DNA of 64,000 nt from Sandaracinaceae bacterium (GTDB taxonomy: Bacteria > Myxococcota_A > Polyangia > Polyangiales > Sandaracinaceae), in the NCBI GenBank assembly GCA_040218145.1, contig JAVJQK010000113.1:186001-250000 (forward strand), read 5' to 3'. How positions within the stretch are numbered: position 1 is the first letter of the stretch; each line of letters begins with the position of its first letter. The notes beneath the pieces are model-generated. The model worked only from the letters and a program-made list of their open reading frames with translations, made no database searches and had not been told where the DNA came from. Positions 1 through 64,000 of this stretch are shown in pieces. The translations under genes and the position numbers were made by a program.

Positions 1-480
1 ATGACCATTCCGGAGGCATGTCAACTAGTATTACAGGCAGGCAGCATGGGGCGGGGCGGGGAGATCTTCATCCTCGACATGGGCGCGCCCGTCAAGATCG
101 TCGACCTCGCCCGCGACCTCATCCGCCTCAGCGGCTTCGTGCCGGAAGACGACATCGAGATCGTGTTCTCGGGGGTCCGGCCCGGAGAGAAGCTCTTCGA
201 AGAGCTCAGCGTGGACGCTGAGAACGCGGAGCGGACACGACACGCGAAGATCTTCGTCGGCCGGCGGGCCGCCGCCGAATGGGCGGCGGTCTCGGCCCAC
301 CTCGAGGATCTCGGAGGGTATCTGTCCGCGGACCGCGACGCCGTCATCGAGGCATTGAGAAGTTGTGTGCCGGAGATGATGGAGCCGGCCTCCGACGAGA
401 CGCCTTCGGCTACCTCGGAGCCCGTTCAGACCTCGCCTCCGACGCCTCTCACCCCCCTCTTCTCCGGTGCCGCGGACTGA
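1..480 (+). CDS. CapD/FlaA1-like nucleotide-sugar dehydratase/epimerase, C-terminal part
   Basis: This is the C-terminal 159 codons of a gene that begins before the window; the ATG at base 1 is probably an internal methionine. The stretch [14 protein letters not shown], then [14 protein letters not shown], then the [12 protein letters not shown] motif is typical of the C-terminal end of CapD/FlaA1/WbpM-type extended short-chain dehydrogenases, which modify UDP-sugars for surface polysaccharides. The NAD-binding Rossmann half lies outside the window, so the exact reaction (4,6-dehydration or epimerisation) cannot be told. The last ~30 residues are a Ser/Thr/Pro-rich tail. It overlaps the next gene by 14 bases, and the polymerase and Wzc-like genes that follow support a polysaccharide locus. 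Confidence 0.85.
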
Positions 481-2968
481 CAGGCAGCGACGGCGGCGTC
501 GGTCTGGAGGGCGCCGCTCGCTGTGGTCTGTGTCCACCGCCGTCTTCGGGGTGGGCGTGGCGGGAGCACCGTTGCTCATGGGCGGACGCGTTGGCTGGTC
601 GATCGTCCTGATCACGAGCGTGGTCGCCGGCGGCTGCCTCCTCCTGTCTCTCGCAGCGAGGCGCTCACGCCTGCGGGTGCGCTTCCATGCACTCGTCTGG
701 GTGTCGCTGCTCGCCCTCGGGTTCACGGGACTGCAAGCGCTCCCACTCCCAGTGGCGATCACCGCGGCACTTCAACCCCTGGCGGTGGAACGCGCGACCG
801 CGATGGCCACTCTCCTCGGAGAGCCTGCGCCCGGCTGGGTGGCGCTATCGCTCGCTCCGCGGGAGACGCTGGCGGCGCTCACCAAAGGCGTGGCCATCTC
901 CTGCGCGCTGATGGGGAGCTGGATCCTGGTCGCGCGCGGCCAGCGCAAGAGGCTCTTCATCATTGTCGGCGCGAGCGCGGCTGCGATGGCGGTGGTCGCG
1001 CTGGGACACTTCGTACTGGGTGTTCGAGACGTGTACGGAATCGTGGAGACGGCGAGCCCGCTGCCAGGCCCCCTCATCAACCCGAACCACCTCAGCGGCT
1101 TTCTCGCGCTCGGCGTCCCGGTCCTCATTGGCCTCGGGTTGGAGCTCGAGTCACCAGGGGCACGTCTCACAGCGTTCGGTCTCGCCGTCGTCACCGGGGT
1201 CGCCGCCTTGATGAGCTTCTCACGCGGCGGGCTCGTGTCCCTCGCCATCGGGATCCTGCTGCTCGCCCTGCTCGGGATCGCCCGACGCCGCTCGGGAACC
1301 GGCGCCCGCGGATTCTCGGGGTTCGCGGCGGTCGCAGCCACCCTGGCCCTGACCGCGGGCTTCGGCCTCTATCTCGCGGCCGAGGGGATCTTCAGGGACT
1401 TCGAGGCAGGTGACTCGAGCAAGCTCGAGCTGGCCGCACGGGGACTCGGAGTGGCGCTCGACCATCCGTGGGTCGGCGTTGGTCGTGGGGCGTTCTCTGC
1501 CGCGTTCGTCTCCCACCACGGCACCGCGCTCCGCTTCACCCACCCGGAGAATTTCCTGGCCCAGTGGGTCAGCGAGTGGGGATTCCCACTCGGGCTGTCC
1601 TTGTTGGGCACGCTCACCATCAGCTTGGTTCGAGGCGTCCGCGAAGCACGGGATTGGACGCGCCTCGCGGGAGTGGCAGCCTCGATCGCACTCGGGGCCC
1701 ACGAGCTCGTCGACTTCGCGACGGAGGGTCTGGGCGTCGCCGTCGTCGCCACCGTCTGCGTCGTGGCCTCGGCCGCGCCGCGGCATAGGCGTCAGGAGAC
1801 CGACAGGGGCAGCTGGCGTGTCCCGTTTGCGACCGCACTGCTGGCGTTCTGTTTCCTCGCCACGTTCGGCTGGAGGATCGATGGTTCGAGCGTCCCCCAG
1901 CTGCGAGCCGAGCTCGAAGATGCATTGCGCAGCGGCCACCACGAGCGATTCGCCGCGACCCTGAGCTCGGCAGCCAGACTTCACCCGTCCGAGCCGATCT
2001 TCACGTTGCTCAGCGGCGCCGAGGCCGTGCGCCGGGGAAGCCCGGAGGCACTACCATGGCTGAACAGGACAATGGTGCTCGCTCCAGGGTGGGACGCCCC
2101 CCACGTCGAAGCTGCGATGCTGTTCTCGCGTATGGGCAGGCACCCGCAGGCTTTCGCCGAGATGCGCGCCGCGGAGACGCTCAGAGCCGGCAGCGCGTGG
2201 CGAGTCGCGTGCGACTCCTTGCTTGCCGATCCGTCTCGCGTGGACGCCTTTCTCGCGGCGTCGCGAGCGGATCCCACCGGCCTGATCCTGCTGGAGAACA
2301 CCGCCCGCTGTCTGCCGCTGGACTCAGGCGCGGGCCAACGGATCGACGAGACCCTCGTCGAACACGACGTGCTTGGAAGCTTCATCCGAAGGGCCCAACG
2401 CTTGATGAACGACGGCGAGCCCGCCGCCGCCTACCGCTCGCTCGCACCAGTCAGCGACTCCCGGGAAGCCGGGGTGCACGAAATGCGGGCGAGAGCTCTC
2501 ATTGCACAACGACTTCATCGTGAGGCGGCCGAGGTCGCCAACGTCCTCGCTGGCAGCGACGAACAGAGCGATGAGCTGCTCAGACTGCGCGCCACCGCCC
2601 TGGCCGGTCTCGAAGACGCCGATGCGATGCGCCGGACGCTGGAGCAGCTCCGGATCTCGTGCGCAGGGCAGACGGTGCCGCTGGCGCGCGTCTGGATGCT
2701 ACAGGGGCGCCTGGAGGCGGGCCTCGGCAACGACGGCCGCGCATTTCAGGCGTACGAGCGCGCCGCCCGTCTCGACCCTTCCTCTGATGGACTCCTCGCG
2801 GCCGCCCAGCTCGCCGAGCGGCTCGGGAGGTGGACGTTTGCCCATCAGACGTATGCGCGACTCTGTCTCGAACGATCTCACCCCACCGCATGCGAGGCTC
2901 GAGATCGGGTCAGCCGCCAGCTCCGTGAACACGTCCCTTCACTCGAGCAACTCACAGGCGCTCCTTGA
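467..2968 (+). CDS. O-antigen ligase/polymerase-like membrane protein with C-terminal TPR region
   Basis: 833 codons from a GTG that overlaps the end of the previous gene. The N-terminal half is a multi-pass membrane protein, and the motifs [14 protein letters not shown] (about residue 205), [14 protein letters not shown] (about 250) and [16 protein letters not shown] (about 358) match the Wzy_C/O-antigen ligase family, which joins or polymerises lipid-linked glycans at the periplasmic face. From about residue 480 the protein is soluble and helical, with TPR-like units such as [18 protein letters not shown] near residue 755. This ligase-plus-TPR layout is common in exopolysaccharide loci. Whether it acts as polymerase or ligase cannot be decided by sequence. 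The first ~20 residues are very Arg-rich, so a start a little downstream is possible. Confidence 0.82.
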
Positions 2969-3016
2969 CTCCACGGCCCCTCTGTTGAAGCCTCCGCGGC
3001 CACCTAAGTATTCGAA

Positions 3017-5353
3017 ATGGCAGCTCAACCTCCCGTCACATCGGAGTCCCCCGCCCCCGATACGGGGGATGCCGGGGGACTCGACCTTCGCGCCTATGCT
3101 CAGGTTCTTTGGTCCTACAAGTGGCTGATCCTGGGCATGACGCTGCTCATCGGGAGCGGTGTCATCGTGTGGACACTGAAGCAGCCCAAGCTGTACCAGG
3201 CGACGTGCACCATCGAGTACGATCCGAACCCGACGACCCCCCTCGGTAGGGAGGTGGAGGACGTCGCCAACCCCATCGGATCGTTCTGGGCGAGCCGCGA
3301 GTTCTTCGCCACCCAGAACGCGATCATCTCCAGCCGCGCCGTGGCGGAGGCTGTCGTCCGCGAACACGACCTGCACCACGATCCCGACTTCTTCTACCTG
3401 GATCCTGATGAAGTCGACGCTGGCGGGGGGCTGCTGGTCCGCTTTGGGATGCGCGAGGCTCCAGGACCTTGGAGAGGCCGCAGCGTCACCGACGCCGCCC
3501 GGGTGTTGCAGAGCCGTCTGAGCGTCGAACCCATCGACGAGACCCGGTTGGTAGCCATTCGCGTGACGGATAGGGATCCAGAGCGCGCGGCGGTGCTCGC
3601 CAACGAAGTCGCGACGGCCTACATCGAGAAGACGCACGAAGAGCGGGCCGAGTCGACCGTGCACGCCCTCCGCTGGCTCGGAGAGCAACTCGACAACCTG
3701 CGTTCTCAGCTCGACGAGAGCGAGTACTCGCTCCACCGATTCAAGCAAGAGCACAATGTCCTGTCGGTCTCCATGGAAGATCGGCAGAACCTCGTCGCGA
3801 GCGACATCCAGCACTTCAACGAAGCGCTCACCAAGGCTCGTACGCGACGTATCGAGCTCCAGGCCCGCCTGGCGCGTATTCGGAGGCTCACGGAGGATGG
3901 CGCGGAGGAAGAGGCTGCGGCCGCGTTCCCCGACAACGCCACCATCAATTCGCTGCGCGAGAACCTGCGCCAGAAGCTCTCCCAGCGCGACGGGCTCGCG
4001 ACCCGCTACGGGCCGAATCACCAGCAAATGCGGCAAGTCACGACCGAAATCGAGGGGCTTCGACTGCAGCTCCGCTCCGAGATGGACGGCGTGCTGCGGG
4101 CCGCCGATGCGGACGTGCACGAAGTCCACCGCATCGAGACAGGTCTGCGCAGCGCCCTCGACGAAGCCCACGCCGCCGGCTTGGATCTCAACCTTCGGGA
4201 GATCGAGTACCAGCGCCTGAACCGAGCCCGGGAGAACAACGCCAAGCTCTACAGCCTCGTGCTCGAGCGGACTACCGAGACCGACCTCACGCGTATGTTT
4301 CGCTCCACCCATGTTCGACGGCTGGACGAGGCGCTCCTCCCGACCGCTCCGATCAGTCCGCGCTTCAGCGTCAACGCGGCTGCGGGCGTCGGCGCCGGCC
4401 TCGCGCTCGGACTTGCGCTCGCCTTCCTGCTCGGACGCCTCGACCGCCGGCTGAAGACGGTGGCTGACGTCGAGGCGTTGGGGATGACGATTCTGGGCAT
4501 CCTTCCTCGGATTGAGGAGGGGTTCGAGGCACAGCCCGCCTACGCCTCCAAGGCCCAGCGCCGGCGGCGAGCGCGAAGCAGCGCGGATGATGGTCCCTCA
4601 CGCGACCTGTTCGTTCACACGCACCCCATGAGCGCTGCTGCCGAGTGTTGCCGGACGATCCGAACCAACCTCACGTTCATGAGCGCGGATGACCCAATCC
4701 GCTCTCTCGTCATCACGAGCGCGAGCCCGCGCGAAGGGAAGACAACGGTCACCACCAACGTGGCCATCTCCCTCGCGCAGAGCGGCAAGCGGGTGCTGGT
4801 CATCGACACCGATCTCCGCCGGCCACGCATTCATCGTGCGTTTGGCGTGTCGGGGAGCCGGGGCGTTACCTCGGTCATCGTGGGGGAGGAGAGCTTGCTC
4901 TCCGTGGCAGCCACGACCGACATTCCGAACTTGTATGTCCTTCCGTGTGGGCCGGTGCCGCCCAATCCTTCGGAGCTCCTCCACAGCCACAAGTTCAATG
5001 CCCTCATCCGTGACGCCCTCGAGCACTACGACCGCGTGATCTTCGACAGCCCTCCCCTTGGCGCCGTTACGGACGCGGCCGTGCTCGCACCGCAAGTGGA
5101 CGCGGCCCTGGTCGTGGTAAAGGCTCATCGCACGACGCGCGAAGCGCTGTCCTCCGCCCTGCGCCAGCTCCGTGATGTGGGCGCCAAGGTGGTCGGGGGG
5201 GTCCTGAACGACATCGATCCTCGCCGTAAAGGCTACGGCAGCGGTGACTACTACTACTACTACCGTCGCGAGGGCTACTACGAGACGGCCAGGGCCGACG
5301 ACGACGACGACGACGAGAACGAAGGCGATCGCCCGACCGCACCCGCGGAGTAG
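3017..5353 (+). CDS. Wzc-type polysaccharide co-polymerase / tyrosine autokinase
   Basis: 778 aa. A chain-length-determinant (Wzz) domain with a first membrane helix near residues 35-55 is followed by a long periplasmic coiled-coil region (about 200-400), a second membrane helix (about 450-475) and a cytoplasmic BY-kinase domain. The kinase shows Walker A SPREGKTT (about 569), Walker A' VLVIDTDLRRP and Walker B VIFDSPPLG. The tail has a tyrosine cluster (GDYYYYYRREGYYE) as in Wzc/CpsD proteins, whose phosphorylation cycle controls polymer length and export. It ends in a run of Asp/Glu residues. The gene follows the polymerase-like gene by 48 bases. No clear ribosome-binding site precedes the ATG. 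The last codons and the stop lie within a 26-bp direct repeat. Confidence 0.93.
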   Translation: MAAQPPVTSESPAPDTGDAGGLDLRAYAQVLWSYKWLILGMTLLIGSGVIVWTLKQPKLYQATCTIEYDPNPTTPLGREVEDVANPIGSFWASREFFATQNAIISSRAVAEAVVREHDLHHDPDFFYLDPDEVDAGGGLLVRFGMREAPGPWRGRSVTDAARVLQSRLSVEPIDETRLVAIRVTDRDPERAAVLANEVATAYIEKTHEERAESTVHALRWLGEQLDNLRSQLDESEYSLHRFKQEHNVLSVSMEDRQNLVASDIQHFNEALTKARTRRIELQARLARIRRLTEDGAEEEAAAAFPDNATINSLRENLRQKLSQRDGLATRYGPNHQQMRQVTTEIEGLRLQLRSEMDGVLRAADADVHEVHRIETGLRSALDEAHAAGLDLNLREIEYQRLNRARENNAKLYSLVLERTTETDLTRMFRSTHVRRLDEALLPTAPISPRFSVNAAAGVGAGLALGLALAFLLGRLDRRLKTVADVEALGMTILGILPRIEEGFEAQPAYASKAQRRRRARSSADDGPSRDLFVHTHPMSAAAECCRTIRTNLTFMSADDPIRSLVITSASPREGKTTVTTNVAISLAQSGKRVLVIDTDLRRPRIHRAFGVSGSRGVTSVIVGEESLLSVAATTDIPNLYVLPCGPVPPNPSELLHSHKFNALIRDALEHYDRVIFDSPPLGAVTDAAVLAPQVDAALVVVKAHRTTREALSSALRQLRDVGAKVVGGVLNDIDPRRKGYGSGDYYYYYRREGYYETARADDDDDDENEGDRPTAPAE

Positions 5354-5355
5354 TC
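5330..5355. repeat. 26-bp direct repeat, copy 1 (end of wzc-like gene)
   Basis: Starts CGCCCGACCGCACCCGCGG and ends GAGTAGTC. It covers the last codons and the TAG stop of the Wzc-like gene. An identical copy lies at 5523-5548. Confidence 0.85.
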
Positions 5356-5399
5356 TGTGAGAGCCGGCGCGGCGGGACGCTCGGCAGGCTGGGCGCGGC

Positions 5400-5521
5400 G
5401 GGCGGAGGCGGCGGCAGCGAGGGCGCCTCGTTCATCCAGAAGAACTTGATGGCCGCCACCATGGCCATGAAGTCGCCCTCGTCGCGCGGCCGAGGGAAGA
5501 CGTAATCGGCCGCGTCGTCGG
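5400..5521 (-). pseudogene. possible coding remnant between two direct repeats
   Basis: Between the two 26-bp repeats, the minus strand reads DYVFPRPRDEGDFMAMVA followed by AIKFFWMNEAPSLPPPPP. Unlike the Arg/Pro/Ala-rich shadow translations around it, this looks like real protein (aromatic residues, hydrophobic run, proline-rich end). There is no convincing start or ribosome-binding site, and the frame runs into the Wzc gene on the other strand. I read it as a fragment of a gene brought in by an insertion. The parent family is unknown. Confidence 0.3.
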
Positions 5522-5522
5522 G

Positions 5523-5548
5523 CGCCCGACCGCACCCGCGGAGTAGTC
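5523..5548. repeat. 26-bp direct repeat, copy 2
   Basis: Identical to 5330-5355 over 26 bases, offset by 193 bases, with 167 bp between the copies. Flanking bases differ, so the duplication is sharply bounded. Confidence 0.85.
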
Positions 5549-5648
5549 CATCCAGGTCGGCAAGGACCACGCATCCCCGGCGAAGCCGGATTCGGTCCCG
5601 ACCGAGGCCGAAGCCACGTCTCATGACCCGGCCAGCCTGATGATGAAT

Positions 5649-5677
5649 GACCTCCGTGCCCGACGGGAACGGAGGTC
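5649..5677. terminator. hairpin between convergent genes
   Basis: GACCTCCGT pairs perfectly with ACGGAGGTC, with an inner CCC/GGG pair and a 3-base loop. It lies between the wzc-like gene (+) and the Wza-like gene (-), so it could end transcripts from both sides. There is no T-run on either side, so intrinsic termination is uncertain. The rest of the 406-bp gap holds only the 26-bp repeats and the possible coding remnant. Confidence 0.45.
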
Positions 5678-5759
5678 GCACGATACATTGCAGCGCCGGG
5701 GGCTGGGCACGCCCCCTCCTACCACTGTCACTGTCGGTCGAGCTTGGCTCGCGGCCGCG

Positions 5760-6356
5760 TCAGAAGGGACGCTCGGGCACGAACAGGATGTCACCCGCCC
5801 GGACCCGAAAGTCCTCACGAGCGCCCATCGTAATCTGGTCCAAAGGGACTGCGTAGCGCCGCATGCGCCCGTCTACGCGCCGTGTGACGATTGCCCCATC
5901 CCTACTGGCGAGGTCGGTGGTCCCACCTGCGAGCTGGACGGCTTGAAGGACCGTCAGGCCAGGGCTGATCGTGTAGTTGCCGGGCGTTCGGACTGCGCCG
6001 GAGACGCTCACGCGCTTGCTGTTGTACTCGGTGACCAGGACCGAGACCTGCGGACGAACCAGGACGTCGCTCTCCTGGAGGTGACGTTCGAGCAGGTCGG
6101 CCACCTGCGTGGGCTCGAGCTCGGCGACTTCGACGCGGCCGATGTACGGGAAGTCGATGGTCCCATCCTGCGCCACCCGGTAGTTCGTCGAGAGGTCCGC
6201 CTCGCCGTAGACGCGCACGTCGAACACGTCGCCAGCCCCTAGGGTCGTGTCATCGTGGTCGGTGGACGGAGGCGGGGTTGAGAGCCCGGTCGGCCCGCAC
6301 CCGACCGCGAGCAAGGCGGCCGCCAGCACGGCCAGCGAAATGGACGAACGATACAT
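5760..6356 (-). CDS. Wza-like polysaccharide export lipoprotein
   Basis: 198 aa from the ATG at 6356; a GTG at 6386 would add ten residues. A signal peptide ends in the lipobox LLAVGC with the lipidated Cys near residue 20. A Poly_export domain follows (GAGDVFDVRVYGEADLS, then DGTIDFPYIGRVEVAELEP), then an SLBB domain (VSVSGAVRTPGNYTI, LTVLQAVQLAGG). Proteins of this type form or line the outer-membrane channel for capsule and exopolysaccharide. At ~200 aa it is shorter than E. coli Wza (~380 aa) and has one SLBB domain, as in many myxobacterial and EpsA-like exporters. It is last in a minus-strand operon and faces its expected partner, the Wzc-like kinase. Confidence 0.9.
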   Translation of the reverse strand: MYRSSISLAVLAAALLAVGCGPTGLSTPPPSTDHDDTTLGAGDVFDVRVYGEADLSTNYRVAQDGTIDFPYIGRVEVAELEPTQVADLLERHLQESDVLVRPQVSVLVTEYNSKRVSVSGAVRTPGNYTISPGLTVLQAVQLAGGTTDLASRDGAIVTRRVDGRMRRYAVPLDQITMGAREDFRVRAGDILFVPERPF

Positions 6357-6398
6357 CGACTGCGTTGGTGACTGCGCGAGCCCCACGCGTTCATCCGC

Positions 6399-7781
6399 TC
6401 AGTAGAACACTCGGGCGCCGAACCACGCCTGGAACTTGTTGAACCCGGCGGGGTCGATGATGGCCATGTCAGGAGGAGGAGTAGCCACCCGGTACTGATA
6501 GTCGGTGAACGCTCCGGTGTACTGCAGCGTCGCGTTCAGCCCCAACCAGTCCGTGAACCGGTACTCGCCGAAGAGCGAGACGTCGAGCCGATAGTCCCCG
6601 CGAGTCAGCGTCGTGCCCAACGCCATCCCATCCGGCTGGACGATTCGCCCGAACTCGTAGTGACCAAAGCCAGCCTCCGTCCCGAGCATGAAGCGACCGT
6701 CGATGAGCCATTGGAAGGTGGCGTAGCCGCGATCGCGTCGATACCAGTTGCCGATGAAGGACGGCTGGAAGTCGCGCTCGTAGCCGAACGTGAGCCGAGT
6801 GGGCTCGGAGATCTGCCAGCGAGCTTCGACCTGAGCCACGACCGACTCGTACTCTTGGTCGTACGAGGCCAGCCCAGACTCGAAGAAACCCGCCGCATAG
6901 CCGACCATGGCGAGGAAGGAGAAGTTGGAGGTCAGAGCGCCGTTGAGTCCGATCCGGGACCGGAGGGTGTAGGCGTCGTTCGTGAGGACTGGCGCCATGG
7001 AGGCGTCGCCGAAGTAGTCCAGAGCGACGAAACTCGTGTCGTGCACGATGGCCGTCTGAGGGAGGAATCGGAAGGTCTCCGTGAGGGACACGGTGTGCGT
7101 GAACCGGTTTCCCCACTGAAAGAACGCGTCCTCGAAGAACGTCAGCCCAAATCGGTAGCCCGGGGTGATCTTGAGGACCTCGCCAGGGGTCGCAAAGTTG
7201 AGTTGGAGCCCGACGTCGTTCTGCAGACGGGCGTAGCTAACTCTCGTCATCGAGTTCTCGGTGAACGGACGAATCGAGCGGCCGAACTCTTCGGTGAGGC
7301 TGACGGAGAAGGCGCGGCCGGGGAGGATGGCGAGCGCGAGGCTGGCGTCAACCTCCATGTTGCTGCGGTCGAGATCGTTGAAGAAGGTATAGAACGCGCC
7401 ACTCACACCGCCTCGAAAGGTGACACTCGGGAGCGACGCGTTCTGGTTGTTCGCTTCGCCGCCCCCCGCTTCGCCCTCCTGGCGCCGCTGCGCACCGCGC
7501 GTCGAGAAGAGCAGATGCGCGGTAGCTCGCAGCACTCCGGTGTCGACGACCGGAAAGACCTCGTCGTCGTCCGAGTAGTAGAGGTTCGAGTCGTACCCGA
7601 TCTCGACGCCCAGGCCAGGGTGGAGTTCGAAGTCCCCAACGCGAAAGCCCGGCCCCTCCGTGCGCGACCGGTCCGACATCCAGGCCTGCGCAGCCGCGCC
7701 GGACGGAAGGACCGCGAAGGCCGTCACGAGGGCCACGCTCAGGCAAGCAAGCCAACGAAAGTAACGCAAGGGGGTCTCCAT
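6399..7781 (-). CDS. outer-membrane beta-barrel protein of exopolysaccharide locus
   Basis: 460 aa from the ATG at 7781 (an ATG at 7814 would add 11). The signal peptide ends GAAAQA. The rest is a series of alternating aromatic/hydrophobic strands typical of an outer-membrane barrel (LKITPGYRFGLTFFEDAF, TRLTFGYERDFQPSFIGN) and finishes with FQAWFGARVFY, a C-terminal aromatic as in barrel proteins. It resembles the outer-membrane beta-barrel (BBP2-like) proteins often found in exopolysaccharide clusters, where they may help polymer cross the outer membrane. It sits 12 bases upstream of the Wza-like gene in the same operon. Family placement is from pattern, not from a search. Confidence 0.75.
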   Translation of the reverse strand: METPLRYFRWLACLSVALVTAFAVLPSGAAAQAWMSDRSRTEGPGFRVGDFELHPGLGVEIGYDSNLYYSDDDEVFPVVDTGVLRATAHLLFSTRGAQRRQEGEAGGGEANNQNASLPSVTFRGGVSGAFYTFFNDLDRSNMEVDASLALAILPGRAFSVSLTEEFGRSIRPFTENSMTRVSYARLQNDVGLQLNFATPGEVLKITPGYRFGLTFFEDAFFQWGNRFTHTVSLTETFRFLPQTAIVHDTSFVALDYFGDASMAPVLTNDAYTLRSRIGLNGALTSNFSFLAMVGYAAGFFESGLASYDQEYESVVAQVEARWQISEPTRLTFGYERDFQPSFIGNWYRRDRGYATFQWLIDGRFMLGTEAGFGHYEFGRIVQPDGMALGTTLTRGDYRLDVSLFGEYRFTDWLGLNATLQYTGAFTDYQYRVATPPPDMAIIDPAGFNKFQAWFGARVFY

Positions 7782-7830
7782 GGGGCGTCGAAGCACGTGC
7801 CCGAGTCCAGTCATCCGAGGACGTCTCGTC

Positions 7831-8436
7831 CTACTCGCCCACGCTCGCGGGAGGCGGAATGAACGGGACGCTCGGTGGGCCGGGATCCTGGATGACCAGG
7901 TCCTCCTCCGGTGTGCCCGGGTCGATGTCGGTCACGACGCGCGTGGTGCCGGTCTCGAAGATGTCCTGGCCGATGCAGGAGTTGGCCTCCTGCTCGAGGG
8001 TACGGAAGGCCTGGCCGATGACGGTGATGACGGTGAACTCGTGGTTGCGCCGCTCGCCGTCCCGGATGTTGATGGCCTCTTCGAGGGTCTCTTTGCGGCT
8101 CTGGAGCTGCCGCAGCCGCGCGTTGATCTGCGTGAGCTTGTCGTTCAGGCAGGTGACGCGGATGATGTCGCGCTCGCGGCGGGCCTCGTCGAGCATGGCC
8201 AGGACGCGACGGCTGATCTGGGTGCCGCGCTCCTCGAGGCGCTCGGCCTCGGCCAGCTGCTCCTGGGGAGAGAGCTGTGCGCGACGGCGAACGGGGAGCT
8301 CGCCCTCCACGTCACCGTCGACGTCGCCTTCTTCTACTTCGTTCTCCGCGTCCTGCGCGATGGCGATGCCGAAGCCAGTGGCTCCTAGCAAGGCCCCCAC
8401 GAGGAGCGCGATGAGCGCTCGTCGTCCGTCAAGCAT
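7831..8436 (-). CDS. exported coiled-coil protein, unknown function
   Basis: 201 aa from the ATG at 8436, chosen because GGGAGGGG lies a few bases upstream and a promoter lies just beyond. The N-terminus is a signal peptide (ALIALLVGALLGATGFGIAI, then AQ). An acidic linker follows, then a long charged coiled coil (about residues 60-130, EQLAEAERLEERGTQISRR), then an Asp/Pro-rich tail. Two cysteines (VTCLND and NSCIGQD) could form a disulfide. It is first in the operon with the barrel and Wza-like genes, so a periplasmic role in polysaccharide export is likely, but I do not recognise the family. Confidence 0.75.
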   Translation of the reverse strand: MLDGRRALIALLVGALLGATGFGIAIAQDAENEVEEGDVDGDVEGELPVRRRAQLSPQEQLAEAERLEERGTQISRRVLAMLDEARRERDIIRVTCLNDKLTQINARLRQLQSRKETLEEAINIRDGERRNHEFTVITVIGQAFRTLEQEANSCIGQDIFETGTTRVVTDIDPGTPEEDLVIQDPGPPSVPFIPPPASVGE

Positions 8437-8462
8437 GGGATCCCCTCCCGAATAGGGTGCCG

Positions 8463-8490
8463 AGTATATCGGCGGGCGCTGCCAAGTCAA
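8463..8490 (-). promoter_or_regulatory. sigma-70 promoter of the export operon
   Basis: On the minus strand TTGACT and TATACT are separated by 16 bases. The start of transcription would fall near 8456, about 20 bases before the ATG at 8436, leaving room for the ribosome-binding site. It is among the best sigma-70 matches seen in the window. Confidence 0.7.
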
Positions 8491-8684
8491 CGCATCGGAT
8501 TGGTGCGTTTGTCGAGTCGTTCTGCGTCATTCGAGTGGTCCCGCCGGTGTTCCGAAGATGCGTTGCACCGGGGCTCTCGCGTGTTCAGAACCGTGCTGGG
8601 TGCCCTAGCCCCTCGCGTTCGGGGACCAAGGGTCGAGATGGGTCCAGATGGGTCCAGATGGGCCGGACTGGGCCGGAAACGTGA

Positions 8685-8712
8685 AGAGGCGCGAGCCGGA
8701 GCCCGCGCCTCT
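8685..8712 (-). terminator. hairpin after the AgmX-like gene
   Basis: AGAGGCGCG pairs perfectly with CGCGCCTCT around a 10-base loop, 24 bases past the stop of the minus-strand AgmX-like gene. On the minus strand it is followed by TTCACGTTT, a weak T-rich stretch. The rest of the gap 8491-8735 shows only three tandem copies of a GATGGGTCCA-like decamer near 8637-8666. Confidence 0.5.
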
Positions 8713-8735
8713 CAGGGTGGATCGCCCTGCCCTCG

Positions 8736-10202
8736 CTATTGCTGTGGGGCGAAGACGAACGGGTAGGCGAAGGTGACGTTTCCGCCCTCCGGACCCGGGT
8801 TGAAGCGGAAGCGGCGGATCGTGTTCACGACGCAGCTGGCGACCGCGGGGCTGCCCGTGGTGTTCTCCTGCGCCGTGGCGCCGCTGACGGTGCCGGTGGG
8901 CTGGATGGTGAAGCGCACGAGGACGCGGCCCGCGAGCGTGGGGTTGTTGCGGAGCTCACGCTCGTAGCAGGTCTGGATGGCGCGGATGCGCGCCCGGATC
9001 TGCCGGGTGACGATGCTCGGGTCGAAGACGCCCGAGCCGCTCTCGTCCTCGAGGGCGCCCGCGTTGACGCGACCGCGGATGACGCGCTCGACGATCCGCT
9101 CGCCCTCCTGCTGCTGCTGGCCTGCGCCACCCTGGCGCGCCTGGAGGCCGCCGAGGCCCGCGGTGCGGCCCCCCACGCGTCCGCCGCCGCCGCGCTCGCG
9201 GAGGCTGCCCCCCTCGGCGCTGGTCGCGACGCCGACGCCTTCGGCCTGCGCGAGCACGTCTTCGGCGCTGCCCGTGACGGCGCCGCCCGCGAGCACGTCC
9301 TGGAACGCGCCGTCCGCGCCACCGAGGGCGCCGAGGAGCATCTGCTCGACCTGGGCCTGGGCCTCCTCGACCGCGAGGCGCGCGTCGGAGTCGGCGCGGC
9401 TCTCGCCGCTGCTGCTCGTGGGCTCGCTCTGGCTCGAGGGCTGCTCCTGCTGCTGGGTCGGGGCCTCGGCGACCTCTTCGACCGCCTCCTCGACCTCTTC
9501 GGCGACCTCGACCTCTTCGACCTCTTCTTCCTGGGGCGGCTCGGGCTCGTTGAAGATGAGCTCGGCGACGCGATCCGGGATGGTGGCGATGGTCGGCTCC
9601 ACCGGCCAGTCGGCGTTCTCCAGATAGATGACGAACCCGAAGTGGGTCATGAAGGAGAACATCACGAAGGCCGTGAACAGCCAGTCGATGCCCGCGATGA
9701 AGCCGCCGACGACCGCGGCCGGGAGCTGCGGGCGGGGCTGCACGGGCGGCGGGACGACGAACTGGAAGAGCAGCGTGGTGTCGCCGATGACGACCTTGCC
9801 GCGCGAGGTGTCGTTCAGCTTGACCTGGTAGTAGCCCTGGGCCTTGCGCGCGCCGCCGCTCTTGCGCAGCTCCTCGATCTCCTGGACGCCGCCCGGGAGG
9901 CCGACGCGGCCGCGCATCTCGTCGGTGAAGTTGAGGATGTAGTCGCTGCCGACGAGCTGGAACAGCTCGAAGCGGGAGCTGAGGCCACCCGCGGTCACGA
10001 CGAAGTGGTTCTTCTCGGAGGAGCCGACGGTGACGGTCTCCCGCCTCCGGATGATCCGCTCCTCGACGATCTTGCCGCCCTGGATCAGGCCGATGCGAAG
10101 GACTTTCGGGCCGCTCGGGCGCTGCTGGACGGCCTGCATGGCCATCGTCATCGCCCCGGGGCGGCCCCTACCCTGTCGCTGCGGCTGTTGGCTGGTGCTC
10201 AT
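8736..10202 (-). CDS. AgmX/PglI-type TonB-like envelope protein with FHA-like N-terminus
   Basis: 488 aa. Residues ~35-160 look like an FHA-type fold (TVTVGSSEKNHFVV, LSSRFELFQLVGSDYIL). A membrane helix follows at ~175-200 (LFTAFVMFSFMTHFGFVI), then a Glu/Val-rich acidic stretch, a long Gln/Ser/Gly-rich periplasmic linker, and a C-terminal AgmX/PglI-TonB domain (QTCYERELRNNPTLAGRVLV, then SCVVNTIRRFRFNPGP) with two conserved cysteines. In Myxococcus, GltG/GltJ and NfsG have this layout and span the inner membrane and periplasm of gliding and spore-coat machines. Here it lies downstream of an ExbB-like channel and TPR proteins, so the same kind of job is inferred. Confidence 0.85.
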   Translation of the reverse strand: MSTSQQPQRQGRGRPGAMTMAMQAVQQRPSGPKVLRIGLIQGGKIVEERIIRRRETVTVGSSEKNHFVVTAGGLSSRFELFQLVGSDYILNFTDEMRGRVGLPGGVQEIEELRKSGGARKAQGYYQVKLNDTSRGKVVIGDTTLLFQFVVPPPVQPRPQLPAAVVGGFIAGIDWLFTAFVMFSFMTHFGFVIYLENADWPVEPTIATIPDRVAELIFNEPEPPQEEEVEEVEVAEEVEEAVEEVAEAPTQQQEQPSSQSEPTSSSGESRADSDARLAVEEAQAQVEQMLLGALGGADGAFQDVLAGGAVTGSAEDVLAQAEGVGVATSAEGGSLRERGGGGRVGGRTAGLGGLQARQGGAGQQQQEGERIVERVIRGRVNAGALEDESGSGVFDPSIVTRQIRARIRAIQTCYERELRNNPTLAGRVLVRFTIQPTGTVSGATAQENTTGSPAVASCVVNTIRRFRFNPGPEGGNVTFAYPFVFAPQQ

Positions 10203-10266
10203 CCTGGTCTTTCCCCATCGTCACCCGCGCTGGCGGGGGGTCGGCAGACATCTGTCCCGGGGGTCC

Positions 10267-10304
10267 GACGCCATCCGTGCGGGAAGGTTCCCGACCGTGG
10301 CGTC
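10267..10304 (-). terminator. composite hairpin between ExbB-like and AgmX-like genes
   Basis: GACGCCA (10267-10273) pairs with TGGCGTC (10298-10304), and inside this CGGGAA pairs with TTCCCG around two bases. It lies in the 129-bp gap between two genes read in the same direction. It may end or process the upstream operon transcript; there is no T-run on the minus-strand side. Confidence 0.5.
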
Positions 10305-10331
10305 ATTTTCGCCGCCGAAGCCTAACACCGC

Positions 10332-11084
10332 CTAGGCGGAGGGGTCCAGACGGGATGCGTCGTCGGAGGCGTCGCGCGCCTCGTCTGCGAGGTCGTGCTC
10401 GGTGTGGTCGTCGATGTGGTCGTCCACCGGGTCATCGGTCGGTGGGACCGGATCCTTCACCCCCACCTTGGGACCGCCCGACGCGCGGTCGGCGGCCGGC
10501 TCCTGCCCGAGGGCCTCTTCGACCGAGGCGACGACGCGGCGGCTCTCGGCGAGGCGAGCCTTCGCGATCTTCTTCAGCACGGTCCAGGAGCCCAGCGCGA
10601 GGCTGGAGGTGCTGATGCCGATCGCGATCGAGATCACGGCGCGTCCGAGGCCGATGTTCTCGACCAGGCCGGCCTGGAGGCGCATGAGGCCGTGATCGCC
10701 GATGAAGATCCAGCCGATGCTGAGCGCGGCCCCGAGGAAGCCCAGGGCGGAGCCGATCGAGGCGCTGATCCGCAGCCCGCGCATGCCGCGCGCCGCCCTC
10801 CCCTCGACGTCCATCATGGCGTCCTCGAGGTCGATGACGCGATCGTCGTCGCGTCGCTCGGGGTCCAGGAGCGGCCAGACGCACTCGGCGACCCAGGCCG
10901 GGAGCGCGTCTCGGGTCAGCGCGGCGGCTCGCTCGTGCTCGCCGGCCCGCAGGAGCTGAACCAGGGCGCGGCGGAAGGCGCCCGCGTCCAGCGCGGAGCG
11001 GAAGGCCAGCGTGCGCACGCGCTCGACGACGAGGGCGAGCACCGCGGCGAGGAAGAGGCCCTGGAAGACGTGAAAGACGATCAC
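10332..11084 (-). CDS. MotA/TolQ/ExbB-family proton channel protein
   Basis: 250 aa from a GTG. An N-terminal membrane helix (FQGLFLAAVLALVVERV) is followed by a cytoplasmic segment and two more helices, GSALGFLGAALSIGWIFIG and GRAVISIAIGISTSSLALGS, in the positions expected for the TolQ/ExbB core. The tail is Asp/His-rich and disordered. ExbB/TolQ/MotA proteins carry protons and drive TonB-like partners, which fits the adjacent AgmX-type gene; AglR plays this part in M. xanthus gliding. No ExbD/TolR partner is visible in this window. The match is by topology, and the sequence is divergent. Confidence 0.75.
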   Translation of the reverse strand: MIVFHVFQGLFLAAVLALVVERVRTLAFRSALDAGAFRRALVQLLRAGEHERAAALTRDALPAWVAECVWPLLDPERRDDDRVIDLEDAMMDVEGRAARGMRGLRISASIGSALGFLGAALSIGWIFIGDHGLMRLQAGLVENIGLGRAVISIAIGISTSSLALGSWTVLKKIAKARLAESRRVVASVEEALGQEPAADRASGGPKVGVKDPVPPTDDPVDDHIDDHTEHDLADEARDASDDASRLDPSA

Positions 11085-11189
11085 GGGGAGCGGTCAGCGG
11101 AGCACGAACGAGATGAGGGCGCACCCACGCTCAGCATCCACGCTCAGCGGGCACGCCCGCTCGACCGACGCGTTTGCGGGAAGTTCCGC

Positions 11190-11453
11190 TCAGAACGGCT
11201 CGTCCTGCACGCTCCGGATCACCTCGCGCACGAAGCTGGTCCTCAGGTCGAGGACCTCGTAGCCGAGGTTGCTGCGGTTGAGGATGTAGAAGGCGTTCGG
11301 CTTCTGGACGCGGCCCTCGATCCGGATCTCGTCGAGCTGGATGACCTGCGGCGCGCGGCCACGCGAGCTCTGCGCCTCGGCGTCGCTGGGGGCGAGGAGC
11401 CAGGCGGAGACGGCGACGGCGCTCGCGAGCAGGATGGCGTGGGTGGTCTTCAT
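11190..11453 (-). CDS. small exported protein of the TPR/AgmX cluster
   Basis: 87 aa with a signal peptide (ILLASAVAVSAWLLAP, cleavage near AEAQ). The mature part is about 60 residues and contains QVIQLDEIRIEGRVQKP and NAFYILNRSNLGYEVLDL. Short periplasmic proteins with a similar IxIEGxVQKPxAFY pattern occur beside AgmX/TonB genes in related bacteria, from memory. The start has a ribosome-binding site (GGAAGAC). It lies 37 bases after the TPR lipoprotein gene and before the ExbB-like gene on the same strand. Function unknown; contact with the AgmX-type protein is inferred from position only. Confidence 0.7.
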   Translation of the reverse strand: MKTTHAILLASAVAVSAWLLAPSDAEAQSSRGRAPQVIQLDEIRIEGRVQKPNAFYILNRSNLGYEVLDLRTSFVREVIRSVQDEPF

Positions 11454-11490
11454 GGTGTCTTCCGTTCGAACGTCGGCCAGCTCGGGTTCT

Positions 11491-12987
11491 TCACTCGCCG
11501 CCGCCTTCGCCGCCGCCCTCTTGCGCTTCCTGGGCCTGGCGCGCGGCGCGCGCGGCCTCCCGCTCGGCGCGGGCCCGATCCCGCTCGATGGCGCGCTGCT
11601 CGCGCTCGATGAGGCGGCCGAGCTCTTCGAGGTACGTGCTGGACGGGTCGTCGCGCGGCAGGCTCGGGCCCATCAGCTCGCGGTAGCGGTTCAGCTCGGA
11701 GACGGCGCGCTGGTAGGCCTGGAGGTTGTTCATCCCCGGGTACTGCTCGCCGGCCTCGCGGTACATCATCGCCAGGTTGAAGTGGACCTCGGCGTTGCGC
11801 GGCTCCATCTCCTGGACGCGATCGAACTCGGCCTGGGCCTGCTGCCACTGCTTGGTCGCGCGGAGCGCGTCACCGAGCGCGAGGCGGACCGCGGCCACGC
11901 CCGGCGCGAGCCGAGACGCGGTCTGGAACTGCTGCAGCGCCTCCTGGTAGTTGCCGGCCGCGAGCTGCTGGAGACCCAGCGCCATGCGCGCCTCGGTGTA
12001 GGAGGGCTCGAGCTCGATGGCGCGGCGGTAGCTCGCGAGCGCCGGCTGGAGCTGGCCCGCCTCCTGATGCATGCGGCCCCGGAGGTAGTGCAGCTCCGCG
12101 TCCGAGTCGCTGGTCTGAAGCGCCTGGTTGAGGATGGACTCGGCCAGCTCGGTGCGGCCGAGGCGGAGGTTGGCTTTGACGAGCACGGCCATCGCGGGCA
12201 CGAAGCGCTCGTCGCGGCGCAGGGCCCGGCGCGCGGCCTCGATGGCCTCCTCGGGGCGGTTCGCCTGCACGAGCACGTCACCGTAGATGGCCTGCACGGC
12301 GAGGTTGCGGATCCACTGCTCCGCGAGCGGCCGCACGAAGCTCAGCGCCTCGTTCGCGTTGCCGCGCCGGAGGTGGATGCGCGCGATGCCCTCGATGGCG
12401 CGCTCGTAGTCGGCCTGGATCCGGAGCGCCTGCTGGTAGAGCTGCAGCGCGCGCGCGTCCTGGCCCGCGCGGTCCGCGAGCACGCCGAGGTTGTAGGCGG
12501 CCTTGTAGGCGTTGCCGTCGGCGCGGAGCGCCTCCTGGAAGGCCTGCTGGGCCTGGGCGCTGTCGCCCGAAGCCGCCGCCTGGAGGCCGCGACGGTAGGC
12601 GGCCTGCGCGGAGCCGTTCATCGGTCGGCGGGGCGGGAGCGGTCGGCCGGTGTCGGCCTCCGGGCGGCCCCACGGCGACTCCTGGTCTCCCTCGGGAGAG
12701 GTGCCGCCACCAGTCCCCGCGCCGGTCCCGCCGCCGTTGCCGGGCTGGTTCTCGAGGTCGCTGTCGGGCAGCTCGTCCGGATCCACGCTCCCGGGCGGGG
12801 CCTCGAGCTCGGCGCGGTCGCCGCCCGTGCCCCCGCCGCCGGTGTCCTCGCCGCCGGTGGTGGAGTCACCGGGCGTGGCGTCGTCGTCGGACGTGCCCTC
12901 GTCGCACCCGGCGCCGTAGAGGCCGAGCCCGAACATCAGGCCGCTGAACAGCAGGCCGCGAAAGAACCGGCCGCGGAGCGCTCGCAT
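11491..12987 (-). CDS. TPR-repeat lipoprotein of envelope machine
   Basis: 498 aa from the ATG at 12987, which overlaps the stop of the gene before it (TGATG). The N-terminus has a signal sequence and a lipobox-like site (LYGAGC, Cys near residue 28). A ~90-residue Gly/Thr/Asp-rich linker follows. About eight TPR units then run from ~residue 120 to 400 (for example DNAYKAAYNLGVLADRAG-like and HYLRGRMHQEAGQLQPALAS), and the protein ends in a charged Arg/Ala/Glu helix. It is comparable to the TPR outer-membrane lipoproteins of the Glt and Nfs complexes (GltE/NfsE). That link rests on domain layout and neighbours. Confidence 0.85.
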   Translation of the reverse strand: MRALRGRFFRGLLFSGLMFGLGLYGAGCDEGTSDDDATPGDSTTGGEDTGGGGTGGDRAELEAPPGSVDPDELPDSDLENQPGNGGGTGAGTGGGTSPEGDQESPWGRPEADTGRPLPPRRPMNGSAQAAYRRGLQAAASGDSAQAQQAFQEALRADGNAYKAAYNLGVLADRAGQDARALQLYQQALRIQADYERAIEGIARIHLRRGNANEALSFVRPLAEQWIRNLAVQAIYGDVLVQANRPEEAIEAARRALRRDERFVPAMAVLVKANLRLGRTELAESILNQALQTSDSDAELHYLRGRMHQEAGQLQPALASYRRAIELEPSYTEARMALGLQQLAAGNYQEALQQFQTASRLAPGVAAVRLALGDALRATKQWQQAQAEFDRVQEMEPRNAEVHFNLAMMYREAGEQYPGMNNLQAYQRAVSELNRYRELMGPSLPRDDPSSTYLEELGRLIEREQRAIERDRARAEREAARAARQAQEAQEGGGEGGGE

Positions 12988-15900
12988 CACTCGTCCTCCC
13001 GGGCCAGCGGCGGCGCGGTGACGCCGCTGTCGATGTCGATGTGCTGGCCGCGGCGCGCCCGGCGGAACTCGTTGGGCTGGTAGGCCGCGAGGCTCGCGTC
13101 CTGGCCGCGCTGCTGCTCGATGCACTCCGCGATGCGCTCCTCACCGTACGCCTGGAGGCGGTCGATGGCTTCGCGCGAGTACTCGTTGTCGATGTTGCCC
13201 CGGACCGCGGCCCGGGCCGCGAGCGAGTAGCGGACGACCGCGTAGCACTCGATGGGGCGGACCTGGCCGTCGAGCACCTGGCGGACCCGGTCCTCGAAGG
13301 TGAAGCGGACCTCGTCCTGCACCTCGGGCGAGGCGCTGCGGATCTGCCGCTGGAGGTCGCTCGGCATGGTGATGGTCGCGTTGAGCACGGCCCGCGCGAG
13401 GATCTCGTAGGCGCGACCCTGGCGCGTCAGCGCCGCGATGGTCCAGGTCGGCCGGCGGTAGGCGAGGATGGGCTCGTAGCCCTCCGCCGTGCTCTGGGTC
13501 CGCGTCGAGCCCTGCTGGATCTGGCTGTTGAGCTCGTTGACGAACGCCTCGGTCGTGCTCTGCCGGCCCGGGTTCACCTCGAGGCTCTCGAGCTGCCCGA
13601 TCGACGGGTCGACCAGGGTGAAGCGGCTCTCGGCCGCGTACTCGGCCGCGATGCTGCCGGGCTCGCCGTTCATGCGCTGGAAGGCGTTGACGACGTCCTG
13701 GAGCGCGTCGCGCTGCGTGCTCTCTCGCGCGCGCTGCTCTCGCCGCGCCGCCGCGATGCGGTGGTAGGCCTGCACGACGAGCTCCGTCGCCGCCCGGTCG
13801 TTGCGGTAGCGGTCGATGAACGACTGCATCTCGCGCGCGGCGTTGCTCCACTGCTCGCTCTTGAACGCCATCTCCGCCACGCGGTAGCGCGCGTTGCGCT
13901 GGTCGGCGGGGTCGGTCAGCCGCTCGGCCGCGCGCTGGTAGTACTCCGCCGCGCGGCGGTAGTTCTGCTGGAACTCGAGGATGCGGGCCGCGTTGATGAG
14001 CGCGTCGGTGATGCGCTCCGGCATGTCCGTGTCGGTGCTCTGCTGGAAGCGCCGCGAGTCCGCGATCTGCAGGTAGTTCTCGACCGCGCGGTCGTAGTCG
14101 AAGAAGCGGTTCGCGGTGTAGGCGAGGCGGAAGTAGGCCGTCGCGAGGATGCCCTCGAGCTCGGTCTCTCGCTCCCCCTCCGCGTCGTCGAGCATCGGCG
14201 TCACCTGGTCGATCACGCGCTGGTAGATCTGACCGGCCGAGTCGAAGCGCTGGGTCCGCTCGAGGGCGAGCGCGGCCTGCAGGAGCGCGACCGGCGCCTG
14301 CGGGTGGTTCGGCTCGTCGTTGACGGCGTTGACCAGCATCGTCGCGCTCTGCTCGTACAGGCGGCGCTGCTCGTCACCCTGCGCGCCCTCGGCCTGCGTG
14401 AAGATCTCGAGCGCGCGCTGGTAGCGCACGTTGGTCAGCACGGTGCCCGCGGTGCAGAGCGGCGAGTCGGCGTTGGCCTCGTCGTCGCACCAGTTGTCGA
14501 GCTGCTCTGCGTTCTCGAAGGTCGGGCCGTCGGGCGTGAAGGTGCAGCCCCGGCGCTGGACGTCGCGGCTCAGGCGCTCCGCCTCCGGGGTGTCGCCCAT
14601 CGCGACGGCCATGTTGTAGAGGCTGTCCCACGCGACCTGACCGGTCGGGTTGGCGTTCGGGCCGCTGCAGCGCTCCTCGTAGATGCGCAAGAAACGCTGC
14701 CGGGCCTGGGGCCAGTAGCCGTAGTAGTAGAGGAGGAGCGCGTTGTTGTAGTCGTACGCCGCGCGCACGCCCTCGCTGTCCTGGGCCTCGGGCACCCGCG
14801 CCAGGTAGACCTCGCGGGCCTGGGCCAGGCGCTGGACCATCAGCGGCATCTCCATCGGCGTGACGCGCGGCGGCGTGCCGGTGGGCTCGGGGATGTCCTC
14901 TTCACCCATGCGGATGTCGAGGCTGCCCTGCTCCTCCGCCTGCTCGACGAGGCGCTTGAGCGACTCGACCACGCGGCGCGCGGACTCGCTCAGGAAGCGG
15001 TCGTCGAGGTTGCTGTCGCGCACGGCGGCGTAGACGCGCGCCGCCTCCTCGTACTGCTCCGACCAGAAGAGCGCGTCGGCCAGGTTGTACTGGAGCTCGT
15101 ACGCGTTGGGGCTGTTCGGGTAGTTGTTGAGGTAGGCCTGGTAGGCCTGCGCCGCGAGCCCGTACTCCTGCAAGGCCTCCTGCAGGCGCTGCTCGGAGCG
15201 CTCGCGGACCGCCTCCTGGCGGAGGATCTGGGCCTGGCGGTGGTGGCGCGTCGCGTCGTTGATCAGCGCGCCCTCGGCGAGCTGCTCCGCGCGGCGCTGC
15301 TCCACCGGGTTGTCCATGTTCTGGTTCCACCAGTCGGAGCCCTCGCGGTAGTCGCCGAGGCGAGCCTGCGCCTCGAGGGCGCGCTCCATCTCCTGGTGTC
15401 GCTGCCACGCCCGCGCGATCTGCGCGGTGATCTCCGGCGCGCGCGAGGAGTTCGGCCAGCGCGACAGGGCCAGCTCCCACACCTCGACCGCCTCCGGGTA
15501 CTTGGCCTCCTCGAAGTAGACCTGGCCGAGCTCGAAGTAGATCTCGCTCGTCCAGCCCCGGTCCTGCGGCAAGACGTTCGGGTTCTGGATCCGCTGGATG
15601 CCGCGGGGCATCCCCTCCTCGTCGTCCGGGATCTGGTTCTCGTTCCAGTCGTCGTACGCGAAGGTGATGCCGAGGTACTGCACCGCCTCGCGGCGCAGCT
15701 CGGTGCCGGCGCGGCCGGTCTGGCGCAGCTGCTCGTCGGACCACTCGATCAAGCGCGAGAAGTGCTCGATGGCCTCGGGGTAGCGGCTCGCCCGGTAGTA
15801 CGCCCAAGCCACCTTGTAGAGCGCGAGGTTGTAGTTGCGGTCGGTCGGGTCGGCGAGGACCTTGCCGTAGGCGCTGATGGCCCGGTCGAGCGCGTGGGGC

Positions 15901-16925
15901 TCGAAGTCGAAGTCGAAGTGGTACTCGCCGATGCGGAGCCACACCTCCATCACGAAGCGCGCGTCGGGCGTGACCGGCGTGCAGCCCGCGTAGGGGTCGT
16001 CGAACGGCATCGTCTCGTTGCCGAGGGTGCCGCCGAGGCCGAGCGCGGGGTGCTCCTCTTCGCTGAAGCCCTCTTCGCCTCCGGGCGGGGGCTCCGGGGC
16101 CGGGGGCTCGCCCGTGTAGTCGAAGCGGTTGGCGCAGACGAGGTTGAGCCACGCGAGGCGGGCCTCCTCGTTGCGCGCCATCTCGTTGAGGCAGTAGCCG
16201 ATGAGGTAGTAGACGCCGTCGATGCGCCGGTAGTCGGGGAAGCGCTGGATCAGGGCCCGGTAGAGCTCCACCGTCTCGCTGAAGTCCGGCACGCCCATGG
16301 CCTCGCCCGCGGCGGCGGCCTCCTGGTAGGCGATGGCGGCGCGCTCGTAGTAGAGCTCGCCCAGCCGGAACATCGCGTCGGGGGTGTAGTTCGGGTCGTC
16401 CGGGTAGCGGCGGATGAACGCCTCGAAGAGCCGGATGGCGCGCTCCATCGCCTCGTTCTGGAGGCGCTCCTCCTCGCGGATCTGACGCGCGTAGCCGGCC
16501 TGCCGCTCGCGGCGGCGGCGGTGGTACTCGCGGACGAGGATGGAGTTGACCGAGCCCCGGTAGGCGCTGCCCGACTGCATGAAGCGGCGGACCTCCGCCT
16601 CCATCTCACGCAGGGCCTGGATCTGCTCCGGGCTCGGCGGCGGCCGGTCGTCGTCGATGCGGCGGTCGGTCGTGTCGAGGAAGGCCGGGTTCGGGACGTC
16701 CGTCGTGTTCGCCCACGGGGGCGGCGGCATGTCCGAGAGGCTCTGGCCGGGCCCGGGCATCGGGAGCGGCTCGCGGCTCACGGGGCCCGCGGGCTGGCCC
16801 TGCGGGCCGTCGCCTTCCTGCGCGCGCGCCGTCGACAGCCCGGACGTGAGCGGGCCCGCCCCGAGGAGCGTGGTCAGCCAGGCCGCCGTGAACGCGAGGC
16901 GCCGTAGCGTCGATTCGAAGCGCAC
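12987..16925 (-). CDS. large exported TPR protein, 1312 aa
   Basis: The start is taken as the GTG at 16925, which overlaps the stop of the upstream gene (TAGTG); the reading frame stays open further upstream but only inside that gene. A signal peptide (LAFTAAWLTTLLGAG, then STARAQ) leads into a long chain of TPR-like units such as DAMFRLGELYYERAAIAYQE, PNAYELQYNLADALFWSEQY and RAAEYYQRAAERLTDPADQ. A short Cys-bearing region near residues 795-830 (including FTPDGPTFENAEQLDNWCDD) may hold disulfides. It is probably periplasmic. Giant TPR proteins (for example AgmK/GltI) occur in M. xanthus motility loci, and this one may act as a scaffold. No enzyme motif seen. Confidence 0.88.
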   Translation of the reverse strand: MRFESTLRRLAFTAAWLTTLLGAGPLTSGLSTARAQEGDGPQGQPAGPVSREPLPMPGPGQSLSDMPPPPWANTTDVPNPAFLDTTDRRIDDDRPPPSPEQIQALREMEAEVRRFMQSGSAYRGSVNSILVREYHRRRRERQAGYARQIREEERLQNEAMERAIRLFEAFIRRYPDDPNYTPDAMFRLGELYYERAAIAYQEAAAAGEAMGVPDFSETVELYRALIQRFPDYRRIDGVYYLIGYCLNEMARNEEARLAWLNLVCANRFDYTGEPPAPEPPPGGEEGFSEEEHPALGLGGTLGNETMPFDDPYAGCTPVTPDARFVMEVWLRIGEYHFDFDFEPHALDRAISAYGKVLADPTDRNYNLALYKVAWAYYRASRYPEAIEHFSRLIEWSDEQLRQTGRAGTELRREAVQYLGITFAYDDWNENQIPDDEEGMPRGIQRIQNPNVLPQDRGWTSEIYFELGQVYFEEAKYPEAVEVWELALSRWPNSSRAPEITAQIARAWQRHQEMERALEAQARLGDYREGSDWWNQNMDNPVEQRRAEQLAEGALINDATRHHRQAQILRQEAVRERSEQRLQEALQEYGLAAQAYQAYLNNYPNSPNAYELQYNLADALFWSEQYEEAARVYAAVRDSNLDDRFLSESARRVVESLKRLVEQAEEQGSLDIRMGEEDIPEPTGTPPRVTPMEMPLMVQRLAQAREVYLARVPEAQDSEGVRAAYDYNNALLLYYYGYWPQARQRFLRIYEERCSGPNANPTGQVAWDSLYNMAVAMGDTPEAERLSRDVQRRGCTFTPDGPTFENAEQLDNWCDDEANADSPLCTAGTVLTNVRYQRALEIFTQAEGAQGDEQRRLYEQSATMLVNAVNDEPNHPQAPVALLQAALALERTQRFDSAGQIYQRVIDQVTPMLDDAEGERETELEGILATAYFRLAYTANRFFDYDRAVENYLQIADSRRFQQSTDTDMPERITDALINAARILEFQQNYRRAAEYYQRAAERLTDPADQRNARYRVAEMAFKSEQWSNAAREMQSFIDRYRNDRAATELVVQAYHRIAAARREQRARESTQRDALQDVVNAFQRMNGEPGSIAAEYAAESRFTLVDPSIGQLESLEVNPGRQSTTEAFVNELNSQIQQGSTRTQSTAEGYEPILAYRRPTWTIAALTRQGRAYEILARAVLNATITMPSDLQRQIRSASPEVQDEVRFTFEDRVRQVLDGQVRPIECYAVVRYSLAARAAVRGNIDNEYSREAIDRLQAYGEERIAECIEQQRGQDASLAAYQPNEFRRARRGQHIDIDSGVTAPPLAREDE

Positions 16926-19327
16926 TACTCCAGCTCCTCGGTGTCCGAGCCGTCGTCCGTGGTCTCGTCCATGATCTCGCGGAATTCGTCGTCCAGCGCG
17001 CGCATCTCTCTCGCCCGCTCGCGGGTCAGGATCTCGACGCGCGTGCGGTGCTCCTCGCGCCGGGCCCACGAGACGTCGATGCGCCCGACGTCCGCGCGCA
17101 GGACCAGGTCGTAGAAGCGGTGCTGGACCTGTCGGAAGTTGTGATAGGTGACCGCGCCGACGACCTCCTCGGTCTCGGTCTCGAGGTCTCCGAGCGCCGC
17201 GCGGTAGCCCACGATGCGCTCCGACTCGGTGCGAAGCTGGCCCTGGATCTCGGTCACGCGCTCCTGAACGATGCCCTGGATCTGCTGCTCGCGCTGGTCG
17301 AGCTGGCTCTCGACGCGGGTCAGGCGGGTGAAGAGGCCCGCGAGCTGCGAGTCGCTGAGCCGCTCCTGGACCTGCTGGGTCAGGCGCGCGTGCTCCCGGC
17401 GCAGGCGGTCGTGGCGCTCGTAGCGCGCGTCGCCCGGACCGACCTGGAGGCGCGAGGCCTCGAGCGCGATGCGGAGCTGCCGGATCATCTCGCGGTACTC
17501 CGCGACGGCCGCGCGGTGGCCGGAGAGCTCGTTCCGGATGGCCGCGACGCCCTCGGCGTCACGCTGCTCCTCGGTGTCCTGCATGTAGCGCTCCATCGCC
17601 ACGATGCGCGCCTCCATGCCCTGGAGCTCGACCTCGAGCCGACCCAGGTCCCGCCCGAGCCGGCGATAGCGGCCGAGCACCTCGTCGTCGAAGTCGGCCA
17701 GCTCGCCCTCGTCGGTGGGCATGCCGCTGAAGAAGCGCTCGAGCCGCCGGATCTCGGACAGGGTGCTGGCGAGCTGCTGCGCCTCCCCGGGGTGGCGCTG
17801 CTCGTAGACGCGCAGGAGGTCGCGGCGCGTGCGCGCGATCCGGTTCCGCAGCGCGGTCGAGCGCTCCATCTGGAGCCGCAGGTCGGCGAAGATCGCGACG
17901 CGGTTCGGCTGGGCCAGCGCGGCCTCGAGCCGCTCGACCAGCTCGCTGGTCTCGCGGACCAGGCGGCGCGCCTGCGAGAGGTCGGAGAGCACGCTGAGCG
18001 CGCGATCCATGTCGCCCTCGAGCTCCGCCCAGCGCTGCGCCAGCGGCGGCAGGAACGCGTTGGCGTCGAAGCTCTCCATGTTCTCGCGCACGAGCCCGCG
18101 GAAGTACGCCTGGGGGTCGGCGTGCGCGTTCATCATCTCGTCGAGCTCCTGGCGCACCGGGCCGAACTCGCGCGCCACCTCCCGGAAGATCCGGTTGGCG
18201 TCGTCGAAGCGGCCGTTGCGCAGGAGCAGGTTGCCGCGGAGCAGCTTGCCGTCCGGGATGAAGCGGCTCTCGGGCGCGGCGACGCTGAGCACCTCGAGCG
18301 CGCGCTCGGCGCGGGTGCTGTCACCCATGCGGATGTAGACCCAGGCGATCTCGTAGAGCGCGACGTCGAAGTTGGTCGAGGTGCGCGAGACGGCCTGGTA
18401 GGCCTCGACCGCCTGGTCGAGCTGGTCGGTCTCGTAGTAGAGGCGCCCGAGCGCGAGCTGCGTCAGCTCGATGACCTCGCGCTGCTCGTCGGTCTCGGCC
18501 GGGGCTCGGAGCACCCGACGGAAGGCCTCGATCGCCTGCGGGTACTGCTCTCGCAGCGTGTAGATGACGCCGATGAAGTAGCGCGCCTGCGGGTAGTAGG
18601 GGCTGCCCGCCTGGACGCCCTCGAAGGCCTGACGCGCCTGGTCGAGCATCGACTGATCGATGCGGACGGTCGTGGCCGAGCCGCCCTCGGTTCCGTCGCC
18701 GATGGCGCGGAGCACGTCCTCGGTCGGGACGGCGCGGTTGTAGAGGTACTTGGCGCGGTAGTAGTTGGTCGTCGCCTCGATCTCGCTCGGCGGGATCCGG
18801 CTGAGCTGGGCGAAGTAGCCCTCCACCCCGTCGAAGTCGCGGGTGTGGATGGCGATCTCGATGAGCCGACCGAGCGCGCGCTGCACGTGGTCTCGGTACG
18901 CCCGCTCGCCCGTGTGCTGGATCAGCTCACGGAAGCGGGTGCGCGCGCCGAGGTAGTCCCCGGCGCGGAAGAGGCTGTCGCCCAGCAGGAACAGCGCGTC
19001 CGGGTAGGCGCGATGCGTGCCGTAGTTCTCCACGATGTCCGTGAAGATGATCGAGGCGCGGATGTAGTCCTGCAGGCGGTAGAAGAGCTCGCCGTCCGCG
19101 AGGCGCTCCTCCACGAAGGTCTCGCTCCTGAGGCGGGAGCGCCGGAGCGGCTGGCCGGTGAGCTGTCGCGCGTCGCCCTCGAGGTCGACGACCTCGCGCG
19201 TGACCTGTTCGACGTTCTGCGCCGACGCCATCGACGCCGCGCTGGCCCCGATCAGGAGAGACGCCGCAGCCGCGAGCCGCGCCAGAGCGCGATCGCGGCG
19301 AGCGGGCGGGTCGGACCGCCGCTGCAT
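16925..19327 (-). CDS. exported TPR/coiled-coil protein, 800 aa
   Basis: Start taken at the ATG at 19327, which overlaps the stop of the upstream gene (TGATG); a GTG lies one codon before it. A signal peptide (ALARLAAAASLLIGASAASM, cut near ASAQ) precedes TPR units over about residues 60-400 (DALFLLGDSLFRAGDYLGAR, ARYFIGVIYTLREQYPQAIE). After ~residue 400 the protein becomes long charged coiled coil (EGDMDRALSVLSDLSQARR, VQERLSDSQLAGLFTRLTRV). The tail is acidic. This resembles periplasmic TPR components of the Glt/Nfs type. Coupled start and stop codons with both neighbours suggest that the proteins are made in fixed ratio. Confidence 0.87.
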   Translation of the reverse strand: MQRRSDPPARRDRALARLAAAASLLIGASAASMASAQNVEQVTREVVDLEGDARQLTGQPLRRSRLRSETFVEERLADGELFYRLQDYIRASIIFTDIVENYGTHRAYPDALFLLGDSLFRAGDYLGARTRFRELIQHTGERAYRDHVQRALGRLIEIAIHTRDFDGVEGYFAQLSRIPPSEIEATTNYYRAKYLYNRAVPTEDVLRAIGDGTEGGSATTVRIDQSMLDQARQAFEGVQAGSPYYPQARYFIGVIYTLREQYPQAIEAFRRVLRAPAETDEQREVIELTQLALGRLYYETDQLDQAVEAYQAVSRTSTNFDVALYEIAWVYIRMGDSTRAERALEVLSVAAPESRFIPDGKLLRGNLLLRNGRFDDANRIFREVAREFGPVRQELDEMMNAHADPQAYFRGLVRENMESFDANAFLPPLAQRWAELEGDMDRALSVLSDLSQARRLVRETSELVERLEAALAQPNRVAIFADLRLQMERSTALRNRIARTRRDLLRVYEQRHPGEAQQLASTLSEIRRLERFFSGMPTDEGELADFDDEVLGRYRRLGRDLGRLEVELQGMEARIVAMERYMQDTEEQRDAEGVAAIRNELSGHRAAVAEYREMIRQLRIALEASRLQVGPGDARYERHDRLRREHARLTQQVQERLSDSQLAGLFTRLTRVESQLDQREQQIQGIVQERVTEIQGQLRTESERIVGYRAALGDLETETEEVVGAVTYHNFRQVQHRFYDLVLRADVGRIDVSWARREEHRTRVEILTRERAREMRALDDEFREIMDETTDDGSDTEELE

Positions 19328-20154
19328 CACTCCGCCCCCGATTCTCCGCTGTCCCGACTTTCCTCTCCACCGCGGCGCGAGGCCTGGACCCGCTCCTGGT
19401 AGCGAATGGCCGGGCGCTCCTCGAGCGGCGCGGTGGGTCCGCCCTTCTCGTAGCCGACCACCCGGATGGTGATCGCCTTCCCCTCGGGCGCCGTGAAGGA
19501 GTAGTTCGAGCGGACGCGGAAGCGGTAGCCCTTGAGGTACGAGAAGATGCCGTAGCCGTGGCCTCGGTACTCGAGGTTCACGGTCAGGGTGTGCTCGCCC
19601 GGCACGATGCTGCCGTCATAGATGTCGAGCTCGCGGCGCTCGCCGAGCGAGCCCTCCTCGTCGGCCTTGCTGAAGATCCGGGCGCCGTCGAGCGCGTAGA
19701 CCGCCTTCACGAGCCGGTAGCTCGAGCTCATCCGGTTCTCGTGCACGATGACCGCCTGGGCCCCCGCCACGACGCCCTGCAGCACGGTCTCCGCCAGGAG
19801 CGAGAGGCGGGCCTTGGAGCGGAAGATCTGCTCCTTCAGCTCGTTGATCCGCTGCTCGAGATCGCGAAGACGCACGGCGTAGGTGCCGGCGTCCATGCCC
19901 TCGTCTCGCTCGGCGCTGGTCCGCGTGTCGGCAGACTCCGCGCCTGCCTCGGCGCCTGCCTCGGCGCCCGCTTCAGTGCCCGCTTCGGCGCCGGTTTCCG
20001 CCTCGGCGCCAGCTTCGGCGCCAGCCTCCGCGTCGGAGGTCTCGGGAGCCGCTTCTTCCTCCTGCGCGATCGCACCGCCCCCCATGAAGAGGACCGAGCT
20101 GGCGACGAAGGTAGCAACCGCGACGGTCGCCGAGAGCGCAATCACCCTGCGCAT
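19327..20154 (-). CDS. exported Ala/Glu-rich protein, first gene of the TPR cluster
   Basis: 275 aa from the ATG at 20154, which has a strong ribosome-binding site (GGGGGAG). A signal peptide (VAVATFVASSVLFMGGGAIA) is followed by a low-complexity stretch of repeated GAEA units (about residues 35-75), a short coiled coil (RLRDLEQRINELKEQIFRSK) and a C-terminal beta-rich domain (RELDIYDGSIVPGEHTLTV, GYGIFSYLKGYRFRVRSN). Proteins of this layout sit at the head of TPR/AgmX clusters in myxobacteria and are often mislabelled dihydrolipoamide acetyltransferase because of the Ala/Glu repeats (from memory). No lipoyl site is present. Its role is unknown; it is probably periplasmic. Confidence 0.8.
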   Translation of the reverse strand: MRRVIALSATVAVATFVASSVLFMGGGAIAQEEEAAPETSDAEAGAEAGAEAETGAEAGTEAGAEAGAEAGAESADTRTSAERDEGMDAGTYAVRLRDLEQRINELKEQIFRSKARLSLLAETVLQGVVAGAQAVIVHENRMSSSYRLVKAVYALDGARIFSKADEEGSLGERRELDIYDGSIVPGEHTLTVNLEYRGHGYGIFSYLKGYRFRVRSNYSFTAPEGKAITIRVVGYEKGGPTAPLEERPAIRYQERVQASRRGGEESRDSGESGAE

Positions 20155-20254
20155 CGCATCTCCCCCTGCTGTTTCAGCAGCATATCTGACAAGCGCGTTT
20201 CGGAGCCGAGCGCGGCTTCCGCCAAGGGCTCCCGCCGGAGCATACGGGAACTCG

Positions 20255-20269
20255 GATTCCTTCGGAATC
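20255..20269. promoter_or_regulatory. palindrome at the expected transcription start
   Basis: GATTCC and GGAATC flank a 3-base loop, giving a perfect inverted repeat just downstream of the -10 box at 20277-20282. It would fall at about +1 to +15 of the operon mRNA. It could be an operator or a 5' stabilising hairpin. Confidence 0.45.
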
Positions 20270-20276
20270 TCAGGGG

Positions 20277-20305
20277 CGTATAGCAACCGCCATTTTTTCG
20301 GTCAA
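20277..20305 (-). promoter_or_regulatory. sigma-70 promoter of the TPR/ExbB cluster
   Basis: On the minus strand TTGACC and TATACG are separated by 17 bases, the last part of the spacer reading GGTTGC. It lies about 120 bases upstream of the ATG at 20154 and would give a leader of that length, which also holds a CTGCTG/CAGCAG hairpin just before the ribosome-binding site. Confidence 0.6.
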
Positions 20306-20509
20306 CGTGCATCTGTCCGGCCGCACGCCGCGGAGCCCCCTCGCTGCAGGGAACTCCGAACGCGGCCCAGTCCCGGTTAGAATCCGCCACCGGTCGATGC
20401 CCTGTAGTCTCCATCCGCCCGTTCACGAGTGCCGTAGATCCTTCCGCGCCCTCGTCCGTCTCGACGTGGGAACGCACCGGACCGGCTCACCCGAGGAGCT
20501 CGGACGGTG

Positions 20510-21121
20510 ATGGAGACCCCCGACGACCTCTCCGACGAGGAGCTGCTGAGACGATTCAACGAGGGCGACGCGGACGCGTTCGAGCGGCTCGTTCGGCGCT
20601 ACGAGCGCCCGCTCTACAACTTCATCCTTCGCTCCGTCCGGCGCCGCGAGCGCGCCGACGAGCTGCTGCAGGACGTCTTCTTGAAGGTCGTGCAGCGCTC
20701 ACGGGACTTCAAGGGCAACTCCAAGCTCTCCACCTGGCTCTACACGATCGCGAGAAACCTGTGCATCGACCACAGCCGAAAGATGGTGTTCCGGCGACAC
20801 AAGTCGCTCGATGCCCCCTCGCGCTCCGGCGAGGAGGAGGGGCCCACCCTCCTGGAGCGGCAGGCGTCGGACGCGCCGGAGGCGGACCGGGCGGCCATCG
20901 CGAAGGACCTCCAGGCGCGCATCTCGGTCGCGGTCGAGGAGCTGCCCGAGGAGCAGCGCGAGGTCTTCCTGCTGCGGCAGGTGGAGGGCATGGCGTTCAA
21001 GGAGATCGCGGCCGTGGTCGGGGTGCCGGAGAACACCGTGAAGAGCCGGATGCGCTACGCGCTCGAGCGCCTGCAGCGGGCACTGGACGAGTATCGGGAC
21101 TACGTTCGAGAGCTGAAGTGA
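20510..21121 (+). CDS. ECF RNA polymerase sigma factor
   Basis: 203 aa from the ATG at 20510 (a GTG sits one codon earlier); GAGGAG lies 11 bases upstream. Region 2 is clear (DADAFERLVRRYERPLYNFI, then LLQDVFLKV and STWLYTIARNLCID), as is region 4 (LPEEQREVFLLRQVEGMAFK, then EIAAVVGVPENTVKSRM). There is no region 1 or 3, as expected for extracytoplasmic-function sigma factors. The next gene, 11 bases on, encodes a zinc-finger anti-sigma-like protein, so activity is probably controlled by it. Divergent from the TPR cluster, whose promoter lies ~220 bases away. Target promoters are unknown. Confidence 0.93.
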   Translation: METPDDLSDEELLRRFNEGDADAFERLVRRYERPLYNFILRSVRRRERADELLQDVFLKVVQRSRDFKGNSKLSTWLYTIARNLCIDHSRKMVFRRHKSLDAPSRSGEEEGPTLLERQASDAPEADRAAIAKDLQARISVAVEELPEEQREVFLLRQVEGMAFKEIAAVVGVPENTVKSRMRYALERLQRALDEYRDYVRELK

Positions 21122-21132
21122 TGGGCTGAACC

Positions 21133-22569
21133 GTGGATTGCGAGACCTGCACCGACCGGATGATCGAGCTGCTCTACGGGGAGCTCGGTGAGGCCGAGGC
21201 GAGCGCCACCCGCTCGCACCTCGAGGGGTGTGAGGCGTGCGGGGACGCCTGGGATCGGCTCTCGGTCGGTCACGCGTTCGCGACGAAGATGCCCCTCGAG
21301 GAGCCGCCGACCGACTTCCGCGCCGTGGTGATGCGCGCCGCGCGCGAGAAGGCGGCCGAGCGGGCCCCCGCCGAGCCGGCGGCGGACCCCGCGGGGGTCG
21401 GCGCCGCGGCGACGTCCCCGCGTGAGGACAGCGAGGAGCCGGGGCTCTGGTCGTCCATCGTGCACTGGATCGGGGGGATCGCGATGCGTCCCCAGATGGC
21501 GATGGCGATGACGCTGGTGCTGATGGTCGGCATCGGGCTCTGGTACCTGCCGGAGCTCCGGCGGCACGACCCCGCGGACACCCACGCGATCGTGGACCCC
21601 GCGCCCGGCGACGAGGTGGGCCCGAGCGCCTCGCTCGTGCCGGCCGAGCGGCTGGACCTCGAGGCGGACCCCCACACCGGTCGGATCGTGCCGCGCGAGG
21701 ACCTCGCGCAGGCGGCCCCGCAGCGCCGGCAGCCGGCCACGCCCGAGGCGGAGGTCACCGACGAACAGGAGATCCACGACGGCGAGCCAGATCAGACGCT
21801 GGCGGCCGCCGACTCGGTCCCCTCCGAGCGCCCCTCCGAGCGCGCGGCGGCAGCGGAAGGAGCGCCCGAGGACGAGCGCCGCTCCGGCGAGGTCATCGAG
21901 GAGCCCATGATGGAGCTCGCCCAGGCCCCCGAGGCGGCCGGCGTGGAGGGGACGGTCGGCGCGGGGCAGGTGTTCGGCGTGCAGCCGACCCAGCGCGGGG
22001 CCACCCGCCCGAGCCAGGCGCCGAGCCGTTCCAGCCAGGCGTACGCAGCCCAGGCCGAGACCGCGCCCATGCCGAGCGCGCCGCCCTCCCCCGCCCAGCC
22101 CCAGCAGGCGCAGGCGCAGGGCGCGGACGCGAGCCACCGCTACCGCCAGGGCATGGATCACTACCGCGGCCGGCGGTACCGCGAGGCGGCGGAGGAGTTC
22201 GACGCGGTCGTGCGCCGCCCGGGCGCGGATCGCTCGCTGGTGCCGTCCGCGCTGCATCACCTGGCGCGGAGCCAGCGCGCGGCCGGCGACTGCCGGGGCG
22301 CGGTCCGCAGCTACGACAACCTCCTGAGCCGCCACGGCAGCTACGGCGGTGCGCCCGACGCCATGATCGAGGCGGCCGACTGCTACCGCCGCCTCGGCCA
22401 GCTGTCCCAGGCGCGACGGCTGCTCGAGCGCGCGGCGCAGAACCGCGCCGTGGCGTCACGCGCGCAGCGAGAGCTCGCCGAGCTGTCCGCCGCGGAGCGC
22501 GCCCACCAGCGCGCAGGCCAGGCGCAGCCCGCCGAGGCGGAAGCCGAGGCCGCCGCCGAAGCGCCCTGA
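21133..22569 (+). CDS. zinc-finger anti-sigma factor fused to TPR domain
   Basis: 478 aa from a GTG. The N-terminal ~40 residues carry an anti-sigma zinc-finger pattern (MDCETCTDRM, then HLEGCEACGDAW, i.e. H-x3-C-x2-C). A membrane helix follows near residues 117-137 (MAMAMTLVLMVGIGLWYLP), then ~180 residues of Pro/Ala/Glu-rich linker, then a C-terminal TPR-like domain (YRQGMDHYRGRRYREAAEEF, ALHHLARSQRAAGDCRGAVR). It probably binds the ECF sigma factor encoded just upstream on the cytoplasmic side and reads an envelope signal through the periplasmic TPR part. The fusion of an anti-sigma domain to TPRs is unusual outside delta-proteobacterial lineages. Confidence 0.85.
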   Translation: MDCETCTDRMIELLYGELGEAEASATRSHLEGCEACGDAWDRLSVGHAFATKMPLEEPPTDFRAVVMRAAREKAAERAPAEPAADPAGVGAAATSPREDSEEPGLWSSIVHWIGGIAMRPQMAMAMTLVLMVGIGLWYLPELRRHDPADTHAIVDPAPGDEVGPSASLVPAERLDLEADPHTGRIVPREDLAQAAPQRRQPATPEAEVTDEQEIHDGEPDQTLAAADSVPSERPSERAAAAEGAPEDERRSGEVIEEPMMELAQAPEAAGVEGTVGAGQVFGVQPTQRGATRPSQAPSRSSQAYAAQAETAPMPSAPPSPAQPQQAQAQGADASHRYRQGMDHYRGRRYREAAEEFDAVVRRPGADRSLVPSALHHLARSQRAAGDCRGAVRSYDNLLSRHGSYGGAPDAMIEAADCYRRLGQLSQARRLLERAAQNRAVASRAQRELAELSAAERAHQRAGQAQPAEAEAEAAAEAP

Positions 22570-22583
22570 GCGGGTTCGCGGGG

Positions 22584-23423
22584 TCACTCGCGATCGAGCA
22601 GGCGCCGGATGACGTTGCCCAGCCCGCTGCGGTGGCGGAGCTCGAGGTCGCACGTCTCGAGCGCCACGCGCAGGCCCTCGGCGAAGCGGTCCACCCGCTC
22701 GAGCTCGCCGAGCGTCAGGCCCGCCTCCCGGGCCGGGCTCGCCCAGCGCGCGTCGTCCAGCCCGGTGAACAGGCACCGCGTGCCGAGCATGCGTGCGCTG
22801 ACGTGAGCGGCGAACAGCGGTCGCGCCAGCTCCGGAGACGGGGGGAGCGCGGTGGCGTCCACCAGGCAGGCCTTGGCGTCCCGGTTGAGCAGGCGCCGCC
22901 CCAGCTCCTCCACCACGCGCTCCAGCTCCTCGGCCGACTGCGCCCCGCCCGCGATCATCACCACGCAGCCGGGCGCCGCCTCGACGATCGGGATCGCCCC
23001 CGCGAGCGCGCGCGCGCCCTCTTCCCGGAGCCGGTCCTCGCGGGCCATCACGAAGCCCTCGAGGGTGAGCTCGGCGATGGGGCCCGCGATCGGGTCCAGC
23101 GACGCGTCGCTCTCGGCGGACGCCGCGGCGACGATCGCGGGCGCGAGGGCGAGCGCGGCGCTCGGCGTCACCCCGAGCTCCCCCGCGCGGCGCCCCAGCA
23201 GGCTGACGAGCGCGAGGGCCTCGCGCAGCTCGGGGCGATGGGAGCGTGGATCGGGCGCGGCGGCGAGGCCGGCCAGGAGCGACTCGAAGACCGCGCGCGC
23301 CTCGATGGCCAGCTCCGTCGCGGCCTCGCGATCGCGCGCGAGCCGCGTCGCGTCCGCGAACGCCTCGCCGAAGTGATCGGCCGCGCGCGAGGCGGCCTCA
23401 CGGAGCTCGGAAGCGCGGAGCAT
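22584..23423 (-). CDS. STAS-like (RsbR/RsbS-type) protein
   Basis: 279 aa from the ATG at 23423; the open frame upstream of it runs into the opposite-strand lysC gene. The N-terminal ~150 residues are all helical and Ala/Arg-rich. Residues ~165-270 fit a STAS domain: a first strand [10 protein letters not shown], the helix [18 protein letters not shown], the strand [12 protein letters not shown], the helix [10 protein letters not shown] and the strand [14 protein letters not shown]. Helical-plus-STAS is the layout of stressosome RsbR proteins. The usual Ser/Thr phosphorylation site after the ID strand is not obvious ([11 protein letters not shown]), so it may be a degenerate or non-phosphorylated form. 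It is convergent with the anti-sigma gene. Confidence 0.55.
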
Positions 23424-23517
23424 GCGGCGCCAGGATAGCCCGCGCCGCGCGCCCCGCCCCACTTCCCGGCCGGCGCGTCGCTTCCCCGCCTCCCCGCCGG
23501 CTGCTACATCCGGCGGC

Positions 23518-24668
23518 GTGACGGTCGTCGTACAGAAGTTCGGGGGCAGCTCGGTCGCCGACGTGCCCAAGCTCCAGCGCGTCGCCCAGCGCGTGGCCGC
23601 GACGCGCGCGGCGGGCGAGGACGTGGTGGTGGTCGTCAGCGCCATGGGCAAGACCACCGACGAGCTGCTCGGGCTGGCCCACCAGATCGACGCCGACCCG
23701 CCGCGCCGCGAGCTGGACATGCTCCTGACGACGGGCGAGCGCGTCTCGATGGCCCTGCTGTCGATGGCCATCCAGAAGCTGGGTCAGGACGCGATCTCCT
23801 TCACGGGCAGCCAGAGCGGCATCATCACCAACGATCGCCACTTCGACGCCCGCATCATCGAGGTGCGCCCCTTCCGCATCGAGGACGAGCTGGCGCGCGG
23901 CAAGGTCGTGATCGTCGCGGGCTACCAGGGCATGAGCTACCGCCGGGAGATCACCACCCTCGGCCGCGGGGGGAGCGACACGACCGCGGTCGCGCTCGCG
24001 GCGGCGCTGGGCGCCGAGCGCGCGGAGATCTACAGCGACGTCGACGGCGTCTACAGCGCCGATCCGCGCGTGGTGCCGGACGCGCAGCACCTGCCCGAGC
24101 TGAGCTACGAGCAGATGCAGGAGATGAGCGAGGCGGGCGCCAAGGTGCTCAACTCGACGGCGGTGGAGTTCGCGCGGAGGGCCCGCATCGCGATCCACGC
24201 CCGCTCGACGTTCGCCGAGGGGCGCGAGTCGATCGTGCGCGACGGCGCGGCCGGCGGCGGGGTCGCGGTGGTGGGGCGCAAGGATCTCTTCCGCGTGCAC
24301 CTCGCCGGGGGCGCGGCCGCGCTCGGGCGGGGGCTCGATCTGGCCGAGGAGCTGGGCGCGAGCGTGCGCGCCTCGAGCGTGGAAGGCGACGACGCGCGGT
24401 TGCTGCTCTCGTGCCCCGGCGACGCGTCGGCGCGCTACGAGGCGCTCGGCGCCCGTGTGGAGCGCGGCCTGGGCGCGGTGAGCCTGATCTCCGGCGCGCT
24501 GGGCGAGCGCCCCTCGGCCCTCCGCGCGGCGCTGGACGTGCTGACCCGCGCGGGGCTGTCGCCCGACTCGGTGCAGACCGCGCCGCTCCGCTGGAGCGCG
24601 CTGCTGCCGGCGGAACAAGTGGATGACGCCGTGCGCGCGCTGCACGCGGCCTGGCCCGGGGGGACCTC

Positions 24669-24672
<4 letters not shown>
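23518..24672 (+). CDS. lysC: aspartate kinase
   Basis: 384 aa from a GTG. The N-terminus [19 protein letters not shown] is the aspartokinase signature. The catalytic part follows ([56 protein letters not shown]). The C-terminal ~120 residues have the ACT-domain position, but the sequence is divergent from the usual feedback site. It phosphorylates aspartate as the first step to lysine, threonine, methionine and diaminopimelate. Its last four bases overlap the start of a sigma-54 response regulator (ATGA), so the two are translated together. No other amino-acid genes are nearby. Confidence 0.92.
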
Positions 24673-26057
<1,385 letters not shown>

Positions 26058-26069
26058 GGGCTCGGCCTC

Positions 26070-26483
26070 TCAGCCGGCCGCGACGTCGGGCACGTCGACG
26101 ACGGGCAGCTCGCCGGTGACCTCGGCCGGCAGCTTCGTCTGGAGGAAGCGCACCAGCTCCGTCATCTCGAACGGCTTCGGCACGAAGCCCATCACCCGGA
26201 TCTCCGCCCGCTGCAGCTGGCGCTCCGAGAGGTGGTACGCGCTGGTGAGCACGACCCCCACCTCCGGGTGGCGGAACCGCATCCGGCGGGCCAGGTCGAG
26301 GCCGTTGATGCCGGGCATCATGAGGTCGACGATCGCGAGGTCCACCCGCTCCGCGCCGAGCACGGTCAGCGCCGACTCGCCGTCCTCCGCCTCGAGGACC
26401 TGGTAGCCCTCCAGCCTGAGGCCGATGGCGAGGCTCTTACGGTGGTTCTCCTGGTCGTCGACGATGAGGATACGCGGGGTCAT
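26070..26483 (-). CDS. single-domain response regulator
   Basis: 137 aa from the ATG at 26483. It is a complete CheY-like receiver: acidic pair ILIVDDQENHRKSLAI, phosphorylation Asp in DLAIVDLMMPGINGLDL, Thr-like SAYHLSERQ and the Lys in GFVPKPFEMTEL. The last ~25 residues are a short extension with no output domain. It is convergent with, and 12 bases from, the NtrC-type regulator, and a second NtrC-type regulator follows on the minus strand upstream. A possible sigma-54 promoter lies ~20 bases before the start. Confidence 0.9.
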   Translation of the reverse strand: MTPRILIVDDQENHRKSLAIGLRLEGYQVLEAEDGESALTVLGAERVDLAIVDLMMPGINGLDLARRMRFRHPEVGVVLTSAYHLSERQLQRAEIRVMGFVPKPFEMTELVRFLQTKLPAEVTGELPVVDVPDVAAG

Positions 26484-26502
26484 CGGGGGTATTGCCTGGG
26501 GG

Positions 26503-26518
26503 TGCGAGGGGGGTGCCA
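26503..26518 (-). promoter_or_regulatory. candidate sigma-54 promoter
   Basis: On the minus strand TGGCAC, five bases, then TCGCA: the GG and GC pairs have the correct 10-base spacing and one base differs from TTGCA. Only ~20 bases separate it from the ATG at 26483, so the mRNA leader would be very short. Confidence 0.35.
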
Positions 26519-26659
26519 CTTTGTCAAGCAACCGGCGTGCCTTCCCCCGAGGAGTGTGAAAACCCACGGATCGCGCGTGATCCCCCTGCCCCCAGCCCCG
26601 GACGTGAAAACGAGACGTTCAGGAATGAAAGGCATCGAGCGCGCTCCGTCCCCGGTCCC

Positions 26660-28009
26660 TCACGAGACCTCGAGGCGCTTCATCTTGCGCCAGAGGGTCG
26701 TCGCGGAGAGCCCGAGCGCCTCGGCCGCCTTCTCCTTGTTGCCGTCCACCTCGCGGAGGACCGACTCGATGGCCTCCTTCTCGGCCCGGTCGACGACGTC
26801 CTGGAGGGTCTCGTTGGCCTTCGGCATCGCCGCCTGCGCCTGCTCGCGCGCCTCGGGGGGGATGATGTCGTCGAGGTGCACGACGCCCTCCACCGCGAGG
26901 GCGACGCCCTGCTCGACCATGTTCTCGAGCTCGCGGATGTTTCCGGGGTAGTCGTAGCGCACGATGTAGTCCATCACGCCCTCCCCCAGCCGGACGGTGC
27001 GGCGCATCTTCTTCGAGAACTTGTCGAGGAAGTGCTCCACGAGGAGCGGGATGTCCTCGCGCCGCTCTCGCAGCGGCGGCAGGAGGAAGCGCGCGACCGC
27101 GAGCCGGTAGAAGAGGTCCTGGCGGAAGCGCTTCTCCGCGATGGCCTCCTGGAGCTCCTGGTTGGTCGCGGCGATGACCCGCACGTCGACGTGGATGGCC
27201 TTGTTCTCGCCGAGCCGGCGGATCTCGCCCTCCTGGATGGCGCGCAGGAGCTTGGCCTGGAAGCTCGGCGGCGTCTCCGCGATCTCGTCGAAGAAGAACG
27301 TGCCCCCGTTGGCCTCCTCGAAGAGGCCTTTGCGTGCGGCCACCGCGCCCGTGAAGGCGCCGCGCGCGTGGCCGAACAGCTCGCTCTCCAGGAGGGTCTC
27401 GCTGATGGCGGCGCAGTTGACGCTGACGAAGGGCTTGTCGGCGCGGTTCGAGTTGGCGTGGATCGCCCGGGCGACCAGCTCCTTGCCCGTGCCGCTCTCC
27501 CCCGTGATGAGCACGGTCGTGTCGGTGGGGGCGATGCGCACGATGCGCCCGAGCACGTCTCGCACCGCGGCGGAGCGGCCGATGATGTTGTCGAACTTGT
27601 AGCGCTCGCGGAATTCCGCGGCCATCACGCTCATCTCGCCCGCGAGCTGCCGCTTCTCGGCCGCGCGCTGCACCTTCACCAGCAGCTCCTCCTCGGTGAA
27701 GGGCTTCTGGATGTAGTCGTAGGCGCCGATGCGCATGGCCTCGACCGCGCTCTCGATCGTGCCGTAGGCGGTCATCACGATGACCTCGGTCAGCGGCGAG
27801 CGCTCCTTCGAGAACCGCAGGACGTCCATGCCGTCCTTGCCGCCCATCTTGAGATCCGTCAGCACGAGATCGTAGGTCTCGTCGAGGACGGACTGCTGCG
27901 CCTCGTCGCCGTCGCCGGCTTCGTCCACGTCGTAGCCGGCCCCTCTCAACATCATCGAGAGGGTCGTGCGCATGTTGCGCTGGTCGTCGACCACCAGAAT
28001 CTTGGGCAT
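26660..28009 (-). CDS. NtrC-type sigma-54 response regulator
   Basis: 449 aa from the ATG at 28009. Receiver domain at 1-120 (ILVVDDQRNMRTTLSMML, Asp in DLVLTDLKMGGKDGMDV, Lys in YIQKPFTEEE), AAA+ domain with GESGTGKE (~170), GAFTGA (~240), GGTFFFDEIAETPPS and GNIRELENMV, and a Fis-type HTH at the end (EKAAEALGLSATTLWRKMKR). A linker of charged helices joins receiver and AAA+. It differs from the regulator at 24669 at about half of the positions by eye, so they are paralogues, not recent copies. Function probably the activation of sigma-54 promoters under control of a distant kinase. Confidence 0.95.
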   Translation of the reverse strand: MPKILVVDDQRNMRTTLSMMLRGAGYDVDEAGDGDEAQQSVLDETYDLVLTDLKMGGKDGMDVLRFSKERSPLTEVIVMTAYGTIESAVEAMRIGAYDYIQKPFTEEELLVKVQRAAEKRQLAGEMSVMAAEFRERYKFDNIIGRSAAVRDVLGRIVRIAPTDTTVLITGESGTGKELVARAIHANSNRADKPFVSVNCAAISETLLESELFGHARGAFTGAVAARKGLFEEANGGTFFFDEIAETPPSFQAKLLRAIQEGEIRRLGENKAIHVDVRVIAATNQELQEAIAEKRFRQDLFYRLAVARFLLPPLRERREDIPLLVEHFLDKFSKKMRRTVRLGEGVMDYIVRYDYPGNIRELENMVEQGVALAVEGVVHLDDIIPPEAREQAQAAMPKANETLQDVVDRAEKEAIESVLREVDGNKEKAAEALGLSATTLWRKMKRLEVS

Positions 28010-28056
28010 CGGTCAGCCAGAACGTATCGCCGCCGGGCGCGCGAATTCAACGAACG

Positions 28057-28252
28057 TCAGGTGTCATCGAGATCGAGTCCTGGGGCCGGCCCCTGCAGCG
28101 GCAAGGCCGGCGTCAGGGTGCGTTGCAGCTCCCGGCCCACCTCGCGCAAGCGCTCCTCCGACTGGCTCTGGGCGTGGAGGGCATAACCCGCCAGCACCAG
28201 CGCGACGAGCGCCACGCCGAGGGCCGCGGCGGCGAGTCGACGGGCGACCGGA

Positions 28253-28260
<8 letters not shown>
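28057..28260 (-). CDS. small single-pass membrane protein
   Basis: 67 aa. A single membrane helix (RLAAAALGVALVALVLAGYA) near the N-terminus is followed by a short charged segment (EERLREVGRELQRTL) and a Pro-rich tail ending LDLDDT. It overlaps the end of the upstream gene by eight bases and is last in a three-gene run with the HD phosphohydrolase. Predicted to sit in the inner membrane with the tail in the periplasm. No family recognised. Confidence 0.55.
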
Positions 28261-29301
<1,041 letters not shown>

Positions 29302-29305
<4 letters not shown>

Positions 29306-30609
29306 GGGAGGACTCCTTGGACCGCGCGCTCGATGTCCTCGCGGAGCTCCTCCACGAAGACCAGGCGCGGGCGCACGATGGTCTGGTTGCGCAGCTGCCT
29401 CAAGAGGAAGGACATCTCGCCCAGGCGCGCCAGCGGCCGGTGACTGACGGTGACCCACAGCCCGTCCGGGTCGTCCCCCGCCGGCTCCTCGTAGGGCGCG
29501 TCCTCCGGCAGATCGAGCCACACCGAGAGCTCCGGGCGCAGGCCGTGGGCCGCGGCGACCTCCTCCGCGCGCCGGCGGGCCTCCGCCCAGATGGGGTGGT
29601 CGTCGACGCGATCGGGCAGCGGGATGGTCTTCGGCAAGCGGCGGTGACGTAGCCGCCCGGCGAAGTCTGCCAGGATGGGATCGTCGGCCCGCTCCCAGCT
29701 GGCGAAGCAGCTCATCAGCATCGGGTCGTCCAGCTCGAGATACGCGCCGACGTCCAGCGGCTCGCCGAGCACCGCCGCGCGCACCGCGGCCGGGGTGTCG
29801 GGCGGCGCCGCGCCCTCCTGGATCAGCTCGGCCAGGCGGCGGAACATGGCCCGGATCAGGCACTCCGCCGCGCGCGTCGCCTTGTGATGGTAGACCTGCT
29901 GGTACATGAAGTGCCGCGCGAGGAAGAAGCCCTCGATGGGCGGCAGCCCCTTGCGCCCCTCGATCGCGAGCACGTGCTCCCCCGACGGAAGCGCCGCGAA
30001 GCAGAGCGCGCGCAGCAGCCAGTCCAGGTCGTAGAGGCCGTAGCGGACCCCCGTCATGTGGCTGTCGCGGAGCAGGTAGTCGCAGCGATCGACGTCGAGC
30101 TTGCCGCTGATGGTCCGGCCCAGCCACGGCACGCGGTGATCCCCGACGAGCAGGGACGCGACCCGCTCGGCCGTGCCCGCGCCGAGGCCCTCGAGCGCCG
30201 CGTGCACCTCGGTGCCGGGGTCGCGGATCACGTCGACCGTCCAGGACTCGTGCGCGCGCCCGTCGGGCAGGACCTCCTCGAAGAGGTGCGAGAACGGGCC
30301 GTGGCCGAGGTCGTGGAGGAGCGCGGCCGCGATCGCCTCGCGACGCGCCTGCGCGTCCAGCCGCTCCTCCTCGGGCAGCGCGTGGGCGCGGCCCTCGATG
30401 TGGCCCTGGAGGCGCACCATCACGTGCGCCGCGCCGATCGCGTGGGCGAAGCGCGAGTGCTCCGCGCCGGGGAACACGTAAGACGTGAGCCCGAGCTGAC
30501 GCACGCGCCGGAGCCGCTGGACCTCCCGGGTGGCCAGCAGCGTCATGACCACCCGCTCGGCGTCGCCTTCGAAGGCCACGAGGCCGTGCACTGGATCCCG
30601 CAAGATCAT
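29302..30609 (-). CDS. HD-domain phosphohydrolase (dGTPase/SAMHD1-like)
   Basis: 435 aa. The N-terminus MILRDPVHGLVAFEGD and VQRLRRVRQLGLTSYVFPG, then HSRFAHAIGAAHVM, ALLHDLGHGPFSHLFEE and DYLLRDSHMTGVRYGLYD, is the pattern of YwfO/SAMHD1-like HD phosphohydrolases: H...HD...D for a divalent metal. Such proteins hydrolyse (d)NTPs or related nucleotides. The C-terminal ~130 residues are less conserved. It is divergent from the dacB-like gene 80 bases away and overlaps the next gene, so it is the first gene of a small operon. Substrate is not predictable from sequence. Confidence 0.88.
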
Positions 30610-30689
30610 CGGCGCGACCCTGCCTCACGGGCTCCGCGGCGACAAGGTGCGGGAATCGACGCGCGCCCGACCATGGTAGAGGGAGCATC

Positions 30690-32111
30690 ATGAGAGCCGT
30701 CGTCGCCGTGGTCCTGGGCCTGTTCTTGCTCATCGCCTCCCCTCCCGAGCCGGCCGAGGCGCAGGAGCTGGTCGGAGAGCTGAGGCGCCTGGTGTCCGAG
30801 TCGGGGCTGAGCGAGGAGGTCGGCGTCGCCGTGGTCGACGCGCACACCGGCCGGGCGATCTTCCAGCACCACGCCGAGCGGCCGATGAACCCAGCCTCCA
30901 ACCAGAAGCTGGTCACCGCCTTCGCCGCGCTCCGGGCGCTCGGGCCCGACTTCACGATGCGCACCGCGGTGTACGGCGCGCTCGAGGGAGACGCGGTCCG
31001 GGGCGGCCTCGCGCTGCGCGGATACGGCGACCCGAACCTCACGCGCGGCGATCTCATGGCGCTGGCCGCCGACGTCGCCGATCAGGGCGTGCGCCGCGTC
31101 GACCGGATCATCGTCGACGCGAGCTACTTCGACGATCAGATCCTGCCGCCGGCCTTCGGTCAGCAGCCGAACGAGGTCGCCGCCTTCCGCGCGCCCGTCT
31201 CCGCCATCGCGGTCGATCGCAACGCCTACGTCCTGCGGGTGTTGCCCGGGGCCGAGGTCGGCGCGCCCGCGCACGTGCGGCTCCTCGGCGCCGGCTACTT
31301 CGAGCTGAACAACCGCATCACCACCGCGGAGCCGGGGCGGCTGAACATCATCGCCGATCAACGCGGAGACGGGCCCCGGATGACCCTGCGTGTCAGCGGC
31401 AGCATCCCCGTGGACGTGCGCGGGGTGTCCTACCGGCGCCGCATCGAGAACCCCCTCCCCTGGGTCGGCTACGTCTTCGCGGAGGCGCTCCGCGCGCAGG
31501 GCATCCGCGTGGGAGACGGGGTCAGCGTGGACGACACGCCGAGCGGGGCCGCCTCGCTCGCGTCGACCGAGAGCGACCAGGTGGCGACGCTGATCCACGC
31601 CCTCGGCAAGTGGAGCGACAACTTCGTCGCGGAGATGCTCTTCAAGGTCATGGGCGCCGAGCGGCACCGACCCGGGCGCGCCGAGGACGCGGTGGCCGCG
31701 GTGCGGGCGGAGCTCGAGGAGGCGGGGATCGGCCTCGAAGGGGTCGAGATCGTCAACGGCTCGGGGCTCTTCGACGGCAACCAGATCGCGCCCCAGCGGA
31801 TCGCGGAGATCCTGCGCGCGGCGTGGAACGACCCCGCGATCCGCGGCGAGTACGTCTCCTCGCTGGCCGTGGGTGGGGTCGACGGGACCCTGCGTCGCCG
31901 GCTGCGCGACCTGCCGGCCCCGCGCGTCGTGCGGGCGAAGACAGGCACCCTCGCCGGGGTGATCGCGCTCAGCGGCTACGTGCTCGGCCCGGAGCCGGGC
32001 AGCGCCTACGCGTTCAGCTTCCTCGCGAACGACGTCCGAGGGCGCCACGGGCCGGCGCGGGGGCTCGCAGACCAGATCGCGACCGCGCTCGCCCGCCACC
32101 TGCACCGCTGA
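30690..32111 (+). CDS. dacB: D-alanyl-D-alanine carboxypeptidase/endopeptidase (PBP4 family)
   Basis: 473 aa with signal peptide (VVAVVLGLFLLIASPPEPAE). The three active-site motifs of PBP4-type class C penicillin-binding proteins are present: SNQK (SxxK, in NPASNQKLVTAF), SDN (SxN, in KWSDNFVAEM) and KTG (in VRAKTGTLAGV). Such enzymes trim D-Ala or cut cross-links in peptidoglycan in the periplasm. A ribosome-binding site, GAGGGAG, lies just upstream of the ATG. It has no neighbour on its strand within 1.4 kb, so it is probably transcribed alone. The length suits the family (~470-500 aa). Confidence 0.93.
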   Translation: MRAVVAVVLGLFLLIASPPEPAEAQELVGELRRLVSESGLSEEVGVAVVDAHTGRAIFQHHAERPMNPASNQKLVTAFAALRALGPDFTMRTAVYGALEGDAVRGGLALRGYGDPNLTRGDLMALAADVADQGVRRVDRIIVDASYFDDQILPPAFGQQPNEVAAFRAPVSAIAVDRNAYVLRVLPGAEVGAPAHVRLLGAGYFELNNRITTAEPGRLNIIADQRGDGPRMTLRVSGSIPVDVRGVSYRRRIENPLPWVGYVFAEALRAQGIRVGDGVSVDDTPSGAASLASTESDQVATLIHALGKWSDNFVAEMLFKVMGAERHRPGRAEDAVAAVRAELEEAGIGLEGVEIVNGSGLFDGNQIAPQRIAEILRAAWNDPAIRGEYVSSLAVGGVDGTLRRRLRDLPAPRVVRAKTGTLAGVIALSGYVLGPEPGSAYAFSFLANDVRGRHGPARGLADQIATALARHLHR

Positions 32112-32209
32112 AGATGGCAGAGGGGCGCGCGGACCCCTGAACGCGCGACCAGGCTACACGTCTCGTGCCATTTCGGGCTTGTAAGGCGCCATTTCGGACC
32201 TGAAACGAC

Positions 32210-32243
32210 GAGCCCCGCGCCCGGGGGTCCCGGGGCGGGGCTC
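32210..32243 (-). terminator. hairpin after the sigma factor gene
   Basis: GAGCCCCGC pairs with GCGGGGCTC around a GC-rich loop, 36 bases past the sigma-factor stop (minus strand). On that strand it is followed by GTCGTTTCA, only weakly T-rich. The adjacent region 32167-32197 has two copies of GCCATTTCGG, 21 bases apart. Confidence 0.55.
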
Positions 32244-32278
32244 AGGGGCGCCGCGGAGGGCGCAAGTAGCTTGTCCAG

Positions 32279-33601
32279 CTACTCCTTGATCTGGCGGCGG
32301 ATCTTGCCGAGCGCCTGCTCCTGGAGCTGACGGATGCGCTCGCGCGACAGGTTGTACTTGTCGCCGATCTCCTTGAGCGTGAGCTCGTCCTCGTCGTCGA
32401 GGCCGAAGCGCCAGCGCAGGATGCGGGCCTCCATGGGCGTGAGCGTCTCGAGCAGGCGCCGGAGCTCCTCGCCCCAGGTCTTGCTCACGAGCTGCTCGTA
32501 GGGCGTCGGGACGTTCTCCTGCTCGAGGAAGTCGATGAACTTCCGGCCGTCCTCGTCGTTGACGGGGCGGTCGAGCGAGAACGGCGTCTCGGCCCAGTAT
32601 CCCTTGATCTTCTCGAGCTTCTCGGCCGCGATGCCGGTCTCCTTCTCGAGCTCCTCGGGGGTGGGCTCCTTGCCGGTCCGGGTCGCGATGGCCTGCGTCG
32701 CGCGCGCCACCCGGTTGTAGGTGTCGAGCATGTGCACGGGGATGCGCACCGCGCGGCCCTTGTCGGCGAGGGCCCGGCTGATCGCGTGGCGGATCCACCA
32801 GGAGGCGTAGGTGCTGAAGCGGTAGCCGCGGTTGTGATCGAAGCGCTCCACCGCCTTCATCAGCCCGATGTTGCCCTCCTGGATGAGGTCGATCAGCGGG
32901 AGCCGACCGCGGTTGTAGCGGCGGGCGATGCTGACCACGAGGCGCAGGTTCGCGGCCACGAAGCGGTTCTTGGAGTGCTGCTGCGCGCCGTTCGCCCGCT
33001 CCACCGTCTTCAGGTACTTCTTGAAGGCGGGGGTGATGCGGACCTCGTCGCCGAGCATGTCGCGGTCGACCGCGAAGTCGCCGGCGAGCCGGTGCACGGC
33101 CTTGTCGGACTGGCTGACGAAGATGCGGTCGGAGTCGAGCGCGCGAAGCTTCGTGGCCAGCTCGACGCTGGTCTCGTCCCACTTGGCCTGGGACTTCTTC
33201 GAGAGCTTCCCGCGCGTCGCGGAGCGCGCGAGCTTGCGCATCGCGGCGATCTCCGGCAGCGGCTCCTCGTTGACGTGCCGCTCGACGACGGCCGCGACCG
33301 TCTCGAACGCCGGCGCGTACGAGAAGAGGGCCTCCCAGTAGCCGATCTCGAGGCGCTCGACCTCCTGCGCGGCCTCGACCTCCTCCTGCGGGGTCAAGAC
33401 GCGATGACTCGCCATCTCGCGGAAGTACTTCGAGAGCGTCGAGTCGCCACCGCCCTGGCGCTCGAACTCCTTCAGTGCCTTCTTCGCTTCGGCGTCCGCC
33501 TCCGCCAGCTGCTTCGTGTCCGGCTCGGCCGTCCCGTCGATGCGGGTCTTCCCGGTCTGAACCGTACCTCGGCGGGCTGTCTGGGCTGCCTGCTTGGCCA
33601 T
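32279..33601 (-). CDS. sigma-70 factor, RpoD-like (group 1/2)
   Basis: 440 aa from the ATG at 33601, preceded by GAGGAGA at good spacing; an ATG at 33628 would add nine residues. Region 1.2 ([20 protein letters not shown]), a ~150-residue non-conserved helical insert, region 2 ([20 protein letters not shown], then [16 protein letters not shown]), region 3, and region 4 ([20 protein letters not shown]) are all present. The long N-terminal region 1.1 of RpoD is missing. It is therefore more like a group-2 (alternative primary-type) sigma such as SigB/SigC of Myxococcus, which act in development or stress. This is an inference from size and layout. Confidence 0.88.
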
Positions 33602-33932
33602 GGGATCCGATCTCCTCTCGTCGCTCACGGGGCCTCCACGTCAGCGCCGACCAACGGCCGACCGGGGCCCCGTGTTCCACGCACGGTTGAACGCCCGGTC
33701 CCCATATGCGAGGTGCCCGAGCGGGCGGCGAGCATTGCACGGCTCATGCCATGGGGTGAACGGTCCGTCACCGGATCGTCACCGAGACAGCCGGGGCCTG
33801 TCGCCCCCTCCTGCTCACCACCCCGCTTCCGCTTGCCAGCCGTCATGGGCTTACTATGGGGGCTCCCGCCCATCCGAAAAGGGCGGGGCCCCGAATGGCC
33901 GCCCGCGCGCCTTCTCGCCAGTTCGCAGATCG
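33602..33932. other. intergenic region between divergent sigma and ABC genes
   Basis: 331 bp with the promoters of both genes. No convincing -35/-10 was seen for the sigma gene. On the plus strand a weak candidate (TTGCCA at ~33834 with TACTAT/TATGGG following) is upstream of the ABC gene. A perfect 7-bp hairpin, CCCGCCC/GGGCGGG with a 9-base loop, lies at 33865-33887 in the ABC leader. Confidence 0.5.
33865..33887 (+). promoter_or_regulatory. hairpin in the leader of the ABC exporter gene
   Basis: CCCGCCC and GGGCGGG pair perfectly around ATCCGAAAA. It lies 46 bases before the ATG of the ABC exporter. It could affect mRNA stability or translation; no known riboswitch pattern is seen. Confidence 0.35.
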
Positions 33933-35702
33933 ATGTCTACCCCGTCGAGAATATTGGAGATCCTTGCCCCACGTTGGGGACTCGTGGCGGGGATCTTCGC
34001 CTGCATGGCGACCTCGTCGGCGACCACCGCGGCCTACGCGCTGCTCGCCGGCCCGCTCCTCGCGGCGGTGCAGGGCGACGCGCCGGACGACTCGCTCGCG
34101 TCCTCTCTCGGCGCGGTCCTGACGGGGCTGCCGGGCGGCCTGGTCGCCGGCGTGGCGGCCACCCTGCTGGCCGTCACGGTGGCCAGAGGAGCAGCCGCCT
34201 ACGGACAGCGCATGCTCACGACCCGGCTCGGCCAGGACGTGGTGCGTCGCATTCGGGAACGCATGTATGTCCACCTGCTCCACGCTGCGCCACAGGTCCT
34301 GATCTCCCAGCGCCGGGGCGAGATCGCGTCCCGCATCTCGGGCGACGCGATGCAGGTGCAGGCGCTGGTGGCGAGCAACCTCGCGGCGGTCGCCTCCGAT
34401 GGGCTCACCCTGGTCACCCTGGTCGGAGTCGCCCTCGCGCTCGATCCTGCCCTCGCCCTGGTGGCGCTGGCCGGCGTGCCCCCCATCGCCGCGCTGGTGG
34501 TCTGGCTGGCGCGAAAGGTCCGCGCGGCGCACCGGGCGGTCTGGGCGCAGTACGGCGAGCTCTCGAGCCGCGCGGCGGAGCTGGGCGACAGCGTCCCCGT
34601 GATCCGCGCGTACGGGGCGGAGCCGCAGGCGCGCCGCGGGTTCGAGGCGCACACGCGGACCCTCGAGGAGCTCGCCGTGGGCGCGACCCGGTGGACGGCC
34701 GTCGCGGGCCCGGTGGTGCAGCTGATGGGCGCGCTCGCCCTGGTCGTGGCCCTGGCGTGGGGGGCGGAGCGGCTCGCCTCGGGCGCGCTGTCCACGGCGT
34801 CGTTCGTCTCCTTCTTCGCCGCGATGTTCTTCGTCTACCGCCCCGTCCAGGGGCTCGGCGCGACCGTCCAGCGGGTGGCGAGCGGGCTCTCGGCCCTGGA
34901 TCGGGTCGACGAGGTGCTCGCGCTCGAGCTCGAGGGCCCCGAGCCCGAGGGCGCCGTCGCGGTGGACGCGGCCGAGGCCCCGCTCTCGCTCTCCGAGGTG
35001 CGCTTCGCCTACCGCGCGGGCGCGCCGGTGCTGGACGGGGTCTCGCTCACGATCGAGCCCGGCTCGTCGGTCGCGATCGTGGGGCCCAGCGGCGAAGGCA
35101 AGACGACCCTGCTGCTCGTGATGCTGGGGCTGCTGGAGCCGGACGCGGGCGCGGTCACCCTCGGCGGCGTCGACGCCCGGCGCGCCTCGCGGGCGAGCTG
35201 GCGCCGCCAGTTCGCGTGGGTCACCCAGGAGCCGCTGCTCTTCGGCGACACGGTGCTCGCGAACGTGACCCTCGCGGACGAGGCCCCGGACCGCGCGCGC
35301 GCCGAGCGCTGCCTCGAGATGGCGGGCGCGACGGGGCTGATCGCGGCGCTGCCCGGCGGGCTCGATCACGCGCTGGCGGAGGGCGGCAAGGGCCTCTCGG
35401 GGGGAGAGCGGCAGCGGCTCTGCATCGCCCGGGCGCTCTATCGCGAGGCGCCGATCCTGGTCTTCGACGAGGCGACCAGCTCCCTCGACGGGCCGAGCGA
35501 GCGGGAGATCGCCGAGACGATCGAGCGGCTGATGGGCGAGCGCACGGTGGTGCTGGTCAGCCACCGGCTCAGCACGGTGCAGCGCGCCGACCGCGTGGTC
35601 GTGATGGAGAGCGGCCGCGTGGTCGAGGCTGGCCCGCCCGCTCACCTGTGGGAGACTGGCGGCCGCTTCCACGAGCTCTTCCGAGACGCGCTCCCGCGGT
35701 AG
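33933..35702 (+). CDS. MsbA-like ABC exporter (fused membrane and ATPase domains)
   Basis: 589 aa from the ATG at 33933; the open frame extends upstream, but that part is Arg/Pro-rich and lacks a ribosome-binding site. The N-terminal ~330 residues hold six membrane helices of the type I exporter fold (LVAGIFACMATSSATTAAYA, LTLVTLVGVALALDPALALV, FVSFFAAMFFVYRPVQGLG). The C-terminal ATPase has Walker A GPSGEGKTT, Q-loop AWVTQEPLLFG, signature LSGGERQR and Walker B ILVFDEATSSLDG, with the switch His in LVSHRLS. Lipid A/lipid flippases (MsbA) and polysaccharide exporters share this form. It probably works as a homodimer; the substrate is unknown. Confidence 0.9.
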   Translation: MSTPSRILEILAPRWGLVAGIFACMATSSATTAAYALLAGPLLAAVQGDAPDDSLASSLGAVLTGLPGGLVAGVAATLLAVTVARGAAAYGQRMLTTRLGQDVVRRIRERMYVHLLHAAPQVLISQRRGEIASRISGDAMQVQALVASNLAAVASDGLTLVTLVGVALALDPALALVALAGVPPIAALVVWLARKVRAAHRAVWAQYGELSSRAAELGDSVPVIRAYGAEPQARRGFEAHTRTLEELAVGATRWTAVAGPVVQLMGALALVVALAWGAERLASGALSTASFVSFFAAMFFVYRPVQGLGATVQRVASGLSALDRVDEVLALELEGPEPEGAVAVDAAEAPLSLSEVRFAYRAGAPVLDGVSLTIEPGSSVAIVGPSGEGKTTLLLVMLGLLEPDAGAVTLGGVDARRASRASWRRQFAWVTQEPLLFGDTVLANVTLADEAPDRARAERCLEMAGATGLIAALPGGLDHALAEGGKGLSGGERQRLCIARALYREAPILVFDEATSSLDGPSEREIAETIERLMGERTVVLVSHRLSTVQRADRVVVMESGRVVEAGPPAHLWETGGRFHELFRDALPR

Positions 35703-35721
35703 CCGCCGCAGTCAGGACCCC

Positions 35722-38157
35722 GTGATTCGCCTCAGCCTCGCCCTCGCGCTCCTCTGTCCCCTGCTCGCCCCGGCGCCGTCCGCCGCGCAGGCGCCGCTCC
35801 CGCACGAGATCGACCTGGGCGCCCCGCCCCGCCCCTTCACGCTCCGGGTCGAGGCCACCGACGAGGGCCCCGTGCTCGTCGTGGAGGCGCCGCGCGGAGC
35901 CGAGGTGGAGTCTGCGCTCCCCATCCCGAGCGTGGAGGCGGCGACGGTGGAGTCGGTGGAGGTCGCGGCCGGGCACCGCGTGGCCATCGTGCGGGCCACG
36001 GGAGGCGACGCGGAGGCGGCGGCGCTGGTGGCGGTGAGCGGGCGACGGCCGGCCGTGCTGTGGACCGGGCGGACCGATCTCCACGGCGACCCCGGCGAGC
36101 GCATCGCGGACGTGCTGAGCCTCGAGGACCGGACGAGCGACGGCCTCCCCGACGTCGTCGTGGGGGTGCGGCGCGAGGGCGCCACGCTCTGCGGCGAGGA
36201 CGCGACGCTGCTCATGCCGCGCGCCTACGATCCCGCGTCGGGTCGCATGCGGCCGGTCGTCCTGGCGCGGGTGCCGAGCGACGGGCTCAGCGTCACCGCC
36301 ACGCGGGAGTCGCCGGGGCCGAGCGGGCCGCCGCTGCTGCGGAGCCTCTCGCCCACGGGCGCGTCGAGCCACGCGGGCCACGGGGACGCGACGCAGCTCT
36401 CGCCGCCGCGGGCGCTGACCGACGGACGCCCCGACACCTTCTGGGCGGAGGGGCGCGGCGGTCCCGGGACCGGTGAGCTGGTGACCCTGCGCTGGACGGC
36501 GCGGTTCCCCATCCACGCCTTCGCGATCATCGCGGGCGCGACGGGCGACGCGGGCCCGCAGCTCGGGCGCGTGCGCCGCTTCTGGCTCGTGGGCGACGAC
36601 TCGCGGATCCGCGTGCAGATGCCCGAGGACGCGGGGCTGCATCCGGGCGAGCGCTACTGGATCGTGCCCCCCGAGCCCGTCGCGTGGCGCTGCGTGTCGC
36701 TCGTGCTCGACGAGGCCTACGGGCCGCCCGGCGTGCGCGACGCGGCGGTGCACACGGCCGTGGCCGAGCTGGAGGCCTACACCGAGCTCGACTTCGGCCG
36801 CGGCATCGAGGGGCTGGTGTCCATCCTCGTCGAGGGGGGCGAAGGCGGAGACGAGGCGACGCGGCTGCTCTCCGGGCTCGGCGAGGAGGCGCTCGCGCTC
36901 GTCGCGGGGGCGTGGCCGAGGCTGGACGAGCAGGGCCGCCGCCGCGCGGTCCGGGTGTTCGCCACCGGCGCCCGGCGAGACATCGAGGCGGGGATCGACG
37001 CGCTCGCGACCGCGGCGCGCGACGAGGCCGAGCCGGTCCGTCGGAGCGCGCTCGAGGCCCTCGGCACGCTCGGCCCGCGGGCGGCCGAGTACCTCGGGGA
37101 GCTGGTCCGTGAGCCCGCGCCCGTCGGCGACGACGCGATCCGACCGCTCCTCCGCCACCCCGCGGCGCAGGTGGTGCCGGCGCTGCTCGCCGCGATGGCG
37201 GCCGAGGGCGGGAGCGAGCGGCCGCTCCTCCGCGAGGGGCTGGCGCGCTCGCTGGCCGGCGGCGACGGTGAGGCGCGCGGCGCGTTCGAGGCCTGGGCGG
37301 ACGCGGAGCCGCCCATCGGCGCCCTCGCCTCCGCCCTCCTCGGCCTCGCCGACTACGGGCCGTCCCGGAGCCTGGCCCGCGGGCGGCTGGGCGCCGCGAC
37401 GGAGCGCGCCGAGGCCTTCTCGGACCTCTGGCGCCTGGTGCGCGCGGCCCGCGATCTGCCGAGCGAGCCGGCCGTCGACGCCTGGCTCGCCTCCATCGCG
37501 CGCGAGGCGGAGGAGTGGATGCTGCGCGCCGCGGCGGTGCAGGCGCTCGAGCAGCGGGAGGCCCCGGACCGCCTCGATGTCGCCCGCGCGGCGCTCGAGG
37601 ACGACTACCCCCGCGTTCGGGTCCAGGCGGTCCACATCCTCGACCAGCTGGACGAAGACGACGCGCGGCTCGCGACGATCGCGCGCCAGGACTCGTGGCC
37701 GATGGTCCGGGAGGCGGCGGTGGACGCGCTGTGGAGCCGCCCCGCCGGCCAGGACGCCGTGCGCCGCGCCGCGCGGGATCGCTCCCCCCGCGTGCGCCAG
37801 ACCGCGATCCGCGGCCTGACCCGGGCGGGCGATCGCGAGGCGTGGCCGCTGGTGCGCGCGCGGCTGACGGACTCCGACGAGTGGCCCCAGGTCACGGTGG
37901 CCGCGCTCCGCTACGTGCGGCAGCTCTGCGTGCCCGGCGCGGAGGAGGCGGTGCTCGCGGTCCTGCGCCGCGGCCTCGAGCCCGACGCCTGGGCGCCCGA
38001 CGTGGACGTGGCCGCGGTGGCGGTCGACCTCGCGCTCGTGCTCGGCGGCGAGCTGGCGGAGACCGCGACCCGCCTCGCCTCGCGGGAGGACGCGCCGGCG
38101 CAGATCCGCGCCGCGCTGCGCCGCCGCCAGGAGAGCCCGGCCACGTGTGGGGAGTGA
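35722..38157 (+). CDS. exported HEAT-repeat protein with discoidin-like domain
   Basis: 811 aa from a GTG 20 bases after the ABC gene. Signal peptide (LSLALALLCPLLAPAPS, then AAQA). Residues ~60-170 are a beta-rich region (DRTSDGLPDVVVGVRREG); a discoidin-like/NADase-type glycan-binding region lies at ~230-350 (DGRPDTFWAEGRGGPGTGE, HAFAIIAGATGDAGP). The second half is a HEAT-like helical array (PVRRSALEALGTLGPRAA, DYPRVRVQAVHILDQLDEDD, SPRVRQTAIRGLTRAGDRE). It is probably periplasmic or on the outer membrane. Proximity to the ABC exporter suggests co-expression; the exact role is unknown. Confidence 0.78.
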   Translation: MIRLSLALALLCPLLAPAPSAAQAPLPHEIDLGAPPRPFTLRVEATDEGPVLVVEAPRGAEVESALPIPSVEAATVESVEVAAGHRVAIVRATGGDAEAAALVAVSGRRPAVLWTGRTDLHGDPGERIADVLSLEDRTSDGLPDVVVGVRREGATLCGEDATLLMPRAYDPASGRMRPVVLARVPSDGLSVTATRESPGPSGPPLLRSLSPTGASSHAGHGDATQLSPPRALTDGRPDTFWAEGRGGPGTGELVTLRWTARFPIHAFAIIAGATGDAGPQLGRVRRFWLVGDDSRIRVQMPEDAGLHPGERYWIVPPEPVAWRCVSLVLDEAYGPPGVRDAAVHTAVAELEAYTELDFGRGIEGLVSILVEGGEGGDEATRLLSGLGEEALALVAGAWPRLDEQGRRRAVRVFATGARRDIEAGIDALATAARDEAEPVRRSALEALGTLGPRAAEYLGELVREPAPVGDDAIRPLLRHPAAQVVPALLAAMAAEGGSERPLLREGLARSLAGGDGEARGAFEAWADAEPPIGALASALLGLADYGPSRSLARGRLGAATERAEAFSDLWRLVRAARDLPSEPAVDAWLASIAREAEEWMLRAAAVQALEQREAPDRLDVARAALEDDYPRVRVQAVHILDQLDEDDARLATIARQDSWPMVREAAVDALWSRPAGQDAVRRAARDRSPRVRQTAIRGLTRAGDREAWPLVRARLTDSDEWPQVTVAALRYVRQLCVPGAEEAVLAVLRRGLEPDAWAPDVDVAAVAVDLALVLGGELAETATRLASREDAPAQIRAALRRRQESPATCGE

Positions 38158-38257
38158 GCTGCTTTCGATGCTTCAATCCCGATGCGGAGCCGTGGTACCG
38201 TCCGCGGCGTTCGACCTGGACTCCCCGTTCGACGTTCGACGCCATAGAGGATCACCC

Positions 38258-38881
38258 ATGAAGATCGGTGCGAAACTCGCCTGTCTCCTCGTGCTCGCCG
38301 GCTTCACCGCGGTCGGCTGTGGCCCGGAAGCGGCCGCCGACCTGACCATCGAGCGGCTGCCGGACGTCAACCCGAGCTTGCCCTCGGTGCCGACGCTCCC
38401 CCCGCCGCCGCACGAGACGCAGTACGCTGACAGCTCGTACAGCGTCTACGGCGTGCGCCGCCGCTCCGCGACGACGATGGGGACCGAGGTCGCGGTGACG
38501 GGCTACATCGTGGAGATCTACGTGCCGCCCGAGTGCCCCGAGGGTCGCACCTGTGATCCCGCCGCCGCGCCGCACCTCTGGATCAGCGACGTGCGCGAGC
38601 CCGGCGACGACGAGCAGCGCATCATGCTGGCCGGCTACGCCGAGAACCAGACGCAGATCGACGAGGCGGTGGAGCTGGCCGAGCGCGGCCGCTACGAGCC
38701 GCCGGATCCCGAGTCCGGCATCCTCCCCATCCCGACCGACTTCGCGGTCGGGGCGAAGGTGAAGGTCACCGGCCAGTTCACGCGCATCAGCGGCGCCGGC
38801 TTCAACGTGTCGAACGGCATGCTCGAGTACCGCGGCCACGAGCGCCTCGAGCCCCCGCCCGGGACCGAAGAAGAGGAGTGA
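38258..38881 (+). CDS. lipoprotein with OB-fold-like domain
   Basis: 207 aa from the ATG at 38258 with an AGAGG ribosome-binding site. The signal peptide ends in the lipobox FTAVGC (Cys near residue 20). After a Pro-rich linker (NPSLPSVPTLPPPPH) comes a domain resembling an OB-fold: TMGTEVAVTGYIVEIY, a loop with two cysteines (PPECPEGRTCDPAAAPH) and GAKVKVTGQFTRISGAGFNV. Similar OB-fold lipoproteins occur widely in Myxococcota and have no assigned role. It is separated from the HEAT-repeat gene by 100 bases. Confidence 0.75.
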   Translation: MKIGAKLACLLVLAGFTAVGCGPEAAADLTIERLPDVNPSLPSVPTLPPPPHETQYADSSYSVYGVRRRSATTMGTEVAVTGYIVEIYVPPECPEGRTCDPAAAPHLWISDVREPGDDEQRIMLAGYAENQTQIDEAVELAERGRYEPPDPESGILPIPTDFAVGAKVKVTGQFTRISGAGFNVSNGMLEYRGHERLEPPPGTEEEE

Positions 38882-38887
38882 CCTCCT

Positions 38888-38905
38888 CCGCGGCGAGAGC
38901 CGCGG
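38888..38905. repeat. hairpin with GAGA loop (1)
   Basis: CCGCGGC and GCCGCGG pair perfectly around GAGA, a GNRA-type tetraloop. It lies seven bases after the lipoprotein stop and near the tnpA end. Either a terminator of the lipoprotein gene or part of the IS end. Confidence 0.6.
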
Positions 38906-38917
38906 CCTGAGCTCCCC

Positions 38918-38950
38918 GAAGAGGCCACGGCGAGAGCCGCTGGCCTCTTC
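38918..38950. terminator. hairpin with GAGA loop (2)
   Basis: GAAGAGGCCA and TGGCCTCTTC pair perfectly. Inside them CGGC pairs with GCCG around GAGA, with a one-base bulge. It lies between the lipoprotein gene (+) and tnpA (-), so it could end both transcripts. Confidence 0.6.
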
Positions 38951-38984
38951 CTGCGTCTGGGTGTCCGCGCGTGTCGTGGAGAGG

Positions 38985-39416
38985 CTACTCGCTCACCTCG
39001 AAGTCCTCGTCGTCGCTCGTCAGATCCTGGTTCATGACGTACTGCGCGACGACTTCGTCCGTGACGTCACCTCTCGTAGAGACGAAGTAGCCGCGCGACC
39101 ACAGGTCTTCGCCCCTCAGCTGCTTCTTCAACCTGGGGAACTCCCGAAGCAGCTTCCGAGCTGACTTGCGCTTGATGGCGCGCATCGCCTCGGCCGGCGC
39201 CAAGTGGGGCGGCAGGCTCGCGAAGAGGTGCACGTGCTCGGGCTTCACACGCCCCTTCAGGACTCGGATGTCTCGCGCTCGGCAGACCTCCCGCACGAGC
39301 TCACGCAGCCGAACGCCCACATCGCCCCGCAGCACGGGCTCGCGGTGCTTCGTGGTGAACACGAAATGACAGTGCAGCTCGTACACGGTGTGGCCGCCCC
39401 GACGGTATCGTCCCAT
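38985..39416 (-). CDS. tnpA: IS200/IS605-family transposase TnpA
   Basis: 143 aa from the ATG at 39416 (MGRYRRGGHTVYELHCHFVF). The HUH motif is in RVKPEHVHLFASLPP. The C-terminal catalytic Tyr is probably that in VAQYVMNQ, and KRKSARKLLREFPRLKKQL is the usual central region. This is the Y1 HUH transposase that moves single-stranded DNA. It is intact. The same frame is open upstream into a Pro/Arg/Ser repeat (to 39821); that part comes from the minisatellite and is not counted as protein. The C-terminal extension DLTSDDEDFEVSE is unusually acidic. No TnpB is present, as in IS200. Confidence 0.93.
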   Translation of the reverse strand: MGRYRRGGHTVYELHCHFVFTTKHREPVLRGDVGVRLRELVREVCRARDIRVLKGRVKPEHVHLFASLPPHLAPAEAMRAIKRKSARKLLREFPRLKKQLRGEDLWSRGYFVSTRGDVTDEVVAQYVMNQDLTSDDEDFEVSE

Positions 39417-39465
39417 CGCCCGAACGTACCGCACACGATCCGGAAGGCCCCGCGAAGGGGACAGG

Positions 39466-39483
39466 CAACCTAGCGTCCCCATG
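39466..39483. repeat. 18-bp direct repeat, copy 1
   Basis: CAACCTAGCGTCCCCATG; identical copy at 39819-39836. The two copies bracket the hexamer minisatellite. Confidence 0.85.
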
Positions 39484-39513
39484 CCACCGCCCGCTCGTCG
39501 CTGAAGCGAGAGC

Positions 39514-39783
39514 GGTCGCGGACTCGGATGCGGTCGCGGACTCGGATGCGGTCGCGGACTCGGATGCGGTCGCGGACTCGGTCGCGGAGGCGGACTCGGA
39601 TGCGGTCGCGGACTCGGATGCGGTCGCGGACTCGGATGCGGTCGCGGACTCGGTCGCGGAGGCGGACTCGGTCGCGGAGGCGGACTCGGTCGCGGAGGCG
39701 GACTCGGTCGCGGAGGCGGACTCGGTCGCGGAGGCGGTCGCGGAGGCGGGAGCGGACTCGGTCGCGGGAGCGGGAGCGGGAGC
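39514..39783. repeat. 270-bp hexamer minisatellite (45 x GGNNNC)
   Basis: Exactly 45 hexamers of the form GGNNNC (GGACTC, GGATGC, GGTCGC, GGAGGC, GGGAGC). Two 18-bp units dominate: A = GGACTC GGATGC GGTCGC and B = GGACTC GGTCGC GGAGGC. Their order is AAAB AAAB BBBB, then a looser end with several GGGAGC. There is no sign of it being translated: all three plus and minus frames are repetitive with no start or ribosome-binding site. It lies between two 18-bp direct repeats. Confidence 0.95.
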
Positions 39784-39818
39784 GGGTTTGGTCGGCACGT
39801 GTGAACGAGTCGACAAGT

Positions 39819-39836
39819 CAACCTAGCGTCCCCATG
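39819..39836. repeat. 18-bp direct repeat, copy 2
   Basis: CAACCTAGCGTCCCCATG, identical to 39466-39483. After it the sequence to 39959 has no gene; it contains a degenerate GGGCACGGGCA repeat near 39933-39955. Confidence 0.85.
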
Positions 39837-39959
39837 TCACCCCGGAGCGGAGCCGGAATCCATGCGGAACTGGACGAGCGGGCTTCCTGCGGACGAGGCC
39901 CTCGCTCGCAGGTCCGCTCCTGGGAACTACGCGGGCACGGGCAGGGGCACGGGCAAGGG

Positions 39960-39983
39960 ATCAGGTCGCTGGCGCGACCTGAT
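39960..39983 (-). terminator. hairpin after the DUF4340 gene
   Basis: ATCAGGTCGC pairs perfectly with GCGACCTGAT around TGGC. It lies two bases past the stop of the minus-strand DUF4340 gene, at the end of the Gld operon. There is no T-run, so it may protect the 3' end or act with other factors. Confidence 0.6.
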
Positions 39984-39985
39984 GG

Positions 39986-42175
39986 TCACGGCGCGAAGTC
40001 GAGGATCGACTCGAGCAGCTCGGGCCGGAAGCCGTAGGTGACCGGGACTCCGTCGCGGCGGGCCGGCACGAGGGCTTCGCCGTCCTGCGTGATCTCGGGG
40101 CCGAACGAGAGGCTCACGGTCGATCCGTCTCGCCGCGTCGCGACGACGCGGAGGGGCGGCGCGGCCAGGCTGGCGTCCTGCGCGCCGTGGGTGAGCACCC
40201 GGCTCGCGCGCAGGGTGGAGAGGCGATCGAGCAGGGCCCGGGTGCGGTCGGGGTTCGGCGTGCCGCCGCCCGCGAGCTGCCAGGTGGTTCCGTCGCGCGT
40301 CAGCTCGGTCTGCTCGGGGCCACGCTCGAGGCGGATGGAGGTCAGGTCCTCGATGGGCACGGTCAGCGCGTCGAGGCTCGCGAGCGAGCGCTCGACCGCG
40401 TCGACCAGCTCCGCGCTGGCGATGAACACGGGGCCCTCGTCGAGGCGGGCGTAGGTGCCTTCGACCGTCTCGGCCCCGAAGGCGAGGCGGAGATCGGTGG
40501 GCTCGCCACCCTCCTCTGCCGGCTCGAAGCGCGCGGTGACCACGCGCGAGGGGCTCCGTAGCCCGTGCTCGGCCGCGGGCGCCTCGGCGACGAAGCGCTC
40601 GGCGGCCAGGGTCGCGAGCCGCCGGGCGATGTCGCGCACCACGACGCGGTCCGCCTCCATGCTGGACGGCGCCTCGAGCGTCCAGGCGCCGCCCTCGCCG
40701 CGTATCGCGCGCTCGGTCACCCTGCCCGCCTCGCTGCCAGCCTCGCTGCCCGCCTCGAGGCCGAGGCTGCGCGCGTCGCCGGGCTCGAGGGAGACGAGCT
40801 GACGCGCGCGGAAGCGGAGCGGCGTGGGCCGGAGCGCCTCGGCCACGGCCGCGTCGTAGAGGGTCAGCGCCTCCTCGTCTCCGCGGCGCGCCCAGGCTCC
40901 GTCGGCGTCGACCTCCCCGAGGTGCAGGACGAGGGTCTGGTCGTCGTCGCTCCGGTGGAAGGTCACGGTGGCGGCCGGGCTGCCCAGGCCGTGCCCCGGC
41001 TCGCCGTCCACGGGCTCGAAGCGCCGCACGCGGGCGTCGCGCAGGGCGCCGAGCCAGGCCGCGATGGCCGCGTCGTCGGCCGGGGACGGCTCGCCTTCGC
41101 CGACCTGCAGCTCCCAGGTGGTCTCGCCCCGGCGCAGGGTCAGCGCGCCGACCTCCACGCGCTCGATGGCGTCGTCGCCCAGGGTCAGGAGCGAGGTGGC
41201 CCGGACCGACTCCGGATCGAGCTCGAGCATCTGCACGTCGCTCGCGCGCACGCAGACCACGGGGCCCTCGCCGTCTTCATCCGTCGCCGCGCGCGCGTAG
41301 CGCTCCTCGGCGTGCTCGCCGCACGGCTCGCCCACGAGGAGCGTCGCCGTCTCGCCCTCGGCGCGGGTCACGGTGAGCGCGCGCCAAGGCGCGTCCAGGC
41401 CGTAGGGCCCCAGATCGTCGGGGCGCTCGTCGAGGAAGCGGGTCGCGCGCAGGTCGCGGAGCCCGCGCAGCAGCCGGTCCACCTTCGACGCGTCCGCCCA
41501 GCCGCGCACCGGCGCGCGCACGCGCCACACGCCGTCCCGCTCGAAGCGGAGCTCCGGCACGCCGCCGCCGAGGGTGATCTGGCGCGCGTCGGTGCCGTAG
41601 AAGCCCGCGAAGAGATCCTTGTCCCGGAAGTGATCGACGTCGTGATCGATCGACTCGATGAAGTCCGTGCCGACCACGTAGGCGCGGTCCTCGCCGTCCA
41701 CCGCGGCGTAGACGCCGTCGCCGGTCGGCGCCTCGCTGCCCACCCGGAGCGCGACCTCCTCGTCCATCACGCGGAAGCGCACCACGAAGCGGGGCTCGTC
41801 GAGCCCCATCCGCGCCCGGTCCTCGTCCGCCACGCCCTCGAGGGTGCGGCGCGCGTCGAGCCACTCGAGCGCGCTCAACAGACTGTCGACCGCGTCGTCG
41901 TCGGCCGCGCTCTCGACCGGCGCGGTCAGCGTCCAGGTGCCGAGGGAGTCGCCCAGCTCGTCGTCTTCGGTGCGCTCGCGGTCGAAGACGATCGGCGCGT
42001 CCTCGTCCCGGATCAGCTCCACGTGATCGACGCGCTCCCGGACGAAGCGCCGGAGCACCTGACCGCTCCGCCTCGCCACGTCCGACGTGGACAGGGTGCC
42101 TTGCTCGTAGAGCAGAATGAAGCCGAGCAGGGCGGCGTTCAGGACGGCCAGCACGATGGTGGTGCGCTTCGACAT
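39986..42175 (-). CDS. DUF4340 protein of Gld-type ABC operon
   Basis: 729 aa from the ATG at 42175, which overlaps the stop of the GldG-like gene (TGATG). One N-terminal membrane helix (TTIVLAVLNAALLGFILLYE) anchors a periplasmic part with three DUF4340-like units, each with a pattern of the type TWTLTAPVES / DDDAVDSLLSALEWLDARR / EPRFVVRFRVMDEEVALRVG. These proteins are regularly encoded after GldA/F/G-like ABC genes and their function is unknown. Here it is the last gene of that operon. Confidence 0.85.
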   Translation of the reverse strand: MSKRTTIVLAVLNAALLGFILLYEQGTLSTSDVARRSGQVLRRFVRERVDHVELIRDEDAPIVFDRERTEDDELGDSLGTWTLTAPVESAADDDAVDSLLSALEWLDARRTLEGVADEDRARMGLDEPRFVVRFRVMDEEVALRVGSEAPTGDGVYAAVDGEDRAYVVGTDFIESIDHDVDHFRDKDLFAGFYGTDARQITLGGGVPELRFERDGVWRVRAPVRGWADASKVDRLLRGLRDLRATRFLDERPDDLGPYGLDAPWRALTVTRAEGETATLLVGEPCGEHAEERYARAATDEDGEGPVVCVRASDVQMLELDPESVRATSLLTLGDDAIERVEVGALTLRRGETTWELQVGEGEPSPADDAAIAAWLGALRDARVRRFEPVDGEPGHGLGSPAATVTFHRSDDDQTLVLHLGEVDADGAWARRGDEEALTLYDAAVAEALRPTPLRFRARQLVSLEPGDARSLGLEAGSEAGSEAGRVTERAIRGEGGAWTLEAPSSMEADRVVVRDIARRLATLAAERFVAEAPAAEHGLRSPSRVVTARFEPAEEGGEPTDLRLAFGAETVEGTYARLDEGPVFIASAELVDAVERSLASLDALTVPIEDLTSIRLERGPEQTELTRDGTTWQLAGGGTPNPDRTRALLDRLSTLRASRVLTHGAQDASLAAPPLRVVATRRDGSTVSLSFGPEITQDGEALVPARRDGVPVTYGFRPELLESILDFAP

Positions 42176-43713
42176 CACTGCCTCCGGTTCCACCAGACCG
42201 CGAAGCCCAGGAAGATGAACGCGAGCGGGATGAGCACGACGACGCGGAGGAAGAGCCCGCCCACGTCCTCCTCGCTCATGCGGATCTGCCGCTGCTCGAT
42301 GCTGCGGCCCTCGATCGAGATCAGCGCCTCGCGCTGGGTCAGCCAGCCGACGACGGCGGTGGCGAGGTTGGCGTTGACGATGGTCGGCTGGCCCATGAAG
42401 CGGCTCTCGAACATCGTCGCGTCACCGAGCACCACGAGCCGCCCGCCCACGCCGTCCGACGCCTCTTCGTCCGTCTCGTCTTCTTCGGGCGCGTCCTGGC
42501 CGGTGATCTCGACCCGGGCCGCGACGCCGAGCGAGACGGGGCCCTGCACCTCGGCCTCATCGCGCCCGAGCGGCTCGGCCCCCGCCTGGCTGAACGCGTA
42601 GGACTGCTCGGAGGTGGAGAAGAGGGTCGTCGCGGCGGCCCCCTCGACCGGGCGCACGCTGCGCGCGTCGCTGATCACGAGCGGCAGGCCCAGCCCCTGG
42701 AAGGGCTCCACCACGCGGTGCTCGCCCCAGCCGACCACGAAGTACGGCCCGACGGGGTGGCCGACCTCGGCCGGCAGGAGCGCCCCGTTCGGCTCGACGA
42801 CGAGGTTGCGGTCCGCGCGCACGCCGAAGTCGCGGAGCATGTCCTCGAGGCCGAGGGAGATGAAGCCGGTCTGGTCTCGCGTGGGCACCGGCTCGAGCGC
42901 CACCAGCAGGTTGCCGCCGTCGCGCACGTAGCGCCGGATCACGTCGACCTCCGCCTCGGGGAAGGCGATCTGCGGGCCGATGATCGCGAGCGCGTCACAG
43001 CGGGCGGGCACCCGCGACTGCCCGCGGGTCTCGAGCTGCTCGAGCTCCACGCTGTCGCCGCGGATCTGGTCGGCGAAGCCGCTCAGCGACCGCTCGCCGC
43101 CCTCGAGCGCGAGCTCGCCGTGCCCCGCGCTGACGCAGAGGGTCGTCGGCTCCGCCTGCGTCAGGTCCACGATGGCCCCGGTGAGCGAGCGCTCGGACTG
43201 CACGTCGAGCTCGATCGTGTCCTCGTCCCCCATGGGGTCGAAGCTCTGGTGCACGAGATCGTTCCGCTCGATCGTGCGGTGCCGCTCGCCGACCGCGATG
43301 ACCGCGACCACGTCGGTCGGCAGGCCGAGCGCGCCGACCTCGCCCGTCGCGAAGCGCTGGCTGACCTCGCGGTAGCGGCCCGGGTCGCGCTCGGGGTCGA
43401 CGTACTGCACGTCGAGCTGGTCGGTCTCGGTGCGGTAGCGCTCGAGGAGGTTCTGCAGATCCCGGAACGCGGGGTCCTGCTCGCTCATCAAGATGAACAG
43501 CTGCACCGGCTGGTCGAGCTGCTCGAGCACCGCCTTGCTGCGGTCGGAGAGCGTGTAGAGGTCGTGCTCGGTCCAGTCCCACCGCTCGTAGTGGCGATAG
43601 GAGAGGTAGTTGAGCTGGAACGCGAGCCCGAGGAAGAGCACCACGTTCACCGCCGCGAGCCAGCGCTGCTGCTGGCGCTTGCGGGTCGCGCGATCGGTCT
43701 CGGGGGCGCTCAT
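42175..43713 (-). CDS. GldG-like ABC transport auxiliary protein
   Basis: 512 aa. One membrane helix at the N-terminus (WLAAVNVVLFLGLAFQLNYL) and one at the C-terminus (LFLRVVVLIPLAFIFLGFAV) enclose a large periplasmic domain of the GldG type (YTLSDRSKAVLEQLDQPVQL, YVDPERDPGRY, LAIIGPQIAFPEAEVDVIRR). In Bacteroidetes GldG works with GldA and GldF in gliding and secretion. In other bacteria the trio is widespread with no known substrate. It overlaps its partners on both sides (TGATG with the DUF4340 gene, ATGA-like overlap with the permease). Confidence 0.88.
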   Translation of the reverse strand: MSAPETDRATRKRQQQRWLAAVNVVLFLGLAFQLNYLSYRHYERWDWTEHDLYTLSDRSKAVLEQLDQPVQLFILMSEQDPAFRDLQNLLERYRTETDQLDVQYVDPERDPGRYREVSQRFATGEVGALGLPTDVVAVIAVGERHRTIERNDLVHQSFDPMGDEDTIELDVQSERSLTGAIVDLTQAEPTTLCVSAGHGELALEGGERSLSGFADQIRGDSVELEQLETRGQSRVPARCDALAIIGPQIAFPEAEVDVIRRYVRDGGNLLVALEPVPTRDQTGFISLGLEDMLRDFGVRADRNLVVEPNGALLPAEVGHPVGPYFVVGWGEHRVVEPFQGLGLPLVISDARSVRPVEGAAATTLFSTSEQSYAFSQAGAEPLGRDEAEVQGPVSLGVAARVEITGQDAPEEDETDEEASDGVGGRLVVLGDATMFESRFMGQPTIVNANLATAVVGWLTQREALISIEGRSIEQRQIRMSEEDVGGLFLRVVVLIPLAFIFLGFAVWWNRRQ

Positions 43714-44456
43714 CCCTCGAGCCTCCGCAGCTTCAGCGCGCCGATGGCGAAGGCCAGCGCGGTGGCGGTGACCGTCGAGTCGAACACGAGGTAGCGCGAG
43801 TCGACGACGCCGCGCGAGAACGACTCCATGTGCCCCCAGATGCTGAGGTACGCGAACAGATCACGGTGCTCGTCGGCGAGGAAGCCCGCCACCGAGACCA
43901 TGAAGAGCACCGCGAGCACGAAGAAGGTCAGGAGCGCGGCCACGATCTGGTTCTTGGACAGCGCGCTCATCAGCGTGCCGAGCGCGATGTAGTAGGCGCC
44001 GAAGCCGAGGATGCCGAGGTAGCTGGTCAGCACCGTGAACAGGTCCACGTGCCCGTAGACGCTCGTCAGGTAGACGTAGAGGCCGGTCGGCAGCCACATG
44101 GCGAGCCAGAAGACCATCGCCGCCCCGTACTTGCCGATCACGACCTGCGCCTCGGTCACCGGCGCGGTCATCAGCAGCTCGATCGTGCCGCGGGACTGCT
44201 CCTCCGCGAGGAGGCGCATGGTGATCAGCGGCACCAGCACCAGCAGCGGCAGGTAGAACAGGGTGGTCTGGCCGAAGAACATCGTCAGCGGGCTGTCCTG
44301 CGGGCCGCCGCTGAGCTGCTGGCCGGTGAACCAGCTCGCGAGCAGGAAGAACTGGAAGCCGCACCAGGTGAGCCAGACGGTGAGCGTGACCCACGCCATC
44401 GGGGAGACGAAGAGCGCGTAGACCTCACGCCGGAGGATGGTCCAGGTGGCCCTCAT
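43710..44456 (-). CDS. GldF-like ABC-2 permease
   Basis: 248 aa from the ATG at 44456, preceded by AAGAGG and overlapping the stop of the ATPase gene (ATGA). Six membrane helices with the pattern of ABC-2-type permeases are seen, for example PMAWVTLTVWLTWCGFQFFL, LFYLPLLVLVPLITMRLLAE and LGILGFGAYYIALGTLMSAL. The segment RLLAEEQSRGTIELLMTAPV, TEAQVVIGKY is the family hallmark. It is the membrane partner of the ATPase encoded just before it and of the GldG-like protein that follows. Confidence 0.92.
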   Translation of the reverse strand: MRATWTILRREVYALFVSPMAWVTLTVWLTWCGFQFFLLASWFTGQQLSGGPQDSPLTMFFGQTTLFYLPLLVLVPLITMRLLAEEQSRGTIELLMTAPVTEAQVVIGKYGAAMVFWLAMWLPTGLYVYLTSVYGHVDLFTVLTSYLGILGFGAYYIALGTLMSALSKNQIVAALLTFFVLAVLFMVSVAGFLADEHRDLFAYLSIWGHMESFSRGVVDSRYLVFDSTVTATALAFAIGALKLRRLEG

Positions 44457-45460
44457 TCCTCTTCGTCCCTCTCGTCCGTCTTCGGCTCGTTCGTCGCCGG
44501 CTCGTCCTCCGCCGCCTCGTCGGTCGTCGTCAGATCCGTGAACACGTCCTCGAGCGACGCCTCGCGCCGGCGCAGCTCCCGGAGCGCGAGCCCCGCCGCG
44601 GCGACGGCCGCGAACACCCGCTCGGCCGCGTCCGGGTCGTCGGACTCGAGCCGCGCGCGCACGACCTGGGCGTCGCCCGTCCCCGAGACCACGCGGATGG
44701 CATCGACGAGCCGGACCCCCTCGAGCCCGTCGAGCGCGGCCTGGAACGCGGCCTCGGCGCCGCGGCCCTCGAGCTGGATCACCTGCCGCCCCGCCATCTG
44801 CCCGCGCAGGGTGGTCGGCTCGCCCTCCGAGACCAGCTTGCCCTTGTGGATGATGAGCACGCGGTCGCAGAGCGCCTCGACCTCGGGGAGGATGTGGGTG
44901 CTCAGCAGCACCGTCTTGTTCTTCGACAGCTCCGTGATGAGCTCGCGGACCTGGCGGATCTGGTTGGGGTCGAGGCCCGCGGTGGGCTCGTCGAGCACGA
45001 GGAGCGGCGGGTCGGCGACCAGCGCGTCCGCGAGCCCCACCCGCTGGCGGTAGCCCTTGGAGAGCTGCCCGATGATGCGGTGGGCGACGTCGTCGACCGA
45101 GGCCTGCTTCAGGGACGCCTCCACGCGGCCGCTCACCTCCGACGAGGGCAAGCCCTTGAGCGCGGCGCGGTAGCGGAGGTACTCGCCGACCCGCATCTCC
45201 GGGTAGAGCGGGCACGCCTCGGGCATGTAGCCGAGCGCCTTGCGGGCCTCGAGGGGCTGCTCGAGCGCGTCGATGCCGCCGATCGAGATCGAGCCGCGCG
45301 TCGGCGCGAGGAAGCCCGTCAGCATGCGGAGCGTGGTGCTCTTGCCGGCGCCGTTGGGGCCCAGGAAGCCGCAGATCTGGCCGCGGGGCACCTCGAAAGT
45401 GAGCCCTTTGACGGCCTCGTGGCCCCCATAGTGCTTCGTGAGGTCACGAACCTCGATCAC
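44453..45460 (-). CDS. GldA-like ABC transporter ATP-binding protein
   Basis: 335 aa from a GTG with GGAGGG six bases upstream. Walker A GPNGAGKST, Q-loop GYMPEACPLYPEMRVGEYL, signature LSKGYRQRVGLADALVADPP and Walker B LLVLDEPTAGLDPNQ are all present. After ~230 residues a C-terminal regulatory region (GTGDAQVVRARLESDDPDA) and an acidic tail follow. It powers the GldF/GldG complex and is the first gene of the four-gene operon. Confidence 0.94.
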   Translation of the reverse strand: MIEVRDLTKHYGGHEAVKGLTFEVPRGQICGFLGPNGAGKSTTLRMLTGFLAPTRGSISIGGIDALEQPLEARKALGYMPEACPLYPEMRVGEYLRYRAALKGLPSSEVSGRVEASLKQASVDDVAHRIIGQLSKGYRQRVGLADALVADPPLLVLDEPTAGLDPNQIRQVRELITELSKNKTVLLSTHILPEVEALCDRVLIIHKGKLVSEGEPTTLRGQMAGRQVIQLEGRGAEAAFQAALDGLEGVRLVDAIRVVSGTGDAQVVRARLESDDPDAAERVFAAVAAAGLALRELRRREASLEDVFTDLTTTDEAAEDEPATNEPKTDERDEEE

Positions 45461-45810
45461 GCGCGTCCCTCCAGGGTGAGGCCGGGTCTACCCGCTGGGC
45501 ATGGCCGGAGCAAGCGGGATCCACCGCACTTTTTTGACGAAGCGCGCCGCGAGGGGCCTAGCTCCAGCTCATGGTCATCTTCGCCGGCGCCGTGCTGCTT
45601 CTGCTCCTCGGGCAAGATCTACTCGAGCTCGTCAATCGTAGAGGTCGCTGAGGCGGTCACAGCTGAATGGTCGCGGCCCCTCCGGCAACGGTGCTGGAGA
45701 AGGGCATTCGTGACCGCATGGTATCCTCGACCGCAGCCACCCTCCCTCTCTCCACGCGCGAGGCCGCGACCTGCGCCTCTGCGCCCCTGACGACCTCGCG
45801 TGCCCGCTCG
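45461..45810. other. intergenic region between Gld operon and ECF sigma gene
   Basis: 350 bp with divergent genes. It holds the promoter of the Gld operon (a weak minus-strand TTGCTC...TAGACC) and a plus-strand TTGACG near 45534, followed by a possible small ORF at 45571-45651. No other structure seen. Confidence 0.4.
45571..45651 (+). CDS. possible 26-aa hydrophobic peptide
   Basis: Reads MVIFAGAVLLLLLGQDLLEL then VNRRGR. The hydrophobic first 20 residues followed by NRRGR would fit a tiny single-pass membrane protein with a positive cytoplasmic tail. A TTGACG box lies ~35 bases upstream, but there is no good ribosome-binding site. It could be chance. Confidence 0.25.
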   Translation: MVIFAGAVLLLLLGQDLLELVNRRGR

Positions 45811-46452
45811 ATGGACCCGGACGCCACCCTGATCGCGCGCGCCAAGGACGGCGACACGGCGGCCTTTCGGCAGATCTTCCTGCGCCATCGGGACAAGGTC
45901 TCGCGGATCGTCTACCGCATGATCGGGCCGTCGCCGGACGTGGAGGACGTGGTCCAGGACGTGTTCCTGAACGTGTACCGCTCGCTCCCCTCCTTCCGCG
46001 GCGACTCGAAGTTCAGCACCTGGCTCTACCGGCTCGCGACCAACGTCACGCGCATGCACCTGCGCCGCGGCCGCTCCCGCCCCAAGTTCTCCGACGTCGA
46101 CGTGCCGGAGGCGCCCTCGGACGACGCCCCGCCGCAGGTCACGCCGGATCTCCAGGTCGAGCGGGCCGAGCGCGTCCGTGCCCTCTATCGCCTGCTCGAC
46201 GAGCTGAGCGAGAAGAAGCGCGAGGTGCTCGTGATGCACGACCTCGAGGGCGTGCCCGCCAAGGAGATCGCCGAGCACCTCGACATCCCGGTGCTCACCG
46301 TGCGCACCCGCCTCTTCTACGCCCGCAAGGATCTCTACGCGCGCCTCGCGGCGGAGCCGAGCCTGCAGGGCGTGATGGAGGCGCTGATGGACCAGCTCCC
46401 CGGCAAGCCGAAGCGCAAGCAGAAGCCCAAGGGAGAAGGCGCGACCCCGTGA
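45811..46452 (+). CDS. ECF RNA polymerase sigma factor
   Basis: 213 aa from the ATG at 45811, chosen because MDPDATLIARAKDGDTAAFR is the usual ECF start; in-frame ATGs at 45667 and 45718 would add a Ser/Thr/Ala-rich lead. Region 2 (SPDVEDVVQDVFLNVYRSLP, STWLYRLATNVTRMHL) and region 4 (ELSEKKREVLVMHDLEGVPA, KEIAEHLDIPVLTVRTRL) are clear. A basic tail follows (GKPKRKQKPKGEG). It overlaps its anti-sigma-like partner by four bases (GTGA). The pair is separate from the ECF/anti-sigma pair at 20.5 kb. Confidence 0.9.
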   Translation: MDPDATLIARAKDGDTAAFRQIFLRHRDKVSRIVYRMIGPSPDVEDVVQDVFLNVYRSLPSFRGDSKFSTWLYRLATNVTRMHLRRGRSRPKFSDVDVPEAPSDDAPPQVTPDLQVERAERVRALYRLLDELSEKKREVLVMHDLEGVPAKEIAEHLDIPVLTVRTRLFYARKDLYARLAAEPSLQGVMEALMDQLPGKPKRKQKPKGEGATP

Positions 46453-47957
46453 CCCTCCCGTCGAACACGCCCGCGAGCCCGCACCGCCCCAAGACGGCGG
46501 CGCTGCTGGCCTACGCGGAGGACGCGCTGTCACCCGACGGGCGGCGCCGGCTCGAGCGGCACCTCTTCGGGGCCGCGGCTGACGAGCCTGGCTGCGACGT
46601 CTGCCAGAAGGAGCTCGCCGCGATCCGGCTCTACGACGGGCTGGTGGACGACGTCGAGGCGGAGGCGCCCGAGGTCGACTTCTCCCGCATGGAGCTGAAG
46701 CTGGCGCGCGAGGCGCAGCGGATCAGCGTCGAGATGCAGCAGGTGAAGCGCCCCTCGCGCTGGCCCCTCTTCGCGGCGGCGGCCGCGGCGGCGCTGCTGC
46801 TCGCGTGGCTGGCGTGGCCGGCACCCGCCCCGCAGGTGGCCGAGCGTCCCCCCGCGCCGGCGATACCGGATCCGGCGGACGACGTCGCGCCTGCGCCCGC
46901 GGAGTCCCCGGCCCTGATGCCCGTCGTCACCCTCGCCTCCGCCGCCTACCGGGTCGACGGCCAGGTCGACGGCCAGCGCGCGCCGCTCGTGGTCGGCGAG
47001 ACGGTGCCGGAGGGGGCCCGCGTGGCGACCGAGCCGGGCGGCGCGGCGCACGTGCGCCTGCTCGACGGGACGGGCTTCGCGCTCCACGCGGACGCGGCGC
47101 TGAGCCTCACGCGCGCCCGGGAGGACGGCGTGGAGCTGACCCTCGAGCGCGGCGCCGTGTCCCACGCGGTGACCGGCTTCGCGCACGAGAGCCGCTACGT
47201 CGTGCTGGCGGGGGGCTACGAGGTCGAGGTCGTCGGCACGCGCTTCGTCGTCGCCTACGTCGAGACGGAGCTGTCGATCGACCTGCGCGAGGGCGCGCTC
47301 GAGGTGCGGACCCCCGAAGGCGAGACCCTGCGGCTCGAGGCCCCCGCGCGCTGGCGCTCGGGCGGCGCGGCGGAGGGCGGCGCGGCGGAGGGTGACGACC
47401 AGGCTGAGATCGCGGCGCCGTGGGCGCTGTCGGCCGACGAGCCCCGCACCCGCGTGAGCCTGAGCCACCCCGATCTGGTCCGCTGGGCGGTGGACGGCGC
47501 GGAGCTCGAAGGCGAGGCGCCCATCGCGCTCGCGATGCGCCGCGGCGAGCACGAGGTCCGCGGCTGGGACGCGCGCGGGCGGCTGCACACCGCGCTCCTG
47601 CGCGTCGGCGACGTTCCGGTCGAGATCGACCCCGGCGCGCTCGTGCCCGAGGCGCCCCGCGTCCGGCCGGGGAACCTCACCACCGAGCAGATCGCGCCCG
47701 TGCTCCAGCGCGGCCGCCGGCTCATCCAGCGCTGCTACGAGACCGCGCTCCGCCGCGGCGGCACCGTGCAGAGCCACATCCGGCTCCGCGTCTCCGTCGG
47801 CCACCTCGGCGAGGTCACCCGCGCCCAGGTCCTCGGCCTCGAGGGCAACGACGAGATGACCACCTGCATCGGCAACTACGCCAGCCGCTGGACCTTCCCG
47901 CCCCCAGGCGGCCCGGTGACCTTCGAGGTCCCCCTGACCCTCTCCGCCACGCAGTAG
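46449..47957 (+). CDS. anti-sigma / FecR / AgmX-domain fusion protein
   Basis: 502 aa from a GTG overlapping the sigma gene. An N-terminal zinc-finger-like segment (LERHLFGAAADEPGCDVCQK; His to Cys spacing longer than usual) is followed by a membrane helix (~residues 101-117, LFAAAAAAALLLAWLAWP), a periplasmic FecR-type domain (GGAAHVRLLDGTGFALHADA, LERGAVSHAVTGFAHESRYV, GYEVEVVGTRFVVAYVETEL) and a C-terminal AgmX/PglI domain (RLIQRCYETALRRGGTV, then TTCIGNYASRWTFPPPGG) with the same Cys pair as the AgmX-like protein at 8736-10202. It probably holds the sigma factor inactive and senses a periplasmic state. The terminal AgmX-type domain on an anti-sigma factor is unusual. Confidence 0.85.
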   Translation: MTLPSNTPASPHRPKTAALLAYAEDALSPDGRRRLERHLFGAAADEPGCDVCQKELAAIRLYDGLVDDVEAEAPEVDFSRMELKLAREAQRISVEMQQVKRPSRWPLFAAAAAAALLLAWLAWPAPAPQVAERPPAPAIPDPADDVAPAPAESPALMPVVTLASAAYRVDGQVDGQRAPLVVGETVPEGARVATEPGGAAHVRLLDGTGFALHADAALSLTRAREDGVELTLERGAVSHAVTGFAHESRYVVLAGGYEVEVVGTRFVVAYVETELSIDLREGALEVRTPEGETLRLEAPARWRSGGAAEGGAAEGDDQAEIAAPWALSADEPRTRVSLSHPDLVRWAVDGAELEGEAPIALAMRRGEHEVRGWDARGRLHTALLRVGDVPVEIDPGALVPEAPRVRPGNLTTEQIAPVLQRGRRLIQRCYETALRRGGTVQSHIRLRVSVGHLGEVTRAQVLGLEGNDEMTTCIGNYASRWTFPPPGGPVTFEVPLTLSATQ

Positions 47958-47982
47958 CCGCTCGGCCTCCCGGGCTCGACGA

Positions 47983-48640
47983 GCGCGATCCGGCGCAGAC
48001 CGAGGCGTCGGAGAACGCGAACCGCAGCCGTTCGCGCCGCCTCGACGTCGGCCTCGGACGATACGAGCGCGATCCGACGCAGACCGAGGCGCCTGGCAAC
48101 TCGAATCGCAGCCATTCGCACCGCGCCGACGTCGGCCTCGGACTCGAGAAGCGCGATCCGAGGCGCGCCGAGGCGACGGGAAACTCGAATCGCGGCCACG
48201 AGCAAAGCCTCGACGTCGCCCGCGCGCCCGCGGAAGCGCGATCCGAGGCACGCCGGGGCGCGTCGAAGCTCGAATCGCGGCCACGAGCAAAGCCTCGACG
48301 TCGGCCCCGGACCCGAAATGTGCGATCCGAGGGGCGCCGCGAGCTCGAGAAACGGCGATCGGAGCTCTCGGCGCCGCCTCGAGGTCGGCCCGGATCTCGA
48401 AAAGCGCTCTCGCTCGCACCTCCGGGCACCGAGAGACTCGAATCGCGGCGGCCCGAGCGGCCTCGAGCTCGGCCACCCCCTCGAAGCGAGAGCGATCGGC
48501 GCGTCCTTCGGGCTCCGAGAGCCGCATCTCGAGGCGACCGGAGCGGCCTCGCGGTCGGCCACCCCCTCCAAAAAGCGCGATCTGCGGGACCTCCGGGCTC
48601 GGAGAACGCAGAATTGTCCCGTTTTCCGGACCCTCCTGGG
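47983..48640. repeat. decayed tandem array of eight ~84-bp units
   Basis: Units start at 47983, 48067, 48151, 48236, 48320, 48404, 48490 and 48575, steps of 84, 84, 85, 84, 84, 86 and 85. Each starts with a form of GCGCGATCCGAGGC, has CTCGAATCGC in the middle, GCCTCGACGTCGGCC near two thirds, and ends in a GAAAA-like run; the last is cut short near 48640. CCGAGGC early in a unit can pair with GCCTCGG late in it, and the central CGAAC/GTTCG pair of unit 1 is CGAAT/ATTCG in unit 2. No start, ribosome-binding site or good codon use supports a gene on either strand. It fills the 734-bp gap between the FecR-type gene and the deacetylase. Confidence 0.85.
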
Positions 48641-48691
48641 CGGTGTGCCGAAAATTCGGGCGGTGGAGCACACTGTCCTACATTCGCCCCC

Positions 48692-49771
48692 ATGCGAAAC
48701 CTCGGACGTGGTGTGCGGCGAGCGGGTCAGGTGCTTCTCTGCGCGGGAGCGCTCTCGGGCGGGGCGGTGCTGTCGCACGTGACGATGGAGCCGGTGGCGT
48801 CCGCGCGCGCGTCGGCGCCGGCGTTCCCTCCCGCGATGGCGGCCCGCGACCTGGAGGCGCCGTCGATCATCGAGCGGGCCGTGCATGCGGCCGTGCAGCC
48901 GCGCGAGATCCCGCGGGGCTCCGTGGTGACCGAGGCGCCGCCGATCCCGCACGATCCCTTCGCGGGGCACCTCCGGGACGGCAAGGTGATCACCGGCGCG
49001 ACGCCGCACCGCACGATGCTCTTCACCTTCGACGACGGGCCGGATCAGCGCAACACGCCGCGCCTGCTCGACGTGCTCGACGAGTACGGGATCAAGGCGG
49101 TCTTCTTCCTCACCGCGAGCCGCATCTCGGGCAACACGCCCTGGCAGCAGGAGAACCAGGCCCTGGCCCGCGAGATCGTCGCGCGCGGGCACTTCGTCGG
49201 GAACCACACCGTGGATCACGCGCAGCTGCCGCTCCTGGACGACGCGCAGGTGCTCGCCCAGGTGCGCGGCGCGGACGAGGTCTTCGAGCGCGTGCTCGGC
49301 AGCCGCACCTGGCTGATGCGCCCGCCGGGCGGCGCGCGCTCGGCGCGGGTGGACGGGCTGCTGGCCGAGCACGGCTACACCCAGATGGAGTGGAACCTCG
49401 GCACCGGCGACTTCCAGGTGCGCGAGCCCGACGCGGTGTTCCGGACCTGGCGCCGGGTGCTCGAGCGCCGCGAGCGCGAGAACGGCGACGGCGGCGGCAT
49501 CATCCTGCTCCACGACACGCACGAGTGGAGCGTGGAGGCGGTGCCGCTGATGGTCAGCTGGATGCGGGAGCGCAATTGCGCCCTGCTCGAGCGCGGCGAG
49601 GAGCTCTACGACATCGCGAGCGACCCGGCGATGTTCTTCGCCGCGCGCGGAGACGCGTCGGTCAGCGCGGAGGCGCCGCCGGCCGAGATCGAGGCTGATG
49701 TCCTCGCTCGGAGACAGCGACACCTGCGCGAAGAGACCCGCCAGCGCTGCGCCCGCCTCGCCTCTCGCTGA
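48692..49771 (+). CDS. polysaccharide deacetylase (NodB-like)
   Basis: 359 aa from the ATG at 48692; the open frame upstream of it is the repeat array. After a signal-type N-terminus (AGQVLLCAGALSGGAVLSHV) comes a NodB homology domain: LFTFDDGPDQRNTPRLLDVL (motif 1, catalytic Asp), GNHTVDHAQLPLL (motif 2, metal His), RPPGG (motif 3), and GGGIILLHDTHEWSVEAVP (last motif). This enzyme class removes acetyl groups from chitin, peptidoglycan or exopolysaccharide. The metal-binding Asp-His-His set is complete. It follows the repeat array by ~50 bases. Confidence 0.9.
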   Translation: MRNLGRGVRRAGQVLLCAGALSGGAVLSHVTMEPVASARASAPAFPPAMAARDLEAPSIIERAVHAAVQPREIPRGSVVTEAPPIPHDPFAGHLRDGKVITGATPHRTMLFTFDDGPDQRNTPRLLDVLDEYGIKAVFFLTASRISGNTPWQQENQALAREIVARGHFVGNHTVDHAQLPLLDDAQVLAQVRGADEVFERVLGSRTWLMRPPGGARSARVDGLLAEHGYTQMEWNLGTGDFQVREPDAVFRTWRRVLERRERENGDGGGIILLHDTHEWSVEAVPLMVSWMRERNCALLERGEELYDIASDPAMFFAARGDASVSAEAPPAEIEADVLARRQRHLREETRQRCARLASR

Positions 49772-49835
49772 GATCCTGCGCGTAGGCGCGCGTGACGGGT
49801 CGACTCGCGCCCGAGCGATGCGGCATCCTCGGGAT

Positions 49836-52685
49836 ATGAACCCCGCCGCTCAGCCTTGCCCTTCCTGCGGCTTCGAGAACCCGCGCGCCTGGCGCGCGTG
49901 CAGCCGCTGTGGCCACTCGCTCGGCCTCGTGAAGTCGATGACGGGGCGGACGTACCTGAGCGGGGGCGACGCGACCTTCGTCGACACCGCACCGCCCCCC
50001 TTCCCGCCCGAGCCCACCACCGACGAGACCGGGGAGCCGGACAGCCAGCCGCCCACCCCGGTGGAGGACATCGAGCCCCCGCTGGTCGGGCAGAGCGAGG
50101 TCACGGGCGCGATCCACTCGGGCCTGACGAGCGCGTTCGAGCACGCCAAGCCCACCCTCGTGGTGCTCGAGGGCGCGCGCGGGAGCGGCAAGACGCGCCT
50201 CCTGTTCCACGCGAGCGAGGTGGCGGCGCGCCTGAAGGACGACGTGCAGGTGCTCTACGGCGCGTGCCGCGCGCAGGGGGGCGACGGCTACTACGCGCCC
50301 TTCGGCCGCATGCTGCTCGAGCGCTTCGGGGTCATGCCCTCGTCGTCGCCGAGCGCGGTGCGCGGGCAGATGGCGACCCACGTGGGCCAGGCGCTGCAGT
50401 CCTCGGACGCGATCGCGGTGGCGGAGACGACGCACCTGCTCGGGCACATCGCGGGCGTGCCCTTCCCCGACAGCCCGTTCCTCCGCACGGGAGAGGAGCC
50501 CGACGAGCTCCGTCAGCGGGCTTTGGCCGCGTTCACCCGGTTCATGGCCGGCGACGCGAAGCGCCGACCGCTCCTGCTGCTGCTCGACAACATGCACGCG
50601 GCCGAGGACGACGGCTGGGAGCTGGTGGAGGCGGCCCTGGCCGCGGAGGCGCCGCTCGCGGTGGTGGTGGCGGGGGACGCCCCGGTCGCGGAGCGGGCCG
50701 AGTCCCTGCGCCCGCCGGGCGGGGTCGCGATCGGGCCCATCGCGCCGCTCAGCGAGGCCGACGTCGCCTCGCTCTTGCAGGTCCTCCTGCCCACGCTCAA
50801 GGAGGCGCAGGAGCCGCTCGTCGCGGCGCTGACCCACCGCTCGGAGGGCAACCCGAGCGCGCTCCGCGAGCTGGTCTTCGCGCTCGTCGAGGCGAAGCTC
50901 TTCCAGAAGAGCCCGGAGGGGCTCGAGGCGGATCTCTCGCAGCTCGAGGCCGGCACCCTGCCCGTCACGATGGAGGACGCGGTGCGGGCGCGGCTCATGC
51001 GCCTCGATCCCCTCGAGCGCGCCACCCTCGACCGCGCGGCGGTGGTGGGCGAGGTGTTCCAGGACCGCTGCCTGCTCGCGATGATGCGGAGCGAGCGCCG
51101 CGCGCCCGGCGACGCGACGGATCCGGCGACCCTCTGGCCCGACGACGACGACGAGGCCGCGCTCGCGTCCGCCCTCGCGCGCCTCGAGGAGAAGGGCTTC
51201 ATCGAGCGGGTCGAAGCGAGCGACGTGCCGGGCGCGCTCGAGCTGCGCTTCTTGCACTCGGACACGCGCGACCTCGTCTACGAGGAGCAGGACGAGGCGC
51301 TGCGCGTGGAGCGGCACCGCACCATCGCGCACTGGCTGAGCGTGGTCATCGAGCTGCAGCGCGCGGGCATGGCCGCGGTGGCCGCGCCTCACCTGGAGAA
51401 GGCCGGCATGAGCGGCCGCGCGGGGCGCGCCTACCTCGAGGCGGCGCACGCCGAGCGCGACCGCATCCACACCCAGACCGCGCTCCGCTACGCGGAGAAG
51501 GCCCTCGAGCTCATCGACGAGGGCGACGTGGCGAGGCGCATCGACGCGCTCCACATGCACGGCTCGTTGCTGACCATCACGGGCCGCTACGACGAGGCGC
51601 GCGCGTCCTTCGTCGAGATGCTCCAGGTGGCGTGGCGCATCGGCGCGAAGAACAAGGGCGGCGCGGCCCTCAACCGCCTCGCGCGCATTCACCGCCAGCG
51701 GGGCGAGGACGCGCAGGCGCAGCTCCTGCTCGAGCGGGGGCTCTCGCTCTTCCGGGCCGCGGCGGATCTGCGCGGGGTCGCGAGCTGCCTCGACGATCTC
51801 GCCCAGGTCGCGCGCCTGCACGGCGACCTCGAGCGGGCCCTGAACGCGGCCACCGAGGCGCTCGAGATACGGCGCGGCCACGCCGACGTGCGCGGCGAGG
51901 CGGTCAGCCTGATGACCCTCGGCGGCATCGAGTACGCGCGGGGCGAGATCGGGCGCGCGGAGGAGCTGTTCGAGAGCGCGCGCGACATCCGCGAGTCCAT
52001 CGGCGACCGCGCGGGCGTCATGCAGGTCTACAACGCGCTCGGCGTGGTGGCCTTCGACCGCGGCGACCTCGAGCGCGCCGAGGCTTGCTGGCGCGCGGCG
52101 ATGCAGGAGGCCCGCAAGATGGCCGACCGCCACACCCAGACCTTCCTGCTCAACAACCTCGGCGAGCTGCTGACGGCGGGCGGGCGCACCGACGAGGCGA
52201 AGGACGCCCTCGAGGAGGCGCGCGAGCTGGCCCACCAGCTCAAGAACCGCCGCGCGATGGCGGAGGTGGAGCGCAACCTCGGGCTCTGCGCGCTCAAGGC
52301 CGGCGCGAGCGACGCGGAGAAGATCCTCCTGCGCGCGCTGGCGCTCGCGGAGGAGTACGGCTCGCGCGAGGCGATCGGCCTGGCGCACCGCGCGATCGGC
52401 CAGCTCCGCGCGCAGACCCTCTTCGACGACAAGGGCGACGTCAGCCGCCGGGCCGAGGAGAGCTACCTCGCGAGCATCGACACCTTCCGCGACATCGGCA
52501 ACGAGAAGGAGGCGGCCCGCTCCCTCGCCTCGCTCGGCTACCACCTGATCGAGCGCGGAGACGTCGAGTCGGCCAAGGAGCGCCTGCGGGAGGCGCGCGC
52601 GATCATGCGCCGGATCGGGCTCGGGCAGCTCGCGAAGGTCGAGACCACCCTGGAGGAGCTCGGCGGGCGCATCTCGACGCACTGA
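49836..52685 (+). CDS. zinc-ribbon AAA ATPase with TPR domain
   Basis: 949 aa from the ATG at 49836. The N-terminus has a zinc ribbon (CPSCGFENPRAWRACSRCG), then a Pro-rich linker, then an AAA/orc-type ATPase with Walker A GARGSGKTRLL (~113) and a LLLLLDNMHAAEDDGWEL Walker B region. From about residue 560 to the end there is a long series of TPR-like units (ALRYAEKALELIDEGDVAR, GAALNRLARIHRQRGEDAQ, QTFLLNNLGELLTAGGRTD). This is the MalT/AcyC-type ATPase-TPR layout but without a HTH or kinase domain. It may be a signalling scaffold. Overlapping open frames upstream belong to the end of the deacetylase gene. Confidence 0.82.
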   Translation: MNPAAQPCPSCGFENPRAWRACSRCGHSLGLVKSMTGRTYLSGGDATFVDTAPPPFPPEPTTDETGEPDSQPPTPVEDIEPPLVGQSEVTGAIHSGLTSAFEHAKPTLVVLEGARGSGKTRLLFHASEVAARLKDDVQVLYGACRAQGGDGYYAPFGRMLLERFGVMPSSSPSAVRGQMATHVGQALQSSDAIAVAETTHLLGHIAGVPFPDSPFLRTGEEPDELRQRALAAFTRFMAGDAKRRPLLLLLDNMHAAEDDGWELVEAALAAEAPLAVVVAGDAPVAERAESLRPPGGVAIGPIAPLSEADVASLLQVLLPTLKEAQEPLVAALTHRSEGNPSALRELVFALVEAKLFQKSPEGLEADLSQLEAGTLPVTMEDAVRARLMRLDPLERATLDRAAVVGEVFQDRCLLAMMRSERRAPGDATDPATLWPDDDDEAALASALARLEEKGFIERVEASDVPGALELRFLHSDTRDLVYEEQDEALRVERHRTIAHWLSVVIELQRAGMAAVAAPHLEKAGMSGRAGRAYLEAAHAERDRIHTQTALRYAEKALELIDEGDVARRIDALHMHGSLLTITGRYDEARASFVEMLQVAWRIGAKNKGGAALNRLARIHRQRGEDAQAQLLLERGLSLFRAAADLRGVASCLDDLAQVARLHGDLERALNAATEALEIRRGHADVRGEAVSLMTLGGIEYARGEIGRAEELFESARDIRESIGDRAGVMQVYNALGVVAFDRGDLERAEACWRAAMQEARKMADRHTQTFLLNNLGELLTAGGRTDEAKDALEEARELAHQLKNRRAMAEVERNLGLCALKAGASDAEKILLRALALAEEYGSREAIGLAHRAIGQLRAQTLFDDKGDVSRRAEESYLASIDTFRDIGNEKEAARSLASLGYHLIERGDVESAKERLREARAIMRRIGLGQLAKVETTLEELGGRISTH

Positions 52686-52706
52686 CCCGGCCCGGCGCCG
52701 CGCAAC

Positions 52707-54434
52707 ATGTCTCTCTCCGCGCGATGGATCACCGGGCTGCTCGCGCTCGCCGCGCTCGGTGGCCTCGGGTGGGCGGGCCTGGGGTGGGCGGGGCGCGCGG
52801 TGCGGGCCGACCTCGAGACGCCGCGCGATCTGCACGGCGCGCCGCACGCCACGAGCCTCGCCTGCGCGCGCTGTCACCCGGGGCAGCACGACAGCTGGCA
52901 CCGCACCTTCCACCGCACGATGACCCAGGAGGCGAGCGAGGCGAGCGTGCTCGGCGACTTCGAGGGCGCGCGCTTCGAGTACGGCGGCGTCGAGGCGCGC
53001 ATGGAGCGCGAGCCGGGCGGGGGCTTCGCGATGCGTTTCCTGGCCGACGGGGTGGAGCTGTCGCGCGCGCGGATCGTGCGCACCGTCGGCTCCCACCGCT
53101 ACCAGCAGTACCTCGCGGCGGAGGGGGACGTGCTCTTCCGGCTGCCGATGGCCTGGCACGTCGAGGAGGGGCGCTGGTTCCACATGAACGGCGCCTTCCT
53201 CACCCCGGACCCTCCCGCGCCGCCCGAGGGCGGGCACGTCGCGGCGGAGGACTACCACCGGCACGTGGTGCGCTGGAACGACAACTGCGTGTTCTGCCAC
53301 AACGTGGCGCCCAACCCGGGGCGCCGGCTCGAGGGGGACGCGGCCCGCTTCGAGACGGAGCTCGAGGAGCTCGGCGTGGCCTGCGAGGCGTGCCACGGGC
53401 CGGCCGACGAGCACGCGCGGGTCAACGCCAACCCCGTGCGGCGCTACGCGCTCCACCTCTCGGACGCCCCCGACCCGACCATCGTCAACCCGCGGCGGCT
53501 CTCCCCCGCGCGGAGCGCGGAGATCTGCGGGCGCTGTCACGGCCAGCGCATCACCGACGACGTCGGCCGGTTCCTCACCCGCGGCGACCCCTTCGTGCCG
53601 GGCGATCGGCTGGCCGACTACAGCCGCCCGCTCGCGCGCGGCACGGCCCTGGGAGGCGACGAGGCCGCGTTCGAGGAGCGCTTCTGGCCGGACGGAACCG
53701 CGCGGCTCACCGCCTACGAGTATCAAGGCTTGCTCGCTTCACCGTGCGACGAGCTCACGTGCACGAGCTGCCACGGGATGCACGAGGGCGACCCGAGCGG
53801 CCAGCTCCGGCCGGGGCTCGAGGGCGACGCGCAGTGCGCCCAGTGCCACGAGGCCGACGGCCACTCCGCGCACGAGGCCACCCTCTGCGTCGACTGCCAC
53901 ATGCCGCGCGTGGTCTACGGGCTGATCGGCGCCTACCGCAGCCACCGCATCGAGATCCCCGATCCCGGCGTGACGGGGCGCCCCGACGCGTGCTCGCTCT
54001 GCCACGCCGAGCGCGACGGCGCCTGGGTCGCCGACGGCTTCGGGCGCCTCTACGGAGGGGAGCGCCCGTCCGCGCAGGGCGGGGTCCCCGAGGGGCTGCT
54101 CGGCGGCGACCCGATCGAGCGGGCGATGGCCGCGGCCGCGCTCGGGCGGGGCGAGGCGCTGCGCCATCGCGCGTGGCGGGCCGGCCTCCTCCTCGACACC
54201 CTGGCCGAGGACCCCTACCCGGCCGTGCGCCGCATGGCGTGGCGGAGCCTGCGCGCCCTGTACACGGACGCGCCCATGGACTGGATGGGCTTCGTGCCCA
54301 CCGCGGCCGAGGGCCCGCGCCGCGCCTGGGTCGAGCGCGCGGAGGCCGCCCTGAGCGTGCGCCGCCCTCCGCGGAGCCAGACCGCGCCGCTCCGGCGGCG
54401 CGCCGCCCAGCAGGCCATCTTCATCGGCGAATGA
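52707..54434 (+). CDS. exported eight-heme c-type cytochrome
   Basis: 575 aa with an N-terminal signal/anchor (ITGLLALAALGGLGWAGLG). Eight CxxCH heme sites can be counted: CARCH, CVFCH, CEACH, CGRCH, CTSCH, CAQCH, CVDCH and CSLCH. The first is in the pattern CARCHPGQHDSWHRTFHRTM common in multiheme cytochromes of the doubled-CxxCH type. A His- and Asp-rich region between the heme sites could give the distal ligands. The last ~120 residues are helical, perhaps HEAT-like (PYPAVRRMAWRSLRALYTDA). It is presumably in the periplasm or anchored to the membrane. Neither reduction partner nor acceptor is identifiable. Confidence 0.9.
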   Translation: MSLSARWITGLLALAALGGLGWAGLGWAGRAVRADLETPRDLHGAPHATSLACARCHPGQHDSWHRTFHRTMTQEASEASVLGDFEGARFEYGGVEARMEREPGGGFAMRFLADGVELSRARIVRTVGSHRYQQYLAAEGDVLFRLPMAWHVEEGRWFHMNGAFLTPDPPAPPEGGHVAAEDYHRHVVRWNDNCVFCHNVAPNPGRRLEGDAARFETELEELGVACEACHGPADEHARVNANPVRRYALHLSDAPDPTIVNPRRLSPARSAEICGRCHGQRITDDVGRFLTRGDPFVPGDRLADYSRPLARGTALGGDEAAFEERFWPDGTARLTAYEYQGLLASPCDELTCTSCHGMHEGDPSGQLRPGLEGDAQCAQCHEADGHSAHEATLCVDCHMPRVVYGLIGAYRSHRIEIPDPGVTGRPDACSLCHAERDGAWVADGFGRLYGGERPSAQGGVPEGLLGGDPIERAMAAAALGRGEALRHRAWRAGLLLDTLAEDPYPAVRRMAWRSLRALYTDAPMDWMGFVPTAAEGPRRAWVERAEAALSVRRPPRSQTAPLRRRAAQQAIFIGE

Positions 54435-54500
54435 AGCGTGGGTCGCCGCATGGCCTGCGCGCGCTCGGCGGGTGTACATTGCCGGCGATTGGAGACCGTA

Positions 54501-54848
54501 TTGCCAGACCGTGAGCCCAAGCGGCGCGTGAGCGTCGACCTCAGGATGAGCCGCTTCGAGCTGCCTCCGGTCCAGAGCGCGCTCGTCGTGGGTCGGAAGG
54601 CTCCGATCGGCTCCCGCGCGATGGAGAAGGCGCTCGCCGAGATGATGCCGGACGCGTTCGTCCGCATCGAGGTCGACCACGAGACCATCGAGGCGGTCAT
54701 CGTGCGCAAGGCCCACCTCCGGCGGCTGCCCGAGGAGCGGCTCGTGAGCCTCCTCGTGCGCCAGACCGAGTCGGTCATCGACGAGACGGAGATGCTGCGC
54801 GTGACCATGGAGCTGGAGATCACCCTGACCGAGGAGCTCGACATTTGA
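54501..54848 (+). CDS. small conserved-looking protein coupled to a histidine kinase
   Basis: 115 aa from a TTG at 54501, which has GGAG seven bases upstream; an ATG at 54438 would give 136 aa and an ATG at 54546 would give 100 aa. It reads RFELPPVQSALVVGRKAPIG then MPDAFVRIEVDHETIEAVIV and ends EITLTEELDI, with no signal or membrane helix. The final codons overlap the TTG start of the histidine kinase gene (TTGA), so the two proteins are co-translated. No family recognised; a partner or regulator of the kinase is an inference from position. Confidence 0.6.
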   Translation: MPDREPKRRVSVDLRMSRFELPPVQSALVVGRKAPIGSRAMEKALAEMMPDAFVRIEVDHETIEAVIVRKAHLRRLPEERLVSLLVRQTESVIDETEMLRVTMELEITLTEELDI

Positions 54849-55852
54849 CGCAGACCACGAGCTCGACGCGCGGAACGACGGTCGCCGATCTGATGGATCC
54901 GGCGTCGGAGATCGGCGAGCACGCCACGCTCGCGGATCTCGAGCCCGCGCTCCGGCGGGACGAGCTCGGCTTCATGCGCTCCGGGCTCGGCTGGGAGGCG
55001 ATCGTGCCCCGGCTCGTGGTGGGCCTGCCGTCGAGCCGCCGCGTCATCGACGTGCCCCGCGTGGCGGTCACCGCCCTCGAGCCCGAGAGCGACGCGCTCG
55101 GCGTCTTGCCCCTGCTCGAGCGCTCCGCGCTGCCCAGCTCTCCGGTCGTCACCGCGGGCCGGCTCGTCGGGCGGCTCGCGCACGAGCGGCTCCGCTTCGC
55201 GCTGCGTGACGAGCACGACGACGATCTGCTCAGCGAGCTGACGACCCTGCGCCAGGCCTCGTCCGCCATCACGCACGACCTCGCGAACGTGCTCATGGTG
55301 GCCCTCTGGGAGGTGGAGGCGAGCCCGCAGCCGAGCCCGTCGCTCGCGGCGGCGCTGCAACACTCCAAGCAGCTCCTCGACCGGCTCCGGATGATGCACC
55401 AGGGCGAGCCGGCGGTCGCGCTCCGGGTGGATCTCGCGTCCGCGATCGAGCGCCTGATGCCGCTCCTCGGGCCGCTCTCGAAGCCGAACCGGGTGACGTT
55501 CACGCCCCCGGCCGCGCCGGTCGGCGTGCGCTGCCCGCCGACCCTGGTCGACCGCATCCTGGTCAACCTGGTGGCGAACGCGCGGGACGCGGCCGAGCGC
55601 CCCGGGCACACCGCCATCACCGTGCGGCGCGAGGGCCCGGACGCGCTCATCGAGGTGGCCGACGACGGCCCGGGGATCTCACCGTCCATCGCGCCGCGCG
55701 TGTTCGAGGCCGGGTTCAGCACCAAGCCGGAACACCAGGGCCTCGGCCTCGCGACCCTCCGGCGGGCGCTGCGGCGGCTGGGCGGGGACATCGATCTGCT
55801 GAGCGCGCTCGGCGCGGGCACGCGCGTGCGGGTCCGGCTCCCGGCCGTCTGA
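54845..55852 (+). CDS. histidine kinase with degenerate CBS-like N-terminus
   Basis: 335 aa from a TTG that overlaps the gene before it. The N-terminal ~120 residues have the outline of a CBS pair (TVADLMDPASEIGEHATLAD; ALPSSPVVTAGRLVGRLAHE). The kinase half shows the H-box SSAITHDLANVLMVALWEVE, N-box LVNLVANARDAAERP, G1-box VADDGPGIS, F-box RVFEAGFSTK and G2-box GLGLATLRR. No membrane helix, so it is a soluble kinase. It is the only histidine kinase in the window and has no adjacent response regulator on its strand; one lies ~0.75 kb downstream past trmB. Confidence 0.88.
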   Translation: MTQTTSSTRGTTVADLMDPASEIGEHATLADLEPALRRDELGFMRSGLGWEAIVPRLVVGLPSSRRVIDVPRVAVTALEPESDALGVLPLLERSALPSSPVVTAGRLVGRLAHERLRFALRDEHDDDLLSELTTLRQASSAITHDLANVLMVALWEVEASPQPSPSLAAALQHSKQLLDRLRMMHQGEPAVALRVDLASAIERLMPLLGPLSKPNRVTFTPPAAPVGVRCPPTLVDRILVNLVANARDAAERPGHTAITVRREGPDALIEVADDGPGISPSIAPRVFEAGFSTKPEHQGLGLATLRRALRRLGGDIDLLSALGAGTRVRVRLPAV

Positions 55853-55860
55853 GGGCGCGC

Positions 55861-56526
55861 TCAGCGGCGGCGGGCGAGGATGCGGTAGACGGGCAGCCCG
55901 TCCTCCTCGGCCCGCACCTCGCGGTTCGAGCGCGCCCCGGTGGGGTTCGCCTCGACGCGCCAGCCGTCGGCGGCGGGCACGAACGCGTCGTGGGCGGCCA
56001 CGGTCGCCTCGTAGGCGTCGGCGCGCTCCTCGACGTCGGTCTGGACGAACAGCTCGCCGCCGGGGGCGAGGAGGCGCGCGAGATCGTCGAGGAAGGTGTC
56101 GGTGACGACCATTCGCTTGTGGTGGCGCTTCTTCCACCAGGGATCCGGGAAGTGCACGTAGACCCGCGATAGGCAGCCGGCGGGGCCCGACCGGGCGAGC
56201 AGATCGCGCACGTCGGCGCGGTAGGCCCGGGCGTGGGCGAACCCCTCGCGCACGCGCCGCTGCTCGACGCGGTAGGCCCACTTGGCCTTGATCTCCACCC
56301 CGATGAGCCGGACCTCGTCGGTCTGCGCCGCCCGCTCGAGGAAGGAGCGGCCGCGGCCGAAGCCCACGTCGAGCTCGATCGGCCCGTTCCCTTCGATCAG
56401 CGCGGGCAGGCTCACCTCCCCCTCGGGCGGGGTCGGCGCCATCTCTTCGTAGCGAATCGGGGGCGGGGTCGGCTTCACGGCGGGCGGGGAATATCGCCCG
56501 CGAGCGGCGAACGCAATGCGCACCAT
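55861..56526 (-). CDS. trmB: tRNA (guanine-N7)-methyltransferase
   Basis: 221 aa taken from the ATG at 56526 (an ATG at 56559 would add 11). SAM-binding motif IELDVGFGRGRSFLERAAQT, then GVEIKAKWAYRVEQRRVREG, YVHFPDPWWKKRHHKRMVV (the TrmB signature) and LLAPGGELFVQTDVEE. It methylates G46 in the variable loop of tRNA. The start overlaps the leader of the divergent response regulator. It is convergent with the histidine kinase gene, with only eight bases between. Confidence 0.92.
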   Translation of the reverse strand: MVRIAFAARGRYSPPAVKPTPPPIRYEEMAPTPPEGEVSLPALIEGNGPIELDVGFGRGRSFLERAAQTDEVRLIGVEIKAKWAYRVEQRRVREGFAHARAYRADVRDLLARSGPAGCLSRVYVHFPDPWWKKRHHKRMVVTDTFLDDLARLLAPGGELFVQTDVEERADAYEATVAAHDAFVPAADGWRVEANPTGARSNREVRAEEDGLPVYRILARRR

Positions 56527-56596
56527 TCTTGACCCTGGAAGCATCGAGGCGGTATCCAAGGTCCGGCGTACGCAATCCGCGCGCGAGGAGGTTCGA

Positions 56597-57532
56597 GTGG
56601 CGGTGAAGATCCTGGCCGCTGACGACAGTGCGACGATGAGGAAGGTCCTGGAGATGACCTTCGCGGGTGAGGCCGTCGAGATCGAGACGGTCGACAGCGG
56701 GGAGGCCGCGGTCCAACGCGCCTCTCAGAGCGCACCCGATCTCGTCATCGCCGACGCCTCGATGAGCACGGACGGCTACGAAGTCGCCCGTCAGCTCAAG
56801 GGCAACCCGGCGACCGCCAACGTGGCGGTGATCGTGCTCGCGTCACAACACACCCCGTTCGACGCCGCCAAGGGCAAGGACGCGGGCGTCGATGACCACA
56901 TCCTGAAGCCCTACGACTCGCAGGCGATGATCGACAAGACGAAGGAGATCTTGTCGAAGCCGCGCGCCGCGGCGAGCACGGCCGCGAGTGCCGTGGCGGC
57001 CGCGCCACGCGCTCCGTCGCCGCCGAGCCCGCCCTCGCCCCCGAGCCCTCCCTCTCCGCCGCGCCCCGCGTCGCGCACCCCTGGCATCGGTCGCCCTTCG
57101 AGCCAGGTCCCCGCCGCGAACCCGCGCTCGACCGTCGCGTTCGGCGCCGTGTCACCGCCGAAGCCGAGCGACCGCCCGGTGCTGCAGCTCGCGGACGAGG
57201 ACGAGCCGAAGCCGCCGCAGCCCAAGGTCGCGGCGCCGTCGATCCCGAAGCGCCCGCAGACGCGCGCGGTCCCGCCGAGCGCGGCGAGCAAGCCGAGCGC
57301 GACGCCCACGCCCAGCCCTGCTGCGGCGAGCCCCGCGAGCCGGGCCGCCGCGGCGACGGCGAGCAACGGCGACCTCGCGTCCAAGCTCGGCGATCTCGGC
57401 CTCGACGAGGGTCAGATCCAGGGCGTGCTCAGCCTCTCGCGCGAGGTGATCGAGCGGGTGGTCTGGGAGGTCGTGCCCGACCTGGCCGAGGTCATCATTC
57501 GCGAAGAGATCCGCCGCCTCACCAGCGACTGA
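56597..57532 (+). CDS. response regulator with conserved C-terminal helix domain
   Basis: 311 aa from a GTG at 56597 with GAGGAGG five bases upstream. Receiver domain at residues 1-120 (KILAADDSATMRKVLEMTFA, Asp in DLVIADASMSTDGYEVA, Lys in HILKPYDSQ). After a ~140-residue Pro/Ala/Ser-rich linker (SPPSPPSPPSPPSPPRPA) there is a C-terminal ~45-residue helix region (VLSLSREVIERVVWEVVPDL, AEVIIREEIRRL). That terminal pattern is shared by a group of receiver proteins in Myxococcota. There is no DNA-binding domain, so it may work by binding a partner protein. It resembles FrzS-type regulators in general layout only. Confidence 0.85.
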   Translation: MAVKILAADDSATMRKVLEMTFAGEAVEIETVDSGEAAVQRASQSAPDLVIADASMSTDGYEVARQLKGNPATANVAVIVLASQHTPFDAAKGKDAGVDDHILKPYDSQAMIDKTKEILSKPRAAASTAASAVAAAPRAPSPPSPPSPPSPPSPPRPASRTPGIGRPSSQVPAANPRSTVAFGAVSPPKPSDRPVLQLADEDEPKPPQPKVAAPSIPKRPQTRAVPPSAASKPSATPTPSPAAASPASRAAAATASNGDLASKLGDLGLDEGQIQGVLSLSREVIERVVWEVVPDLAEVIIREEIRRLTSD

Positions 57533-57568
57533 ATCTCCACGGGAGAGTGAGGTCTCGAATCGCGGTGG

Positions 57569-60265
57569 ATGACGCGTGGCGTTCGCGGTATGCCACGCGC
57601 CACCATGGCAGAGCGTTTCGAGACCATCGCGTTCGACGAGCTTCCCAAGCACTTCGACTCCGTCGCGGCGGAAGAGAAGTGGGGCCGACACTGGGACGAG
57701 CGGGGCGTCTACCGCTACGACCCGACGCGGCCGCGCGAGGAGACGTTCGTCGTCGACACCCCGCCCCCGACCGTCTCGGGCGCGCTGCACGTCGGGCACG
57801 TCTTCAGCTACACGCACACCGACGCCATCGTGCGGCAGCGCCGCATGCGCGGGCAGAACATCTTCTACCCGATGGGCTGGGACGACAACGGCCTGCCCAC
57901 CGAGCGCCGCGTCCAGAACTACTTCCACGTGCGCTGCGAGCCGGGGGTCCCCTACGACCCGGCGCTGAAGCTCGAGCCGGCGTCGGCGAAGAAGCTCAAG
58001 AAGGAGCGGCCGCTCGTCGTCTCGCGCCGCAACTTCATCGAGCTCTGCAACCAGGTCACGGAGCAGGACGAGAAGGCCTTCATGGCCCTCTGGCAGCGCC
58101 TCGCGCTCAGCGTCGACTGGAGCCAGCAGTACGCCACCATCGACGAGCGCTGCCGCCACCTCGCGCAGCTCTCGTTCCTCGATCTCTACGAGAAGGGGCA
58201 CCTCTACAGCCACGAGGCCCCGACGATGTGGGACGTGGACTTCCAGACCGCGGTCGCGCAGGCCGAGGTCGTCGACCGCCCCAAGCAGGGCGCCTTCCAC
58301 GACATCCGCTTCGGCGTGCAGGGCTCGGATCGCTCGTTCGTGATCAGCACCACGCGGCCCGAGCTGCTCCCGGCGTGCGTGGGCGTCACCGCGCATCCGG
58401 ACGACGCGCGCTACAAGGACCTGTTCGGCAAGTTCGCGATCACCCCGCTCTTCCACGCGCCGGTGCCCATCTTCCCGAGCGAGCTGGCCGACCCCGAGAA
58501 GGGGACCGGCATCCTGATGGTCTGCACCTTCGGCGACCAGACCGACGTGACCTGGTGGCGCGAGCAGAAGCTGCCGCTGCGTCAGGTGATCGGGCGCAAC
58601 GGCCGGCTCGTGGAGCTGACCTTCGGCGAGGGCGACTACCCGAGCGAGAAGCCCGAGATGGCCAACCGGCACTACGGCGAGCTGATCGGCAAGACCGTGG
58701 TCACGGCGCGCAAGCTGGTCGTCGACATGCTGCGGGACCCCGAGGGGCGCGCGGCGGGCGACGACGCGCCGCTCCAGGGCGAGCCGCGCCCCACCGACCA
58801 GGCGGTCAAGCACTACGAGAAGGGCGACCGGCCGCTCGAGTTCGTCTCCACGCGCCAGTGGTTCGTGCGCCTGATGGACAAGAAGGACGCGCTGCTCGAG
58901 CGCGGCCGCCAGATCGAGTGGCACCCGAGCTTCATGCAGCAGCGCTACGAGATCTGGACCGAGAACCTCGGCCTGGACTGGTGCGTGAGCCGCCAGCGCT
59001 ACTTCGGCGTGTCCTTCCCGGTCTGGTACCGGCTCGACGCGAGCGGGGAGCCCGAGTTCGACGCGCCCATCCTCGCCGACGCGGCCACCCTGCCCGTCGA
59101 TCCGATGAGCGACACCCCGCCCGGCTTCGAGGAGTCGCAGCGCGGCCAGCCCGGCGGCTTCACGGGCGAGCCCGACGTCTTCGACACCTGGTTCACCAGC
59201 TCGCTCACGCCCGAGATCGGCTCGAAGTGGCGGCTCGACCCGGAGCGTCACCAGCGGCTCTTCCCCGCGGACATGCGGCCCCAGAGCCACGAGATCATCC
59301 GGACCTGGGCCTTCTACACCATCGCCAAGGCGCACCTGCACGAGCAGACCGTGCCCTGGCACAACGTGGTGATCAGCGGCTGGGTCGTGGACCCCCAGAA
59401 GAAGAAGCTGGGCAAGACGGCTGGAAACGCGAAGGTCGCGCCCTCGGAGCTGCTCGACAACTACACCGCCGACGCCCTGCGCTACTGGGCCTGCGGCGCG
59501 CGGCTCGGCACCGACACCGCGTTCGACGAGAGCGTGTTCAAGGTCGGCAAGCGGCTGGTGACCAAGCTCTACAACGCGGGCAAGTTCGTGCTGTCCCAGG
59601 AGGCGGAGCGGCACCCGATCTCGAACGAGCTGGACCGGGCGTTCATCGCGGAGTTGGCCGGGGTCGTGAGGCAGGCGAGCGAGGCCTACGACGAGTTCGA
59701 GTTCGCCAAGGCCCTGATGGCCACCGAGCAGTTCTTCTGGAGCAGCTTCACCGACACCTTCCTCGAGCTGAGCAAGGCGCGCGCGCGGGGCGACTTCGGC
59801 GGCGAGGCGGATCGGGGCTCCGCGGTCGCGGCGCTGCGGCTCGCGCTGAACGTGCTCCTGCGGCTCTTCGCGCCCGTGCTGCCTTACATCACCGAGGAGG
59901 TCTGGAGCTGGGTCTTCGCCAAGGAGACCGGCGAGGCGTCGATCCACGCCGCGCCCTGGCCCTCGGCCGCCGACTTCGAGGGCGTCGCCGCGCCGGCCGA
60001 CGAGGGCAGCTTCGCGCTCGCGGTGGAGGCGCTGACCACCATCAACAAGAAGAAGAGCGACGCGGGGGTCAGCGTGGGCCGCGTGGCCGAGGCGCTCACC
60101 CTCGGCGCGAACGAGGCGACGCGCGCCCGGCTCGAGCCGGTCTGGGAGGACGTCGCGGGCGCGGCGCGCTGCCAGGACAAGGCGCTGGTGGCGAAGGACG
60201 GGCTCGAGGATGGCGTCTTCGAGGTGATCGACGCGACCTTCGCGGAGAAGAAGCCGAAGGCCTGA
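57569..60265 (+). CDS. valS: valyl-tRNA synthetase
   Basis: 898 aa. The start may be the ATG at 57569, 57590 or 57605; none has a clear ribosome-binding site and MAERFETIAFDELPKHF (57605) is the most family-like N-terminus. The class I signature is HVGH (TVSGALHVGHVFSYTHTD). The editing domain region and the catalytic-core sequence WFVRLMDKKDALLERGR, LGLDWCVSRQRYFGVSFPVW follow. The second signature, normally KMSKS, reads KKLGKTAGN at ~615. The tRNA-anticodon domain lies in the last ~250 residues; the usual C-terminal coiled-coil arm of ValS is absent. It charges tRNA-Val with valine. Confidence 0.92.
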   Translation: MTRGVRGMPRATMAERFETIAFDELPKHFDSVAAEEKWGRHWDERGVYRYDPTRPREETFVVDTPPPTVSGALHVGHVFSYTHTDAIVRQRRMRGQNIFYPMGWDDNGLPTERRVQNYFHVRCEPGVPYDPALKLEPASAKKLKKERPLVVSRRNFIELCNQVTEQDEKAFMALWQRLALSVDWSQQYATIDERCRHLAQLSFLDLYEKGHLYSHEAPTMWDVDFQTAVAQAEVVDRPKQGAFHDIRFGVQGSDRSFVISTTRPELLPACVGVTAHPDDARYKDLFGKFAITPLFHAPVPIFPSELADPEKGTGILMVCTFGDQTDVTWWREQKLPLRQVIGRNGRLVELTFGEGDYPSEKPEMANRHYGELIGKTVVTARKLVVDMLRDPEGRAAGDDAPLQGEPRPTDQAVKHYEKGDRPLEFVSTRQWFVRLMDKKDALLERGRQIEWHPSFMQQRYEIWTENLGLDWCVSRQRYFGVSFPVWYRLDASGEPEFDAPILADAATLPVDPMSDTPPGFEESQRGQPGGFTGEPDVFDTWFTSSLTPEIGSKWRLDPERHQRLFPADMRPQSHEIIRTWAFYTIAKAHLHEQTVPWHNVVISGWVVDPQKKKLGKTAGNAKVAPSELLDNYTADALRYWACGARLGTDTAFDESVFKVGKRLVTKLYNAGKFVLSQEAERHPISNELDRAFIAELAGVVRQASEAYDEFEFAKALMATEQFFWSSFTDTFLELSKARARGDFGGEADRGSAVAALRLALNVLLRLFAPVLPYITEEVWSWVFAKETGEASIHAAPWPSAADFEGVAAPADEGSFALAVEALTTINKKKSDAGVSVGRVAEALTLGANEATRARLEPVWEDVAGAARCQDKALVAKDGLEDGVFEVIDATFAEKKPKA

Positions 60266-60267
60266 TC

Positions 60268-60858
60268 TCAGAGCAGGTCGAGCTGGCCCATCAGCACGCG
60301 GTCGCCGTCGACGCGCGCGCCCTCGAGCTCGAGCAGGAATCGTTTGCGATCCGGGCCCCCTCCGAAGCCGCCGAGGGTGCGCCCGGCGCCGACGATCCGG
60401 TGGCAGGGGACCGCGATGGCGACCGGATTGGCGTTCATCGCCATGCCGATCGCGCGCATCGCGCGGGGGGAGCCGACGTCCCTGGCCAGGCCCGCGTAGG
60501 TGCGGACCTCCCCACGCGGGACGCGGCGCAGCGCCTTCCACGCGCGCCCCTGAAACGCGGTCCCCCCGATGCGGACGGGCCAGTCCGCCGGATCCTCGTC
60601 CTCGCCGTCGAAGTAGCGCGTGAGCCGCGCGCGCAGCGCCGGTGGCACGTCCCCGGGCGCGACCCCCTCGCCCTCCGGCCAGAACCGCGCCCGATCCGCC
60701 TCCGGAGCGTCGGGGCCGAAGTGCAGGACGGCCAACCCGGCGGGCACCCACGCCAGCCAGATCGGCCCGACGGGGGCCGGGGCGTCGAACACGGCGCAAC
60801 CGACCTCCGCGAGAGGTGCTTTCGAGGCCAGGGGCCGGGTGTTACCTTCCTCGTGCAT
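60268..60858 (-). CDS. ogt: methylated-DNA-protein-cysteine methyltransferase (Ogt type)
   Basis: 196 aa from the ATG at 60858. The C-terminal part has the catalytic Cys in VPCHRIVGAGRTLGGFGGG, preceded by the HTH segment RVPRGEVRTYAGLARDVGSP and AIGMAMNANPVAIA. It directly removes alkyl groups from O6-alkylguanine by transfer to Cys. The N-terminal ~90 residues are divergent (GPIWLAWVPAGLAVLHFGPD). The start codon overlaps, in the opposite direction, that of the Cys-rich lipoprotein at 60857. Confidence 0.9.
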   Translation of the reverse strand: MHEEGNTRPLASKAPLAEVGCAVFDAPAPVGPIWLAWVPAGLAVLHFGPDAPEADRARFWPEGEGVAPGDVPPALRARLTRYFDGEDEDPADWPVRIGGTAFQGRAWKALRRVPRGEVRTYAGLARDVGSPRAMRAIGMAMNANPVAIAVPCHRIVGAGRTLGGFGGGPDRKRFLLELEGARVDGDRVLMGQLDLL

Positions 60859-61420
60859 GCGACGCGTCGCGGTGGCTCTGTTGATGGGAGGACTGGTCCT
60901 CGGTTGTGGGCCCAGCCTTCGGCGTGTCCAGCAGAGCAACGTGTACTTCGAGCGCTGCTACGCGGCGGACTTCGACCCGCGCGTCCCGCTCGCCGAGAAG
61001 CATGCCTGCTGGTCGGCGTGGAGGGAACACTACGCGATGGGGCAGCCGCCGGAGCGCCTCTCGTACGCCCAGGCCCGGATCTACGGCATCGAGCACGCCG
61101 AGAGCGTGCCCGGGTTGCCGGGCCTGCCGGAGGCGGCGATCGGTCCGCGCCAGGTGACCCCCGTGACGGCCACGAGCACCACCGAGGCGCCGCCCGACCC
61201 GGAGCCCCCCGCGATCGCGGAGCGGGAGTCCCTGCACGATCGCCGCGCGCGACGTCGCCGCCGCGTCCACCCCCTGCCGCGGACATCGAACCCGATCTGC
61301 GCCGCGAGCGCGTGCGAGCCCAGCTACCGCGCCTGCCTCGACACCTGCGCCACCCAGAACGAGGCCTGCGAGACCGCGTGCGAGGTCGAGCTGCAGGCCT
61401 GCGCCCGCGGCTGCTTCTAG
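60857..61420 (+). CDS. Cys-rich lipoprotein
   Basis: 187 aa from the ATG at 60857. Signal sequence with lipobox (VALLMGGLVLGCGPS, Cys ~17). A middle region has two Cys (FERCYAADFD, HACWSAW), then a Pro-rich, basic linker. The last ~45 residues hold eight cysteines: CAASACEPSYRACLDTC and ATQNEACETACEVELQACAR, that is, three CX3C motifs separated by six residues. This pattern suggests a disulfide-linked helical hairpin. The start codon is shared in part with that of ogt on the other strand. No family recognised. Confidence 0.75.
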   Translation: MRRVAVALLMGGLVLGCGPSLRRVQQSNVYFERCYAADFDPRVPLAEKHACWSAWREHYAMGQPPERLSYAQARIYGIEHAESVPGLPGLPEAAIGPRQVTPVTATSTTEAPPDPEPPAIAERESLHDRRARRRRRVHPLPRTSNPICAASACEPSYRACLDTCATQNEACETACEVELQACARGCF

Positions 61421-61524
61421 CCGCCGGTTTGCGAGGTTGGCACTCTCGGTGACATAGTCGCCGCGCCTCCGTCCCTGGATCGCCCTTCGGGCCGATCAGT
61501 CTCGAGGGGACTGGAGGAGTCGTC

Positions 61525-62721
61525 ATGGTGATACTGCCCTGGATTCTGCTCGGTTGCGCCGCGGTCGCCCTGCTCCTCTACGGGCTCGGCGTGCTCGCCA
61601 CCGTTCACCACACCGGCCGCAAGCCGCCTCTTCTCCCCGAGGCCGAGCTGCCGCCCGTCTCGCTGCTCAAGCCCATCAAGGGCGCCGAGGAGAGCCTCGA
61701 GGAGAACCTGCGCTCCTTCTACGAGCAGGACTACCCCTCGTTCGAGGTCGTCTTCGCGACCACCGACCCGGGCGACGCCGCCCTCCCCGTCGCGCGTCGC
61801 GTGGCCGCGGACTACCCGCACGTGCCGACGCGCTTCGTCTTCTCCGATCCCGAGTTCGGGCTGAACCCGAAGGTCGCCAACCTCGCGGGCGCGCTCCTCG
61901 GCGCGCAGCACGAGCTGGTGCTGCAGTCGGACGCGAACGTGCGCGTCGAGGGGGACTACCTCCGCCGCATCGTCAGCGAGCTGATCGCGGACGACGGGCG
62001 GCTGCTCAGCTCGATGGTGGTCGGCGTCGGCGAGGAGAAGGTCGGGGCCCTGCTCGACAACCTGCAGCTGAGCGCCTTCACCGCGCCCGGCTGCTGCCTC
62101 GCGCTGAAGCTCGCGGGCGTCGTCTGCGTGATCGGCAAGTCGATGCTCTTCTACCAGCGCGACCTGAAGGAGGTCGGCGGCCTGGAGCTCGTCCGGGACG
62201 TGCTGGCCGAGGACTACGTGCTCGGGCGCGCGTTTCAGAAGGCGGGCAAGAACGTCATCCTCAGCACGACGACCGCGCAGAACGTGAACGTCGTCTCGAG
62301 CGTCGAGCACTTCATGGGCCGGCACGCGCGCTGGCTGAAGATGCGCGCCGTCATCCACATCCCCGGGTTCGTGGCCGATCTGTTCGCCAACCCGACCGGC
62401 CTGTCGCTCCTGGCGTTCGTCACGAGCGGCTTCGATCTCCGCATCGGCGCGGCCTTCGCTGGCATCACGCTCCTCAAGGCGTGGGGCGACGTCTTCCTCG
62501 TGCGGCGCACGCGCGGGGTCCCGCTGCGCTTCTGGCACCGCTTCCTGACGCCGCTGCGCGACATTCTGATGATGGCGATCTGGCCCTACGCGGCGTTCAG
62601 CCGCTCGATCGAGTGGCGCGGCACGCGCTTGCGGCTCGGCTGGAACACCCGGCTGCGCCCGGACGACGGACCGCTCGCGGTGCGGCTCATGCGTCGCGTC
62701 CCGTTCTTCCGCTCGATCTGA
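61525..62721 (+). CDS. GT21-family ceramide/hopanoid glucosyltransferase-like
   Basis: 398 aa from the ATG at 61525 with GGAGGAG upstream. An N-terminal membrane helix (WILLGCAAVALLLYGLGVLA) precedes a GT-A domain with the ordered motifs VSLLKPIKGAEESLEENLRS, VFATTDPGD (D1), LQSDANVRVEGDYL (D2), LAEDYVLGRAFQKAG (D3) and the HARWLKMRA (QxxRW-like) motif. C-terminal membrane helices follow. Ceramide glucosyltransferases (GT21) and the hopanoid enzyme HpnI share these motifs. The organism group makes sphingolipids, so a glycosphingolipid product is the better guess. It overlaps the hydrolase gene by 35 bases, tail to tail. Confidence 0.85.
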   Translation: MVILPWILLGCAAVALLLYGLGVLATVHHTGRKPPLLPEAELPPVSLLKPIKGAEESLEENLRSFYEQDYPSFEVVFATTDPGDAALPVARRVAADYPHVPTRFVFSDPEFGLNPKVANLAGALLGAQHELVLQSDANVRVEGDYLRRIVSELIADDGRLLSSMVVGVGEEKVGALLDNLQLSAFTAPGCCLALKLAGVVCVIGKSMLFYQRDLKEVGGLELVRDVLAEDYVLGRAFQKAGKNVILSTTTAQNVNVVSSVEHFMGRHARWLKMRAVIHIPGFVADLFANPTGLSLLAFVTSGFDLRIGAAFAGITLLKAWGDVFLVRRTRGVPLRFWHRFLTPLRDILMMAIWPYAAFSRSIEWRGTRLRLGWNTRLRPDDGPLAVRLMRRVPFFRSI

Positions 62722-63511
62722 CGTCGTCGAAGAAGGCCGTCAGCGCCTCGGTCACCGCGTCGGGGCGGTCGAGCGCGCTGAGGTGCGCCGCGCCCGGCAC
62801 CTCGATCAGCGTCGCGCCCGGGATGCCCGCCGCGATCTCCCGGGCGCGCGCGGGCGGGGTCGCGACGTCCTCGCTCCCGACCATGACGAGCGTGGGCGCG
62901 GTGATCTCGCCCAGGCGGTGCCGGATGTCCTCGCGATGGAAGATCACCGCGTCGACCGCGTGCCCGATCGACGCCGGATCCATGCGCGCGATGTGATCGC
63001 GGAACTCGCGCAGCACGTCCGGCCGGGTGCGGCGCGTCTCCTCCGTCAGGAAGAGGGGCTGCAGGCGATCGAGGAGCGGCGCGATCGCGCCGAAGCGCCG
63101 CGCGATGAAGGCCATCACGTGGTAGCTCGGCAGCTTGCGGCGCGACTCCCGGTGCGCGCTCGTGTCGAGCAGCGCGAGCGAGCGGAGGCGATCCGGGTGG
63201 CGGAGCGCGAAGCGCATGCCGGTCATCCCGCCCCAGCTCAGCCCGGCCCAGTGCGCGCGGTCGACGTCGAGGGCGTCCATCACCTCGCGGGCCGCCTCCG
63301 CGCACTCCTCGAGGGTGAACGGGCGGCGGATGGGCGCGCTCCGGCCGTGGCCCGGGGCGTCGAGGTTGACCACCCGGTAGCGCTCGGCGAGCGCGGGCAC
63401 CTGGAAGCGCCACATGCCGCCCTCGCACAGGAGCGAGTGCCAGAGCAGGAGCGGCTCACCCTCCCCGTGCTCCTCGACGAAGAGCTTCCCCAGTCGCGTG
63501 TCCACCAGCAT
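62687..63511 (-). CDS. alpha/beta hydrolase
   Basis: 274 aa from the ATG at 63511. Oxyanion-hole region LLLWHSLLCEGGMWRFQVP, nucleophile elbow GLSWGGMTGM (Ser in GxSxG), an Asp in LVMVGSEDVATPP and a His in VPGAAHLSALDRP complete the triad; APGHGRSAP precedes it. The layout resembles 3-oxoadipate enol-lactonase and related small-molecule hydrolases, but substrate cannot be told. The last 35 bases overlap the GT21 gene on the other strand. Confidence 0.88.
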   Translation of the reverse strand: MLVDTRLGKLFVEEHGEGEPLLLWHSLLCEGGMWRFQVPALAERYRVVNLDAPGHGRSAPIRRPFTLEECAEAAREVMDALDVDRAHWAGLSWGGMTGMRFALRHPDRLRSLALLDTSAHRESRRKLPSYHVMAFIARRFGAIAPLLDRLQPLFLTEETRRTRPDVLREFRDHIARMDPASIGHAVDAVIFHREDIRHRLGEITAPTLVMVGSEDVATPPARAREIAAGIPGATLIEVPGAAHLSALDRPDAVTEALTAFFDDVRSSGRTGRDA

Positions 63512-63530
63512 TCGGCTCGTTCTACCAGCC

Positions 63531-64000
63531 GTGCTCTACGATGCGAGCACCTTGTCGAAGCGGCCTCATCTGCTGTTCGCGCTTCTCTACTTCGCCGAAG
63601 GCGCGCCGATCGGCTTCATCTGGTGGACGCTGCCGACGCTCCTGCGCGGGGCGGGGGTCGAGGTCGACGCCATCACCACGCTCACCGCGTGGGTGACCAT
63701 CCCGTGGGCGCTCAAGTTCGCGTGGGCGCCGCTCGTCGACACCCTGACCTCGCCGCGCTTCACCCTGCGAGGCTGGATCGTCACCGCGCAGCTCGCGATG
63801 GCCGCCTCCCTCGCGCCGCTCCTGTTCCTCTCGGACCCGGCCGACGCGCTGGCGCCGCTCACCCTGTTCCTGGTCCTGCACGCCTTCGCGGCGGCGACCC
63901 AGGACGTGGCGATCGACGCCCTCTCCATCGCCATCGTCCCGGCGGAGGAGCGGGGGCGCCTCAACGGGTGGATGCAGGCGGGCATGCTCTTCGGGCGGGC
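63531..64000 (+). CDS. AmpG-like major facilitator transporter, N-terminal part
   Basis: Partial, running off the window end. From the GTG at 63531 (or TTG at 63552) it reads STLSKRPHLLFALLYFAEGA, then PIGFIWWTLPTLLRGAGVEV, WALKFAWAPLVDTLTSPRF and AATQDVAIDALSIAIVPAE. These match the N-terminal MFS helices of AmpG-type muropeptide permeases (LLYFxxGxP, FxWAPLVD, QDVAIDALS). The upstream gene is divergent and 19 bases away. Confidence 0.85.
   Translation, partial: MLYDASTLSKRPHLLFALLYFAEGAPIGFIWWTLPTLLRGAGVEVDAITTLTAWVTIPWALKFAWAPLVDTLTSPRFTLRGWIVTAQLAMAASLAPLLFLSDPADALAPLTLFLVLHAFAAATQDVAIDALSIAIVPAEERGRLNGWMQAGMLFGR

Follow-up and report, generated by a model that had tools for sequence, protein, structure and literature searches.

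The window, a 64,000-nucleotide stretch of a Sandaracinaceae genome, carries a seven-gene operon that we read as encoding a proton-powered, G4-type machine of the Glt/Nfs family, serving a polysaccharide translocon and driven by a motor encoded elsewhere. We infer the cargo and the motor assignment, and give this reading a probability of about 0.58. The operon has a conserved gene content, its in-operon motor has been lost or has decayed in this and other lineages, a stand-alone motor usually accompanies that loss, and the operon is syntenic with genes for an outer-membrane barrel and an OPX protein. The genes are as follows:

467..2968, plus strand: Wzy/O-antigen-ligase-type polymerase, neighbour (PF04932, 2.8e-12)
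3017..5353, plus strand: Wzc-type chain-length protein (PCP-2A) with a fused tyrosine autokinase, neighbour in convergent orientation (TIGR01005, 7.4e-82; TIGR01007, 8e-58)
5760..6386, minus strand: class 3 (short) OPX protein for polysaccharide export, 208 aa (PF02563, 3.6e-21, and SLBB; EpsY model, 1e-26)
6399..7814, minus strand: outer-membrane beta-barrel, EpsL/BBP2-like, 471 aa (TIGR03014 EpsL, 4.3e-5; BBP2_2 in family members)
7831..8490, minus strand: exported coiled-coil protein, 219 aa (most loci of relatives have homologues following GltG; no family match)
8736..10202, minus strand: GltG-like protein, 488 aa, with FHA-like cytoplasmic part, one TM helix, periplasmic linker and AgmX/TonB C-terminal domain (NF033760, 9.9e-51; NF033768, 2e-27)
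10332..11084, minus strand: ExbX, predicted pore-dead ExbB-family membrane protein, 250 aa (hhalign, predicted fold, pore threonine loss, dN/dS)
11190..11453, minus strand: GltF/CglF-like exported protein, 87 aa, core strongly conserved among relatives (NF033764, 4.4e-5)
11491..12987, minus strand: GltE-like TPR lipoprotein, 498 aa (NF033758, 6.6e-30, 104 bits, cut-off 225; lipobox LYGAGC)
12987..16925, minus strand: GltD-like periplasmic TPR protein, 1312 aa (TPR families; flanked by GltC and GltE; homologue of GltD in the C63 and C35 clusters of the same genome)
16925..19327, minus strand: GltC-like periplasmic TPR protein, 800 aa (NF033756, 8.8e-29, 100.7 bits, cut-off 450)
19327..20154, minus strand: P6, exported, with Ala/Glu-rich stretch, coiled-coil helix and beta-sandwich, the marker of the machine (profile A1)
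20507..21121, plus strand: ECF sigma factor, neighbour lying upstream of P6 and divergent from it (Sigma70_r2/r4)

The seven consecutive minus-strand genes at 8736-20305, described in an initial annotation made from the sequence alone, were present, and their frames carry a coding-type GC pattern. Chance ORFs were rejected as their source, since homologues in the same order, P6-GltC-GltD-GltE-GltF-slot-GltG, were found at 26 loci of relatives, some of them truncated where the contig ends, and also phylum-wide. Co-occurrence across the Myxococcota, which the annotation had proposed as a check, is seen for the ordered genes, and the P6 profile A1 matched 204 of 284 genomes, small ones included and mostly in single copy (named genomes were scanned with the narrow alignment A4 as profile). 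The proposed AgmX/TonB tail was recovered at the GltG C-terminus, where NF033768 is accompanied by a TonB_C match (2.6e-6), and so were the TPR proteins and the TPR lipoprotein, GltE beginning with its lipobox. With a GltC-D-E-F-G core in that order, the assignment to the Glt/Nfs family holds. Four overlapping junctions had been claimed; the first three of the six do overlap (TGATG, TAGTG, TGATG), but the fourth, GltE-GltF, is a gap of 37 nt, and the following two gaps measure 105 and 129 nt. P6 is a new component; its structure model has a pLDDT of 69.9 and gave no significant PDB match in a fold search.

The annotation had seen no barrel, but one is encoded after GltG on the same strand, together with the OPX gene, beyond the coordinates that it covered. 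Phylum-wide, the barrel lies downstream of GltG at 30 of 34 loci and OPX at 24 of 34, whatever the motor state. The pair is not downstream in some relatives, including the close family members L071 and L072, and no such adjacency was seen at the C35 and C63 loci of the source genome, which has only three OPX genes. The barrel was identified by Pfam and NCBIfam matches, BBP2_2 matching 13 of the 24 members of the family, at best with 6e-13; the barrel profile found no match among PDB sequences. The OPX protein contains PF02563 and SLBB only, with no membrane-spanning domain, and stands beside a barrel, which is the arrangement of a composite OPX/beta-barrel translocon. The OPX protein and the barrel, with the Wzc and Wzy genes adjacent, would be a polysaccharide exporter, and the neighbouring genes suggest that the cargo is a secreted sugar polymer. 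Homologues of Wzc adjoin the operon in 6 other loci, and those of the ECF sigma factor at about 18.

Next, we looked at the slot between gltF and gltG. As the annotation had pointed out, the run contains no ExbD/TolR partner; ExbD genes were found outside it, elsewhere in the genome, where the annotation had suggested looking. In 17 sampled loci (with one or two ExbD genes) and in 6 named ones the slot is occupied by ExbB-ExbD-ExbD, and in the window's order by ExbX. In Polyangiaceae, Sorangium and Minicystis included, it holds a more diverged ORF of ~190 aa that matches ExbX with 96.9% probability by hhalign (controls 0.1-0.2%), and in other lineages it is empty while the remaining operon is kept. 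As judged from these sequences, the absence of ExbD reflects a loss specific to the lineage; elsewhere in the phylum the operon bears ExbB-ExbD-ExbD. Of the 24 genomes without an intact in-operon motor, 21 encode a stand-alone motor belonging to the in-operon subfamily, compared with none of the 22 that have an intact one, and in trees the stand-alone motors nest within the in-operon ones. Three genomes (G188, G106 and G129) have neither an in-operon motor nor the related stand-alone type, only the other, AglR-like type. The source genome has its own stand-alone ExbB-ExbD-ExbD set on contig C65, and this is most likely the motor that drives the machine. A contact between AglR and GltG was reported by two-hybrid (PMC3169522). 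The TonB-like Ser-xxx-His motif in the GltG TM helix is kept in the window's protein and not in all relatives; it was too variable and was dropped as a sign of contact between GltG and the motor.

We propose that the machine spans the envelope, with GltG as its inner-membrane part, GltC, GltD, GltF and P6 as periplasmic parts and GltE as a lipoprotein, and that it is built together with a polysaccharide translocon made of the short OPX protein and an 18-strand-type barrel. The ancestral operon would have carried a TolQR/AglRQS-type motor of its own in the slot between gltF and gltG. In the window's lineage both ExbD genes would have gone and ExbB, losing its ion pathway, would have become ExbX. 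The C65 set, as the most likely working stator, would energise GltG in trans, the TonB-like arm of GltG would exert a pull on the TPR scaffold in the periplasm, and this pull would act on the export or positioning of a secreted BPS-like polysaccharide. Alternatively, the operon may encode a motorless and static scaffold in the periplasm, linking the inner membrane with the translocon, with ExbX as a structural leftover anchoring GltG. The loss of both ExbD genes and of the ExbX pore residues would fit such a scaffold, as would the lineages that keep the rest without any slot gene. We consider it unlikely, because it is hard to reconcile with a stand-alone motor found in 21/24 such genomes and in 0/22 of those with the in-operon motor, and GltG retains both the TM helix and the TonB-type domain.

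The operon could also encode a machine for gliding (Glt) or for sporulation (Nfs) to which the adjoining polysaccharide genes are incidental. In the profile searches that the annotation had recommended, gliding models do match five of the seven proteins, but the scores lie far below the equivalog cut-offs (in bits against cut-off, GltC 101/450, GltE 104/225, GltF (CglF) 23/90 and GltG 173/650). A much closer Glt cluster lies on contig C35 of the source genome (GltG 451, GltC 278 and CglF 66 bits), with the giant TPR protein and the best GltG of that genome. Since the true Glt cluster sits elsewhere in the same genome, the operon is a separate paralogue, and a simple Glt or Nfs orthologue was rejected. 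Searches of the seven-gene run with Pfam and NCBIfam found no GltI/GltJ or GltA/B/H-type parts, no NCBIfam Nfs model matched it, and no nfs A/B/H-type genes were seen there. The GltJ model NF033761, used to look for M. xanthus or other Myxococcaceae, had no match in the 284 phylum genomes or in the order of G103; the profile search of contigs covered the best 80 loci among the matches listed. The adjacency to barrel and OPX, kept phylum-wide and missing at C35 and C63, and the occurrence of the operon in 204 of 284 genomes, small ones included, also speak against a Glt or Nfs machine, which we regard as distinctly improbable.

The annotation had called ExbX an ExbB-type channel. The homology and the fold stand: although ExbX had no match in Pfam or NCBIfam and was not picked up when the whole genome was scanned with PF01618, profile comparison relates it to ExbB with 98-98.7% probability (98.7% against in-operon ExbB by hhalign), its model (pLDDT 85.8) has the three-TM ExbB fold and topology, and the top 50 PDB matches of the model were all ExbB, TolQ, MotA or PomA. 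The channel function very probably does not. In MotA/ExbB/TolQ, a threonine ring coordinates the ExbD aspartate (PMC12204202), and the pore threonines of TM2 and TM3 are each present in 26 of 26 ExbBs and in none of 20 ExbX members. The pore-loss call uses these two threonines only; a TM3 Glu was dropped as a lost pore residue, as in-operon ExbBs also lack it. It is therefore most improbable that ExbX works as a channel. A high-confidence fold and purifying selection could suggest that it is still a channel subunit, mixing with an AglR-type ExbB or using an ExbD from another locus and conducting in a different way, but with the aspartate-coordinating ring gone, no invariant polar residue in place of the lost threonines in the 20 members, and very fast divergence of the family (long branches, no invariant columns), there is little chance of this. 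That ExbX is a dying pseudogene, as its long branches and the outright loss of the slot gene in several lineages might imply, is the least credible reading and was rejected, since purifying selection acts on it (dN/dS 0.09 to 0.62, below 1 in each of six pairs), its frame is open in all members examined and its GC at codon positions 1-3 (0.76/0.48/0.93) is of coding type. Probably, ExbX now acts as a membrane docking or assembly subunit beside GltG. More tentatively, selection may have kept it after the motor relocated as an adaptor that docks the GltG arm to a motor which several machines share; a single proton motor would then power polysaccharide secretion and possibly gliding and other Glt-type machines.

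As of 2011, no role had been settled for the extra myxobacterial Glt-type clusters (G4, G5) or for the second motor (M2). In the window wzc, wzy, OPX, barrel and a Glt-type operon lie side by side, which leads to a testable proposal: G4 would be the engine of a BPS-type polysaccharide translocon, driven by a stand-alone AglRQS-type motor. The slot also offers a natural series, from full motor through pore-dead ExbB and a more diverged protein to nothing, and asks what a non-conducting stator subunit does.

With the Myxococcus xanthus Glt machine and its AglRQS motor, the operon shares the core GltC, GltD, GltE, GltF and GltG (PMC3169522), whereas the window's run has no counterparts of GltA/B/H/I/J/K. 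The Nfs spore-coat machine, which handles or moves a glycan (PMC3858216), has a paralogous core in the same C-D-E-F-G order; its NfsA/B/H-type barrels are replaced in the window by P6 and the OPX/barrel pair. The Group B core complex of gamma- and deltaproteobacteria (AglRQS with GltC, D, E and G) has the same parts as the motor-bearing form of the operon (PMC3169522), but the window's form has lost the motor and adds GltF, barrel and OPX. The composite translocons EpsY/EpsX and WzaB/WzpB likewise pair a short OPX protein (Poly_export and SLBB only) with an outer-membrane barrel, as described in excerpts of PMC9601211 and PMC9603273, which do not mention the genetic link to a Glt-type machine seen in the window. 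The annotation had suggested a third version of the system. The operon is indeed neither Glt nor Nfs, but it is probably precedented by M. xanthus cluster G4, because published locus tags put its gltD homologue, MXAN_1922 (PMC3169522), beside WzaB/WzpB of the BPS translocon, MXAN_1915/1916 (PMC9603273). Motility was not appreciably impaired in a polar MXAN_1922 mutant or in a strain deleted for MXAN_3004 (M2) (PMC3169522), whereas T4P-dependent swarm spreading is compromised in BPS-minus strains (PMC7310880); G4 may therefore not be essential for BPS in M. xanthus. The GltD homologue of G4 lies a few genes from WzpB and WzaB, an order taken from locus tags only that fits the window. As in the window, genes of the GltC/D/E/F/G types adjoin those for a short OPX protein and an 18-strand barrel (PMC3169522; PMC9603273). 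The Wzc/Wzy genes of M. xanthus lie 1 Mb from the translocon pair (PMC7310880), whereas in the window they are adjacent.

The seven consecutive minus-strand genes that the initial annotation had placed at 8736-20305 are all present there. It had described four overlapping junctions: the first three do overlap (TGATG, TAGTG and TGATG), while the fourth is a 37-nt gap, followed by gaps of 105 and 129 nt. It had also seen no obvious GltA/B/H-type barrel; the run does include a barrel once followed past GltG: the same strand continues with an exported protein, a barrel and an OPX (Wza-like polysaccharide exporter) gene, separated by 245, 16 and 12 nt. In transcription order, the genes are:

19327-20154, minus strand: P6, exported Ala/Glu-rich protein, first in the run
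16925-19327, minus strand: GltC-like protein, second
12987-16925, minus strand: GltD-like protein, third
11491-12987, minus strand: GltE-like lipoprotein, fourth
11190-11453, minus strand: GltF/CglF-like protein, fifth
10332-11084, minus strand: ExbX, ExbB-like protein, sixth
8736-10202, minus strand: GltG-like protein, seventh
7831-8490, minus strand: 219-aa exported protein, first after GltG
6399-7814, minus strand: 471-aa barrel (EpsL match, 4e-5)
5760-6386, minus strand: 208-aa OPX protein, Poly_export and SLBB domains only

GltC, GltE, GltF and GltG match NCBIfam gliding models, every score being far under the equivalog cut-off, and no family was found for P6 in Pfam or NCBIfam. A TonB-like SxxxH motif (SFMTH, near 10000) is retained in a GltG helix in Sandaracinaceae; other families of the order have Phe or Met in place of His. 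Upstream of P6, an ECF sigma factor and a zinc-finger/TPR protein, likely its anti-sigma, are divergently encoded (20507-22569). Sigma factor homologues were seen at about 18 other loci of the operon, of which it is a possible regulator.

The operon is old and widespread. A profile built from P6 matched 204 of 284 Myxococcota genomes, usually with one copy each. Sorangium cellulosum and Minicystis rosea are among the named carriers, and the MAG MED-G138 is practically the same species as the genome studied here. Gene order around ExbX is common to 26 loci of the order containing Sandaracinaceae, some truncated by contig ends. At L128, L212, L216, L218, L219 and L221, a tandem pair of P6 genes opens the operon. 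Of the 34 loci whose sequence extends 3.8 kb or more past GltG, 30 have the barrel and 24 have OPX, regardless of motor state. The BBP2_2 porin family is matched by 13/24 barrel family members. OPX proteins with Poly_export and SLBB alone are class 3 and require a separate barrel (PMC9603273, PMC9601211). Adjoining OPX in convergent orientation are genes for Wzc, fused to a kinase, and for Wzy.

We then looked at the slot between gltF and gltG. Outside the order, it holds a complete ExbB-ExbD-ExbD motor in 17 sampled loci (L157 counted with one ExbD detected). Six named loci also carry this motor, five of them forming the sister group of the order in the P6+GltC tree. Within the order, the slot contains ExbX alone, a further-diverged protein of about 190 aa (Polyangiaceae), or nothing. 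Parsimony on the same tree gave seven changes of embedded motor status. Family f28 has an independently half-decayed in-operon ExbB (L144/L312, genome G105), with no ExbD detected and a stand-alone motor in the same genome.

In profile comparisons, ExbX matched the in-operon ExbBs at 98.7% (E 3e-16) and the genome's own canonical ExbBs at 98.0% (E 2.7e-13, 185 columns), against 0.1-0.2% for unrelated profiles. The top 50 PDB matches of its AlphaFold model (pLDDT 85.8) were TolQ, ExbB, MotA and PomA only, with Foldseek E-values of about 1e-3 and TM-scores of 0.3-0.6. Threonines of TM2 and TM3 belong to the ring surrounding the ExbD aspartate (PMC12204202); they are present in 26/26 ExbBs and in 0/20 ExbX proteins. 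The dN/dS of six ExbX pairs (0.09, 0.20, 0.27, 0.27, 0.56 and 0.62) exceeds that of neighbour genes in most pairs, yet all values are below 1. ExbX is therefore retained and fast-evolving, and it probably does not conduct.

The initial annotation had rightly noted the lack of an ExbD partner in the run; ExbD genes were found elsewhere in the genome, in two divergent ExbB-ExbD-ExbD sets on another contig (C65:184071 and C65:185421; L064 4844-10222). A 340-aa conserved protein of no known family adjoins the a-type set, and this type of locus is preserved throughout the order. The in-operon ExbB profile was searched in 42, then 14 genomes. A stand-alone motor of that subfamily was present in 21 of the 24 examined genomes without an intact in-operon motor versus none of 22 with one (Fisher p 3e-10, relatedness of genomes ignored). 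Every sampled member of the order carries it, as one of two divergent sets. In trees, the stand-alone (b-type) clade (support 100/99) nests within the in-operon clade and unites lineages separate in the operon tree. This pattern may reflect a single ancient duplication followed by reciprocal loss, or else transfer, repeated relocation or a long-branch effect.

On contig C35, the same genome holds a canonical-like Glt cluster (L060; GltG 451 bits, full-length with FHA; GltC 278, CglF 66), also with GltD, GltE and a 2,903-aa TPR protein. A relative on C63 (L063 9501-19539) has an OMP_myx_plus barrel, a P6 homologue, GltC, GltD, GltF-like and GltG; neither GltE nor a motor was seen in it. The operon is not this organism's Glt machine but a third, separate paralogue. 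Neither barrel nor OPX of the pair was found in the C35 and C63 stretches fetched, and the whole genome has only three OPX genes. On C1, a 1,561-aa protein (L062 8279-12961) joins a sortase-target/VIT-type region, a GltG/AgmX TonB-like domain and TPRs. The system is a Glt/Nfs family variant; observation and interpretation of the initial annotation were each partly upheld. Beyond it come the decayed, relocated motor and the conserved tie to polysaccharide export.

Most likely, we infer, the C65 motor would rotate or pull GltG, whose arm would act on the scaffold (GltC/D/E/F/P6) and on the translocon (OPX and barrel), so that secretion of a polymer like BPS, a Myxococcus xanthus polysaccharide, would be assisted or placed. 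ExbX may keep GltG in the membrane close to the borrowed motor. AglR contacts GltG in two-hybrid tests (PMC3169522), Nfs with AglRQS moves glycan (PMC3858216), and GltG/GltJ resemble TonB (PMC9389320). Against this proposal, a polar MXAN_1922 mutant and an MXAN_3004 deletion reportedly move normally (PMC3169522), although BPS-minus strains swarm poorly (PMC7310880).

M. xanthus offers a comparison. Passages on its Glt-type cluster G4 give MXAN_1922 as the gltD homologue and the function as not known (PMC3169522), and those on BPS name WzaB (MXAN_1915) and WzpB (MXAN_1916) (PMC9603273); no connection between G4 and BPS is made in these passages. In PMC7310880, mxan_1915 is called orphan-like, 1 Mb from the remaining BPS pathway genes, and is assigned to BPS partly through gene contiguity in Sandaracinus amylolyticus, of the same family as our organism. 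Judging from locus tags, the gene order here would match MXAN_1915-1922, and the M. xanthus motor slot could hold no more than one gene: the seven tags from OPX to gltD fit OPX, barrel, 219-aa protein, GltG, slot, GltF, GltE and GltD.
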